A DNA stretch of 64,000 bases from Branchiostoma floridae (taxonomy: Eukaryota; Chordata; Leptocardii; Amphioxiformes; Branchiostomatidae). Made by a program: the position numbers and the translations under genes. Below are positions 1 through 64,000 of the stretch, one piece after another. Where the stretch lies: contig NC_049981.1 of the NCBI RefSeq assembly GCF_000003815.2, positions 17,299,115 to 17,363,114 on the forward strand, written 5' to 3'. The notes beneath the pieces were generated by a model. It was given only the letters and a program-made list of their open reading frames with translations, did not search any database and was not told the origin of the DNA. How positions within the stretch are numbered: the first letter of the stretch is position 1; every line of letters starts with the position of its first letter.

Positions 1-304
1 TTATACAGGTCATGCACTTGATTTCTTAAAGGCCCCCTCTCACTTAACGTACGGCACGCTTACGGCATTGCTGCATTCGGAAGATACTCAGCGACTTTCA
101 GAGATAAAGAACGAATTTTCTTACTGGTTGTGTATTTTGTCGTCTTGTATGTCACACTTTTACGTACTGCGCAATATCTGAATTAGAACAAATCGGAGAA
201 AATAACAAAACAGTACCGCAGTGTACGAACGCAGCAATGCAGCAAGCGTGCCGCACGTCAAGTGAGAGGGGGCCTTTAAGAAATCAAGTGCATGACCTGT
301 ATAA
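1..304. mobile_element. MITE-like element with ~79 bp terminal inverted repeats
   Basis: The first ~79 bases (starting TTATACAGGTCATGCACTTG) recur as a near-perfect reverse complement at 226-304 (ending GACCTGTATAA). About 145 bp lies between the arms and has no coding potential. This is the structure of a non-autonomous DNA transposon. The left end coincides with the window edge, so a target-site duplication cannot be checked and the superfamily is unknown. Confidence 0.8.
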
Positions 305-344
305 TTTGCTGCAGATACTCCGCGCGGCATGTGTATGTACTGCG

Positions 345-1000
345 TAATTATATTTCAGCCATACCATATAGGTATGGTGAAATATATTGTATTCGTAATG
401 TTTCTTCTTCTTTCTCCTGTCAAATCTTCAAATCGAATCATCTCCGTCGTTCCTGGACCGAATGACTTGAAATTTGGCACAAGGCTAGAGTGGGCAAATA
501 CCTTTAGGTGTTTTTTTCTTCATTTTTTCCATATCTGCCTTTAAAATGATTTTATTCGTGTTTTTTTGCAATTTTTATGTTCATTTTGGCCCCCTGTACC
601 CTGGTATATTACAGCCGAATAACCTGACGTTTGCGGTTTGGTACAGAAGTGCCTTGATCATATGCCCACAAAGATCCAATAACAGTTTTGGCATACGGTA
701 CAACAAAATGCTTAAACTTGCCACCCCCCCCCCCAAAAAGGACATTTTTGGCTCCTGTACCCTCATTTTACAACCGAATGACCTGAAATTTGGTATAGGA
801 GTGCCATCTACAAATGTGCACATGGATTCAATAACACTTTTGGCATACAGTACAAAATATGCATAATTTTGGGATTTTTTGGCCATTGTTTGACCAAAAA
901 CGTACGCTTTTGGCTCCTGTTCCCTGGTCTTAGAACCAAATGACCTAAATTTCGGTAAATAAGTGCAGTAGATATTTATTCAAATGACCCACGTATAATT
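345..1000 (+). repeat. dispersed repeat, copy 1
   Basis: The segment from about 349 to 620 is closely matched, in reverse complement, by about 23450-23725, through a long run of shared blocks (CCATACC...GGTATGGTGAAATATATTG, the CTTCTTCTTTCTCCTGTCAAAT region, the GGACCGAATGACTTGAAATT region, and TGGCCCCCTGTACCCTGG). Inside the repeat an ~130-150 bp subunit recurs, with key blocks CTGTACCCT and GAATGACCTGAAATTTGG at roughly 445, 590, 755 and 915. No supported ORF. Family unknown. Confidence 0.7.
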
Positions 1001-1129
1001 TCTGGCATAAACCTGAAGACAGCAAGTGCTGTCTATATACTAGTAACCCAATTAAAGAGGCAACCAATCACGTAGCCTGAATCAACACCCCAAAGGGGAT
1101 TTGGCAGCCAATCAGTGAGTCTGGTGTTG

Positions 1130-1725
1130 TCTGGAGTAGTCCATTCTGGCACGGAGGGGTGCATTTTTTAAAATTCATCCTTGGACTGTTAATTCTTTAA
1201 AGTCTTTCAGTGGGAGTATTTTTGAACTGGTCTTTTTTGCAATTTTACATGAGGTGTAATGGAAAAGTTCATTCTTGCTCGGAGGGGGGCATTTTTTAAA
1301 TTCATTTTTGGACTTTGGTGATTATGTCAAAGTGTTTCAGTGTGGTTATTTTTTGACTGGTCTATTTTGCAATTTTACACAGGGTGTGCTGGAAGAGTTC
1401 ATTCTTACATGGGGGGGATTTTTTTGGGACCTTGGTGATTACGTCTTAGTCCAATTTTGGCGGCTTTATTTTTGGACTGCACCACTTAACATAAGGTCAT
1501 CGCAAGAAGAGTCCATTTTTGCACGGAGGGGGGTTGTTTTCAAATTTAGTTTTGGACGGGTGATGATTCAATATTCAAGTGTTTTTGGGCTGGTCTACTT
1601 TACCTTTCCAAGCCTTTTTGCTCAGTTCAACTCGACTGGGTTGCTTAATCAAAAGGCCATGTTTTCAGTTGGAGTATTTCTGGACTGAGTCAAATCTGGT
1701 ATATGGTTCGTGTCCATTCATTTGG
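1130..1725 (+). repeat. degenerate minisatellite, ~110-130 bp unit, 4-5 copies
   Basis: The motif TTCATTCTTGCTCGGAGGGG and relatives recur at about 1141, 1269, 1399 and 1510, with a weak fifth copy near 1710. Each is followed by a T-rich stretch with CATTTTT, TTTTGGACT and GACTGGTCTATTTTGC blocks. The long open frame across 1275-1688 is a by-product of the T-rich repeat, not a gene. Confidence 0.65.
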
Positions 1726-1854
1726 GTCACTTCTTTTACTGTAAAAGTCTTTTTAAGGTTATCATATAACATAAGTAACATATCATGCATCATCACAAGG
1801 AAAAGGCATTTTTAGGCATTTTCATCATTTTACAGTGATTTTTAATACATTGAC

Positions 1855-2002
1855 AACGCTGCGACTTCCGATAACCTGTTCATTTAGTCTAGAAACGCAA
1901 CGGTGACGCAAGTAAGTGTGAGCGCAACAGAAAATCGGAGAAAATAACACAACAGTGACACAGTGAACGAAACCCGAAGCGACGCAAGCGTGACGCGAGT
2001 CT
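1855..2002. mobile_element. fragment related to the 1-304 TIR element, cut by a gap
   Basis: About 1929-1960 shares AAATCGGAGAAAATAACA and the following CAGT..CAGTG..CGAA blocks with the interior of the element at 1-304. It runs into the gap at 2003, and the sequence after the gap resumes with AGCCCCCTTTG, like the C-rich TIR portion. I read it as a diverged relative whose second arm is largely lost in the gap. Confidence 0.5.
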
Positions 2003-2102
2003 NNNNNNNNNNNNNNNNNNNNNNNNNNNNNNNNNNNNNNNNNNNNNNNNNNNNNNNNNNNNNNNNNNNNNNNNNNNNNNNNNNNNNNNNNNNNNNNNNN
2101 NN
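2003..2102. other. assembly gap (100 N)
   Basis: One hundred N in a row, probably a gap of unknown true size placed inside a TIR-element remnant. Confidence 0.98.
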
Positions 2103-5100
2103 AGCCCCCTTTGTTAAATCTGCTGCTTAACTAGTTTACTCCTCGGACCAATAACGTGATTGGGAATACAGGAGCGCCATTTTTCACGGCGTCACAACTT
2201 CTAGGAGCTTTGTACCTGAATACTAATAACGTTATCTTCAACGCACCAGCCAATGGGTCAATTCCAAGTGCGGCGCTTGCAGGATGCGTTGAGTAAGCCT
2301 ACTCAATAGACACCAATGTTTTATTCAGAACCTCGAGATTGCTATATTGCTTCCATACTTTATCAGTCTAAGTTTTACGCAACTGGAAACTCCAATGCTC
2401 CCATCCCAAGTCTAGTAATTACTGTATTCGCCGGAAGCTTGCTGAGTTTGGGTGATAAAAGCCAAATTGCGAGGGATTCGGAATGGCTGTTCAAGGACAT
2501 ACCTTACCTTAGGCACAGTAAATAATAAGGCATGCTTGTCCAAAGGTATAGGAAATGTTTTCTCGATGGCCATATCCACCCGTCGGCTAATGTTAGCACC
2601 TAGGCAATCATAGCGTGATAGGCATTAGAGAGCCGTCTAATGGCGATAGCACATGCACTTATGGCGACATTTACAATACAGGCAAGAGGAGAGCCTTAAA
2701 ATATCCTCTAGCAAGATGTGCCATTGACGCGCTCTGCATTAGACATTTCCCGTGATACCCCGTATGAGTGATGGCCATTTACAGTGTTTTTTTTTAAAGG
2801 CACAACTTTGAAAAACTGTCAACACATTGTTCGATATTGTTATATATTGCAATTCAGAGCAATGCCTTTTTTAAAGGCGTAGAAGAAATATCATTTCTAT
2901 CAGGGCTGATTATAGACATGCCTGATTATAGACAGAGGACGCAATCATCTATCTGCAACATATGTATATATTGTCGAGTCACGTGTCCTATCGGCATACA
3001 GAGACGTCATAGATGTAACGGGTTGTTCATTCCTTGATCCTATGGAAATCTTGTGCAGTTTGATACAAGTCGTACACGTTTTGTTATGTTGGAAATTATA
3101 ATTAAAACTCCTGCATCAGAATGAATTATACAAAAAAAAGATACATGTACACTTTTTAGTTAGTATAACGTGTATGATCTCTAAATCGGTACGTAGATCA
3201 GTCACATTCCTGACATAAATGCTCACTTTATGTGACGCAGTAGGAACTATTTATCATGCAGGGTCGGCAATCGTTTTAAATCTAACTTTATTTCAATGTT
3301 ACAGTTGACCTAGCGATCTTGCACAGCAAAATAAAATGAAAACCTTCACGATATACTTCAAATCCATTTTCAGTGCGATGTTCACCGTTCACCATTCGGC
3401 TATTGGGTGACCTGTAGACAATAATAGATTTACCGAGAGCAAGCAATCCTTAGCAAAGGTCCCGAAATCCCATTTTCCGCGGTGACTTTGATGCCTATAT
3501 CGATGTGCTCTACATCAAAAGTGAAACTCGTGAGACAGACGAGAGAAAGGTCTGCAAACAAGCGAACATAACACGGTATCATGTCGGAACGCATCCTTTT
3601 AACAGTGTTGAAGGCGGCGTGAATGGTGTCATGGTTAATGTTGTAAACTCATAATCTAGAGCTTTTGGAATCAATTCCCTACCAGTGCCCTCTAAAAAGG
3701 CAATTACTGTGAATTTCTATGCAACTTCGCTTATGTAAAACGAATTTTTTAGAGATCATTTCGGACCGTGGTTAAGGAGAGCCACACCTTGAATACAGTA
3801 AAGAACCCAACATACTTATCGACAACAGCGAGTGGGTCGACAAATTAGCCCTGATCTTATACTTAACGAAGATGTGACTGGCAGTAAATCAAGAAAATAA
3901 ACCTAAACTAACAGTACTGAAGAGGCTAATGGATTCTTTTTGTATGGTGGGTGTTTGACGTAGAGACTGTGGGATTGTGCCATTTTATCTCCTGCAAAAT
4001 GTAGAAGCTTTTTTTTCTGCAATTATCAAGATATAGAGAACCGATTTGTCACGTCAGAGCCTTGTCAAGATTATAATGGCCCCCACCCGGCAAAAGCCAC
4101 AGGCAATATCGTGCCAAAGAAATGATTTATTACCACACCTGCCTATGAGCTATTGTCTCTCCTCTGCTCAACCATTTACCCTACCTTATTGACTTGGGAA
4201 ATACGTGACTTGATAGCATAGCGCCATCTAATCTATATCTTTTGACAATATCCTCTCATGTCGACGTTATCTTTGCCGTGGGTGTCTGGAAACCGGACCC
4301 ACTGGACCAACAGTATGTATCTTCATATATCTGTAAACATTTGTAACTGTAGCCGTTCACCAACTTCATTTTAATCTAAAAAGATAAGAAGGACAGCATA
4401 ACACTCGCAATATTTCTTTAACAAGTAATGTGTTTTTTCCTTCCACATTCCACTTTTTTCTGGCCAATTGGCTGTAGCCTTATGCAAACATAAATAAATT
4501 CTTAAGCACAATATGACGATATTTTATTCTAAAACACAAAATGTCCACAACCGTCAAAATATTCCTCTTTATCCACATAAATTTGCTTCTCCCTTTATAA
4601 AGTCCGTGAGTTTGTAACATTGCTATAGCCTTATACTAACACTCGTTTATCAAATCTTAAACACATTTGGGCTGTTCCTTCGGTCGAGTAATTGAATCTT
4701 AAGAATGAAAAAATTATAATTCAATTCTAATGTATGAAACATATTAGTATAACAAAATGCTCAAAGTATTGAAATTATTGGTTCTCGTTGTGTATGTCAC
4801 TAGAGTGATTGTAGAAGCTGCAGCTAGGGACCCTGTCTGGATGGTATATTGGATTCAACAAAAATAGGAAACTGTAGATAACAGAGATAGAGTATTGCAC
4901 TAGGCTGATGGGCAAAGTGCATTGCGTCTAAGGGTCGTAGCTAGCTGTCAAGGTCTTGTCTCTGAGGCAATCAGATCTCTGTCAGTGCTGTCGATATGTC
5001 TGATGTCTCTATATTGCGCAGCTGGACAAACAAGTGTTTTAGCTGGCGTTTCTGCCAGAGCACGGTTGGAAAGAAGCACCGAGTTTTGTCGAATTTGTCA

Positions 5101-8100
5101 ATTGTCATGTGTCTAAGTCAGTTCCGTAATTTTATGTATTAAGATTATTAAAAATACAGTGAAATGTATGGCGGAACAGGTCTTTCTTGTTAGAAGACCG
5201 TATTCCGTGTATTCGCAAACAGGCCACTTACATTATACCAAGTGAAAAGTCATATCATATTTATAATGCTACAAATCCAACATGTTTTAAACCATCTTCT
5301 AGTAATCACAATCTACCACAATGCTTCTTTTGTATATTTCGTTTCGACCTCATGAGAACAAAAAACATGTCAAGTAGATCAATACAATGATTTGATATAT
5401 TTTCCCGAGATACATGATATTTAGATGACGCCCTATTTATATGTAAAATCAATACTAAATAACATACATGCCAAATTACATCAATAGTTATTCAATATTA
5501 CCAAGCTTTGATCGTTAGCCGGGTTAATGGCTTTTAAATGAGGGTCAGCTCGAATGAAAAAATATATGTTTTGATCTTTTGATTAAGAAGGCTGTCATTA
5601 TATATCTTATTTCCCTTGCCCTGGAGGATTTCTTAGTCTAGATGAATAGTTAATGTTGATGGCAATTAGGTCACGACCATTTGTTTTCAAACAAATGTCA
5701 ATACCGTTTAATTCTGTATGTAGAGGGCATTTTGCAAGAGAGGCAACGTGACAGTGTAATATTGCAACCATGTATCGAGATATGAATATATCAGTACATC
5801 GTTTATATCCCTTACCGTTTATCTTCTATTCATTATGGCAATTTCATAACCTTTTTAAACTTCTGCCAAGGCGATCTGTAAACTTATCTTATTAAATGTT
5901 TTTCTTCAACACGAGAGGTCTTCTATCAACCGGGTAATCAAATTGACATGGCCGGCTGCTAAAGAGCAATAACAATTTCACAAACGACTGCATCCTTGCT
6001 TGGATTTACTCGACATCCTATTCAGCACGGGGATTCCAGGAAGATGATTTCCTGGACGTAATGCAGTTATGAGGTGCTGCCGTGGAATCCCGAGACGAAG
6101 ATTTCGGCTGATGGAGGCAGTGGAAATGAGTGTGAAGTCAGCATCTCTGGTTGATGTTTTCATATCGAAGAGAACACTGAAAAATGGGATGTGCTTCTAG
6201 ACTAAAACTAAAAAGTCATCAGGCATGCTGATGGCCAGAATCATACAGGATCACACTTCCATATAGTATTTTCAGATGTTACCGTCAAGGGAACATTTCG
6301 CAGTTGTAGATATTTGCCGCCAAAATCATTACTCTGATGTTATGAAATGGGCTTATTGTTAAAACTACCTAGAAGAAGGTTAAACTTTAAACCAAAACAG
6401 AGAGAGAGACGAGAGACCGCTATATCCCTACAACTTCGGTCACAAAACATTTGAGCGCATATGTGGATAATCACTGAAATGCGTTGTTGATTCTGCGACC
6501 CTACCCCATGTGCTAGGCATTAGAGCAATAGATATAAGATGATAGCCGTATGCCTTCAGATTCTTAGCTCCTAGAGTGATTTCCCAGATTGTCTTCAAAC
6601 TTTTCATCATAGACATGCTGTAAAACTCAGAAGTTAATTGCCAACGCCTAAAAGAGCAAAAAATCATAGCCTTCTTTAATGAACGGACAAAAATTAAACT
6701 AGCTGCTATGTTGTATTGGTTGTAAAGATGTAAATATATCTTCTGCTTGTGATTATGACAGCTTATATACAGGACTATTTAGCGACTAATAACTCTAGTA
6801 TCAGGTTGCATGCTTCGGTAAACCGAGGCCATCAAACAACACCCGCAACAAATAGCTTCCCCACCCTGATATTGATCGGTTATGTGTTTATATTAGTCAA
6901 TTGTTTTAATATGACAAACGTAAAGAGACGGTATGCCTTATGGATACAAAAGCGTGAAATTATGTGGATTATGCTGAGGCAGCGACCATTCAGCGATCGG
7001 AACCCCACATTATTTATTCAAGCTGATTTCATTGATAAAGAATATGAGTAAATCTTGTAGATATTTTGTTTTTGGTCGCCTTGCAAATCGTACAGGCCGC
7101 ACATATCAAGTTTGGGCCGGTGTGCAGTCTCCGGCCGGCGGAGAAGGCGCCTTATCGATGAGCAACATCGGAAGTCCTTATTTTCTCCTGACTGACTGGC
7201 GATGTTTCACACTTCACAGACATGCACATCACTACTACAGGAGCACAAGTAAATGCCTATTTCACAAAGTGCAACGTACTGTATAAAGAATGTATGCCGC
7301 TACGCAAAGACTTGACGCTAATGAGGTAGTCAGGTTCAATGTTTGAAATGTTCTTTACTGGATTGTGTCTTCCAAGAATTTCATCTTCATGTTAAATCTT
7401 TGACTATTTGAGGTGACTTCCATGCGAATAGATAAGTTGGCCTGACACAAGATGACAGGACGTTGAAGGGCAAGAAAAGTACTTTTGGCGTTTCTAACAA
7501 AGATGTACGCTTATCTTTCACTTGCCTTTCACACATGCTTATTCCCTTGTCTGTTTAATTTACGCAGGCTCCGGGTATTGATAGGATCGCATGGCACTAT
7601 GTTTAGAGCATTTAGACATTTCTGAATGAACGTCGTAATCTGATGTGGCAATGGGGGATGTAATTGTGACTTCTCATAATTTTCATACCCTTACGAAGTC
7701 TTGCTGTACGTGTGCTTATCACGCGCACTGCAGCTACACGTTTCGTGCATTGAAAACAGCATCACTCCTAATCTATAATCATTGTTCAAGACACATGTTA
7801 AATCATGTTCAAATAGATAAATCGTTAGGCTCACATTGGATGTTCATTTGTGCTGATTGAATTTGTTTTAGAGCCCCACAAGTATTTTTGAATAATGACG
7901 GAGTTCGCCACACACTATCTGCATGCAACATCTGTATGTCTGCAACAGTGCATCTGTCACATGTTTTATCTACATAAATTGAGACGATAGACACAATGGA
8001 TTCTTTATTCCTTGACATAGACTGGTACAGGAAAAAAGTAGGTCCAGCCGTTATAATAACTTTTCCTATTTCAGAACTTGTGAAGCACCTGTATTGATCA

Positions 8101-10500
8101 GTACCTGCTATTTGTACACATGTACCATCTCTGATAGATATGTCTCTGTCTAGATAATGCTTTCCGCTCCTTTTCAGAACATAAGTGGCTTAACTATTCC
8201 TTAATGGCAAGTCAAATTAACCGAGAAATAGCCAGACGCATGGATCGCACACGAACGTAATGAGACCCGTTTTGGATAATGAACCCCCCTCATCAGGTAG
8301 TACCCTTCACCAGAAAGGTCCCATTTCCTATTGTAGACGACTAGACTGCGTTCAGGGTAATTTGTGAGTACATCGTTGGAATTAGAAAAAGGTTGGCGAC
8401 TTGTCGAGACAGTTATCTGATTCTTTGGTTTTCGCCGTCTCGGATATCCGATATCCGAAAAATGGAACTCCAGGGTCCCTGCGTCTATCATGCAAAAGGC
8501 CACTAATGATTTTTGTCCGACTGTATCATAAACGGCACAATCATATCTACTTTCGAGACAAACTTTGTAAACTACAAGATTTGTTTGCATTATAGTACAG
8601 CAGTTTAGTACATTGTATGTCAAAGAATTTACTGCTTACAAATCTTAAGAGCACGCCGTTACAATATATGTCATGAAAATAAAGCATAGTTCAAAGATCA
8701 ATGAAAGAGGTATGGGACACAAGGCGAGTTTTTCAATGGAAAAATAAATCGCAACGGAAGCTTTCCTCCTAGGATTAAGGAACATTTCATCTCTTGTTCT
8801 TTGAAGTCTTAGAACGAATGGAACAACCCTAGAGCCCCGCATCTGGGACGAGTAGATTGCAGAGCGCTTACTTCAATCGTTGCCCGCGGATGACCCTCTC
8901 TCCTCTTTTCGATGTCCCACACTTAAGGAAACTCTGAGTGGAAATATTTATGAAACGTGGCTCCTGGACACCAAAAATCCGACATCACTCTATAATAAAT
9001 CCCTTATAACGGAGCAGTCAAGCAAGGGCAATAGCAATTTCCCTCGCCAAAGGACATTGATTTTTGGGCGATGCACACGGTCAGCCGTACAAAGCTATAT
9101 TACATGCATATTTCGTCTCTCGTTCGAGCGACCGTTACCCATTACGCTAGGATTTAATGTTGTGCGGATTTGGGAGTGGTTTTTGCGAGCTTGTTTTCAT
9201 TGTTTAGAAGTGCACTTTCGGATTACTGAGTGCATAAGATGGTAATGCAGCACCCTTATGAAAATCCATCTTTAAATGCACAATATCTCCACTGCAGTCA
9301 TAAAGGCGGACATATTCCCTGTTTATGGCCGTGTATAGCCGTAGCCTCCCGCCTGTCTTATTGTGAGTCTTGAAACATTTACCACGTTTGCGTCGTAACG
9401 GCACGTTCACGTAATGGCGAGGCGCCCAAGTCGCCGGGATATGTGGTTTTTATCCTCATCCGAGAGGCGTTAAAACTGACAGGCATTTTATTACGAGCTG
9501 TAAATCGTGTCAGTGGACCTTACGTCAACCATCTGGTCTTATTCTAGCGATAGGATAAGGATGTCGTTAAGGATGGAGGGGATTAAGGGGAATATATTCA
9601 CGCCGGTAAGACGTGTACCCACCCCTCCAAAATCGATGGAGTTCCCCACCCTTAAGTGGCACAGAGTCTCGCTGGAGCGCAGCGCGATTGTTCCTGTCAT
9701 GAAAACGCACCGCCAGCTTCGGGCCGTGCTATCTCCTAGATTAGACGTTCATTACTAAATGGTGGTGGTCTCCACCTTGTCGAGGAAAATCCAAGGATTA
9801 CAGAGAGAAGGGTGGCCGAGACTAACACGTACGTGTTCCTCATACATAAACACAGACTACGAGTCAGCTGGAGATTTCAGAAGCAGATCCCTTTCAACTG
9901 TCGGCACTACGTAACGAGGTTGTCACCATGAGCGGCAAGGCACTACCTGGTGAGAGAGAGACCTGTTGGAGATCAATGGAAGCTTGCATATCTTTAACTC
10001 TATACTCGCAAGGGTGAATGAAAAAACAACAAGAGACAGTCGTGGATTTTTAGGGCTGGCGTCTCGGCTAATGTTCTCTCAAAGGTAAGGTTACGCAAGT
10101 CAAATCGGCAGCCTTGTTGCTGACCCTTCGGCACGCGCCTTATCGGTAGCTTCCACAATTAACCTAACAAGTACGCTGATCGTGCTTCGAATATCCAGCT
10201 ATGTAAAGAACATTGGAATTAGATTCGGTGTTGTTCTAAAGGACATGTTTTATATAACCACAGAGACGTACTAATGGCAGTTTGCCTGCGTGTTGTATCT
10301 GAATGTCGTGTACTGTATTGTGTTAAACCGTTCCTAAAAGTCAACGCAAGGAGGTAGATAGTGGGAACTCTGGAGGATCGGGGTCGCCGGTGTCATTTGC
10401 TTGATGCTCAACATGTCGTGAAAAGGCACGCGCTGTTGATATGCGTCGGGATGCATATGTTATTCGCTCTATGCTAATACATCCCTGGCATGGTAGATTG
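2103..10500. other. no gene recognised (8.4 kb)
   Basis: I see no exon with family similarity, no tRNA or rRNA gene and no obvious transposon. Open frames are all short. The longest, 140 residues on the - strand at 8201-8623, has no recognisable motif. AT-rich in most parts, somewhat more GC-rich from about 8800. Distal regulatory sequence for gene A could lie here but nothing specific is visible. Confidence 0.6.
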
Positions 10501-10760
10501 CTTGCCGACCCAAAGCAAAGCTAAGGGAGCACGCCGCCAGTCAACATCAACATGTAGCACGCGTTCTGAGGAGGAAGCTGAAGAAATGAGGACCGCAGTT
10601 AATCCACAGTCGATCAATACCAGCAAATTCCTCTTCACAGCGGAGTGTGTGGTCTAGAGCGAAGGAGAGCCGCAGATTCCCGAAGAAGGCAAACCGAGAG
10701 GGCAGTTGACAAAAGGAAAACGTCGCATAGTTCTTATTGTTGTAGTGGTAAGATTTTACG
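10501..10760 (+). promoter_or_regulatory. probable 5' UTR / proximal promoter of gene A
   Basis: This immediately precedes the start codon at 10761. An in-frame TAA lies 12 bases before the ATG, with no in-frame ATG between, so the coding region cannot extend upstream without splicing. The start context is favourable (A at -3, G at +4). No TATA box or clear initiator is recognisable, so the transcription start is unknown. Confidence 0.4.
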
Positions 10761-11467
10761 ATGGAGGACGGGGAATGTGACATTGCAATTATAGACGGGA
10801 TGCCCCCGTCAGCGGACGGGAGAGCCACCATGGACGGCACCATGAACCGGGTAGAGCAGCTCCAGGAGGAACCGTGCGAGAGGAACGATGAAGACGAAAG
10901 GATCTTCGTCAAAAAATGGCAAATAGCCTGCGTGTTGATGTTCGTGCTTGTTGCCGTTTTAGCAGCGGTGTACTTCGTCGTTATTCGCACGAAGGTAAAC
11001 AGATCGCCCCATAATTTCTACACCGCCAGAAGCAGTCTTGAACCGTTTTACCCTGCTCCGACCTTCCCGACCACCGAAGGACCGCAAGAAATCACTCGGC
11101 TTCCAGAATACCTCCTCCCGTATAATTACAAAGTGAAATTACGTCTCGATCTGTCGGAGACTACATTTACTGGATCGACGACAATAAATCTAAGATGTCT
11201 ACAAGCGACCCAAGTGATAGTGCTAGATTGCATCGAAGGTAACATTACCAACGCGTCGGTATCAGTGGTAGATTTGACGACGGCTGATGTGCAGGTTGTG
11301 ATTGACTTATTATATGACGACAGCGAGGGACGGCTCGTGGTTTATCTTGGGAAAAGACTTCAAGAAGGTCGTATCTATAAACTAGAGATAGCGGAATTTA
11401 CGGGAGAACTGCGCACGCAACCTCCAGGCCTCTACACTACAGATTACAGGCACAGTGATGGTTTACG
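10761..11467 (+). CDS. gene A exon 1: cytoplasmic tail, TM anchor, N-terminal beta domain
   Basis: Encodes residues 1-235 plus two bases of codon 236. It starts at the ATG with an in-frame upstream TAA. The hydrophobic run at residues 53-75, after a KK pair, is a signal-anchor giving type II topology. It carries potential N-glycosylation sites NIT (161) and NAS (164), and GLYTTDY at 223-229, matching the GLYRS-Y block of the family. Donor: GTTTACG|GTAGGG. Confidence 0.92.
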
Positions 11468-14400
11468 GTAGGGCACTACCTTATTGTCTCAATTTGTTAT
11501 AATCTCTTTTTAGAAATCCCTTAGCTTATATTGTTAACACCTAAGACGACCATATGGAATTTCGGTCATAATTGCTTACCACGAATTTCACTTATTCATA
11601 AACAAAGGTCTGAGTATAAATGTGTATTATATGAATCCCATGGGTAGTGTTTATGAAAGAAATTAATCGATATATTAATGCTGATACTTTAATCCTTATG
11701 ATTCGCCTACTCAACTACTATGTACAGTAAAGTCATCTTTCTTGATGCAGTAAATTCGTTGCGAATTTAAAACATCACCACAACTTTCAGTAACAAGACC
11801 CAAATTCAGAGCAACAAAATCGTCAATTAATAAACGATACGACGTACTGTAATGTACGTCACAATCCTGCATAATGCTTATGGAAGCTGGCAGGGTCAGA
11901 GCCTTTAGGGCCAAAAATAAGCCGAACTGACCTTTGCGTGACCATTAGATAAATCCAATTCGTTCGGTTACACTCACTCACGGTACAACTGCAGCAATAT
12001 CAACGTTTCTAATTACATGGTGCACATTAGTCTAGTTTGATGTGGTCGTTCATAGTTGTACAAGTTAAGGATTGCACTGACTCAAAACGGAACGCCATGA
12101 ATTTTTTTTATTGTTGTTGCCACATATTCAATCGGATTTGGGCCTGTAAATATTCATCTTGTCATATGTTTAGGTTGCGTTGGACACAACATGGGCGTTT
12201 ACTATGAGAAGTATCGTCGCGATTTATGATAAAGCGTTTCGCAGAGAAAGTGATTCAAGCTTCCGGCACCTTTTGTGAGCAAGGTCTTCTTACGGAGAGC
12301 CTAATGGTCGGTTGAGCATAGAATGTAGCTTGAAACAATCTACGTATGATCTATGTCAGCGTCACGTAAAGTCCAAGAAACCCTTTTAAGGACGGTGGTT
12401 GTTTACACATTTGAAGATAACAGGCCGTAATCTTTAACACGCGACGGGTTAAAATGTAGATCATTTTTTTGAAGCTCTTGCCCACATGGGCTGACTGCAT
12501 TAGTTGCTCTATTACATGGAAAACTGAAAGTCAAATACCAATACTTGTAGTGGTGTGCGGGTGGAAGATTAGACACAAAAAGCTACTAAAGCCACCTAAA
12601 TGTTAGAAACAAGTCTTGCCCCGAAAAATGCTTTCTGAATTTGCAGTTTTCAAATACATAAGAAGTTTTTTGCTGTAGCTAAAGCACCACTATACAAAGG
12701 CATTGATTTCTTACAAACGTTTGCTCACAAACTGTGCATAAAGCATATGTGTACCTGTTGATGTCAACACATTATAGAGAATAAATTAACCAAGTCTTCA
12801 AGCATTGATTATGAAAGCAAACAGATGGCTCCCATGCGTGCGATTACCATATCATAAACGGCAATACACTGATATTTCCCAAGACACAATTATGATCTGC
12901 ATTCAGAGATCAAAGCATTATGAAACAGTCAAGACAGATTAAAATGATAGCTTTCTATTTTATTTCGGGGAAATGATACTGTAGAGTTTTGTAGTTTAAC
13001 TGCCACTATATTCAGCATCACCCTGTACTCTAAACTATACTACTCTACAAGAAGATGAACATATAAGAGTGAAAAGAATGTATCATTTACTCCAAATGCC
13101 GGGCTTCATTTCAATTTGGATACTTTTACTTACATTTTTGCGTTTCACCTTCAAGTTGCAGCTCCTGCGCTGAAATGTTCGAACATCGAGAGTATTCAAA
13201 AGAGCTAATATAAAATTTTAAAAGTCATTTGGGTTAAAATCATTAACATAACATAACAAAGTTTGTGTTTGTTAACATGAATATACTATTCCTTCAACGT
13301 TGAAAACTAAATGGTAACGACCCCAGCGGGTAAAGTTAAAATGGCTGTTACAACCAAACGGAAAATGTAAAATATTGGGGGTACAAACGGCATCTTGGGG
13401 GTTTGCAATATCTCACGCTTAAACGACAGACAATCGATAAAAACCGTGTATGTTACCTCTGAGAGCCATCAGCAAACTTCTGTTACAATGTCATCCATAA
13501 TCATATATCAAATGAAAGTTCTAAAATCACCCATCTTAGCTTGATATATAGCACTTCAGTAATTCACATTGGCAATCCATTAAACCTTACTACAAGGACG
13601 AAACTTAAACGTGTGCGTATTCTAGACTAGGGTTTTTCCGTAATGCACTGGCCTCATCAAAAGGAACGGGAATGCAAAGGTTTAATGCATTTCTCATTTC
13701 AGTGATGGAATCGATAGAAACTACTTACTGATCTAACCGCCCCTTTACATTCCATTAATCTGGCGTGCCTGGCCCAGTTACTCGCATGCATATGTTGGGA
13801 TTTGAAAAGAATTGTATTTGGCGACTGCAAGTTGTCAATACCATGCCTGCATCGTGACGAATTTCACAATTTTTTTCGACATATTTGATGAATTGCTTTC
13901 GATCTTATAATTTGTGATTCGATTTACCTTTTTTTGTGGAACTGATTGAAGCTGTTGAAGTGCGGTGACCTGGTATTTTGGGGATGAGATTCTTATCAAC
14001 AAATCCATGGCGCTTAACTAGAGTGCGAATAGATAGTGGTGTCATTGACATAAAGTTTTTTTAATAGCCACATTATTTATATCGTCTGTCATTATTTTCC
14101 AATACCTTGCCTGTATCTGCTCAGCAAATGAGGGATATTTTATGTTATGTGTTTTTTTTTCTTCAAATAGTTCTTGAGGCTATGTTGAAGAACTAAAAAG
14201 AAACTGAAAAGTGTCAATGACCCAAAACGTTTCAGAATATTGTACTTCTATTGTTTGTGTTTCGGAATGTCTTGTCTGGATTACATTATGCAAAATTTTG
14301 GCGTTCGATTTGATGAATGAGTTCATTCACGGTCGAGCAATTTTCTACTTAGGATTCATTAATAATGGAAAATAATTATAGGCTGACACAACTGGTCCTC

Positions 14401-17400
14401 TCTAATAGCTCGAAACCACCGAACCCTAAACTATTTCAGAAACCCCCAGCTAGCTATAATAATGACCTTCCCAGGGGCTCATAGATAGATTTTGCTATAA
14501 CGTTTTCACATATGAAAGCATAGCATACTTTACAGTCGTGATCTGTATCTACAATTAAAAGAATAGACAAATTTTCACTGTCGTTTTTTATCAAACCCAT
14601 AGTGCATTATTACGTATGCACACCATCTGTCCACTGCGGTGGATGTGAGTCAATGTACCAGGCGAAATGCTTAAGATACCAACACTGTATTATTAATCGT
14701 CTCCTTAACACGCAACATGCCTTTCTGTGTGTGATCAATCGGTCCCTTCTCCCCGATTATCTCGTTCATGCAAGGGTACAATTACATCCATTCGTCTCTG
14801 TAAAACGCCAGTTTGCTTCATCTTATACAATATCAAACATTATTTTCGAATGCCAGATTCTTTCCATGGGCGTGGTCTTCGAGTCCAGCCAACCACACAC
14901 AATGACATATGCTACCAGGTGCGCGTTATAATTGTAACCCACCAGAGAAAAAGGAACTAATACATGTCATTTCTAATAGTTTTTCTTTTGAATAATTTGT
15001 AATGGCTTTACAGAATACAGTATGCCGTATCTGTGATAGGCTACTATCCTGAATAAGACTGAAGGAATGCATTAATCATGTACGAAAAAGATTCCCAGTA
15101 TCGGTCCTCAATTACCAGAAAACAAACCAGGGGTGTGCATCATAGCCGGATGACGTAAACAAAATTCACCGCTGTTAGACAAGCTGTTAGTCATCTTAGA
15201 CAGATCTCCCTTGAGATAAGGCCGTCTCATTAGACACTTGTTGAAGCCGCGGGGTTCGATTTCCAGACTAGACCTAGTGTGCTTTGGAATTGCCCTCGCA
15301 ACTACTTTCCTTACTCCGCCCATGTGTAAAAATGGGTACCTGATGGGAAGGTAAAAGGCGGTAGAAGGAGAGATTGGATACGCCGTCCAATACCGTGCTC
15401 TGGACACTGTGGAGCAACCCACTGCCCCCACGGCTTAAAAAAGGCTATTGAACTACCTTTACCTTAGCGAACAAGAAGACTTTATGAACTATTTTCGGCC
15501 AACTGCTTTGGCCTATTACTATTGCCATCAATATCTATTTCGTGCATGCGGGGTTTCTCCCCTGCGTGAGTCCACAGGTGGATCTTCAGATCACCCAGCT
15601 GAAAGAAATGTCGGGTTTCTCCCCTGTGTGAGTCCGGAGGTGGATCTTCAGATCACCCAGCTGACCGAATGCCGAGTTTCTCCACTGTGCGAGTAGGCAT
15701 ATTGGTATTCAGGCTACAGATATCACCGGACTGAAGATTGCTCATGGTTGTATCCCATAGATGATTTGATTCCAAGAAAAGTTTGCAAAGTTTTAAATGT
15801 TTGACAAAATGTCAAGAATTTAGGTATACAAGTGTCAGTTATTCATGTACGTAGACAGTACGCCATCAGTATAAAACACGCTCCTTTATATGATAAAGAA
15901 TAGACAGAATTTCGATTATTGAGAAACAGTAGCGACGAAATACACTGAAACAGCATGATTTTATTGGCTCTTATTCCCACTCTAGGCACGAAGTCCAATA
16001 TGTTACGGTAAAATGGTCCATACTTCAAAAAACAATTGCATGGGTTTTGAGTTTTTCAGAGCCATTATCACGGAAAGAAAGTTTAATAAATTGTGCTGGC
16101 TTGTATTGCGTATCGGGATTGACCAATTTAGGAACAGCTATAAACAATTTCCTTTGAGACAATTGAATCAACCTAAGTATCCAAATTCGATTGTATTGTT
16201 CTTTCATAAGGCTCCATGGGTTGCAAAGGCGATTGTACGAGGCCGATGTGTATTTCGTTTCGATCTCAATAACACCTGTCTTCTATTGATTTTTTTTGCC
16301 TAAGTTGAGGCCAGCGTTCGCAACAGGTCCCTTCCAGAATACTAAAGGTGTGAAGAGTTCTCCTAATACTTTATATCAGTGTAGAACATTGGTGGTGGAT
16401 ATTGAATTTTGTTTCACACGACCGAATTTCATGATCACTTGGGTTTTCGTGAATGGTTTGGAAATCACTGGACATTGGGGATCATTCATGCATCTAAAAT
16501 TACTCTCTATAGGCCAACATGTGAGCAGTCGATCAAGTGAAGGCGTTTGACTCTCACGAAAACTACATCTTATGACTACTTGGTACCAGATGGCAGGACA
16601 TGATCCCAGACACGGTTGAGCTAGCAGCGTTGGCGAGCATCCATAACGTTTTCAGTGTAGTTCCAAATCTTCTAGGCAGAACGCTTGATACGAGTATGTA
16701 TCTAAAAAGATTCCAAAGAAACTGTCTATGGACATGTGGTACTCCTACTATAAACACTAGTGAATGCATATGCCCAAACGTATTCGAAATGAGACCCAAC
16801 GAAAGCAAGATCTAGGTGACTATGCAAAAAAGGAATGCATATATCACATATCATAAAGCGGCTATCATCTGATATGATGAGGCATTTGTTTTCCTCTAGG
16901 TCAATGTCCCTTACAGTTACATAAAGCCGGTAGGGACTAAAGGGAAAAAATGATACAGTTGTTTCCTCGTTTCATAAGGGAACGAAAACTTTCTGCTGTT
17001 TAAGATGTACAGATAAAGCACCAGTATTGGTTGCTGTAATGTTAAACCATATCAGGCAGGTCTGGTCAAATCGATGGTCAGGCCAGTCAGTTGCATGGCA
17101 ACAGCTCTCGTTTGGGGCAAAAGTCCTTTTCATTATGTAAACGAGACGATATAACAATGGAGTCAATTAGTTTCGAGTCAGCTGAAGCTAGCAAGTAATT
17201 ACTGCAGATCAGGAGGTTATACCCCTATCTTTAAACAAAACTACCGTGACTACAATACCTTATTCACTTCTTTAACTCCTAGTCACACCATTCTGTTCAA
17301 TGAGAAAGTACGGTTTAAGTATCTTAACATTTGGAACTTTACGTGGTTAGCTATTGTACGTGATGGTTTGTTTATGTATTTTGATATTTTCTATCAAACA

Positions 17401-20400
17401 TTCAAACAGGAATGAAGGTGGAAAAACATGCAATAGCCTTAAACAAAAATGCACAAAGTATAATTTTAAAACAATTATATCGCATTTCAAGTTTAAAAGT
17501 CTTATCGGCGGCCGCAATTTCCGATGTTTTATCACCCTACCTGTCATGTCATCTTCAAATCTAATAATGTGTCATCAAGTATAAACTTCTTTCTGCATAT
17601 ATCGCATTCTGCGCATATCCATTTCCTACGAATGTATGCATGTGCGAAACAGTTTATGTACGCACAAGTAGTTATCTTATTCATGCCACTTTCAACGCAT
17701 TAATCTATCCTGACAGGTATTCCTTCGCGTATGCTTTCCTCTGTTCTCTTTCCCCTTAACAGTCGTGGATATGTCATTTGCATTTTCATTGTGTGCAGCA
17801 CAAAATGACTCCGTGAAAGAGTTCGGCGGGTTTGACAATCCGAAGTGGCAAAGATTCATGGTGTGCAACATATATCTCGTTGTACCATTCAATTCACGAT
17901 GCTGGAGACTTTGCAGGCGTACAGATTATATTCTGTTGATCGTCGCAGTCGTCCATCAACTGTCTGATTATGATTAGTGACGAAAGCTTCCCAAAGGTCT
18001 AGACATTTTGCATTGCATGAGAATTCCACGATATGTTTATGGATGAGCCTTCACGTCAACAGTATTGTTAGCAATTAGATTCCATGGCCGCGATGGCTGT
18101 ATGGGGATCCTCGGGGCTCTAGAAATGTTTTCAGGTTGCTGCAAGCATTTCTAACAGCATCAATTGTATGAGCTATTACAACAGAAATGTATATATCAAC
18201 TAATAATCATGGCTTATTGCGTTCTCTCGTACCTCAATGTAGATATGATCTAAATCATTGTTATTTGTCCATGTTGTGTTTGGAACATTTCAGTGGTACC
18301 ACTGTGCGTTCTTCTGCACTAGCGAACATGCAGCAAATGTTTTTTCTGATCTAATAGAAAGCACAATTGAGACTTTTAACATGATGGAACTACTATGGTT
18401 TACTCCAAACTCCCCTATTGTTGCTTACCATTACAGAACCTAGTGCACGTTCCATGTACGGATAACCGTTCAAATTTCTTTATCATGATAGTCTCTATAT
18501 TTCCCAACTCCATAATGTCATTTCGAGTAACAGATCCTAATGCTATTCTTTTAAGTGCATTTTGCTCCAATGCAAGCATATTAGAGATGAACAAATGACA
18601 CTATACCAATTTTGCAACAACACTCTGAGATACACACAATAATAATACACATTCTTGGAATGATTGGCCAAATACATTTGCGAGACGTTTTCAAATTCTC
18701 ACGACAAACTACTCAATGTCAGGAGGCAATACCTCCCCGGGGGCGTGCTTCACTTGACGTTTTCTAACGCATCCCGTGCTCCTACTACGTCTCATGTCAC
18801 GCCGGAGCCTCTAGCTGACAATAAGGGCATTTGCAACGTAGAATTTTGAGTGGCACGAGAGACTCTGTTTTCGATAATGACGGATGATGCTCTTCGGGAA
18901 CTTCAATTTTAAAAGCAGGAAATATTGCTTTGTGGCAAACATCGTGACACAGCATGCCTCTCCGATCGATTCTCGTTGCCTATTAAGGTTCAGGACATTC
19001 ATCCCTGTCTTAGCATCTTTTCCATCCCTTTAATTTCAGAGGATCAAGTCTTTAAAGATACAGTAACTGATTGCATTTTTGTGTAATAAAGTGGGCTCGA
19101 CTCTAGAGGAAATTGGTTGTCAAGATGATATTTTCTGAACCAAAGAATTACATGGTATTGCAAACAACCTGGCATCAAGTTTGGAGTTTGCAACTTTGCA
19201 ACAGTTGAATTATACAGCATATACAGCAGCAATATTTGATAACCCCTTGTGTACCCTCTAGGTAACCAGGTGTGTATTATATCCTGAGCAACCATTGGAG
19301 AAACCATATTGGGCTGATCTTAAAAATTACTTTTGCGTTGTGTTTCTAGGTATGTGTTTGTCAACGTCTTTACAGAAAAAAATGGTATCTTACAAAATAA
19401 GACCCGCTTCTGAGGCTGAGTACTCTTTTATTTTCTTTACCACATACTGTACCAGTAGTGGCCAGACATTGGGCCATCCATTCCATTTATATCATTTAAA
19501 CAGTGACTGGCATCCCTGGCACTTACACTCTCAACACGACGGTTCTGTCGTCATCACGTTGATGTATCGATTCTTCTCACCCAAAACCTTTGTTTTGTAA
19601 CCTGTAGGTCAGGCATCTGCTGGTAAGATGCACGGAATGGCAGTACACCCGCGTCAGATCGTGTGCCAGCATAGGGGTCAACAATTTCTTCAGCTTTGTG
19701 AAGAATAAAGCTTACTGTGCGATACATGGTCGGACAAGACCAGCTGAAATATCGATTCCTTCGTTCTAAAAGAGAACAATTTCATCAGCTTGACACATTC
19801 CATGCACGGGCGTGGGAACGACATTTCATAGTCAATGTTGTCTCGTAGTCTATGGGTGCGTGATTTGCTGGTCTTTGTACTTTAACTAGTTTGTTTCAGA
19901 ATTCTCATTGCATATCTTCAACTATATTCACAACATAAAGATATCAAAGTCACCCCTCTGCATCCATTAAAGTTCCGTACGTATTAAATGCGTCGAGAAT
20001 TGGCATCAAAAGAAATGGTGCTTTTAGCGTTGATGAGAAGACCTCATTACTTTATTACGTAGCACAGCACATCATGGGAAGTGAGTTACAATAAAAAGCT
20101 GGGTTCGTTAGACATCGCGGTAACCACGTCTATTTCCATTGAAGGCAACTTTGGCGAAAGTAGTCATGAATGCTTTAGTTGAATGAATACAATAGAGCCC
20201 AAGCAACCATGCACTGACAGACTATTTAGCTCTCGACTAGTGCAACAATTTTATATCAGGCTTGGGAAACATTTCAGCGTAAAGGGATAGGTTTACCAAT
20301 GACATATAGTATAATGGAATAATAAAGAAAGAGTAGAGCATGATCAAGTTCAATCAAGGTTTCAAAACTTATGGGTTATTTTTTGTTGCTTTTTTTCGAA

Positions 20401-23400
20401 CTTTATTCATCTGACAAAACTAACGTTGCATGTTGAACGCAGAAGATAGACCTGAGACTTTCCATAATTGCCTAAGCTACAACTTCAAGTTATCTGGTGA
20501 AGCACAAGTACCCCAGGCGCCATGTTGCACTACACAATTTGGCGTGAATCCTTGCGGGTACTTTATTTCGTTTTCTCAGGTGGTTTTGCGCAGAAGACCG
20601 AATCACATTGTCACGGGACCCCTTTTAATACATTTCAAATGACTTTCTCTCCGTAAGGTATTCATGTGGTAACCTCCAGTTCATAGTGCTGATTGGAAAG
20701 TGCACAGAAAATCATCTCCGGGACAACGCATAACTTAGATGGCAAATTAATTGAGTCTTACTTCCACACTGAGAAATGGAAGCTTCGAACACAATTACGA
20801 GCTGTGTTTTTATTGCGTTCAACTTCCCAATAACATGCTGAGGCATTAGCCAGTGAAAGATTGGCAGAGACTAAGAGGTTTGTATAGTACGTACACCAAA
20901 CAGTAGCCGTTCAATGACGTACAGCTACTAAGCCATGGAGTTACATGTCAGTAACATTTCCAACAATTTGTACCCAGTTATTACTTGGAAATGATACGTT
21001 TATTTCTTTTAAAATAGGCATTTACTTTGTCTCTCTTACGGTGGTACCGTCGTAAAATACAAGAAACGTCGTTTAAAATGCACCTAATCATCTTTCTGGC
21101 AAGTGAGGTTGCTGCATGTGATTTCTAGAAAACTATATTTACGAAGGATGCTTTGCAATACATACAGACGGTTGTCTATCATGCAAATTTAATAATACCA
21201 GAAGGTAATGAGAATAGGCGGCCTCTGAAGAAGTAAATTAGAAGGCGCTGTCTAGACTTCATTAATGGCGTTTCAGGAAAGAGTCAAGGTCAACTTGATG
21301 TTATAAAATTACAATCATGATAGGACTAGATTGTATAGCTGTAAAGATACCACCAAATCAATCAACTTGCCAACAATGATAATTCATTTAAGCAATTTGC
21401 ATAAGGGATGCATATCATTTTCATCGGTAGACGATAGACTCATTGGCCTCAAACACACACAACTCGGCAATAAGATTTACACTGTGACGTGACACATATC
21501 TAGTTACAGGGGGAAATTACACAAGAAAGCTGCATAAGGTGTTAACAAATTAGAACACAATGAACAGAAAAATCACTGCATGCATAGGAGATTCTTGTAA
21601 GCGTCATATCGATTCATTTACATTTTACAGAGACATTTACATTGGTGTGACATAATTCTACTCGTATGTGGCTAAATACATATTACAGCAGTTCCTAAAT
21701 AAGAACATGCATTACTACAAATCATAGATGTTTTAGCAAAACCGAGGCTTTAATAACTTACTCAGAAGGAAAATTGCAACTGCGTTGAAGAGTTCAAAAA
21801 GATCTTAGCACGCTAGCAGAAAATTTGAAAAGAAATAAACTCATGCATGCCTTCTTTCATTTTGTCAACGTACGTTGTCAGAGGTGCAGCATAGGGGCCC
21901 AACACGAGGCCTTTATTGGCAACGCCAACACATGAACAACGGACAATGAAAACTGACAACACCCTACTCAAATCCAACACTTTCATCTAGCCTCCTGAGA
22001 GAAATTGAGCCCGGATGAGATTAGGGAAAAGGAAATACGATACCTATTGGTGCTTTTATTAGTTTCTGGCGGTATGGATTGCAAGCCCTCGAGCCAGGGT
22101 GGCTTGATTTATCCGGACAATAGCATAGAACCCTCCCTAATCATATCAAACCTTCTTGGATTAATGATACTCGGTTTTGATAAGCGGGGCAGGAGAATAG
22201 CCTGACTTCAGTATATATCTTGCATGGAACAGTATTTCGTATTTCTACTTCACAATTTGTACTCTACCACTCACTCACTTCCATACCTACAAGCCGTAGG
22301 GGCAGTCTGTCTGTCTTCAAAGGTTCTCTACCTCTGGTGGTCATCAGTTTAGTCTGGTCAGATGTTTGTTTGTTTGTTTGTTTGTTTTAGATACACTTAA
22401 GCACATAATAGATGCGTAACAAAAAATAAATAAACTAGAAAGGCCGACATTTGCTTAGGAGCAAATACAGCATATTTCAGCCATCTTCCTTCCCATGCAA
22501 TATTTAACTGTCCCAAATAACCCCTAATCGAAAATGGAACATTTAGCTTCTCGCCCCCATTGAAACGTATAGTTAAGAGACTACTTTCAACGACGCCGTA
22601 TTTTCAAATAAGTTTTCCCCGGGAACTACACCTATACAGTATACAGGAAGTAAAAATGTACCATATGGTCTAACATATCTGATTTATAAGAAAATTCTAG
22701 TACCTAAAATCTCACAATAATGAATATCCTAATGTATGTCGAAAGCTCGTGGCAATGACGTCATCGGTCAAGCTGCTCGGGGCGCTTCACTGTTTGCGAG
22801 TATTGTGAGTTGATTTCAGGTCAAAATGGAGCTTACCCAATATGCCCCGGGCCAATATGGAAGAATTTACTCTTCCACAGGAGCTCCTATGCATAACTAA
22901 ATTGATTTACATTGGAATCGCCAGCTCCTACTTTTTCGAAAGTGAAAGAAATCACCACAATCTTCCATTCGGAAAATTTTCATCGTGATATGACATGAAG
23001 CCATTCAACAATTTCCAGTACGATAACTGGGTCCAAGTATCGTTATCAACTCATTGTGATGTGGGTACATTTATCATTGCAGTGAAAGTTTTTTTTGTGT
23101 TCAAGTTGGGCATACGTTTTACTAATTATCAAGCAGGCGCAGGTACTGTGCAGTAGTAGTGTTTGTTTTCTTCTAGCTGAAAACTTAAATCTTCTTCTTG
23201 TTTTGTCTGAACCATTAGCCTTCGCCTTCCTCTTCGCTGATTGGCTGGCTCAGTAAATGCAATCTACTCGTGCTTCAGCCGACGCCCTTCCAGGTGTGGA
23301 GCTTTGTGGGGTGACGTCACGGCAGAGGACCGGAAGAAAAACAATTTCTTCTCAGAAAAGTGCTAAAATTAATGATTTTAACGTGGTTTACGCAAAAAAA

Positions 23401-26400
23401 TTCACTTGGATCATGTTACCAAATATCCAATGCCTATCTATACCAAATTTCAGGTCATTTAATTGTAATACCAGGGTACAGGGGGCCAAAATATACCGTT
23501 TTGGTCTAAAAATTACCATAAAACCTCAATAAAATCATTTTAAAGGCAGATATGAAAAAATGTAAAAAGGCACAAGGGTATTTCCCCACTCTACCCTTGT
23601 GCCAAATTTCAAGTCATTCGGTCCAGGAACGGCGGAGATGAATCACTTTGAAAATTTGACAGGAGAAAGAAGAAGAACCATTACGAATACAATATATTTC
23701 ACCATACCTATGGTATGGCTGAAATACAAATATAATAGGGCAAGGAGGGCCTGGAGCTTATGCTTATATAATGGTCTCATGTATCAAATTATAACTTTGC
23801 AAAGCAAATAAATAACAAATTTGGGCAAAGAAAACAAAGAAGACCAACGGACTACTTACAAAATAACTAATGAAATAATACTATCAAATTACATATCAAA
23901 TTCAACGGAAATGAAAGAAAATGAAATTACTTAAATCAAAAATAAAATAGATGAATTCCAAATGTTACGCAACTAAGTAAGATAAAATAAGGAAAACAAA
24001 CAAATCAGGAGTCAGTAGATGGCTTATCTACAAAGTATTTTCAGGTATTTTTGGAAAAAGACATAGAATTTTGTGATTGACTTACTTAAATTGTTCCAAA
24101 CTGATGGACCTGGAAACAGTATTGTAAATTGTTATCGGTTAGATTTTGTCATGATTTGCCTTAACCCTATTCAGACCGGGGGGGGGCTTTTGAGGCCCGC
24201 GCCTACTTTGATGTCCTATAACGCCAGAACGGCTTACGCTAGGGCCACCAAATTTGGTGAGTTTTCCTAAAATATTGTTGGCAACAATTTCACGAAGTTT
24301 GACAAATTTTCCATATTTTCGTGTTGCCATGGCAACCGTTTGTTGACAGGCTGTTTTGCCAAAAATCACTATTTTTGGTTCTAACAATGTATTTTTCACA
24401 TTTATTTGCTATATTACTGCTATTTTGTTACATAAATAAAATCTTATATTATCTAGCATATCTTTCATAATTATATATGCATAAATTATGCTAATTTGAT
24501 GACGTCATCGGCCCAAAATCCAAGATGGCGGACCGTATGGCCAGATCAAGAATAACGAGCTAATTATCCCTTAAAATTTATAACTACCTGGTATTTTTTC
24601 ATCAAAAACCATCTAAATGAATGAATTAAGTCTATTTCCATTGCCCTTTGTGATTATTTGTTGCAAAAAAAGTATTTTTAGAAATTCAAGGTGGTGGATA
24701 TAATATGGCGGAGCCCAACTGGTATCTTTGATGTGTATGACGTCATTTTATGACGTCATTTTGACGTCATTGATGTTGCTATTGGCAACGCAAGTCGTAA
24801 TAAACATTATTATTCTGTTATCTGCACTTGTTGTTACATTTTTGTAGAATAACTTGAAGTTTTCTGAGAATACCCTTTTTTCATGGGTCCGGCCAATATA
24901 ATCAAATTGATGACGTCATTATTACGTCATCTTACGTCAACGTAACGTCAAACGTCAAATACTTGTCAGATATTATGTCGATATCATGTCCTAAAAATTT
25001 GGTGGCCCTACGGCACGTCGTTTTAGAATTATAGGACTTCAAAGTGGAGGGCCTCAAAAGCCCCCCCCCGGTCCAGGGATGACCAAAAAAGCCCGGTCTG
25101 AATAGGGTTAATTTGTTTCTGGTACTTTGTCTATGGATATCTGAGTTGAATTTGCATAATTTATATCTGAGTTGAATTTGTATAACTCCTTGAGTTGCAC
25201 TAGTAAATGGGAAATTTTGTGGATTTCTTTGAGGACGAAAATGGTTGGTTGTAGTTTGTTTACGTTCTAACTCTCAAATCCTGAAATAGAGTCTATATCT
25301 ACAATCTACAAATCTAACGATTGAAATTGGTAGCGAGGAGCCTGGTAGTTTGTTAAAATACGGACTATCTCGAGATGCTTTGCATGCAGACGGGTGTAAG
25401 CTAGAGGACACACCATATGCCCTCACTCGGGTGTAGTAAGGTGGAGAAGAGAAAGACGAGCCTGGAGCGATGAATTGATGACGGTGAGGATGAAAAACGG
25501 AAATAAAACAAAATAAGTTAGATACATAAAAAAAAAGAATGGCGGGGAGGCGTCCAGGTGGATCAAATACCTACTCAGTTTGCCACTGTTCGGTCGAGAA
25601 GGGGTTGTACTAATAGCTCCATGGAGCCAGCTCCATGGAGCCAGCTCCATGGAGCTATTAGTACAACCCTGCTCCCAACCTACCAGCTCCATAAAGCCAG
25701 CTCCACGCAATTTGAATACATACAATTGGTTCACGTCACCTTCAAAAGAAATTTATATTTCGCTTTGAATACATACAGTTAGTTCACGTCATCATAGGAA
25801 AAATCTTAGTCGGCTATAGAGCCGCCCTTGTAAACGAAAAACAAGTTTCATGGAGCCAGCTCTATGAACTTTGAATGTATACAATTGGTTCTCGTCACCA
25901 CAGTAAAAAATCTTTATATAGTCCGCTATGGGGCCGCCCTTGTAAACGAAAAACAAGTTTCATGGAGCCAGCTCTATGAACTTTGAATTATACAATTGGT
26001 TCTCGTCACCACAGGAAAAAATCTTTATATAGTCCGCTATGGGGCCGCCCTTGTAAACGAAAAACAAGTTTCATGGAGCCAGCTCAATGAACTTTGAATG
26101 TATACAATTGGTTCTCGTCACCACAGGAAAAAATATTTATATAGTCCGCTATGGGGCCGCCCTTGTAAACGAAAAACAAGTTTCATGGAGCCAGCTCTAT
26201 GAACTTTGAATGTATACAATTGGTTCTCGTCACCACAGGAAAAAATCTAAGTCCGCTATGGGGCCGCCCTTGTAAACGAAAAACAAGTTTCATGGAGCCA
26301 GCTCAATGAACTTTGAATGTATACAATTGGTTCTCGTCACCACAGGAAAAAATATTTATATAGTCCGCTATGGGGCCGCCCTTGTAAACGAAAAACAAGT

Positions 26401-29400
26401 TTCATGGAGCCAGCTCTATGAACTTTGAATGTATACAATTGGTTCTCGTCACCACAGGAAAAAATCTAAGTCCGCTATGGGGCCGCCCTTGTAAACGAAA
26501 AACAAGTTTCATGGAGCCAGCTCTATGAACTTTGAATGTATACAATTGGTTCTCGTCACCACAGGAAAAAATATTTATATAGTCCGCTATGGGGCCGCCC
26601 TTGTAAACGAAAAACAAGTTTCATGGAGCCAGCTCTATGGACTTTGAATGTATACAATTGGTTGTCGTCACCACAGGAAAAATCTTTATATAGTCCGCTA
26701 TGGGGCCGCCCTTGTAAACGAAAAACAAGTTTCATGGAGCCAGCTCTATGAACTTTGAATGTATACAATTGGTTCTCGTCACCACAGGAAAAAAAATCTT
26801 TATATAGTCCGCTATGGGGCCTTGTAAACGAAGAACAAGTTTCATGGAGCCAGCTCTATGAACTTTGAATGTATACAATTGGTTCTCGTCACCACAGGAA
26901 AAAATCTTAGTCCGCTATGCAACATTCTTCGTAGAGGCGGGTTTGATACTATATTATGCCACCGTGGATCTGAGATTATTATCATCGTCTTCCTGGAGGG
27001 ACCTAAAACGGGGGTCTCGTGCTCGAGGACTCATTACTCAACACATTGGGTACCTACTGGGATGCAAAATACACCAGATAATACTATTATTATTAATAAT
27101 TGTCAAACGGGTGCCTTCGGGGTAGTGGACATGTTCTATTAACCTCTCATATTCTATAACAAAACAGAAGATTTGAAAATAAGATTGAGTCTTGCGACAG
27201 GTGTAGATCTCCCACGCGGGACTTCGTCATGGGCTTCGGGGCAACCCCTTTTATTATTGTGCATTATCTTATCCATACATGTTTTTATTGTTTGTTTTTC
27301 CGGCACTAGCGTTGTCTGCCCGGCCCCCCTCCGGTTATCAGTCGGTGAGCTGCTAGATAATTGTTACAGGCTGTGACAAGCCACGGTGGGAGTTTCACGG
27401 TGGTCAAGCCGTAAAACGCTTTGTAACGATTAGCAGGGAGGTGCCTATGCCTCAGTACACGGTCCNNNNNNNNNNNNNNNNNNNNNNNNNNNNNNNNNNN
27501 NNNNNNNNNNNNNNNNNNNNNNNNNNNNNNNNNNNNNNNNNNNNNNNNNNNNNNNNNNNNNNNNNNNNNNNNNNNNNNNNNNNNNNNNNNNNNNNNNNNN
27601 NNNNNNNNNNNNNNNNNNNNNNNNNNNNNNNNNNNNNNNNNNNNNNNNNNNNNNNNNNNNNNNNNNNNNNNNNNNNNNNNNNNNNNNNNNNNNNNNNNNN
27701 NNNNNNNNNNNNNNNNNNNNNNNNNNNNNNNNNNNNNNNNNNNNNNNNNNNNNNNNNNNNNNNNNNNNNNNNNNNNNNNNNNNNNNNNNNNNNNNNNNNN
27801 NNNNNNNNNNNNNNNNNNNNNNNNNNNNNNNNNNNNNNNNNNNNNNNNNNNNNNNNNNNNNNNNNNNNNNNNNNNNNNNNNNNNNNNNNNNNNNNNNNNN
27901 NNNNNNNNNNNNNNNNNNNNNNNNNNNNNNNNNNNNNNNNNNNNNNNNNNNNNNNNNNNNNNNNNNNNNNNNNNNNNNNNNNNNNNNNNNNNNNNNNNNN
28001 NNNNNNNNNNNNNNNNNNNNNNNNNNNNNNNNNNNNNNNNNNNNNNNNNNNNNNNNNNNNNNNNNCGCAGATCGTGGCTGTGCGGGCTTGTGTATGCCTA
28101 CAAGTATAGCAAACTACAAATTTCTCTAGAAGGTGACGTGAAACATGTATAGTATTCAAAGTGCGTAGAGGTGGAAAAATGTACGCCGTGGCTGTGCGGA
28201 CTTGTTTACAAGAATAGCTATATAGCGAACCATATAATTCTCTTGGAGGTGACGTGAAACATGTATAGTATTCAAAGTGCGTAGAGGTGGAAAAATGTAC
28301 GCCGTGGCTGTGCGGACTTGTTTACAAGAATAGCTATATAGCGAACCATATAATTCTCTTGGAGGTGACGTGAAACATGTATAGTATTCAAAGTGCGTAG
28401 AGGTGGAAAAATGTACGCCGTGGCTGTGCGGACTTGTTTACAAGAATAGCTATATAGCGAACCATATATTTCTCTTGGAGATCTCGTAAATATAGCATAG
28501 TATCAAAGTGCGTAGAGGTGGAAGAATGTACGCCGTGGCTGTGCGGGCTTGTTTATTGTTTACAAGAATAGCGAACCATAGATTTGCCTTGGAGGTGACG
28601 TGAAACATGTATAGTATTGAAAGTGCGTAGAGGTGGAAGAATGTACGCCGTGGCTGTGCGGGCTTGTTTATTGTTTACAAGAAATCGAACTCTAAATTTC
28701 TCTTGATGGTAAAGTGAAACATGTCTATGTATTCCAAGTGCGTAGAGGTGAAAGAATGCGGGTCGTGGCTGTGCAGGCTTTTTTATTGTTTACAAGAGTA
28801 GCAAACTATAAATTTCTATTGAAGGTGAAATGAAACCTGTCTATGTATTCGAAGAGGTGAAAGAATGTGTTACCAAGGCGTCTCCATAGCGGACTATAAT
28901 TTTTTCTTGATGTGACGTGAACCAATTGTATGCATTCAAGAAAACTATAAATTTCTATTGAAGGTAACGAGAAACGTGGTTATGCATTCAAAGTGCGTGG
29001 AGCTGGCTCCATGGAGGTGGGAGGTTGGACGCAGGGTTGTATTAATACCTCCATGGAGCTGGCTCCATGGAGCTGGCTCCATGGAGGTATTAGTACAACC
29101 CCTATTGGTTCGGTCTTGTTATTTCGCCCACATCTCTTCCCGGACAGAAGGCAAAGTGTAAGCGCAGCAACTCTGGATCTTTCGGTTACTGCCTCAGCTC
29201 GGGTATTGAGTAGCTTTACCGACTCACCTTTGTATCCTGAGTTGATAGAGACGAGGGCGGAGACACCGATCTTGACTCGCATATATTGAGTATTTATTCT
29301 ATGTAGGGTTAGTATTACAAACCGCCATTTGTCTAAAAGTCCTGATGTCCCTAATTGATCTTTGTGTCCGAATACGATGCGTAAGTCCGTGGTGAATCCA

Positions 29401-32400
29401 ACGATGATCAAAGATGAGTCTTAGTCGTAAAAACTGGTATGGTCCAATACCCAATCTGAGTCCGTTATCCCTTGGTACTCGTATCTTGGAATTCCCTCCA
29501 AGCCTAATTCTCCCGAAACTTTCATCCAGCTCTGGCCTTCAGTTGAATCTTGGGGTTTCTTCCAAGCCTGTTTTCCTGGAACTGTCTTCCAGGCCTAAGT
29601 GTCCTAAGTCTCCTGGAAATTCCTTTTCCAGGCCTCTGAACCTTCTTCTTCTTCTTGGAGTGTGTTTGTCTCCAAGCCTAAATTTCCTGGGGTTGATCTC
29701 CAGGCCCAAATTTGACCTCCGTCTTTCTTCTGCAATGGCTTCCTTCTGTTCCAAATTCCAGCCGCCCCCGGGCTGGCCTTGCTGAAGTCTCCCGTGGCTA
29801 CAGGTGGCGGGAAGTAACTTTGGCGGGAAATAACTTATGCTAATCTAAAAGCTAAAGGCGGCAAATTCAAACTGTGAGTTGGCGATTACACAAAGTAACA
29901 AGGGATAAGTAACTACTGTCGGGGAGATACACTACCTGGCCGAGCTTTGAGCAGAATTGGCCGCGGGAGTGACCACTAGGCCAGGTGACCATGTGCTGGA
30001 CATCATTGGACCCTTGTGTTGGGGGCGGGGCTTATGAGGCAAAGCCAATTATGAAAAATAACCTGAGGGGCATTTTGAACCATTTTACTAGTCTCAACTT
30101 TTAAGTTAAAACACCTTTCGTTTTTATAGATGTAATTAAAATTTTTCGAATGATGGAATAACTTGCCAGAGAATAAAGCCAATTATAGACTTACACGGAT
30201 TGCCAACATGCTGATGCATGGCAGACTAATACCTTTGGTAACCGATACTCGACCATTTCGTCCTTTTTTCAGCAGCCGACGAGTTCTGGTAGATATTTAT
30301 TTCTGCATCACTGGTCGGTGCGGCTATACAGTCTCTGCACGATGTTCTCAAGAGTATATTCTATTAGGCAATTCTGAGATAATCACTTCTGCTTCCTACT
30401 CTTAATGGTGTCGGCGTCTATTACCATATTACGAGGTGTCAGGCTTCCTCTGAAAGTTAGGTCACGGCTCATGCTGATTAAACCCCCGGGGTGTTCCCAG
30501 GATCCACAGCCGCACCTGATGAATGGTGGATCCGACCATTACTCTTCAAACCGCAATGCTGATCTGTATATACTTAAGCCGTAGGAGTATAATGGTTCTT
30601 TCAGGAAAAGCAGTCGATCACGAAGCGCAATCAAGCAAAACCATTACAACTGCTCCTCCGTATGAAATATTCATACTTAGTTTCCGAATAGGTGGTAGCT
30701 AGAGCTGGCTATCAATGTCCAATTTGAAAACAATACAGTTTATTATCTTACATTGATATTGCATATGCTTTAAATGTGAAAGTAACGTAAAGATAAAACT
30801 TCAGAGCCATTAAATACCACTTATAGATTTTTTTGTTAATCCCCCGCACGTGATAATTCATATTTACATTGAATTAAAATTGCAAGACATCTCAACATAT
30901 TAGAAGGTAGTGTTGTGATAAAACTGGACCTGCGTCTGCAATCTTCAGAACACTTTTTTTCTCAAAACAGGAATAGAAAATAGTATTATCAACCGTCGAG
31001 CACCTGACCTTTTTTTGCGACTAAAATGACCGAGTAGGGTCCAAACGGACCCAAAAATGATTTGTTCATAAAATCCCAGTTCCAATTCTTATCGGTGATT
31101 ACTTTACATACATTGCTTCGGCAATGTAAGAAAATATTTTGACATGCTAATGTGTTGCTAATTCCAGCTCGTCATCATAATTTATGCATAAGTCTAATAG
31201 GACCACTTTTTGCACTAGCCTTATTCTGACCAGGGAGGGAAATTTTTAGGCTTTCAGCAAATTTTATGTCGCATAACTCTTGAACGGCAAGTGTTAAAGC
31301 TACCAAACTTGGTAATTTATCACAAAATATTGTTAGCAAAAATTTTTAGTCAATAAAGTAAAATTTTTGGAGGTTGCCATGGCAACAGAATTATAAGAGG
31401 CATATTTTTGCCAAAAATTGTCAATTTTGATTTTAACAAGCTTTTGTTTGTAAAGTACATTTGTTATCTTTCAACAATTAAATCCCAGGAAATTCCATGC
31501 AATTTTCATGATTCATGATTCAAAATTTATAATTTTATGCTAATTTCATGATGTCATTGGTCAAAATCAAAGATGGCCGCCCTTATTAGGTAAACGACGT
31601 CATAATGTCGTGACAATGACACAATTTTTTGTGGATTTAGTTTTACATGTGGATTTAGTTTTACATGTTTATTCATCTCTAAAAGTTTGGTGATCATACG
31701 TTAAGTATTTAAGGAGTTAGTCCCAAAATTATTATTTTTAAACTGCAAATTTTGCCTGGGGTCCGTTGACTTCCCTTTATAGCTTCCACAGTATTGTACC
31801 AATCTTCATCAAAACTTATGAGAAGGTATAGCATGCAGATATTGACTGACAAAGTCACGGAAGGAATTTTTCTGCAGATTAAAAATGTTCAAATGGCATT
31901 GCAAAATTAACGCCTGGGGTCCAAACGGAGCCCAATCGGGTGTTTGAGGGTTAAAAGAAAACCATATGTATAACTACAACTGCGTTAGTAAGCGTTGCGT
32001 CCTCAAAATAGAAAGGAAAGACCATTACAGGCCAGGGCTGTTTTTACACTTAAGGAACTGGTAGAGAATAATTGCTTTACTGCGTATACCATTGCACCGC
32101 TACGGCCTCCTCTTTGCCACGCGTGGCACGTACAGCCTGCGTTATCTCGGAGGTAAGTGCCACCCATCTTTCCTGTGCCTCACCTTCCCATTTGTTGTTA
32201 GCAAATGTGAAAGAATGCCTGGGGAACGAATGGGAATTTTGGAAAGACGTCGTATTTTCGTCCTAATGGCGGCTCCTGATATACCACAGATAAAGGCTAT
32301 TCAATAAAGATGACATGCCACTCACGATCGCTTCAAATTGGCATCATACAGAAGCTGAGCGTTACTTTTGATCCAGTGCGCCATGATATCTATATATAAC

Positions 32401-35400
32401 GATCAATTGTTGCTATGAATATTCTGACAAATGCTTAATACCACAAATGAGTTTGTATTCGTTTAGCTTTTGACAAACACCATATACTTATTTTGGGCTT
32501 ATATTCCATATTTCGGCAAAATTGAAGAATTAAGAAAGACTAGAAACTATTTTTATCTTGCAATAAGAGGAACGGCTCACTACGTTTATTGCTTAACAAC
32601 ACCAAAATCTAATTATAGTATACAATGTGGACAGCAACAAAAAGAAGACGGTTGAAATACAAAGTAGCCAAGTATACAGTATCTTTTTTAGGTTCTTTCT
32701 TACAAGTGGCGGAAGATGAACCGTCTAAAGTTTTGAATAAACATAGATAAGAAGAAGAGTAAAGTTAATACTTTGCAATATATGTATGTGCATACTCCTT
32801 CATCTACCACTTGAGTATTGCAATCACACACAACACCTTTCCAACCCTCTTAAAAGGTAGCAGATCTAAACGTTGACTTATGGTCGGCAGAACTTTGAGA
32901 GTATCTGTCATAGTTTGCGGCCAGACCAATTTACGTCAAAGAATCCGTCAGGGATTTGTTTGGCGACGGCGTGACTTCCATTTTAACGTTTGATGTTACC
33001 GTCAAAAATACATCACTAGCATCCTTAAGCCCCGAAAAGAGGCATCGTTGATTTCCTGAAGGTATAACAACTAATCGTTGAAAGTTTTCTTGAAGATAAT
33101 GCCTTAAATAAGTTATACCCATAAAAGGTGCTATAAAATGTACAGGTTACATACGGTCATTTCAAGCTTTCAGTTTTGGCTTTGGTAGTTTACATTTTTC
33201 TCAATACTGATCGTTAACGTTAACAGTTCTTATAGAAGTGTTGAGCTCTAGTAGCAAACTGTATTCCATAGGTATTTGAGCGAAGAGAAAGACATGATAC
33301 TCTAATAGTAGTATTGATGGTCTTTAGGTTTTTTTATATGTATCAACTTGAAACCCGAAGATCTAAACATTGTAGCCATGCGATGAATAAAGTAGTGCAA
33401 TTTACTAAGAAACGACTAGTTCAAATTATAAGAAAAATTCAACATGTTTGATATTGTGTGATATTCTGATTACCATGGATTTTACAGACACTGTCAGCCG
33501 ACCAGGGCGGTGTCTTAATTATAGGGCTTTGGTCTGAAGGTTTGAAGGCTTGTGTGAAAAGTTTAGCACAGCAATTCTGGTCCTCCATAGTTACTATGTA
33601 AACTATGTTTAAGCCTCACTTATCATGGGTTTATTCAAATCCGCATTTCATAGATGTAAAGTTTCTTGCACCCAGCTTGCCCGTTCATCTTAAAAAAGAA
33701 AGCAAAACATGCATCCTAGAATATGAATTGTCAGCATATCACATAAAACAGACGATTCTTCTGCCTTGAAATATTTCGTTTTGATGTGAATGTGATTATA
33801 AAGATCAGCGTAAAACAGGATTTGTCATTAGGAAACCAACTAGCTATCAATAACGTCGATGGGTTTACTCGAGGTTATGTCACTTCTGGGTTATACTGTC
33901 ATGGACATGTATGGCTATTAATGAGCTGATATTACTGAACTTCCGCAGGGCAAAGGGACTGGCCATTGTCGTCAATTGAAGAGCCCTTGCTGTAATATAG
34001 AAATCAAATCTATGCGCATATTTGTTGTTTGTATGCTTTATCGTAATGTATGTGCACAATAAGGAATATAAAATAATATTAGAGCGTCGGAGATGACAGC
34101 TAACATTGTTCAAGAATTTCGTCTCATTTTTTTAACCTTGCTTGCATTCTCACCAACTTGCACTCATAAGCATGAGTAAGGACGTTTACATATACATAGA
34201 ATTTTGTAATTGCCCATACATGTACAGCTAAGACCACATGAAAAACCTTTTGTGCAAGCCCTCAAAAATATCTGCACAGAAATAGTGAACAAATGTTGAT
34301 GCTATTTTGGCATAATGCTAATAGAAGATCTTTAATGTGTCCCAGTGAAACAGCATGTCAGTGATAAAGAACCAAAGGGCAGTGCACAACTTCAGCACTC
34401 AAAGTTAAGCGTACAGCAAGTCAAGAATCCCCCAATCCCCCCATTTCTCCAACCTGTTGTCCACACCATTACAATGCCACCTATTCGACACGAACCTGTC
34501 AACTAGAAGGCTGTCATTGCCCCGAGCGGTAGGGAAATTGCCGTGTACTCGAGCTCGCTACGCAATGGGAAGGGGATTTATTTCAAATTGTGTTTTATAG
34601 CCTGCGGTGAAAAGAAATTGCCGGATTACACCATATGACTGCGTTTGGTGTGGTTGTATGACAATGCGCAGAGAGGAAGGTGTTGTCAAGTTTTGTGATG
34701 GATCGGTTGCCGTGAGTGCTTTGAAATTCTTCTTACGTCACGGGCTACTCTGACAAAGTAGGGCTTCAACGGAGTCGTTATTGGATTTTCTTTTCTCGCA
34801 CATTAGTAAGTGAACCTTGACTATCGGAGACTACTTGTGGATGTTTGCGTCATTGAAGAGGGGTGGGAAGTGCTGGTTGTTAACCTCATAGCCTCTTGCA
34901 TTCAACTATACCATGTAATGCAACTTCTCTGGCGCCAAGAGTGTGTGAGGTTGTTAAAGAACAGGTTGCGAAAGAAATAGATATAGAGTAGACAAAGGTT
35001 TCTTGTTGATGACCACCCTTCCTTACCAAAGATTTATCGCGTCTGTGATTAAGTGCTGTACTAGTATCGTCAACATTGATTATCATATTCTCATTGGAAC
35101 ATACATGTAGGGGCATTGATATGAATAAAATTATGTAATATTAAAACGCATAGTACGTTATTCAAGAACTTCATAAACTTTTGTTATAGTTAATGGATGA
35201 GTCCAGACGTTTTGCAACAGAACTGAACCAATACCTCACGTAGTTCCATTTCTCTAATAGGTCGTTATTGCATGCATACGACAGGTGAATAATGGTAGTC
35301 ATCATATTCCGATAAAGTGTCTGTGAGGTGTCATCACGGTGCAGTGACGGGTGTAGAAATGGTGGTACAATCTCATGGGGAGCTAGCTCGCGCACAAAAT

Positions 35401-38400
35401 GGGAACTTATTACATCCACAAATAGACTGCTCTATTGGCACCGGATATAGCGCCTCCGGGGCCGCATCAATGTCTGAGAGAAGATTGAAAAGAAAGAGGG
35501 GATCCGGCGGGTGACTCTTCTACTGCCGCGTTACTGTTGGACTGAAATTGAGTAGCCCAGGAAGGTCAGAATCCGTGGCGTGAATGCCCACATTGATTGT
35601 AAATTGCCTGCCAGTTATTATGATGGAATAGATGATCTCGAATGAGGTTAGAAAACGGCTTACGGGTTTCCCCTTTTTCTTGACACCGTGGCAACAAAAT
35701 TTACCGCCTGGAGAGTTTTAATACCACTACTTCGTCGGGTAGAGGAAAACGGGGCAAGGGGTAAGCTTTCGTACCATGAATGGTTTGGCAACGGAGGTGG
35801 AACAAAATGTGGTAACCTTCTTAACTTATCTTAGTTTAGTATTGCTTGCCAACCTAAAACGCACCATACAACATCCCTGTAAAAGCTACTTGACAAAGAA
35901 TCATGCTTCACGTCAGTTGAAGATGGCAAAATAGACATTCTTGCATGGTTAGTATAGCCTAAAAGACCTCACCACAAACTTTAACCCTGTTATATTTTTG
36001 GGACACTGTGTGTATGTTAGGATATCACTCATACTCATTGGGGTTCTGATTTTGTAATTTGTACCTTTTTTGGTTATATTTTGTCTTATCTTTATCTCCA
36101 ACAAACCTGAAGGCGGATTGAGCTTTCGTGTATAAACAAAACCCCATAATTTGATTTGAATATTGTGTTCTATTTTCCAGGCAGATGTGTGCTATTTACT
36201 ACCCTTTATTTGATGTGTGTTGTGTGCTATTTCCCAGAGAGATTTGCGATATTTACCACCCTTGATGTGAATGTTGTGTGGTATTTTCTAGGCAGATACG
36301 TGATAGTTTATGTGAATGTTGCTTGGTATTTTCCAGGCAGATGTGTGATGCGTAATAACAATGAGTTGTGTTCTTTTTTCAGATGTGTAATATTCTATTT
36401 TAATGCTGTGTGCTATTTTGAGGTAGACGTGCGATAGTTGATGTGAATGTTGTGTGATATTTTTCAGCCAGCTGCTGGTGTCCAGTCTGAAGCCTATGGG
36501 TGCTCGGTACGTCTTCCCCTGTATGGACGACCCCGCCATGAAGGCCACCTTTGACGTCACCATAGAACACCCAAAAGGTCAAACATTCCATTTACCTCCT
36601 ACATCTCTACTGCTTTCTGCATTTGTAAGCATTAAATCCCCATGCCTAAGAGTTGCGGGTGCCAATTTTAGCTCCCTGGCCCTTGGGCCACACAGCTGTG
36701 CAAGCAAAGATAAACCTACAGAAATGGACCAGTCCACTGTGTGTTCAACTTCTATTCTCAGAAGTACTGGGTGCTGAGCGAAAAATAAGTTTGCCATGTA
36801 CCATTTTCAAGTCATTAGTGCAACTCATCTTAGATCTCTATATAACAACAGTCTTAGCTGTACCCAAAATTTATTACCTGAACAATAGGATTATCTTGTA
36901 CTAATACTTTTGCACTTTATCAGAAACTCTGACCTGGTGTAAATTTCTGACCAGTTTTTCACAGCGCTATGTACATTACTTGATGCAAATAAATCAAGCT
37001 GTTGGGTAAATTCTCTAAAAAGTAATAAATATCACCAGAGATCGTTTCACTCAGTGATGAAAGATAATAGAGGCTAAATGAAATGCTTGACACTTAAAGG
37101 AACCTATCTAGTTGTGGTAACGGTCCATCTGGATATCTAACCTTCCTCGAAGAATTTTCGTACCTTGCATTCCTAATCATGTTGGCACTCTACTTCTACA
37201 TCTAATATGATGGTGCTTTGTGATACCAGGTCAAACGGCTCTGTCCAATATGCCGTCCAAGACAAAGACAGTCCTGACTGACGGATGGGTCAGAGAAGAA
37301 TTCTACCGAACTCCTAAGATGTCCACCCACCTGCTGGGATTCGCGTTATTCGATGGGCTCACCAGTCTTGAAGCAGTCATTTCCCGAGGGAGGGTGGTGA
37401 GTAACTGGAATGACAGTTGTAATGTCCATTTACGACGTGTTTCTGGTTTTACGACATATTTCTGATTTTAAGACAGGATGAAAAGCAAATGGCATGAACT
37501 TTGTCAGACTGAGGATCATATTAAAGTTTTACGAACGTTCTATGATGCTATTCCAATCAGAGATGTTTATCGTGATGATCATTAAGTCGCATATAGTTTT
37601 ATTTATGTTGAAGGCAGGCCAATTATCAGCCATTGATGGAAGTCCATAATCTTTGGAGTTTAAAGGTTTCATATTTATTATCTAAGATGAGTCACCTTGA
37701 ATTTAGGTGTCACATTTCAGATTGAAAAGCAAGATGCTTGAGTCATTGTATTGTACAGAATGTGCCGTAACGTATTACAGATCATCCGTTAGCGTTATGC
37801 TTTACATAATTTTCAACTTTGTCATAGTGAAATAGCCCACTTAGTCCTGCTGCCGCAACGGTCTAAACGCCCTTCATAAAAACGAGGTCATTGGTAAATC
37901 GTTTTCACATGAGGTCACCATTATGTCTGACGCCATGTTGGTGTCCCTAATCGCATATCATAGCTGTGTTTTCAGTCGACATTTCAGGATTTACTTGCTG
38001 TCTCAACAACCCAAAGAAGAGGACACTAGAAGAATACGCAAACATTAATCAATGGCAAATAAATTTAGTGTATGCTTACGTATCTACGAGCCTTTGAAAT
38101 GCAAATAGATACACCAACATGGTAACCAGAATCTGCCTGCCTCAGAGATTGCTGAACATTCCTCCTCCAACGCATGTTGATCTTTCAGTGAACAAGCTCA
38201 ACGTATGATAAGCCCAACAACGAAATTGAATCGATATATTTTTCAGGTCCGGGTTTGGGCTCCCTTTGACCCGGAAGAGAATCCGTCCGTAGAGGTCGCC
38301 CTGAACACAACGATTGATGCCATACACAATATAGAACAGTTGGTTCCCGTGGAGTATCAGCTTACAAAAACAGGTATAATGAATTCAATTCAATGTCGTT

Positions 38401-41400
38401 CGGATAATTTGCTAAGTGTGGCTGAAGGTCAGCAAGGCACGAAATCAGGTTGGAAACATTTTTTTTTTAATTTGTCATGTACCATATCCAGATACGTACA
38501 ATATGGAGCTAAAGACAGCTAAAATCTGAAGCATAAAATCTGAATACAAGACATAACTGCACTGTTATTTCGGCTGTGCAGTTTTAGAATGAACCCTACC
38601 AGCATAGATGAATTCTTACAGCCGGCCATGGCTTTCTGACCTTTGCAGCCATGGCTGTGAGCTATATGTGTACAATTTCATATGTGGTTGAAAGTTGGTC
38701 GATAAGGCTGCCTAGTAGTGTTTAAAAGTCGTCTGGGCAAGCTTACCAGCTTATCTCAATAATTCAGAGTCGGGAAAGTCTGCCCTGATCCGATCAGAGA
38801 AGCGATCTAGAGCTAGTATAGGTTGGATCCCAGACTACTTCCAAACCAGCGCCGGTCCTGGTTGAAGAGTTGTCGTGATCAACGTTGTAGTAGGATCATA
38901 AATGTGTGAAAGGGACTATCATTCGATAGATTGTAGACCTCTCCAAACAAAGCACCGCCCTTGATTGGGCCTGGGGAGTGCCATGTTCGGTAGCAAATTC
39001 ATATGAAGGTCCTTGATGTGTGATAGGGGATTAAACTTACAACCAAAAGGATACTGCTAACATGAACCTTTATCGTTCCAGATGTAATTCCTGTTCCAGG
39101 ACTATCAGTGCCTTCTTCCGACTATTGCGGCCTTCTAATGATCAGGGAAACGGCTTTGTTCTGTGACGGGCAGGAATCCAGCATGTCTCAACAACTCAAG
39201 TGTGAGCTGGCAATCAGCAAGGCAGTAGCTCACAACGTAAGGCATTGGGCGTTTTTCCCGAACAAGCTATTTCCTAAAACTGTATAACACCAAGGTCAAA
39301 ATGGGTATCCTCACTGATAGCTAGGTGTCCAAAGAAAAATGCAAACATATAAAATCCGGATAGTCACACAATATGCAAAAGCCTGTTATTACTGACACAT
39401 TTTACACGCTGATAGCTTATTGTCTCGAAGGTGCCATGCCATTGTGGCCATGGTATCCTCTTTGACATTATTTAAGGTAGATTATCCTAATTGATACAGC
39501 GCCAAATTGTCTTGTCTGAATTAACTTTTGTGATAATCATTGCGTGTCTATGTATGCATGTTGACATTGTGTGTATTAGTCTTGTTTTATGCTAATGCTT
39601 TGAATAGAAGGCTTTATGTAAGCAAATTGTGCTTTTGACCTAATACTTATAAAATATGCGAATATATAAAAATCACGGCTGCCGCAATACGTGCATTGGC
39701 ATGCCCAGTGTGTTTGGACAGGTGCACATATAATTGCAGATTAGAAAGATATAGACCCTATGAACCATTATTGCGGTGAAACTTAACCCAGAATGTCCGA
39801 ATAAGCACGATGTATTTGCAAGCTGTGCCTCATGCGTTGTATTCCAAAAAGGCTTTTAAGGACATGTACAGCTTTCGCAAGTACCAGGCAAGGGGCTTGT
39901 ACCTTAGGCTGGCTTATGTTAGCTTTTAGCGTTACCTATGACACGTGGATATTGTGTACCATGTTGATTGACGTTTCAGTGGTTCGGCAACTCCGTCACA
40001 GTGGAGTGGTGGGACGACCTATGGCTGACCGAGGCCCTCAGCACCATGCTTGCATACGAATCAGTCGCATATCAACGCCCAGACGTCAATATTGTAAGTC
40101 GCCACATTTCACAGTTCACAACTTAATAACACCTACATTTCATATTTTATTTTTATTGTTTCTGTAAAGTGAAAAGACGGTTTTTTTTACTTTTACGCTG
40201 TAACTATGTTCCCATTGTAAGGTATAAATATATTCATTGCACGGTATCTTTGAATAATTTTATTCATTCTTATTTACTCAGAAAACACTCAGTAAACATG
40301 GAACGTCCATAACTATACGGATTTCTTGCCCGAAGTTATCGTTTTGCAAATGAGTTCAAATCATGATTGTTCTTCATTTAGAACTAGCAACTGATCAATT
40401 TTGGGTTAAAATCATTTCTTCAGAAAAAAACACGACGAAATCAAATTAGTAAGGGTCTCGAATGATTTTATTCCTTAACCTATTTTCAAATGCAAGTATA
40501 AGCATATGCTTTAGTCAAGCAAAACCACATTTACCGATGACCCGATTTCCGACGCGTGGCTGTATCACTCACCATTTAGCAAATGTAGGGCACATTGAAT
40601 AGAAACATGACATCGGTCATTTCGCTGGCGATGGTTTGACTCCCAGCGCTGTGATCTGGCACCCAAAGGAAACATGCGTGGACTGCAATCTTACATCAAT
40701 CAAAGTCTTGTTATCGGTAGCTTGTATTAGTAGAGCTGGTCAACCCCCGACTGCTGAGATGTACAAAGTGATGTTTTGTTTACGACAAACAACTTTATCA
40801 TAGAGTTACTAATCAATACCCACAAACACGCTTTTCTGTTGCTTTGTAAAATGAAGGCCACTTGTTTCGAATAGAAATACCTTAGGATTATCTCTAAATG
40901 TCAAAGGTATTTCATTTTTAACAATTTATTGATATATAAGTGTTCATAGACTACCAAGCCATTTATGGGTAGATAATTCCCGGTGTCTTACCGACAAAGC
41001 GTACGTGGTCCTATGTATAGTGACCTTGCATCTGGCCCCCCAAAAGTCGCTGAATACCAGCTGTTGTCCACCATCTAGTCTCCTCCACCGGCCTCTCTGT
41101 GGGCAGTGGCAAAAGTTGTTCGGCTAGGCTTGTGACAGGGAGATTCTTTTGGCGGGAAAGGATTATATGCCTTGAGGCGAGTAGTCTACCCACAGCGCAT
41201 CCCGCCTTTCCAGACATAAATCCCCTACTCCCTGTCACGACCCTTCCCCAACAACTTTCACCAATGCCCACAGAGAGGCCGGTGAAGAGGGCTATCGCTC
41301 ATCCGACATGCACAACACCACTGGGAAATGACGCAATAAGGCGCTAAAACACGGCTCACTGTGCATTGTACTTGTCAGAATTTGACCAGGCCAATGAACA

Positions 41401-44400
41401 TGTATATAATGTACCTAGCGTACCAGAGCAGCTCGATTTTACAGTGAGATCATTCTAGCTGAACTGCTCAGAGATCCCTTGTAAACTGATGTTAACATGT
41501 CTATGTTCTACTCCAGTGTGATCTTCAGTGGGATGAGATGATACAACCGGCCATGGCGGCAGACATCTTCTCCAGGGTAGACCTGAGCAGTTACGGGCAT
41601 GCGGCAGCGATAGGAGAGGACCCGGCCGTGGGAGGGAAGGTGAATTTCGTGCTGTGTTTACTGCGAAGAGTATGAGTGTATGGATGACCCCAAAAGAAAT
41701 GAGTGACAAAAAAAAAAATATTCAGAAGAAATGCTTCTAAGCCACATCCAGTCTTGGTCTGTCTTTTAAGTTCACCTCTAGCAGGACTGTAAGAGACAAT
41801 ATCCGCCATTTCAATAGTGTTTTTATTGCCATTCATATGCAAAGAGGGGGATAAGGGCGCTGTGGCCCCATGCCCTGACCATGAGCCTCGTACCCTAGAG
41901 AATAGATCCTCCGGCAAGCATTGACCAGGGATGCTCTTTTGTCACATGTGGCCACATTTTTTTTAAAACAGGCAAACATCTATGAGCGCGCGGATGTCAT
42001 CCGTATGATTAAGTCAGTGTGGCCTTAGTTACACACGAACAATTACACAATAAGATTTTTTTTAAATTGTAGTAGTCACGTGGGTTTTATAATACCATGC
42101 ATGGGTAAGGATTTGTGTTTGATAACGGTAACTAGGACTGAATGTTTATGGATTTATTCGGACCATAATGTCACCTGTATCATTGTTATACTCATCTCGT
42201 AGAACTCTAATGAAAAGCGGCACGAGTTTTTTTTTTCTTTATGAATAAGCAAGAGCTCGAAGAAACAAACATATAGACTGCAAACCTTGATTATGGTAGC
42301 TTTGGATAGAAAAGGAGATGACTCGAAATACTTACGTCTGCTTTTTTCTAACCGCTGTCAGCTGTCATTTGGGTTGTAGCCCTGAGCATGCCAGCGAGAG
42401 GGCGCCTCTTAAACGCTCTGCAGGGAGGGTGGTTTTTACCCAGTCAGTGGACGAGTCTGCTAAGTAACAACATGTTTTACAGGGTATCGGGCTCCTGCGG
42501 ATGCTTGACACCATCATCAGCGACAAAGAGTTCCTAAAGGCAATCGAGGTAAATGATGTGATAACTAGAACCCATGAATTTGTGTCGCACTTTTAACGTG
42601 TAACAGAAAGTGTACTTGAAAACATGATAAAAGTACCCTCCCACCCCCTTTTGAAAAAGTGATGGAAATCATGGCGACCGTACGGTGACAAAACAGGCAT
42701 GGCTTCAATCCCCACTAGGGCAGATAGATACTTAACCCAATGATGAAGATGTGAAAATATGAAATTATACTTACTGTATGGTAGAAAGTGTAAAGTACTT
42801 ACATACTGTTGTCACCACACAGTCCAATAGTCATTGTAATTAGCGTGGGGTCAAATGTCAAGGTATTGACGAGGAACGTTCTATTTTCAGTTGGGGGTTG
42901 GCAGCATGTTTATTGTAACAATGGAGCAACATTGCTGTAGACCGTTTTTAAAAGAGATGTCCGTTTTAGTTTTCAATGCTGTCGTATTTTCTCCCTCAGA
43001 ATGTGTTAGCAAGATTTTCGCACGACAACATGAACAGGTCGCAATTTTGGGACGCAGTATCCGAGGTGAGCCTTTGAATTTTCATTTGCTAACTAAGTTA
43101 TTTGTTGTACACAGGGTGGGCTTCAATGTGCCACTAACCGTGGCATTATGGCTAAAAAAACGACAAAAATCAATAGATAAGTGATTTATCTGGCCGACGT
43201 TTCAGTGGCCTTGTCACATGGCTCAGGGCAACATTAACTGGTTTTAATTTGCAGTATTTACACTGCATAGCAGCAACATCTAGCTGCAGTGTCAAGTCAA
43301 ATCAGTCAAACTGAGTATTGCCATGAAAAAGGGTGGCATGCCGTCACCGAATAATGGACTTGGTACACACGATTGGTGGTGTAAAAAGAACCTTGTTATC
43401 CAGTAATTTTCTACAAGGGTCAGTTGCCCTACCCCCAGTAATGTTAGTGTGAATATAGCTAGGTATATTAACGTACTAAATTTGAACTCTCCCCACAGGC
43501 AACAGGGTTCAGAATAGACGTGGCCGCCTTCATGGAGCCGTGGGTTACACAGCTGGGATATCCGTACGTCTCCATAGGACGGTATCAGGAAAGGGACGAG
43601 TCCAGAAACCAGTACTTCGTCCAGCTGCCATTTTACTACTCCGGCTTTGTTAGCTTTATGCGACACCTGCAAACAATAACGTAGGTTTTACCCCTTAGAT
43701 ATCTACAGATTAATCATAGCTGCAGGGAAAAGTTCCCTTCTCTTTCACTAAGGATGGCTCTCGATATGATTTTCTCAAATGAAAAATCTTATAAACGTTG
43801 ACATAGTCCTATTAATTATATGAATAATATTTCCAATGTCTTTCCTATGTTCATTCCAAGCTTATTATACTATACACTTGCTGGAACATGTTTTTCAGTT
43901 GGGAGATCCCAGTCACGTGGAAGAGCGAAGGTCAAACAGACACCAGACTTTTAACAATGACTGAAGATAAATGTACGTATTGTGATTATTTATTGAAACA
44001 TCGTACCCAGTGTCCCTCACAAATTTGTCAGGGATATAACGTGGACAGGACAAAGAAGTCACATAGGTATAGATGTAACGTTATGATGAATTTGCAAACC
44101 TTGACTTTGTTAGTCGTCCTGTACAATATTCATGAAGTTTAAAAAACGAAGATTTATTCACGTGAGTTGCATATCATGACTTGTTGAAGACTGTGCCCTG
44201 CACTTGCGTCCACTATTACAAAATCTAAAATAGAGCTTCAATAAAGAACAACTTTCCTTACTAGAAATAACGTGACATTTATAGATTGGAACAGCTAAAG
44301 TGTTTGATCCACTATAAAGATCTGACGTATGAAAATATTTCCCATCAGATATCATACCTGATGAGACGTCACCGGAAGAGTGGGTTCTGGGAAACTCGGA

Positions 44401-47400
44401 TTCTCGCGGTTTTTATCGCGTGAACTACGACAACAAGAACTGGGCCCTGCTAGCAGACTACCTCCAATACAACCACACAGTAATTTGATGGATGTAATTG
44501 TCGATTGTAGTGTGAATGTCCGTGGCATTAAACGTTTCTAACTCTTCCCATCTATCAGAGGATGAGTGGTAATAAACAGATAAATATGCCATAAGCTTTT
44601 GTTTTTGAAATCGTGCACATTATGACAGATGAGTGTTAGCTTGTTTATTTTCATTGACGAAAAACAAAACCATCTCTGAATTGGCTGGGTATGCCTGACA
44701 CCTGTCATGAATCATCACTTATTTTCTGTCCACAACATTGGAACCAAACTAGTTATCAAATTTTCGAAATATCCCATTCCACCATTTCCGTCTCCCATTC
44801 TGGTTGGCTGTCCAACCGAGGACGCGCACCAATACAAAATAATAAATAGATAAACAAACACACCAACTGATTACAATACCTCCGGATTTACCTCCGGAGG
44901 TAACATAGCAAATACAATTGAAACGTTGATTGAAAAAAAAAATCATGGCGCTTGTACCATTCTCGTCATTAATTTAAAGTATTTAAAGCGTATTTAAAGC
45001 ATAATTCACACTGTAAACATATCTTAATCTTTTTATATAATTTTTTAAAGTCTTACTTTATGTCTTCGTACTTTCTTAACATGTTCCGTAACTCATGGGC
45101 CAAATTTTACGTGTATCTTTATAATTTTTGTTACACTAATGGGGAGTCGCTTGTATAGAGAGCATACCTATTAGACATTCTAGCTGATACATGTCATGAT
45201 GTGTTTACCAGCTATCTTCGTGTAAAACACGTTCTAAGAACTACTAGGCACGTTTTGACACCCACATGCCATTTACCAGCGCTAGTATAGTATGTGTGAT
45301 ATACATGCTGTGTGTGTAGGTATCATAATTTCGGCTGTAAAATTGATAATGTACCTACTATATTCCCATTATTTCAGTTACTGGAGCCGTCAGTGCGGGC
45401 TGTTCTAATAGACGATGCGTTCAATAACGTAAGGTGAGCTGACATCTAACGGCATTAAGTGGTACTGCATGCATCATAGTGTGTCATCGCAGCAGAAAGA
45501 CTACTTGTAACAGTATTGTATATACATAAGGACCAAGCGTACTACAACTTACCCCACTTGTTAAAAATATCACGAGTGGATTTAAGATATTTCGAAATAT
45601 CCAAGAGAGAAAACAGTAGCAATGAAACTGGAATCATGTAGCGCCAATTCATGAGTCACTTTTCATAGCAATGCAGATAACTATGCTGGTGTTACAATAT
45701 GCATCTACTGGATCGAAGATCCAGCTTACACCACATTTTTTAATCATCCCATCGGCAAGTTTGAAAGCATTCTTAGCATTATTTTCATTTTAAGGCCATG
45801 AGCATTTGAATCGAGAGTTGTTCTAAATGTCAAAACACGCTTGGGTCAAGATACGCTGGAATGCAAATAGAAACACCAACACGGCGCTAGACACAGCAAT
45901 AAAATGGCGTAATTTAAACGTGCCATTCCATAGCGTCTTTGTTACATATAGCAGCACTAACACACGCACTGTTTTCTTTAGGGGGAGTATATTGTTGATT
46001 CCAACAGCAATGGAGATGACCAGATACTTAGATAAAGAAGAGAATTACGTGCCTTGGAGAGCAGCCTTGGATGCCTTGCATTACGTGAAAACGGTCGTAC
46101 ATGGAAGTTGTCCAAGCTCAAGTCAATGCCCATATCATTGCCGGCTACAGGTTAGCTTATCTATTGTTTTACATCATACATGTGGGCATCATGTTTGGCT
46201 GATAGAAATTGCACATGGTGTACCTAGATAAATGAATTACCAATGGGGCAGTATATTTCCGTTGTTTCTCTGATGCATTATCACTTCCACCACATCTCAT
46301 TAACCTAATGGCATGCATGTGTATAGAATCCTGTCGACTGACTTTCTCCTATCAAAGCGTTAACGTTGTATCACAAAAGACGGGATTCTGGAATGCTGGT
46401 TGAAACAGCTAGGACATTAAAATGAGTTTTAAAAATGCTAGAATGCTATAGAATTGAAACACTGTTTATTAATTTGGTGCCAAGTAGAGTCCATTCCAAG
46501 ACACCATGAGGGTTTTCAGGTGATATTTGTAATAAGTTTGAATTATTTTGAATAAAAGAATATCTAAGCCAAAATAATTAACTTTTTTTCCAAAAAATTG
46601 ACTAAGAAAATATTCATCTATTTGAATTCCTTTCAATATTTTAGAAACATTTTGAAAGTAACTGTACAAAAATATCTTTATTTAGAATAATTGTGAAACC
46701 TCGGTGTGATTCTTTCACATTTACAAATATTTACAAATATTTGTAAACTTTGCCAAATGGTTAAATCAGTTTATTGCCCCCATAAAACTAAGCCCTATTG
46801 TTGCCTCTGCATATTTCTAGATTTCACTGCTGGGCACTGGTGGGTCCTTTGTGGTGGACCATTGTTGCATGTCACCCATCCATACTTAGCAAGGATGTGT
46901 GAATTACTATTTTCCCAGCCCACTGACCCATTTACAAAATGTTACAAAAAATGGTAGAAAATGGTAAATAATGGTAGAAAGCTGTTATCATTAATTAGAA
47001 ACCATTAGAAGTATTCAATTCCACATCATGAATATTTCCAAAGTTTTACAGGACCGGGGAAATATTTATAAAGTTGAAACAGTGTTAAAAATATTTCTAA
47101 AGTATCAAATGTCCTAGACATATAATTACAAAACTTTAAAATCAATTCTAAACAATGGCAACAAACATCTGCACGGTGGCTTGGAATGGACTCTATATCA
47201 ATTATGTATTGTACTATTTTTGTCTTTTTTAGTCAAAGTTGAGTGAGGAAAATGATCATACCAATCCTTTTTTTTATGTAATGTTTTTGCAGGAATATAT
47301 AGCAAGAAAAGCAGCGAGAGTTCTAAAAAGGCACACGTTTTACGAAACATCGCCTGAAAAGCGGCTGCTAGTAGCCGTAACATTCAAGGCAGCCTGCCAA

Positions 47401-49721
47401 AATGGAAACAGAAATGTCACGAAACGAGCAAAAATCATGTTTGACAGATGGAAGAGGAAAAGAGTTAGGTAAGAAGGGTTGCAAATTTACTTTTAGCCTA
47501 GTCGCTATTAGCCGTGGGTAAAGCACGATGACAAATATACTACGCAAAGTTTTGGTATAATGGTACAATGTTATTGTAATCATGTGCCAGGTCTTTAATG
47601 ATGATAACTGGCGATACGTTCCTGACACGCACTGATCTGTGGGAGCCGGGACGGCGGCAGACATCGACTTCCTGTCACCTCTGACCCTTCTGATGCCACA
47701 CATCCCGAAGATCAGTGCATGCCGGTCATATAAGTGAAAATTATTAATGAACACCCATAGGCACTATCGATGTTTTAAATTACCATTTTGCGTTCGAAAA
47801 AGGGGAGAATAAGCAATCTACTTGTTCTATTGTGAAACAAGATACCATGATGATTAAACGATCTTTGAAACTTGGGAAACATAGCAACTAAAATGTTAAC
47901 TAACCAATGAAAATATATCATTTTGTCTTCCAGGATACCCCCAGACATCCGGGAATCTGTCATCCACGTGGGGATCTCAGCAGGAGACGAGAACGTGTGG
48001 TGGCATGTGTGGAAGCAGAGTAACGCAAGCGCCATTTCGGCACAGGATCGCCAAATATTCCTCTGTGGTCTCGCCGCGTCACAACAGGAGTGGGTTCTGT
48101 GGAGGTTAATATTTTCATTGGTTAGTTAACATGTTAGTTGATATGTTAACCAAGTTTTAAAGAAGACTTTAAACATAATGGTATCTTATTTTGCCTTTAA
48201 TTTTTCCGAATAGATGACAAATGATAATTTGTTTCATCATAAGATAGTAAGCGAAATCAACACCATGTCTATTCAGGTTTTAATTTCTATTAATGTAGAT
48301 ATCATGTACGTAGAATAAAACTACCTTTAGTGTGTTTACATGCTAATTTAAGAATTGAAATACAATAGACGCAACGTGTACTTTTCAGATATCTTCGTTA
48401 TATTTTCGAAGAAAAAGGCATCACGGTGCAAGAAGCAAGTTTGATATTCAAGTGCGTGACTCAAACTAAAGTCGGCAGAGAGACAGCCTGGAAATTCGTC
48501 CAAGGGAACTGGGAGAAACTTACATCAAAGTGAGTATAGTCAAGTCATGCATAATCTCATATATAGTTACTATGCAGTATACAAAGCGATTTGATATTCA
48601 TAGAATTATTTTTTTGTAACTAGATAAAAGATAAATGCTATCTTTAAGTCCGGACTGAAAAGGTGGGTTAACACTGAACAACTATTGATAATTACTACAT
48701 TTGGATAAGTATTATTTATACATACGTTCGTGCACAATAAGAAGTAAAATATTACGAATTTCAGGCAGCAGAATGTTTTAGATCAGTAATCTGATTGAAT
48801 ATTTCGTGTCATTGTAGAAAGGTGGCATAATGTGGCCATGTTTCTTGGGGCAGTTGACGCAAAATCGACAGATTCTGGAATCAAATCCTGAACAGGCCTA
48901 GAGATGTTGTAGCCCTTTTGAAGGGTAAATAAATGAGTGTGATCTTCGAGATTTTGTAGGTATTGTGTAAAACCGGTATGATACAAACAATAATTTACTA
49001 ACAGATATACGACTTGCGCTAATTTTTGCTTACACCATGTATTCAGATACGCTGATGTCCCGTCCTTACTAAAGGCTATCATCCAATCAACGTTAACGGG
49101 TCTATCGACGGATCAACACTTTCAACAGGTATCATGTTACTACAACTGTGGGGGGTTCTCAAGTGATGTTATCGAAGGGCAGTTGGCTACATCGAGTAGA
49201 TGCAAATGATATCTAAACAGTCACTGTGTGACTTATCTAATTAAATTGATAGTATCGCCGTAAAAATTGTAAGCCGATTTGACATGTATAAAACGACAAC
49301 ATCTCCTAATGCTATTAGAAGACTGTACTTTAAGAATGTGCTTTTGACGTACGGTTTTGCAACAACTGCGTAAATGTATGCTATCTGGCGTGTGCATTAC
49401 TTAGATACAATAGAAAAGGACATTAGAACGTATAGATGACTGTATATAGCTATTTTTAGATAGTATAGAGCTATTCTTAGACAGATGAAGTCAATTTCCT
49501 ATGGGGATGACTATGATGTAAATCGAACTTTTCTGTGTTGATTTCAGCTGGAACACTTCTCAAGTTCAGTACAAGAAAAGTATCTCAGAGATCTGTTAGA
49601 TGACGCCGTGCACGCTACGAGACTGAACCAGAGGTATATTGACAGAAACATGCCTTACCTCCAGGACTGGTTAAAGGTGCCGTGTGCAACACGTGTGGAC
49701 ACAAGAGAAACAAACCCCTAA
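10761..49721 (+). CDS. gene A: M1-family aminopeptidase-like type II membrane protein, predicted pseudoenzyme (19 exons, 996 aa)
   Basis: Nineteen exons join in frame at GT-AG junctions (10761-11467, 36468-36577, 37230-37396, 38247-38373, 39082-39236, 39980-40093, 41517-41639, 42483-42548, 43000-43065, 43499-43680, 43899-43972, 44349-44479, 45378-45433, 45982-46150, 47293-47468, 47934-48104, 48389-48529, 49047-49128, 49548-49721). Residues 1-52 form an acidic cytoplasmic tail, 53-75 a transmembrane anchor, 76-113 a stalk, and 114 onward the M1 ectodomain (LPEYLLPYNYKVKL at 114-127, FPCMDDP at 252-258, WWDDLWLTEALS at 432-443, MEPWVTQLGYPYV in exon 10, GFYRVNYD in exon 12, C-terminal helical domain in exons 13-19). 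Active M1 enzymes need GAMEN, HEXXH-18X-E and a catalytic Tyr. Here these are PSSDY (381-385), KAVAH (417-421) and Gly499; only Glu440 is kept. The protein should therefore lack peptidase activity. A receptor, scaffold or ligand-sequestering role is inference. Paralogue: gene B. Confidence 0.93.
11468..15190 (+). other. gene A intron 1, first part: nothing recognised
   Basis: AT-rich intronic sequence without a supported ORF, RNA gene or transposon. Intron 1 as a whole runs 11468-36467 (25 kb) and is by far the largest in the gene; its repeats are listed separately. Confidence 0.6.
15205..15475 (+). mobile_element. putative tRNA-derived SINE
   Basis: A tRNA-like head (GTCTCATTAGAC near 15223, box A-like; GGGGTTCGATTTCC near 15251, box B-like, with little between them) is followed by a body with AAATGGGTACCTG and GGGAAGGTAAAAGGCGG blocks. 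It ends in an A-run and a CTATTGAACTACCTTTACC tail, the layout of a SINE with a short simple tail. The family name and exact ends are not certain. Confidence 0.5.
15545..15695 (-). pseudogene. C2H2 zinc-finger remnant (three degenerate linker units)
   Basis: Read on the - strand, GGTGATCTGAAGATCCACCT followed by ACTCACACAGGGGAGAAACCC translates as GDLKIHLRTHTGEKP, the end of one C2H2 finger and the canonical linker. A second unit reads GDLKIHLWTHAGEKP and a third is more decayed (TRTVEKL). Units repeat every ~61-62 bp rather than the 84 bp of an intact finger, the Cys pairs are missing, and stops intervene. A fossil, not a working gene. Confidence 0.75.
15701..23400 (+). other. gene A intron 1, middle part: only simple repeats seen
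   Basis: No supported gene. A short (TTTG)n tract lies at 22363-22388. TGACGTCA-type sites occur singly near 22756 and 23311. Everything else appears to be unique, AT-rich intron. Confidence 0.55.
23400..23725 (-). repeat. dispersed repeat, copy 2
   Basis: Reverse complement of the repeat at 345-1000. Shared blocks in order include the GGTATGGTGAAATATATTG end, the CTTTCTCCTGTCAAAT region, CCTGGACCGAATGACTTGAA, ATCTGCCTTTAAAATGATTT and the GGCCCCCTGTACCCTGG region. Two copies on opposite strands show it is mobile or otherwise dispersed. The shared end near 349 / 23722 may be a true element terminus. Confidence 0.7.
24161..25111. mobile_element. piggyBac-like MITE (TTAA target sites, ~951 bp)
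   Basis: It begins TTAA-CCCTATTCAGACCGGG and ends in the reverse complement followed by TTAA (25108-25111). Inverted similarity extends inward through the ATAGGACTT-type block and the GGGCCACCAAATTT block for about 110 bp. A TTAA duplication and TIRs starting CCC are the signature of the piggyBac superfamily. There is no transposase ORF, so it is non-autonomous. A diverged relative lies at 31213-31954. Confidence 0.8.
24500..24945 (+). promoter_or_regulatory. cluster of TGACGTCA (CRE/ATF-type) palindromes inside the MITE
   Basis: Perfect TGACGTCA octamers occur at 24500, 24738, 24751, 24762 and 24911, with near matches TTACGTCA at 24922 and 24932 and further ACGTCA half-sites to about 24955. 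This octamer is the consensus site for CREB/ATF bZIP factors. Whether these bind anything here is untested, and part of the pattern may come from local duplication of a short motif within the transposon. Confidence 0.45.
25602..25669. repeat. left terminal hairpin of the foldback element
   Basis: Arms starting GGGTTGTACTAATAGCTCC at 25602 pair perfectly over 26 bases with the segment ending at 25669. The loop holds further CCATGGAGCCAGCTCC repeats that can pair among themselves. Confidence 0.85.
25785..26925 (+). repeat. tandem array, ~106-113 bp unit, about ten copies
   Basis: TATACAATTGGTTCTCGTCA recurs at about 25878, 25989, 26101, 26214, 26320, 26432, 26539, 26651, 26762 and 26872. Each unit also holds CCGCTATGGGGCCGCCCTTG and ACAAGTTTCATGGAGCCAGC. 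Units differ mainly by presence or absence of a TTTATAT segment (106-107 versus 110-113 bp). Neighbouring copies are almost identical, so the array is young or homogenised. ORFs reading through it are repeat artefacts. Confidence 0.92.
26926..27465. other. unique loop sequence of the foldback element
   Basis: About 540 bp of non-repeated sequence between the left array and the gap. Short open frames only; nothing recognised. If an autonomous element exists, its gene would sit in this loop and be partly hidden by the gap. Confidence 0.5.
27466..28065. other. assembly gap (600 N)
   Basis: Six hundred N between the two inverted arrays. Open frames drawn across it are meaningless. Confidence 0.98.
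28066..28960 (-). repeat. tandem array, ~117 bp unit, inverted relative of the left array
   Basis: GTATTCAAAGTGCGTAGAGG recurs near 28151, 28268 and 28385, then with drift near 28500, 28612 and 28735, decaying toward 28960. In reverse complement the unit reads CTTTGAAT-ATACA-CGTCACC-CGCTAT-CTTGTAAAC in the same order as the left-hand unit. The first three copies are nearly identical, later ones diverged, so the array grows at its gap-proximal end. Confidence 0.88.
29034..29101. repeat. right terminal hairpin of the foldback element
   Basis: Inverted counterpart of 25602-25669: near-palindrome with GTATTAATACCTCCATGGAGC at the left and its complement ending GGTATTAGTACAACCC at the right. CCATGG cores are repeated three times. 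Confidence 0.82.
29450..29725 (+). repeat. hairpin-rich degenerate minisatellite (TTCCAGGCCT / TCCAAGCCT)
   Basis: TCCAAGCCT, TCCTGGAA and TTCCAGGCCT blocks alternate about every 25-50 bp (around 29495, 29557, 29570, 29588, 29618, 29628, 29676 and 29698). The CCTGGAA / TTCCAGG pairs can fold on themselves. It lies just outside the foldback element. An open frame at 29414-29785 is explained by the repeat. Confidence 0.6.
29726..31212 (+). other. gene A intron 1: nothing recognised
   Basis: No supported gene or RNA. Only short open frames. Confidence 0.5.
31213..31954. mobile_element. decayed relative of the 24161-25111 MITE
   Basis: CCTTATTCTGACC, CCGCATAACTCTTGAACGGC-like, CTACCAAACTTGGT, AAAATATTGTT, GTTGCCATGGCAAC, TTTTGCCAAAAAT, TTTTATGCTAATTTCATGA and CAAAGATGGC blocks follow the same order as in the element at 24161. 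The right end is GAGGGTTAA at 31946-31954. The left TTAA is lost. Much older copy than the first. Confidence 0.65.
31955..36150 (+). other. gene A intron 1, last part: nothing recognised
   Basis: No supported gene, RNA or transposon. Short open frames near 32072-32307 have no recognisable product. Confidence 0.5.
36155..36467 (+). repeat. tandem array of 3' splice-site modules at the end of intron 1
   Basis: A ~40-57 bp unit (TGTGAATGTTGTGTG, pyrimidine run, CAG, GCAGATGTGTG) is repeated about seven times. AG ends fall at 36180, 36237, 36291, 36336, 36382, 36422 and 36467. The last is the true acceptor of exon 2, fixed by frame and by the paralogue. Several upstream copies (for example TATTTTCCAG at 36180 and 36336) match acceptor consensus equally well. 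Confidence 0.8.
36468..36577 (+). CDS. gene A exon 2: FPC-D-DP block
   Basis: Residues 236-272 (codon 273 split). Contains KPMGARYVFPCMDDPAMKAT, the family's AR-x-FPCFDEP-KA-F block with DEP changed to DDP. Acceptor TTTTTCAG is the last of a tandem series of similar sites. Same length (110 bp) and phases as gene B exon 2. Confidence 0.95.
37230..37396 (+). CDS. gene A exon 3
   Basis: Residues 273-328. Contains DGWVREEFYRTPKMSTHLLG, matching the family block where FE-T--MSTYLLAF-V- closes the N-terminal domain. Acceptor ATACCAG, donor GTGAGT. 167 bp, identical to gene B exon 3. Confidence 0.95.
38247..38373 (+). CDS. gene A exon 4
   Basis: Residues 329-370 (codon 371 split), starting VRVWAPFDPEENPSVEVALN, the family's -RVWA-P- strand entering the catalytic domain. 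Acceptor TTTTTCAG, donor GTATAA. 127 bp in both genes. Confidence 0.95.
39082..39236 (+). CDS. gene A exon 5: degenerate GAMEN and HEXXH
   Basis: Residues 371-422. The position of GAMENWGL reads PSSDYCGL (381-388) and the HEXXH position reads KAVAH (417-421). The first zinc His is Lys and the catalytic Glu is Ala. RE at 392-393 (family TYRE) and the downstream WFG in exon 6 anchor the alignment. Two cysteines (398, 411) are 13 residues apart, as in gene B. Donor CACAAC|GTAAGG. Confidence 0.95.
39980..40093 (+). CDS. gene A exon 6: WFG to distal zinc-ligand Glu
   Basis: Residues 423-460. WFGNSVTVEWWDDLWLTEAL retains the WW-DLWL-E block. Glu440 is exactly 18 residues after His421, as in HEXXH-18X-E. 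The usual NEGFA is TEALS. Acceptor GTTTCAG, donor GTAAGT. Confidence 0.95.
41086..41284. mobile_element. 199 bp MITE in gene A intron 6
   Basis: CACCGGCCTCTCTGTGGGCA at 41086 is repeated as its exact reverse complement ending at 41284. The arms continue inward through AAGTTGTT and GTGACAGGGAG blocks for about 60 bp. No target duplication is evident at the flanks and no coding capacity; superfamily not assigned. Confidence 0.78.
41517..41639 (+). CDS. gene A exon 7
   Basis: Residues 461-501, ending PAVGGK. With the next exon's G this aligns to the family's YSKG, placing Gly499 where the catalytic Tyr sits. A second in-frame acceptor 12 bp downstream is possible; I chose the upstream one because the gene B exon extends to the same point. 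Donor AAG|GTGAAT. Confidence 0.85.
42483..42548 (+). CDS. gene A exon 8
   Basis: Residues 502-523: GIGLLRMLDTIISDKEFLKA, matching the family block KGA-VLRML---L----F. Acceptor TTTTACAG, donor GTAAAT. Too short to appear as an ORF of its own; found by phase and alignment. Confidence 0.9.
43000..43065 (+). CDS. gene A exon 9
   Basis: Residues 524-545: NVLARFSHDNMNRSQFWDAV, where the family has Y---Y-Y-NA---DLW--L. Acceptor CCCTCAG, donor GAG|GTGAGC. Confidence 0.9.
43499..43680 (+). CDS. gene A exon 10
   Basis: Residues 546-605 (606 split). MEPWVTQLGYPYVSIGRYQE matches the family's M--W--Q-G-PV-----, the linker out of the catalytic domain. Acceptor CCCCACAG, donor GTAGGT. Confidence 0.94.
43899..43972 (+). 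CDS. gene A exon 11
   Basis: Residues 606-630 (631 split): WEIPVTWKSEGQTD region, matching the beta-sandwich W-VP-T. Acceptor TTTTTCAG, donor GTACGT. 74 bp in both genes. Confidence 0.92.
44349..44479 (+). CDS. gene A exon 12
   Basis: Residues 631-674. WVLGNSDSRGFYRVNYDNKN matches the strongly conserved W---N----G-YRVNYD--NW. Acceptor CCATCAG, donor ACA|GTAATTTG; the paralogue's donor is the same octamer. 131 bp in both genes. Confidence 0.95.
45378..45433 (+). CDS. gene A exon 13
   Basis: Residues 675-692 (693 split): LLEPSVRAVLIDDAFNNVR, the family's I----RA-L-DDAF-LA. An alternative donor five bases upstream would break the frame with exon 14, so AAG|GTGAGC is used. 56 bp in both genes. 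Confidence 0.9.
45982..46150 (+). CDS. gene A exon 14
   Basis: Residues 693-749. IPTAMEMTRYLDKEENYVPW matches the C-terminal helical domain block L-LT-YL--E--Y-PW-A. Acceptor TTCTTTAG, donor CTACAG|GTTAGC. Confidence 0.93.
46487..47193. mobile_element. Tc1/mariner-like non-autonomous element in gene A intron 14
   Basis: GAGTCCATTCCAAGACACC at 46487 is mirrored by GGTGGCTTGGAATGGACTC ending at 47193 (one mismatch in 19). The dinucleotide TA flanks both ends (46485-46486 and 47194-47195), as expected for Tc1/mariner insertion. Length 707 bp, very AT-rich, no transposase ORF. Assignment rests on the TA duplication alone. Confidence 0.72.
47293..47468 (+). CDS. gene A exon 15
   Basis: Residues 750-807, helical domain. 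Contains the AC-NG segment (ACQNGNRNV) typical of the family's repeat of helices, and NVT as a possible glycosylation site. Acceptor TTTTTGCAG, donor GTAAGA. 176 bp in both genes. Confidence 0.92.
47934..48104 (+). CDS. gene A exon 16
   Basis: Residues 808-864. IPPDIRESVIHVGISAGDEN followed by VWWHVWKQ and a DRQIFLCGLAAS segment, as in the family's P-LR--VY--GI--G----W-F-W--F and L--ALA-S. Donor TGGAG|GTTAAT. Confidence 0.93.
48389..48529 (+). CDS. gene A exon 17
   Basis: Residues 865-911. GRETAWKFVQGNWEKL matches G---AW-F---NW--L of the family. Acceptor CTTTTCAG, donor GTGAGT. 141 bp in both genes. Confidence 0.94.
49047..49128 (+). CDS. gene A exon 18
   Basis: Residues 912-939: YADVPSLLKAIIQSTLTGLS and a short tail, matching F----L-----------T--EL. 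Acceptor TATTCAG, donor CAG|GTATCA. 82 bp in both genes. Confidence 0.9.
49548..49721 (+). CDS. gene A exon 19, terminal
   Basis: Residues 940-996 and the TAA stop at 49719-49721. The end (NMPYLQDWLK and a short hydrophilic tail) corresponds to the family's terminal helix where --NI-W--------WL is usual. Acceptor ATTTCAG. Confidence 0.92.
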   Translation: MEHFSSSVQEKYLRDLLDDAVHATRLNQRYIDRNMPYLQDWLKVPCATRVDTRETNP

Positions 49722-50440
49722 GCGAAATATCATAACTCATACGGTTTCTTCTGATGATAAACTATATATCATTGGTCGAAGGGTTCGTCAAAATCCTTCG
49801 GGAAGAAAAAACAACATTGGGTTGGATTGGACGTCTGACCATTTCAATTCCTTGTCATTCTTATCACCACTGGATCACCGCTGCATTGTTGATGATAGAA
49901 GACGTGGTATCATGCTGCCGGGAAGGTTTTTTGTTAACGAAGCGCCACCTATCGCGTATCGTTGGTGCTACAGGGAACGGCCGACTGAAGCTGCCAAATC
50001 ACCTCGTGTCAAACCAGTTGTTTCAAGCTACAAACGTAATTTCAGTATGATTGATGAATACATATCTAGTTAACATCTTGAGATGTGGTAATAAGATGGA
50101 GGGACGTAGACTTTCTATTCGTCTTGTTTATATTTGATTTTATGTTTTATGTTGGCCGTATTATACCATCATTATAAAAAAGGTTGGAGTACTACGAAAA
50201 GTTTTTTCACTGCAATCATAAAAGATACGATCAACTTCATGCAATATCGACACATTTTGTCAAGGGTAAGACCATCGTACGACACTCTCGTTTTGTTTTG
50301 TACTTGTAAGCGTGATCATAAACGTTGCCGTCCTTGTGCTTTTCGCTGCTATGTAGTTGTGGACAATGGATAGATGATATGCAAGGTAATCAGACTTCAT
50401 CGTTTACAACTGGTCAATAAAAGAAAGTGAATTCTTACCA
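49722..50440 (+). other. gene A 3' UTR with poly(A) signal
   Basis: The first AATAAA after the stop codon is at 50416-50421, giving a 3' UTR of roughly 700 nt if used. An open frame at 49684-50073 starts inside exon 19 in another frame and is not supported as coding. Confidence 0.6.
50416..50421 (+). terminator. AATAAA poly(A) signal, gene A
   Basis: Canonical hexamer about 700 nt beyond the TAA of gene A; no earlier AATAAA was seen downstream of the stop. Confidence 0.55.
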
Positions 50441-51235
50441 ACCTCGTATGTTTTACTGATTTTACCAGTGTATAATGCTTGAGTCGTCTAAGCAATTTCA
50501 AAGTATTTCCAGACACAATTAGCTGGTCAAAGTCTTCCCCATACCTTTTGGCCTGTAGGGAGACGAACCTCATGTAGTTTTTAATACTATGTCGATATGG
50601 GATGGATCAATGACGACTTAGACTCCGATATTCAACTGGTTTAGACTAAGTGTTTCGAACTAAACAGAGAAAGTACCATTTACCATTTTCAAGTCTTGGG
50701 CATGGCCAAGTCGGAGGCGGAACCACAAAATTCCAAAGCACAGAAAGTAATCTTTCCGCTATCTGCTGACAATCAAACAAGACAATTATTGTCGATAAAT
50801 TGATTTACGTACATTTATTAAAAAGACACCTATCTAATTCGTACAAAATGTAATTCCCAACTTTTCCTCAAGTTACCGTAATGTATGTCCGATTTCATTT
50901 TGTATATGATGAATTGTGTAACAACAATGCCATTGCATACGCTTCTCCAACTAGAATTGCATTGCTATGATTTTCCGCTGACTGGTAACATCACAAATGC
51001 AGTTTTTAAAAGCAGGCACGATATTGGTATTCATAGTCATCAACACTTGAAAAAAAGAAGATGTACAAGATCTTGTCATCTATGCTGTCCACTTGCCTAA
51101 GAATCCAGGGTAGTGGTTGATGAAGGAATACTACATTCCGATAGAGACCACGACATTTTGAAGTCTAGTCAATAGTCCTCGTAAAAAATGGATGAAGAAG
51201 TACAGAGTATCTCACTAATCAGCAGCATGGTTGTC
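50441..51235. other. space between the convergent genes
   Basis: About 0.8 kb between the likely poly(A) signals of the two genes. A second - strand AATAAA (TTTATT on +) occurs at 50814-50819 and could be an alternative end for gene B. No gene seen. Confidence 0.5.
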
Positions 51236-51241
51236 TTTATT
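51236..51241 (-). terminator. AATAAA poly(A) signal, gene B
   Basis: AATAAA on the - strand about 70 nt after the gene B stop codon. Confidence 0.65.
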
Positions 51242-51310
51242 GTTTCCGGTGAGCGACTGGGCTGACGCCTCATCCTAGATACAAGTCTGTATATAGTAAC
51301 CGTGTTGGCG

Positions 51311-51454
51311 TCATACGTCAGTTTCACCCAACCAATCAGAGACGTATTTTTCGTTTCCTGCCAGCCACCTGATGTGGAGGTCAGTCTGTTCCTCAGCCCT
51401 TTCGAGAATTCTTCGGAGACGAGGTATGTCAATAAGCTCCTTCAGCTGCCGCAG
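51311..51454 (-). CDS. gene B exon 19, terminal
   Basis: LRQLKELIDIPRLRRILERA, then IRWLAGNEKYVSDWL and the TGA stop at 51313-51311. NI-W-----WV-WL-type ending of the family. Acceptor TTCTGTAG. Ten codons shorter than in gene A. Confidence 0.92.
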   Translation of the reverse strand: MRQLKELIDIPRLRRILERAEEQTDLHIRWLAGNEKYVSDWLGETDV

Positions 51455-54400
51455 CTACAGAAAGATGTAAAAAAACAGTACCGTCTCGATTAACTTCGAC
51501 TATTTTGATTTAAATCTAACAGTATTTTACATGGCACAGTTCTTTGCGAAAGGTTTTTTTAAGAAGAGACATAGTAATAGATCATTTCTGACGGTGGACC
51601 ACTTGTAACTTTTGATCCACTGCGAGTCAGTTAAGTTTTATATGCATTATGCTATTTCATTGACAAAGAGGGGTCCTCTTTCACATTGTGCTGAAAACTA
51701 AAGCCCGCTTTTCGATAGATTCTACCTAAAGGGAAGACTTTTCAACACATGACAACAGAGTTTCGTTTTATTTGTAATCTATTAATTATTCATTTGCTAA
51801 TAGCTAGCAATAAACCAAGAAGAAAACTCTATCTAAAGAACAGAAATAGTCAGCTGGTATTGTCTTGCCTTTGGATGAGAGATTTTGATGGATTGTACCT
51901 GTTTTAGTTCATATCCTGATGTCATTTGCGATGACACTGATCGCAATATTTCTTCTTGAATTGACGGCGTGTCGGCAAACCTAATAAAACAATATCAAAA
52001 GACAAACATACACGCTAAAATGATAAATCTTATATCAAAATCGTAACGAAAAATCCATCATACTTCTTATGAAAGCTGTCTCCTATCAAGCTACATCATA
52101 TTTTGAATTGAACAGTATATAAAAAAATCATTCGTTGATTTTGGCGCAAAGTTTGAATACCTTTTTTATTCATACATTCCCCAGACACACATTTACAACT
52201 CAAAGGTTTAAAATATAATCACGCACGAGCACAGACCTTTGTTGCAATTCGCGCCAGTTGCCAAATACAAATTTCCAGGCAAGTTCTCGTCCAGCCACGG
52301 TGTCTGCCATGCTTCGAAACACTAAAGGTACGTCCTCTCTCCTGATGTTAAAACCATCCTTCGTCCACCCGAGATACCTGTACAGTGGAACAACATTACT
52401 TAATATATAAATTTGGAGTCCACCTGAAGCGTACTGCAGTCGAATGTACATTAGCACATTTGATCTTCGAGACACCTGTACACCGAAGTCTACAAGAATC
52501 AGTTACAAGTCACTGAGGATTAATCATTAAGTCCCTCTTTTCCTGTAGGTATGTAAAATTGTACTTGTTTTACAACTTAGATGACAGACATCACATCTTT
52601 ATAAAAGCAGTAGTAGTAGTAGTAGACGTAGTAGTAGTAGTGATAGAAGTAGTAATAGTAGTAGTAATAGTAGTAGTAATAGTAGTAATCCAATCTGTTC
52701 TGCTGGTGATCTTTCTTTAAATCTCTCTCCATTTTAAATAGTCTCCCTTTGGCTTCTCTCTACAAGTAGCCAAATATATTCTACGACGGCTACCTTGCTA
52801 TAAGACTGAAGCGAAGCGATCGATCCTATCGCTAATATACGGTCACATTTTACCTGTACAATATGTAGTCTTGTTGTGACGATGCTAGAACTGTCAAGAA
52901 CAGTTGGCGATCCTGTGGCGAAGTTGTTGAACTTGAGTTGTATTTTCTCCACACAAAGTTCCATTCACTTTGGCCGCCCGATGCTATCCCTTCTTGAAGT
53001 ACTGACTTTCGTATATCGGGGTCTATTCTATAAAACAATGATATATCAAGAACCTTATAAAGTGTACTAATTGTATTCCATGACAAATCACCAGACTACA
53101 ACATATAACGATTCCAACCTATGTAAGTTATTAGCTTGTGTGACAGTTATCTAAGTATCCCTAATGTTAACATGGAATGTACATTGTGTGAGCTTGTATA
53201 CAATATGAACACGTATTTTCCTTTGCTTCGTCGATACGGGAATGTCATTTGTTGTTTACATGATTTTGGATCATCACAGAAGTAAAAAAATCAATGTGGA
53301 AACTCAGTGGATGTTTCTAGATTGATGATAATTGTATACAGCACGCGTCAACAACATTTACAAGGATTGTTTAAAACAGTAGGAACGTAATCTTTGACTT
53401 TAGGCCACAATGGATCAAGAATGCACATGCGTACTCGTAATTGTGAGATGACTTGGAGAGTTTGGTATAAAGCAAAGAGCTACCTTGCTGGTTATGTCCT
53501 ACCTTTGTCTTCTTGTTCTCCATTTTCTGAATAGCTCTATGGCAGTTTTTCTCGCATTAGTGTCCCCATATCGACAAGCAGCTTCAAATAATTCCGAATA
53601 TAGTAGCCTCCTCCTGATGACGTCTTCTTGAATTTTGTATCTTCTCATGGCAACCACCACTTTATTCGATATGTAAGCCTGAAAGCAAAGCACTGACTAT
53701 ACATCTATTGCTTTATCAAATTTGCAACAAGGCAATACAGAGGGAATCCGAGGCAGCAATGCCGATGTTATGTGCAGTCAACATGCATACACTATACAGT
53801 ACATAGAATAAAACAGTACATCAACAGTACATCAAATAATACGTATTGACATATGCACAAAAGAAAGAAAAGTCATGGCCTTATGTCTCACCAGGGACGA
53901 TGGATAAGTAGTAGGAAGTACATATGCACAAAGTAATTAAAAACTTATCAACAAATCGAACGTAGCATATAATTATGGAGAGCTTAGGATGGGTTTCACC
54001 ATATGAAAAAAATGATATTAGAATGCACCGTTTATGATGTACTCTTTTTCTATTATTTTCAAGGAAAATGATTAAATGAACAAGTAACCAGGTGGGTCAG
54101 CTGATTGTGATAAAGATGGCCGACCTATGACATTACAAATAGTATGGCACCCATTGAGCCAAGGGTAAAGACGTCTTTGCTGTACAAAAGGTGTTGGTGT
54201 GGGAAGTGATGATAATTAAGGAAATAACAACAAATGAAGTACAAATGTACCGGTATCACAATAAGGAAATGTTGCCACGAAATTCATACTGAAGTACACT
54301 GTAATAAGCACGTAATCCGCCTGGAGGTGTTCTTATTCCGAGTCCTTTACACGTAATATGGTAAATCCTACAATGCCTATTCCGAGACATGCAAAAAAAG

Positions 54401-57400
54401 CAATGAAAACCACGCCACCTTTAGTGAGTTGTAGCTTTGACTTTTAGACAAGACAGTTAGGAGGTAATGCAAGGCCCGCAAGGCTGCTTTCCAAGGCACG
54501 TAGTCGTCTTCCTTATCCAGATACCTGGTCAGGTCCAGGGCTGTTGGGATGAGTAACCTCGATGCCCTGGAATTTTCAAATTTCATGTCAAGAATTACCA
54601 TCAGGAAAGCTTAACCACAAATAAAAAAGATACAAAATAATTCATAAAATAGCAGAAAAATTTGAGAGAATAGCATGGAAACGTCATTGTAGTACGAATT
54701 ATTGGCTATGAAATGAGGGTAAATGTGATAAGAAAAATGAGTACAGGATTTTCATTTGTCACAGTAATTTTTGGCTGCTTTATAGGTCAGTGGCCTTTTC
54801 CTACTAACGCTTTTTGGTTTTGAATTGATAGTACGCCGGCTAAGGGGGGAATTGAAGCACACTTAATGTCCTTCTTGGCATTGCGGGTTGGTCCTTTAGG
54901 TATGAGCTTGTTTTCAGCAGAGCCCAGAATATCGACCGCGTCTCTAACAATTACAAGCCCGGGTATGCTGCTAATAATCAGGTGTGTCGATGGTATGGAT
55001 TTGGTTTTGGGAAATCCATCGAATACATAGTAACGTACTGAATATAAACAAGGCTTCTGCAAAATAACAGTTATTTTCACTGTCCAGACACACGCTCTAG
55101 CTTGTGTGGGTAGATTTAAATCATTCTTCAAAATGCCTTGGAATGGCTCCAAGAACACGGTATACTCTGCAGACAATATTACCTTGCCAAATTGAACGCG
55201 TCATCAATAAGGCTAGCTCTCGTCGAGACGTCGAAGACCTGTAGAAAACACGGTCACATACTGTTATTCCTCTGTCGTGAATAACGGCAAATGTCCAATA
55301 CCGTACATAGCAGATGAAAAAATACAGTAAGTGACAATAGTGTATGGTGACGAGATGAATTAGGTTGAATATATCACAGAAATTATACTTGACAAACAAA
55401 ATATGCATCCACTTGAAGTCAGATGCATTAGTAGTTTTTCTTCCATTGTATCTTCGAAAACATGCAATACATATACATCGATGAAAAAAATTTTAACACA
55501 CAACATAACAACCTCTGTCATTATTCGATTCAGTCTAATCGTGTATATGACGTTCAGGTCAAAGGAAAATGCAGATTATGCCAAGTAGCTGTCATACATG
55601 ATGTACTTCGTACGTATGATGACCTTTTTATACCCCAAAAACAAAATATTTTCCAAAGCATTTCAAAGTGACCACGGTCCATTTAGTTGTCTGTTGACCA
55701 TCACGGACATTTCACACCACTATTGACAATTACATCCTTCAAATTACTGTGTGGTTGGTCAGGAGCTGGTCCGACAACAGCTTCCAGTTCCCAGGCCCGT
55801 AGTTCACGCGGTAGAACCCGTTAGAATCCACTTTCCCCAGGACCCATTCTCCCATCGGTGAGTCGTCAGAGATGTTCTCTGCAGTCAGAAAATGGAACAA
55901 AACGCATTAACAGAGAAGTTTCCAACATAATATGAAAACTATTCAGAAAGTATTCAGCCATTTGCAGCCTAAGTGCTCAGCTACTTCGCGCCTGTGATTG
56001 GCGATGAATGGTAACCAATCATTGTAGTATCGGAAAAGATTTACTCTTCATGTCAAATATTACAATGAGACCGACCACTTTTATCCTAAACTAACCATAC
56101 CACATTGCAATTGAGTTGTAGTGCTTTCTTTGCAATGTAAGGCTATATGATATAGTTCAATATAGAAGCCGGTAGACACAGGCTTTCCACAAATGAACGA
56201 GAGTACTCACTGACGCTATCATTTAGCCACAAGACCCTGGCGTCCGATTGTTCCTTTGTCTTGTAGGCCACTGGTATGTTCCAGCTAAAGAATAAAGGAT
56301 ACACAAATATAAGCCCTCCGGAAGCAAAAGAACATCCGCATGAAGTTTGATTTCTGATGAGATAACACCTACAACCATCCTGATAGAGACAGAGTTGCAG
56401 CTGATCACTGAGTCACGTGTCTGTAATCTTTGTAAGGTGCCACAATAAAAGTGCCGAAGATGCCTTAGAAAGACTATGGTATGTTCGAAAATTTAATAAA
56501 GTCAAATTGTTTCTCTTTGCAATTCAGTTCCGGGTTCTACCGATAAGATTCTACTGATAAGAAAATAAGTCCCTGGTAAAGGAACGGTCAACAATAATAA
56601 GAATTTTGAAATATTGATCTACTTACTGAAGGGTACTTCTGGACGTGAGAAAATAAGAGAATGGTTCCTGGATTATGTATATTCTTCTCGCACCGTTGTC
56701 TTCCACAGTCTGCCTCAGTGTGACGTACGGGTATCCGGCGTTAGACACCCAGTTGTTCATAACCAACGACACATTAACGAAGGAATCCGTTGCCTTAAAT
56801 ATAACACAAGACAGTTCGTCAGTGTATCATATTCCCATTATGATGACTACACTATAATGCTTTATCTTTATTTCAAGATTGTAACCTGAACCTGTCTTTT
56901 ATTTGTTAAGAAAATGCATGGAATGGTGGAAACGAAGTATTTCAGCCTGTATGCCGAGCGAAATGGCTGGGCTTGTTGGCATGTCATGTGCTGTTTCCTG
57001 CTACTGTTTGCTATGGATAGACACATTTTCTTAGAGCCTAAAAGAGCTTTTCTACACGTGCCAAGAAGTATATCTGGTATGTTTTCGGTCCGTTTACGTT
57101 TTCGGCAGCGCTGTATGTGTGTATATATGTAAATGTTACATTTTGTACGTGTGCTTGTTTAAAGACGACTAGCATAACTTAAAAATGCCTGTATTGATTA
57201 ATCTGCAAGCAGATCCTGCGACAGCATACGATAGTATCAAAAGCTGGCAAGGGAATGTAGCAGGCCTGGCAAGGGAGTGTAACTGAATGTAATTTGCATT
57301 TGCTCCGGTGAATTGAATTGATATTTGAACAGAAATTTGCAGGTAATGATGAGACCAGGCAACGACTATATTTTCGGCCCCCTAGCGGCTTGTTACGGTC

Positions 57401-60400
57401 AAACAGCGGAACTTTAGGTGTCATATTTTGAGTTCTGGACATGCTGTGTTGGTGATTTATAAGTAGTAGATAGTGATTGGTGCAGAGAGTAAGTTGTGTA
57501 GATTTTTGCCCCTAGCGGCTGAAACCGTATGGGCCTGTTTAGATTTATATCTTGAAAGAGAATGGGGAGGGGGTTGACAGATCGCTATGTTTTATTTTTG
57601 GTATGTCGATAGCTTACGTCATATTTGATGCAATTAGATGAGAATCGCGCAAACGATGTCAATAGTTATAATAAACGAGGAAATATACTCAGACTTACCT
57701 GAGACAACGTGTCCCATAACTGTGAAGTGTTGATTGTGCCATAGCTTGCCAATATTGTCTAAAAAGAAGAGCAGCAGATTTGTAGTTACGAAAATGATAC
57801 ACTTAAATATAAAAATCAAATGAAAATAGAAAACTGACAAAATACCATAGGATTCATCTTAAGATCATACCTTTTTTGCCCTCATGTAAGAAGAGTCATA
57901 GACAATGCTTCTGACCATTTTCAATATCGTTAAACCCTGAAAGCGATAAAAATATTGTTTGCTATTGTTTCCTTGATTCAAAACAAACGAGACAATCATG
58001 TTTTCATCCTTTGAAAGCCTTCCTTAATTAAGATGCAGAGACAGCAATCGATGAGTGATGTATTCGCTATGACGATATGTCCAATTTGTAGAGCTTATCT
58101 TGTTACTATAATAGAGTTATCATGTATTTTTGCTCACGTCACCTAGAGCATGTCAGTTCAATCTAATTTTCTGCACATTGATTTGCTTACATGCTGACCG
58201 GGTCCATGCAAACCTAATCGTGATTAATGTTCAAACCATATTAAATATGCCTTGTCACCTTGCCTGACATGACAATTTTTTCACTTCCATCCAGCGTTTC
58301 GGTCCATGCCTCACTGTTTAGAGATCTGGTCTCGCTGTGACCATCGTAAAGAAAGGCTGGCAGCACGGATTCAACAAGCTGTATAGGGTCCTGTGGAATG
58401 CGAGTAACAAGTGATGTGTACTTTTGCATAGAATACATTTGTACCGCGATACAATGGATATGAGACTAGTATGTAAAATCATTCTCCGGGGAAGCTATTC
58501 CACTTTGCAGCCTTAAATCTACATAATTCGCTTGTACTTCGTTTACTAACAGTGATGATCTTCACAAGTGTTTATTTATGAAAAGAAATGTTATCTTTCA
58601 TATGTAGATCGTAGAAAGTTAGAGTGCAATAAGCAATAAATATTACAGTAGTTACCGTCATCTACATAATCCTATGATTGTCATTCACGTGCGGTTACAT
58701 GTTATGATTAAGACCTGTAACAGTATTTTTCAATTGAACGAATGCTTTTTTATAAGAAATATATTATATATATATAACAGACATTTAAGATGTTGATAAT
58801 ACAGAAAAATATATAAGTCTTTTGTAATGTCAACAGTAAAGCAATTAATAGCAAAATAATGATCAATTGGACTTACCATTGACAACTCCGGAAAATGGCA
58901 CGCAAGTGACTCATATGCTAACTCCGTACTGAGAGCCTCTGTCACCCACAGATCGCTCCACCAGGCTGCAGTAACCGAAATGCCAAACCACTGCGTAAAG
59001 AGAAAAGACGGGCTTTGAGTCGATTATTTCCAAAGAAAGAACTATTATACATCAGTTTTTTTTACATACAACATCAAAAACACTCAAATCAACGGAGGCT
59101 TTGTAATGAACTTAACTATATTGTAAGTCTTTCATTGTCACATGGTCGTGCAACATATGACTGGTTATTTAATGTCCATTATATCAAACATAAAATTTAC
59201 ATTTAAATCACTTCGTTCTTTATCAATAGCGTACAAATTACCCTCTGTGATCTAGAGAAGAGGTTGCCTATCGGTATATCATTACAGTCTGAGTCTGATA
59301 TATCTTAAATAGATGGCAAGTTTTATATTTCGTTATTATGCTCAAATTGATGTTATAGTCATTGTGAAATAATAATCTTTCAGTAAAAACTGAAATTAAA
59401 AAAAAAAGAATAACAAGAACACAATCAAACATTCCACACCAAGGACAGACAGTGCATCAGTATTTGGTAAAAGAGGACGGCAGCTGTGATGTCCACAGAA
59501 CATCTGTATTTACATACATAGTGCGCGACTGCATGGTTGAGTGCCATTGCACATTGCAGTTGATCACGGATGCTTGAATCGTCGACATCACAAAATAGCA
59601 AAGTATCCCTGACCATCAGAAGGCCACTGTACACGTCATAAGGCACGATCTGGCCAGGGACGGGCAGCACATCTTTAAACAAAAGAAAGGGAAAATGTCA
59701 GACTTACCACAAGATATTGAATTATTATAGCAAATGTCAGATATACAGACTTTCAGAAAGGACAGCGTTGTTTTAAAAGAGCACCCTTTTGGAAGAAGTG
59801 AAGTAAAAGAACGGAATTTCATGGATAGCTGGAGCAAAGGTTGTACTATTCATGATCAGCAATACATATACTGCCATTTATGAAGATATTATTAAACAGG
59901 TCAGTTGATATTCATCAACTTTGGAATGTTGCAATACAATCTTACCAAAGGAGCAAAAAAATGTTTTCCTGTAAGCTGTATTGCAATCAGGTTAATTTTA
60001 ACGCAACGGAAGTAATGGTCTTACGAAACGTGCTACAATAATTTGGAAATAAAATTTAATATATGATCAACAAGGTATGTAATCATATAGGTATGTTTGA
60101 ATAAGCTACCGTTTGACTATAGTTTCTATGATACAATCATGCTGCATGCTGTTATGATTTTCTACCCCTAAAATACAATTGGATTTACATTCACCACAAG
60201 ACCATTTGTTTGAATTTGTTTGAGTGATTGAAAATGTCTAGACACACCGAAAGAATGCAAAATCATATAATGATTAACATTTCTATCCTCATCTTTACCT
60301 GTCTTTTGTAGTAGATAATCTAACCCCAGCAGGTCTTTAATGTTGCTGATTGCATCCAGGGTTGTGTTCAATGCGACCTCAGCAGCTGGTGACGAGGTTG

Positions 60401-61972
60401 GGTCGAACGCAGACCAAACCCGGACCTGCAACCACAAAAACTCTCATTTTCGAGATGATGATGATGAGCTTTCAAGAATAACGAGTAGTTCCAGCAACAA
60501 AATATCTGATATGTCTTTCCTTACTTTGCTAATAATAAAGGAAATAGATCATGAAAGGTTAAAATCGTGTTTCCACATCGTAAGCAAAGACTTACTGATT
60601 TTTTTGCGACTGGTTTAAGTACAGACCTAAGTTGAATTAAAAACTTGACTTTTCATAAAACGTGGGTAAATGTTGCATTGCAAACTACTTTTAACACATT
60701 ATAAAGACCCTTTTGTAGGACTTTTGATTGAGTGACGGTAGATACGATGCTTCGTATTCTACATATGGTTTTGATATCATCACAGATACCTACCACTTGT
60801 CCTCGCGACGAGAATCTTTCTAGTTCAGTCATCCCCTCGAAGAGAGCGAACCCCAGTAGATGGGTAGACAACTTTGACGTCCGGTAGAACGTTTCCCTTA
60901 CCCAGCCGTTTGGTAACGTGGTTGTGCTTTCTGACGGGCTGCTGGTGAGGGCGGTCTGATCTGTTATCAACCAAAAGCAAACAAAACTATTTTACATATC
61001 TAAAATGATGAATCAATATCCCATAGAATGTGTCAAGTGGATATATATATATATATATATGCAATCGCTTGATCACAGTGAAAGTAGAAAATCATTTCTT
61101 AAAAAATAGCAAAAATAATGTAGAAAATCACAACTGATGTTTGGATGATTATAAAATTATGTGTGATGTCTTAGACATGTATTATAAATATGACCATGGC
61201 TCAAAGTTTGTGTGATGTAGTTGAAGACTGTTTAGAGATATATAACGATTCCTCGTCTAGACTACAAGATCCACGGTTAAATTTACTCTTATAACACTCT
61301 GCTGGAAGGGCTACAACCATTTAGATCCTGTCAGACAGCCGAATAGGTTTGACTGTACTTGTTGATCACCAGGAAGTCACCAATCGAAAAATCACTATAT
61401 CATATTTTCACCCCAAATTCTATCCATCGTCTTAGACGTGAGTCGAAAGTGAGCCAACCTCTTAAAACGCTCGATGATCGAGAGAAGACCGCAAGCGTTG
61501 TTGTCGAAAATGCATTTAGAACACGCAAACCTCATCGGCCAATCGATGTTCCTGCTGTTTGACTTTGGCAAAGCATTAGAGCAAAAGTCTACAAGTCGAG
61601 ATTGAACGGCCATTGCACTCATCTAAAATACTGTAAACTTGAAACGTTATGTAGTCTCCACAGCTCTTACATAAATTCAAGTACAATTTATCAGAGGCCA
61701 GTGGAAGATGCCTTGTTATCAGGAGATTTTCCTGTCTAAGTGAAGAGAGCTGCTTTCCCTTTCCGACTTAAACTGAAATTATCTGCGAGTGACTGCTTTG
61801 ACATACAGGGTTGACCTTGTTGGTATATCCTGACAACAATTGGTCAATAGAGGCAGATTTACCTGATGGATGCTCAATTATGACGTCAAAGGTGGCTTTC
61901 ATCGCTGGGTCGTCCATGCAGGGGAAGACGTGGCGGGCACCGGTAGGCTTCAGTCCAGACACGATCATCCGT
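51311..61972 (-). CDS. gene B: M1-family aminopeptidase-like protein, predicted pseudoenzyme (18 exons, 5' partial)
   Basis: Paralogue of gene A in opposite orientation. Exons, 5' to 3': 61972-61863, 60960-60794, 60425-60299, 59672-59518, 58990-58877, 58390-58259, 57936-57871, 57758-57699, 56793-56627, 56284-56211, 55878-55748, 55238-55183, 54566-54419, 53678-53503, 53027-52854, 52377-52237, 51980-51899, 51454-51311. They give 740 residues after the first split codon. Every intron has the position and phase of its gene A counterpart, and 12 of 18 exons have identical length. FPCMDDP, WWSDLWVTEALS, GFYRVNY and the C-terminal helical domain are present. The GAMEN position is PYDVY, HEXXH is HAVAH (catalytic Glu to Ala, both His kept) and the catalytic Tyr position is Ser. 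The distal Glu is kept at the standard spacing, so zinc binding without catalysis is plausible. The first exon (tail, TM, N-terminal strands) was not found up to 64000 and presumably lies beyond. Confidence 0.92.
51899..51980 (-). CDS. gene B exon 18
   Basis: FADTPSIQEEILRSVSSQMT and a short tail ending YELKQ. Acceptor TTTATTAG, donor GTACAA. 82 bp. Found by phase and alignment. Confidence 0.9.
52237..52377 (-). CDS. gene B exon 17
   Basis: AGRELAWKFVFGNWRELQQR at the end. Acceptor CTGTACAG, donor GTCTGT. 141 bp. Confidence 0.93.
52608..52689. repeat. (AGT)n microsatellite in gene B intron 16
   Basis: About 82 bp of interrupted AGT/AAT triplets. Confidence 0.95.
52854..53027 (-). CDS. gene B exon 16
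   Basis: IDPDIRKSVLQEGIASGGQS, EWNFVWRKY and QDRQLFLTVLASSQQ. Acceptor TTTTATAG, donor GTAAAA. Confidence 0.93.
53503..53678 (-). CDS. gene B exon 15
   Basis: AYISNKVVVAMRRYKIQEDV, then FEAACRYGDTNARKTA. Acceptor GCTTTCAG, donor GTAGGA. 176 bp. Confidence 0.92.
54419..54566 (-). CDS. gene B exon 14
   Basis: LIPTALDLTRYLDKEDDYVP and PWKAALRALHYL. Donor GTGGCG is weak but keeps phase 0 with exon 15; 21 bp shorter than gene A exon 14. Confidence 0.87.
55183..55238 (-). CDS. gene B exon 13
   Basis: VFDVSTRASLIDDAFNLAR; the family's RA-L-DDAF-LA. Acceptor TTCTACAG, donor GTAATA. 56 bp. Confidence 0.92.
55748..55878 (-). CDS. gene B exon 12
   Basis: EWVLGKVDSNGFYRVNYGPG block. Acceptor ACTGCAG, donor ACA|GTAATTTG as in gene A. 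131 bp. Confidence 0.94.
56211..56284 (-). CDS. gene B exon 11
   Basis: WNIPVAYKTKEQSDARVLWL. Acceptor TTCTTTAG, donor GTGAGT. 74 bp. Confidence 0.9.
56627..56793 (-). CDS. gene B exon 10
   Basis: MNNWVSNAGYPYVTLRQTVE block; 15 bp shorter than in gene A. Acceptor ATATTTAAG is weak in pyrimidines but fixed by phase and alignment; donor GTAAGT. Confidence 0.88.
56794..57698 (-). other. gene B intron 9 (largest interior intron)
   Basis: A CCCCTAGCGGCT block occurs twice (about 57380 and 57511), the second after 130 bp of unrelated sequence. No other element recognised. Confidence 0.5.
57699..57758 (-). CDS. gene B exon 9
   Basis: TILASYGTINTSQLWDTLSQ, six bp shorter than in gene A. Acceptor CTTTTTAG, donor GTAAGT. 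Confidence 0.87.
57871..57936 (-). CDS. gene B exon 8
   Basis: GLTILKMVRSIVYDSSYMRA, matching KGA-VLRML. Acceptor CTTTCAG, donor GTATGA. 66 bp as in gene A. Confidence 0.88.
58259..58390 (-). CDS. gene B exon 7
   Basis: DPIQLVESVLPAFLYDG at the start, IVMSGK at the end, aligning Ser with the catalytic Tyr of the YSKG motif. Nine bp longer than in gene A. Acceptor TTCCACAG, donor GTGACA. Confidence 0.88.
58877..58990 (-). CDS. gene B exon 6: distal zinc-ligand Glu
   Basis: WFGISVTAAWWSDLWVTEAL; the Glu is 18 residues past the second His of HAVAH. Acceptor TTACGCAG, donor GTAAGT. 114 bp. Confidence 0.95.
59518..59672 (-). CDS. gene B exon 5: degenerate GAMEN, HAVAH in place of HEXXH
   Basis: VPGQIVPYDVYSGLLMVRDT puts PYDVY at the GAMEN position. 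The exon ends ALNHAVAHY: both zinc histidines are present but the general-base Glu is Ala. Two cysteines 13 residues apart (LFCD and QLQC) match those of gene A. Acceptor TTTAAAG, donor GTATGT. 155 bp. Confidence 0.95.
60299..60425 (-). CDS. gene B exon 4
   Basis: Starts VRVWSAFDPTSSPAAEVALN. Acceptor GTTGCAG, donor GTAAAG. 127 bp. Confidence 0.94.
60794..60960 (-). CDS. gene B exon 3
   Basis: NGWVRETFYRTSKLSTHLLG block. Acceptor GATAACAG, donor GTAGGT. 167 bp. Confidence 0.94.
61041..61060. repeat. (AT)10 microsatellite in gene B intron 2
   Basis: Uninterrupted AT dinucleotides. Confidence 0.97.
61863..61972 (-). CDS. gene B exon 2 (numbered as in gene A)
   Basis: MIVSGLKPTGARHVFPCMDD and following residues; FPCMDDP as in gene A. 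Acceptor TTTCCTAG, donor GTAAAT. 110 bp. Confidence 0.94.
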
Positions 61973-64000
61973 CTAGGAAACCAAAATAATCCATGAATAT
62001 CAAATCTACTTAAGATATGGACGTTGTGGAACGACAATCAAATTGATAACTTCTTCTAAGTCTTTCAGATAAGAACAAAACCTTACTTACCAAAGTTAGC
62101 AATGTTGATAACTACAGTAATGGATTATTTTGACCTTTAATTCAATCTATTTGACAGGCGTGACACAATTTCTTGTCTACCAATCAGGCCATTGCAGGGT
62201 CATCTTTTCATACACCATATAACAATGTATTACAAGTCACTAGTATCTGATTTTTTGGCACATTCTCCCATCTAATCATTAGTATTCAATGTACATATGA
62301 AGTAATAAGGCAATATGTAACTGCCAAATATCTTAGCACCTCATATTACAACCTATTAGATGATTTTTTCTGCTTGTATAGACGATGCCTAACGATAAGA
62401 CAGAATGAGAATTGCTAGTGGTACAGCAGTGACACGAACCATATATTCTTTAACACACGACCATACGGTAAAGACGACAGCCTGTGGTAACTCTCCTCAT
62501 TAAAAGAATTGGGTTAAAAGGCGTAATCAATGATAAATCTTTCTAATGCAAACAAAACGAATACCCTTCAAACTGCTACATTGTTTTTGGTAATCTATCT
62601 CTCTTTCTATCTATAAATTTCTCTCTATATATAAATGTCCGTGTGTGTATATATATACAGAAAAAGAGAGAGAATACATAGAGTTAGAAACAATATAAGT
62701 ATTGAGACAGAAAGAGAAAGAGATCTGGAGAAGACATATGGATGAGGATATTGAAAGTAGAGTCCCTTCTGTGACATATCAGCACAACCCACTAAAATGG
62801 ACAGACACGATGGAGATAAGATCAACTGTCACGATACAGACATTGGAATTCGATAATATGATTTACGTAGCATAGCTTTTGCCACCCGGGCAATACGACT
62901 CCATCTGCCATAACTCCTGCACCTGTCAGAAAATAATCGTATGAAACATTCCACGCTAATACCTTCACCATAAACCATGTCAGGTAAACGATGTTGAGTT
63001 ATGCATACTTCGCTGAAGCATATGGCGAACTGGCATTATCTTTGAACCACAGTCTCGATCGATGGCAACGTTTTCTGCACTATTGCATAGAGAAATAGGC
63101 AAATCAAACGAGTGGCTTTAATTTGGTTGGTGTTCCTAGAATAAAGAAATCTTCAAAACTTCAAATTTCAATGTCAAGCTTTCTGTCTGTTATAATGGTA
63201 AAATGTTTTGTAAAATGTCAATCTCTTGCTTTATTGTTGGTGGCGCTGGTGATATGGGGAGATATCCACAACAGTTTGCTGTAGGTTATTCCAAACTTGA
63301 GTGTTGAGTCAGCATATATATAGATAAATTTTCAGCTGCAACGATAAGGCGTATTGACTTTCCTCCGTCTGTTCCAGCAGTTGGATGTCTAGACCATATA
63401 TTCCAGAAGTATATAAACGACCATTTGGCGCATTATTTGATAGTGGATTCTGGTAAATGCAGACGGTATCAATAACTCACTTATTGGCTTCTCAATGTGA
63501 CACGCATTCAGCCAAGGCTGTTCGACTAGCTATAGGCAATTGATAAAGACGAAGCACCTGTGTAAAAGACACTAGACAACCAATATATGTAGATACCGGC
63601 AGTTTTTTTGCATACAAATAATAGAACATAATTGCATAAGGCTTGTTGTGTAATCCTCTATACTAAATTTAGCACTAAACAAACGGCTGAAAAGCAGACT
63701 TTGTTCCATTTGTTCAAATATTATCTATCAACTGTACCATATGCAGCAGAATCCTATACCTTCCTTTTTTAATTCATTGTAGGCTGCAGTAAAAAGTGAA
63801 CAGATCACTATTGTCACGAAGAAGATGACAGACGTCCATGAAAACGTTGGCTCCAGAGAATATTTGGTTGTAAATTTGTTATTCAGTCATTCACAAAGTT
63901 ATTTGTTATTTAGTCATTCACAAAGTAAAGTAACTCTGAATAAACTATTCACTAATTCATCGACTGTAATTGGAAGGCTCAGTTATTTGCAATGGTTCCC
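61973..64000 (-). other. gene B intron 1 (partial)
   Basis: No candidate first exon with a transmembrane anchor and LP-Y-L strands is visible on the - strand. Simple CT/AT-rich sequence lies at 62585-62725, and a ~27 bp direct repeat (TTTGTTATTCAGTCATTCAC and its near copy) at 63870-63927. By analogy with gene A, intron 1 could be many kb long. Confidence 0.6.

Follow-up and report, generated by a model that had tools for sequence, protein, structure and literature searches.

A tail-to-tail pair of putatively inactive, retained M1 aminopeptidase-like genes in Branchiostoma floridae

A gene of the lancelet Branchiostoma floridae encodes a protein of the M1 aminopeptidase family in which the signature HEXXH reads KAVAH. 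The question raised by this locus is whether the gene specifies an inactive protein that has been kept by selection, a decaying pseudogene or merely an artefact of the gene model or the assembly, and, if it has been kept, what the protein might do. We analysed the 64,000 nucleotides that surround it (contig NC_049981.1, positions 17,299,115 to 17,363,114; this whole stretch is called the window, and positions are counted from its first letter). Taking all the evidence together, we put at about 0.9 the probability that this gene (gene A) and a paralogue beside it (gene B) are inactive yet retained.

Gene A was rebuilt as 19 exons on the forward strand (10761-49721) that join into a single frame of 996 amino acids ending in TAA, with GT-AG boundaries at all 18 introns, in agreement with the nineteen exons in uninterrupted frame proposed by an earlier sequence-only reading. 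Exon 1 (10761-11467) encodes a cytoplasmic tail, one hydrophobic segment near the N-terminus (approximately residues 53-75, called by eye), a stalk and the greater part of the N-terminal M1 domain; it ends in a phase 2 donor compatible with exon 2, and the join of these two exons across a 25 kb intron was inferred from phase and homology only. Exons 2-4 (36468-36577, 37230-37396 and 38247-38373) continue the frame between GT-AG introns. Exon 5 (39082-39236) carries PSSDY (residues 381-385) in place of GAMEN, the residues Cys398 and Cys411, and KAVAHN in place of HEXXHQ; its 3' end reads CELAISKAVAHN followed by gtaagg, so that KAVAHN directly abuts the GT donor. Exon 6 (39980-40093) starts with WFGNSVTVEWWDDLWLTEALS and retains Glu440, and exons 7-8 (41517-41639 and 42483-42548) place Gly499 at the position of the catalytic Tyr. 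The remaining coding sequence lies in exons 9-19 (43000-43065, 43499-43680, 43899-43972, 44349-44479, 45378-45433, 45982-46150, 47293-47468, 47934-48104, 48389-48529, 49047-49128 and 49548-49721), the last of which ends with the TAA.

The joined protein matches Peptidase_M1_N at residues 120-307 (E 1.6e-42) and ERAP1_C at 642-962 (E 1.5e-61). In both genes Peptidase_M1_N, Peptidase_M1 and ERAP1_C follow one another in this order above the Pfam cut-offs, the first being partial in gene B, whose exon 1 falls outside the window; six other long reading frames in the window matched no Pfam family. Three structures were used for comparison, namely 4kx7 (glutamyl aminopeptidase) and 4fyq (aminopeptidase N), both of which we take to be human enzymes, and 9ow3 (named Aminopeptidase). 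A preliminary join of 458 amino acids aligned with 4kx7 at E 7.1e-63 and with 4fyq at E 1.4e-62, which upholds the claim that the alignment is anchored on both sides of the altered motif, and residues 1-869 of the final 884-residue ectodomain aligned with aminopeptidase N at E ~5e-105. By descent and fold, gene A is an aminopeptidase N-type M1 protein with a putative membrane segment near the N-terminus. Aminopeptidase N has an N-terminal membrane anchor, and its counterpart in gene A was judged by eye.

With the identities of the catalytic residues in human aminopeptidase N taken as known, alignment to the three structures places Lys417 at the first zinc His and Ala418 at the general-base Glu, while the second zinc His (His421) and the distal Glu (Glu440) are retained with 18 residues between them, giving KAVAHx18E. 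Both the replacement of HEXXH, which is read directly from exons 5 and 6, and the numbering of Lys417, Ala418 and the retained Glu440 thus hold in the rebuilt 19-exon model. The decay is wider than had been claimed, as the loss of GAMEN and that of the catalytic Tyr, presumably Tyr477 in human aminopeptidase N numbering, are additions to the sequence-only reading. From this combination of residues, the ectodomain of gene A is predicted, with good support, to be unable to hydrolyse peptides.

A tblastn search of the window with gene A revealed gene B on the reverse strand, with exons 2-19 at 61972-51311 (740 amino acids in the window). The two genes lie tail to tail, and their stop codons are 1.6 kb apart. 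Exon 1 of gene B was sought at 62-64 kb and not found there, and it probably lies beyond the end of the window. All 17 shared introns have the same phase in the two genes, 12 of the 18 shared exons are of equal length, and the proteins share 350 of 736 aligned residues (48%); residues 7-735 of the 740 in gene B align with 9ow3 (E 5.3e-95). Exon 5 of gene B (59518-59672, reverse strand) has PYDVY for GAMEN and HAVAHY for HEXXHQ, so that the HAVAH signature, merely named in the earlier reading, is the motif of this gene; exon 6 (58877-58990, reverse strand) reads WFGISVTAAWWSDLWVTEALS and retains the distal Glu, and the catalytic Tyr is replaced by Ser. All three zinc ligands are therefore kept in gene B (HAVAHx18E), whereas one has been lost in gene A. 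Neither gene has the HEXXHx18E motif, the GAMEN motif or the catalytic Tyr of an active M1 enzyme, and all five GAMEN residues are replaced in each.

In a six-frame scan of the window, to which motifs split by an intron are invisible, the pattern HExxH occurred in four strings (at 42034 on the forward strand and at 43534, 10946 and 560 on the reverse strand), none of them in an M1 context, and the string at 560 contains a stop. The window thus holds no alternative exon 5 in which HEXXH stands uninterrupted, the first outcome that the earlier reading had named as refuting it, an intron-split motif aside. An assembly error behind the motif of gene A is unlikely, because the same Glu-to-Ala change is found independently in gene B and because the His-to-Lys change takes two base changes.

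Whether the pair has been under selection can be judged from the divergence of the two genes. Over 736 codons, dN/dS between A and B was 0.485/1.929 (NG86), 0.475/1.304 (LWL85) and 0.477/1.979 (ML), which corresponds to an omega of about 0.24-0.36 over the three methods; this value is only rough, since dS approaches saturation overall and has reached it in 7 of the 18 exons. In 60 bootstraps, overall omega ranged from 0.17 to 0.33 with one replicate saturated, and exons 2-6 were saturated in 19 of 60. Compared with the overall dN of 0.485, exons 2-6, which surround the dead site and are among the most conserved between the two genes, had a dN of 0.275, exons 10-19 had 0.554 and the poorly constrained exons 7-9 had 0.862 (omega ~0.5). 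Identity between A and B reaches 55% in exon 5 and 63% in exon 6, against 48% overall.

The nineteen open exons had been taken to argue against a pseudogene, and this argument gains strength from the paralogue and from simulation. No stops, frameshifts or broken splice sites occur in the 19 exons of gene A or in the 18 exons of gene B within the window, despite a dS of about 1.3-2.0 between them. When neutral change was simulated in the frame of gene A at four rates, all 200 runs at every rate produced at least one stop, with a mean of six stops at 0.05 changes per site (substitutions only, indels not being modelled). Because neutral drift yields stops in every run and both frames have none, a pseudogene is very unlikely. 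One might still suppose a gene so recently dead that it has yet to gain stops, citing the lost catalytic residues and the fast evolution of exons 7-9, but the intact GT-AG at 18 of 18 introns of gene A, the openness of both frames and the apparent age of the loss (see below) all speak against this supposition, to which we attach almost no credence. By contrast, the dead paralogue and the low omega lend good support to the view that selection maintains gene A as a membrane-anchored but inactive M1 protein.

For comparison, bacterial and archaeal genomes were scanned once with the alignment of A and B, which yielded 35 prokaryotic M1 loci; HEXXH and GAMEN are both present in all 35, and the dead motif is present in none of them. 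A viral collection gave 28 candidate stretches, with no relative among them. The prokaryotic alignment comprised 31 of the 35 rows (L009, L021, L022 and L024 were omitted) and contained 120 columns that are at least 90% conserved; in 108 of these neither A nor B has a gap. Among the 108, gene A has retained 2 of the 10 catalytic columns and 61 of the 98 remaining ones (Fisher p 0.016), and gene B 3 of 10 and 58 of 98 (p 0.099, not significant alone). As 8 of the 10 catalytic positions have changed in gene A, and 3 of the 7 that are lost in both genes carry the same residue, the catalytic loss appears to be old.

A tree of 17 rows (A, B, the three PDB enzymes and 12 of the 31 prokaryotes) joined A and B in a clade with 100/100 support on a long stem, a relation that is shown only against three eukaryotic-type enzymes; in the region used, A and B are 50.5% identical to each other and 27-32% identical to the PDB enzymes. 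Eighty-one columns show the same residue in all three PDB enzymes and in 10 or more of the 12 prokaryotes. Both genes have kept 47 of them and only one or other of the two has kept 10, while 14 have changed alike and 10 have changed differently. The same new residue is thus found in 14 of the 24 jointly changed columns, including E418A, G381P and N385Y, which cover the base Glu to Ala change and two GAMEN positions. Since A and B form a fully supported clade and share derived residues at the dead positions, catalysis was most likely lost once before the duplication, with the zinc His of gene A being lost later; independent catalytic losses after the duplication are the formal alternative.

What the pair might be kept for is a further question. 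Because the tail-to-tail sister gene is also dead, the two genes have probably long been kept for a job other than cutting. We propose that an ancestor that was already inactive was duplicated to give A and B, that each protein would be seated in the plasma membrane with its M1 fold serving as a surface scaffold, and that it would act by binding a partner protein, in an adhesion or co-receptor role as for Caenorhabditis elegans MNP-1, neither cutting peptides nor gripping their N-termini in the manner of an active enzyme. Partner binding or adhesion, which is our first choice over its rivals, may be given roughly even odds. In active enzymes the free N-terminus of the substrate is contacted by the Glu of GAMEN and by the Gln at column 242; this column is Gln in 30 of the 31 prokaryotic rows, Ser in gene A and Gly in gene B. 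It is the loss of both GAMEN and this Gln that leads us to prefer partner binding or adhesion over the holding of peptide N-termini.

Other roles can be imagined. The two proteins might act as dominant-negative or partner subunits, each combining with the other or with an active aminopeptidase N and tuning it; enzymes of the aminopeptidase N type dimerise, and the ERAP1_C C-terminal domain is retained in both A and B, yet we regard this role as doubtful. That the proteins are still enzymes with altered chemistry is scarcely credible: gene B does retain H, H and E at the usual spacing and may bind zinc, but the general base, the catalytic Tyr and GAMEN are absent from both genes and one zinc His is gone from gene A. 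An empty cleft that binds peptides uncut and shields or delivers them would suit the good conservation of exons 5 and 6, and yeast Tma108 reportedly binds nascent chains through its M1 pocket, according to the accessible part of a review (PMC11266112). Ordinary binding of this kind is unlikely when the GAMEN Glu and the column 242 Gln are lost in both genes, a decoy for the N-termini of the same substrates is less likely because GAMEN is lost, and we consider a peptide trap or decoy improbable. In a more speculative reading, the losses at this one locus may have been stepwise: an inactive ancestor (xAVAH, without GAMEN or the Tyr) would have been duplicated, B would have remained a zinc-binding non-enzyme (HAVAHx18E), and in A the ammonium of Lys417 would replace zinc and pair with Glu440 in a metal-free fold, giving a couple of zinc-dependent and zinc-free receptors. 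This full scheme is offered tentatively and is, as a whole, unlikely.

Among known systems, mammalian aminopeptidase N (ANPEP/CD13) shares the M1_N, M1 and ERAP1_C architecture with A and B and is homologous end to end, with 32% (A) and 27% (B) identity over the compared region, but A and B have lost its HEXXH, GAMEN and catalytic Tyr. TAF2, a TFIID subunit, has an M1-like fold without catalysis and is nuclear. The nearest precedent is C. elegans MNP-1 (matrix non-peptidase homologue), which the accessible parts of two papers describe as a presumed-inactive M1 protein that functions in the migration of muscle and neuronal cells (PMC10368266, PMC4418752). Essential active-site residues are missing from it as from A and B; MNP-1 is described there as being without three of the four, whereas of H, E, H and E gene A is without two and gene B without one. 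Tma108, the only inactive M1 candidate named in the accessible part of the pseudopeptidase review, belongs to M1 as well and may have a binding role that is not enzymatic, but unlike A and B it retains HExxHx18E and is associated with nascent chains rather than being a surface protein (PMC11266112). No published account of the A/B pair was found among the literature matches listed, whose coverage leaves out most subscription papers. On sequence grounds, then, A and B are best described as a retained pseudoenzyme pair, of a kind already known among M1 proteins. In M1 proteins of the cell surface, CD13 among them, enzymatic roles exist alongside non-enzymatic ones, and the two are difficult to disentangle in animals; a pair from which catalysis has been stripped to different degrees, yet which remains constrained, would amount to a natural separation-of-function experiment. 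In particular, comparing B, which has the zinc triad, with A, which has Lys for one ligand, would test whether the fold or a binding role depends on the metal.

Some further features of the two genes were observed. Cys398 and Cys411 of gene A, just upstream of the dead motif, are present in gene B as well, and neither position is Cys in the 31 prokaryotic rows or the three PDB enzymes; a new disulfide between them is possible. The start of intron 12 is similar in the two genes (44480-44524, forward strand, in gene A and 55747-55702, reverse strand, in gene B; 89% over 46 columns, E 4.4e-11), and this is the sole significant match among the 17 same-numbered intron pairs. The donor reads ACA followed by GTAATT in both, and retention of the intron would add NHT-V-I-stop. 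No RNA structure stands out at this conserved start (four folds, z 0.25 to 1.23) and nothing matched Rfam at the gathering score; the conserved start may possibly be a regulated splice site or specify a truncated isoform.

Intron 1 of gene A contains, at 15546-15694 on the reverse strand, 2.4 tandem copies of a 62-nt unit with C2H2 zinc-finger-like coding potential (HTGEKP-like, the family being assigned by eye). The same intron holds two satellite-like tandem arrays, at 25763-26919 (112-nt unit) and 28073-28854 (116-nt unit), which flank a gap of 600 Ns at 27466-28065.
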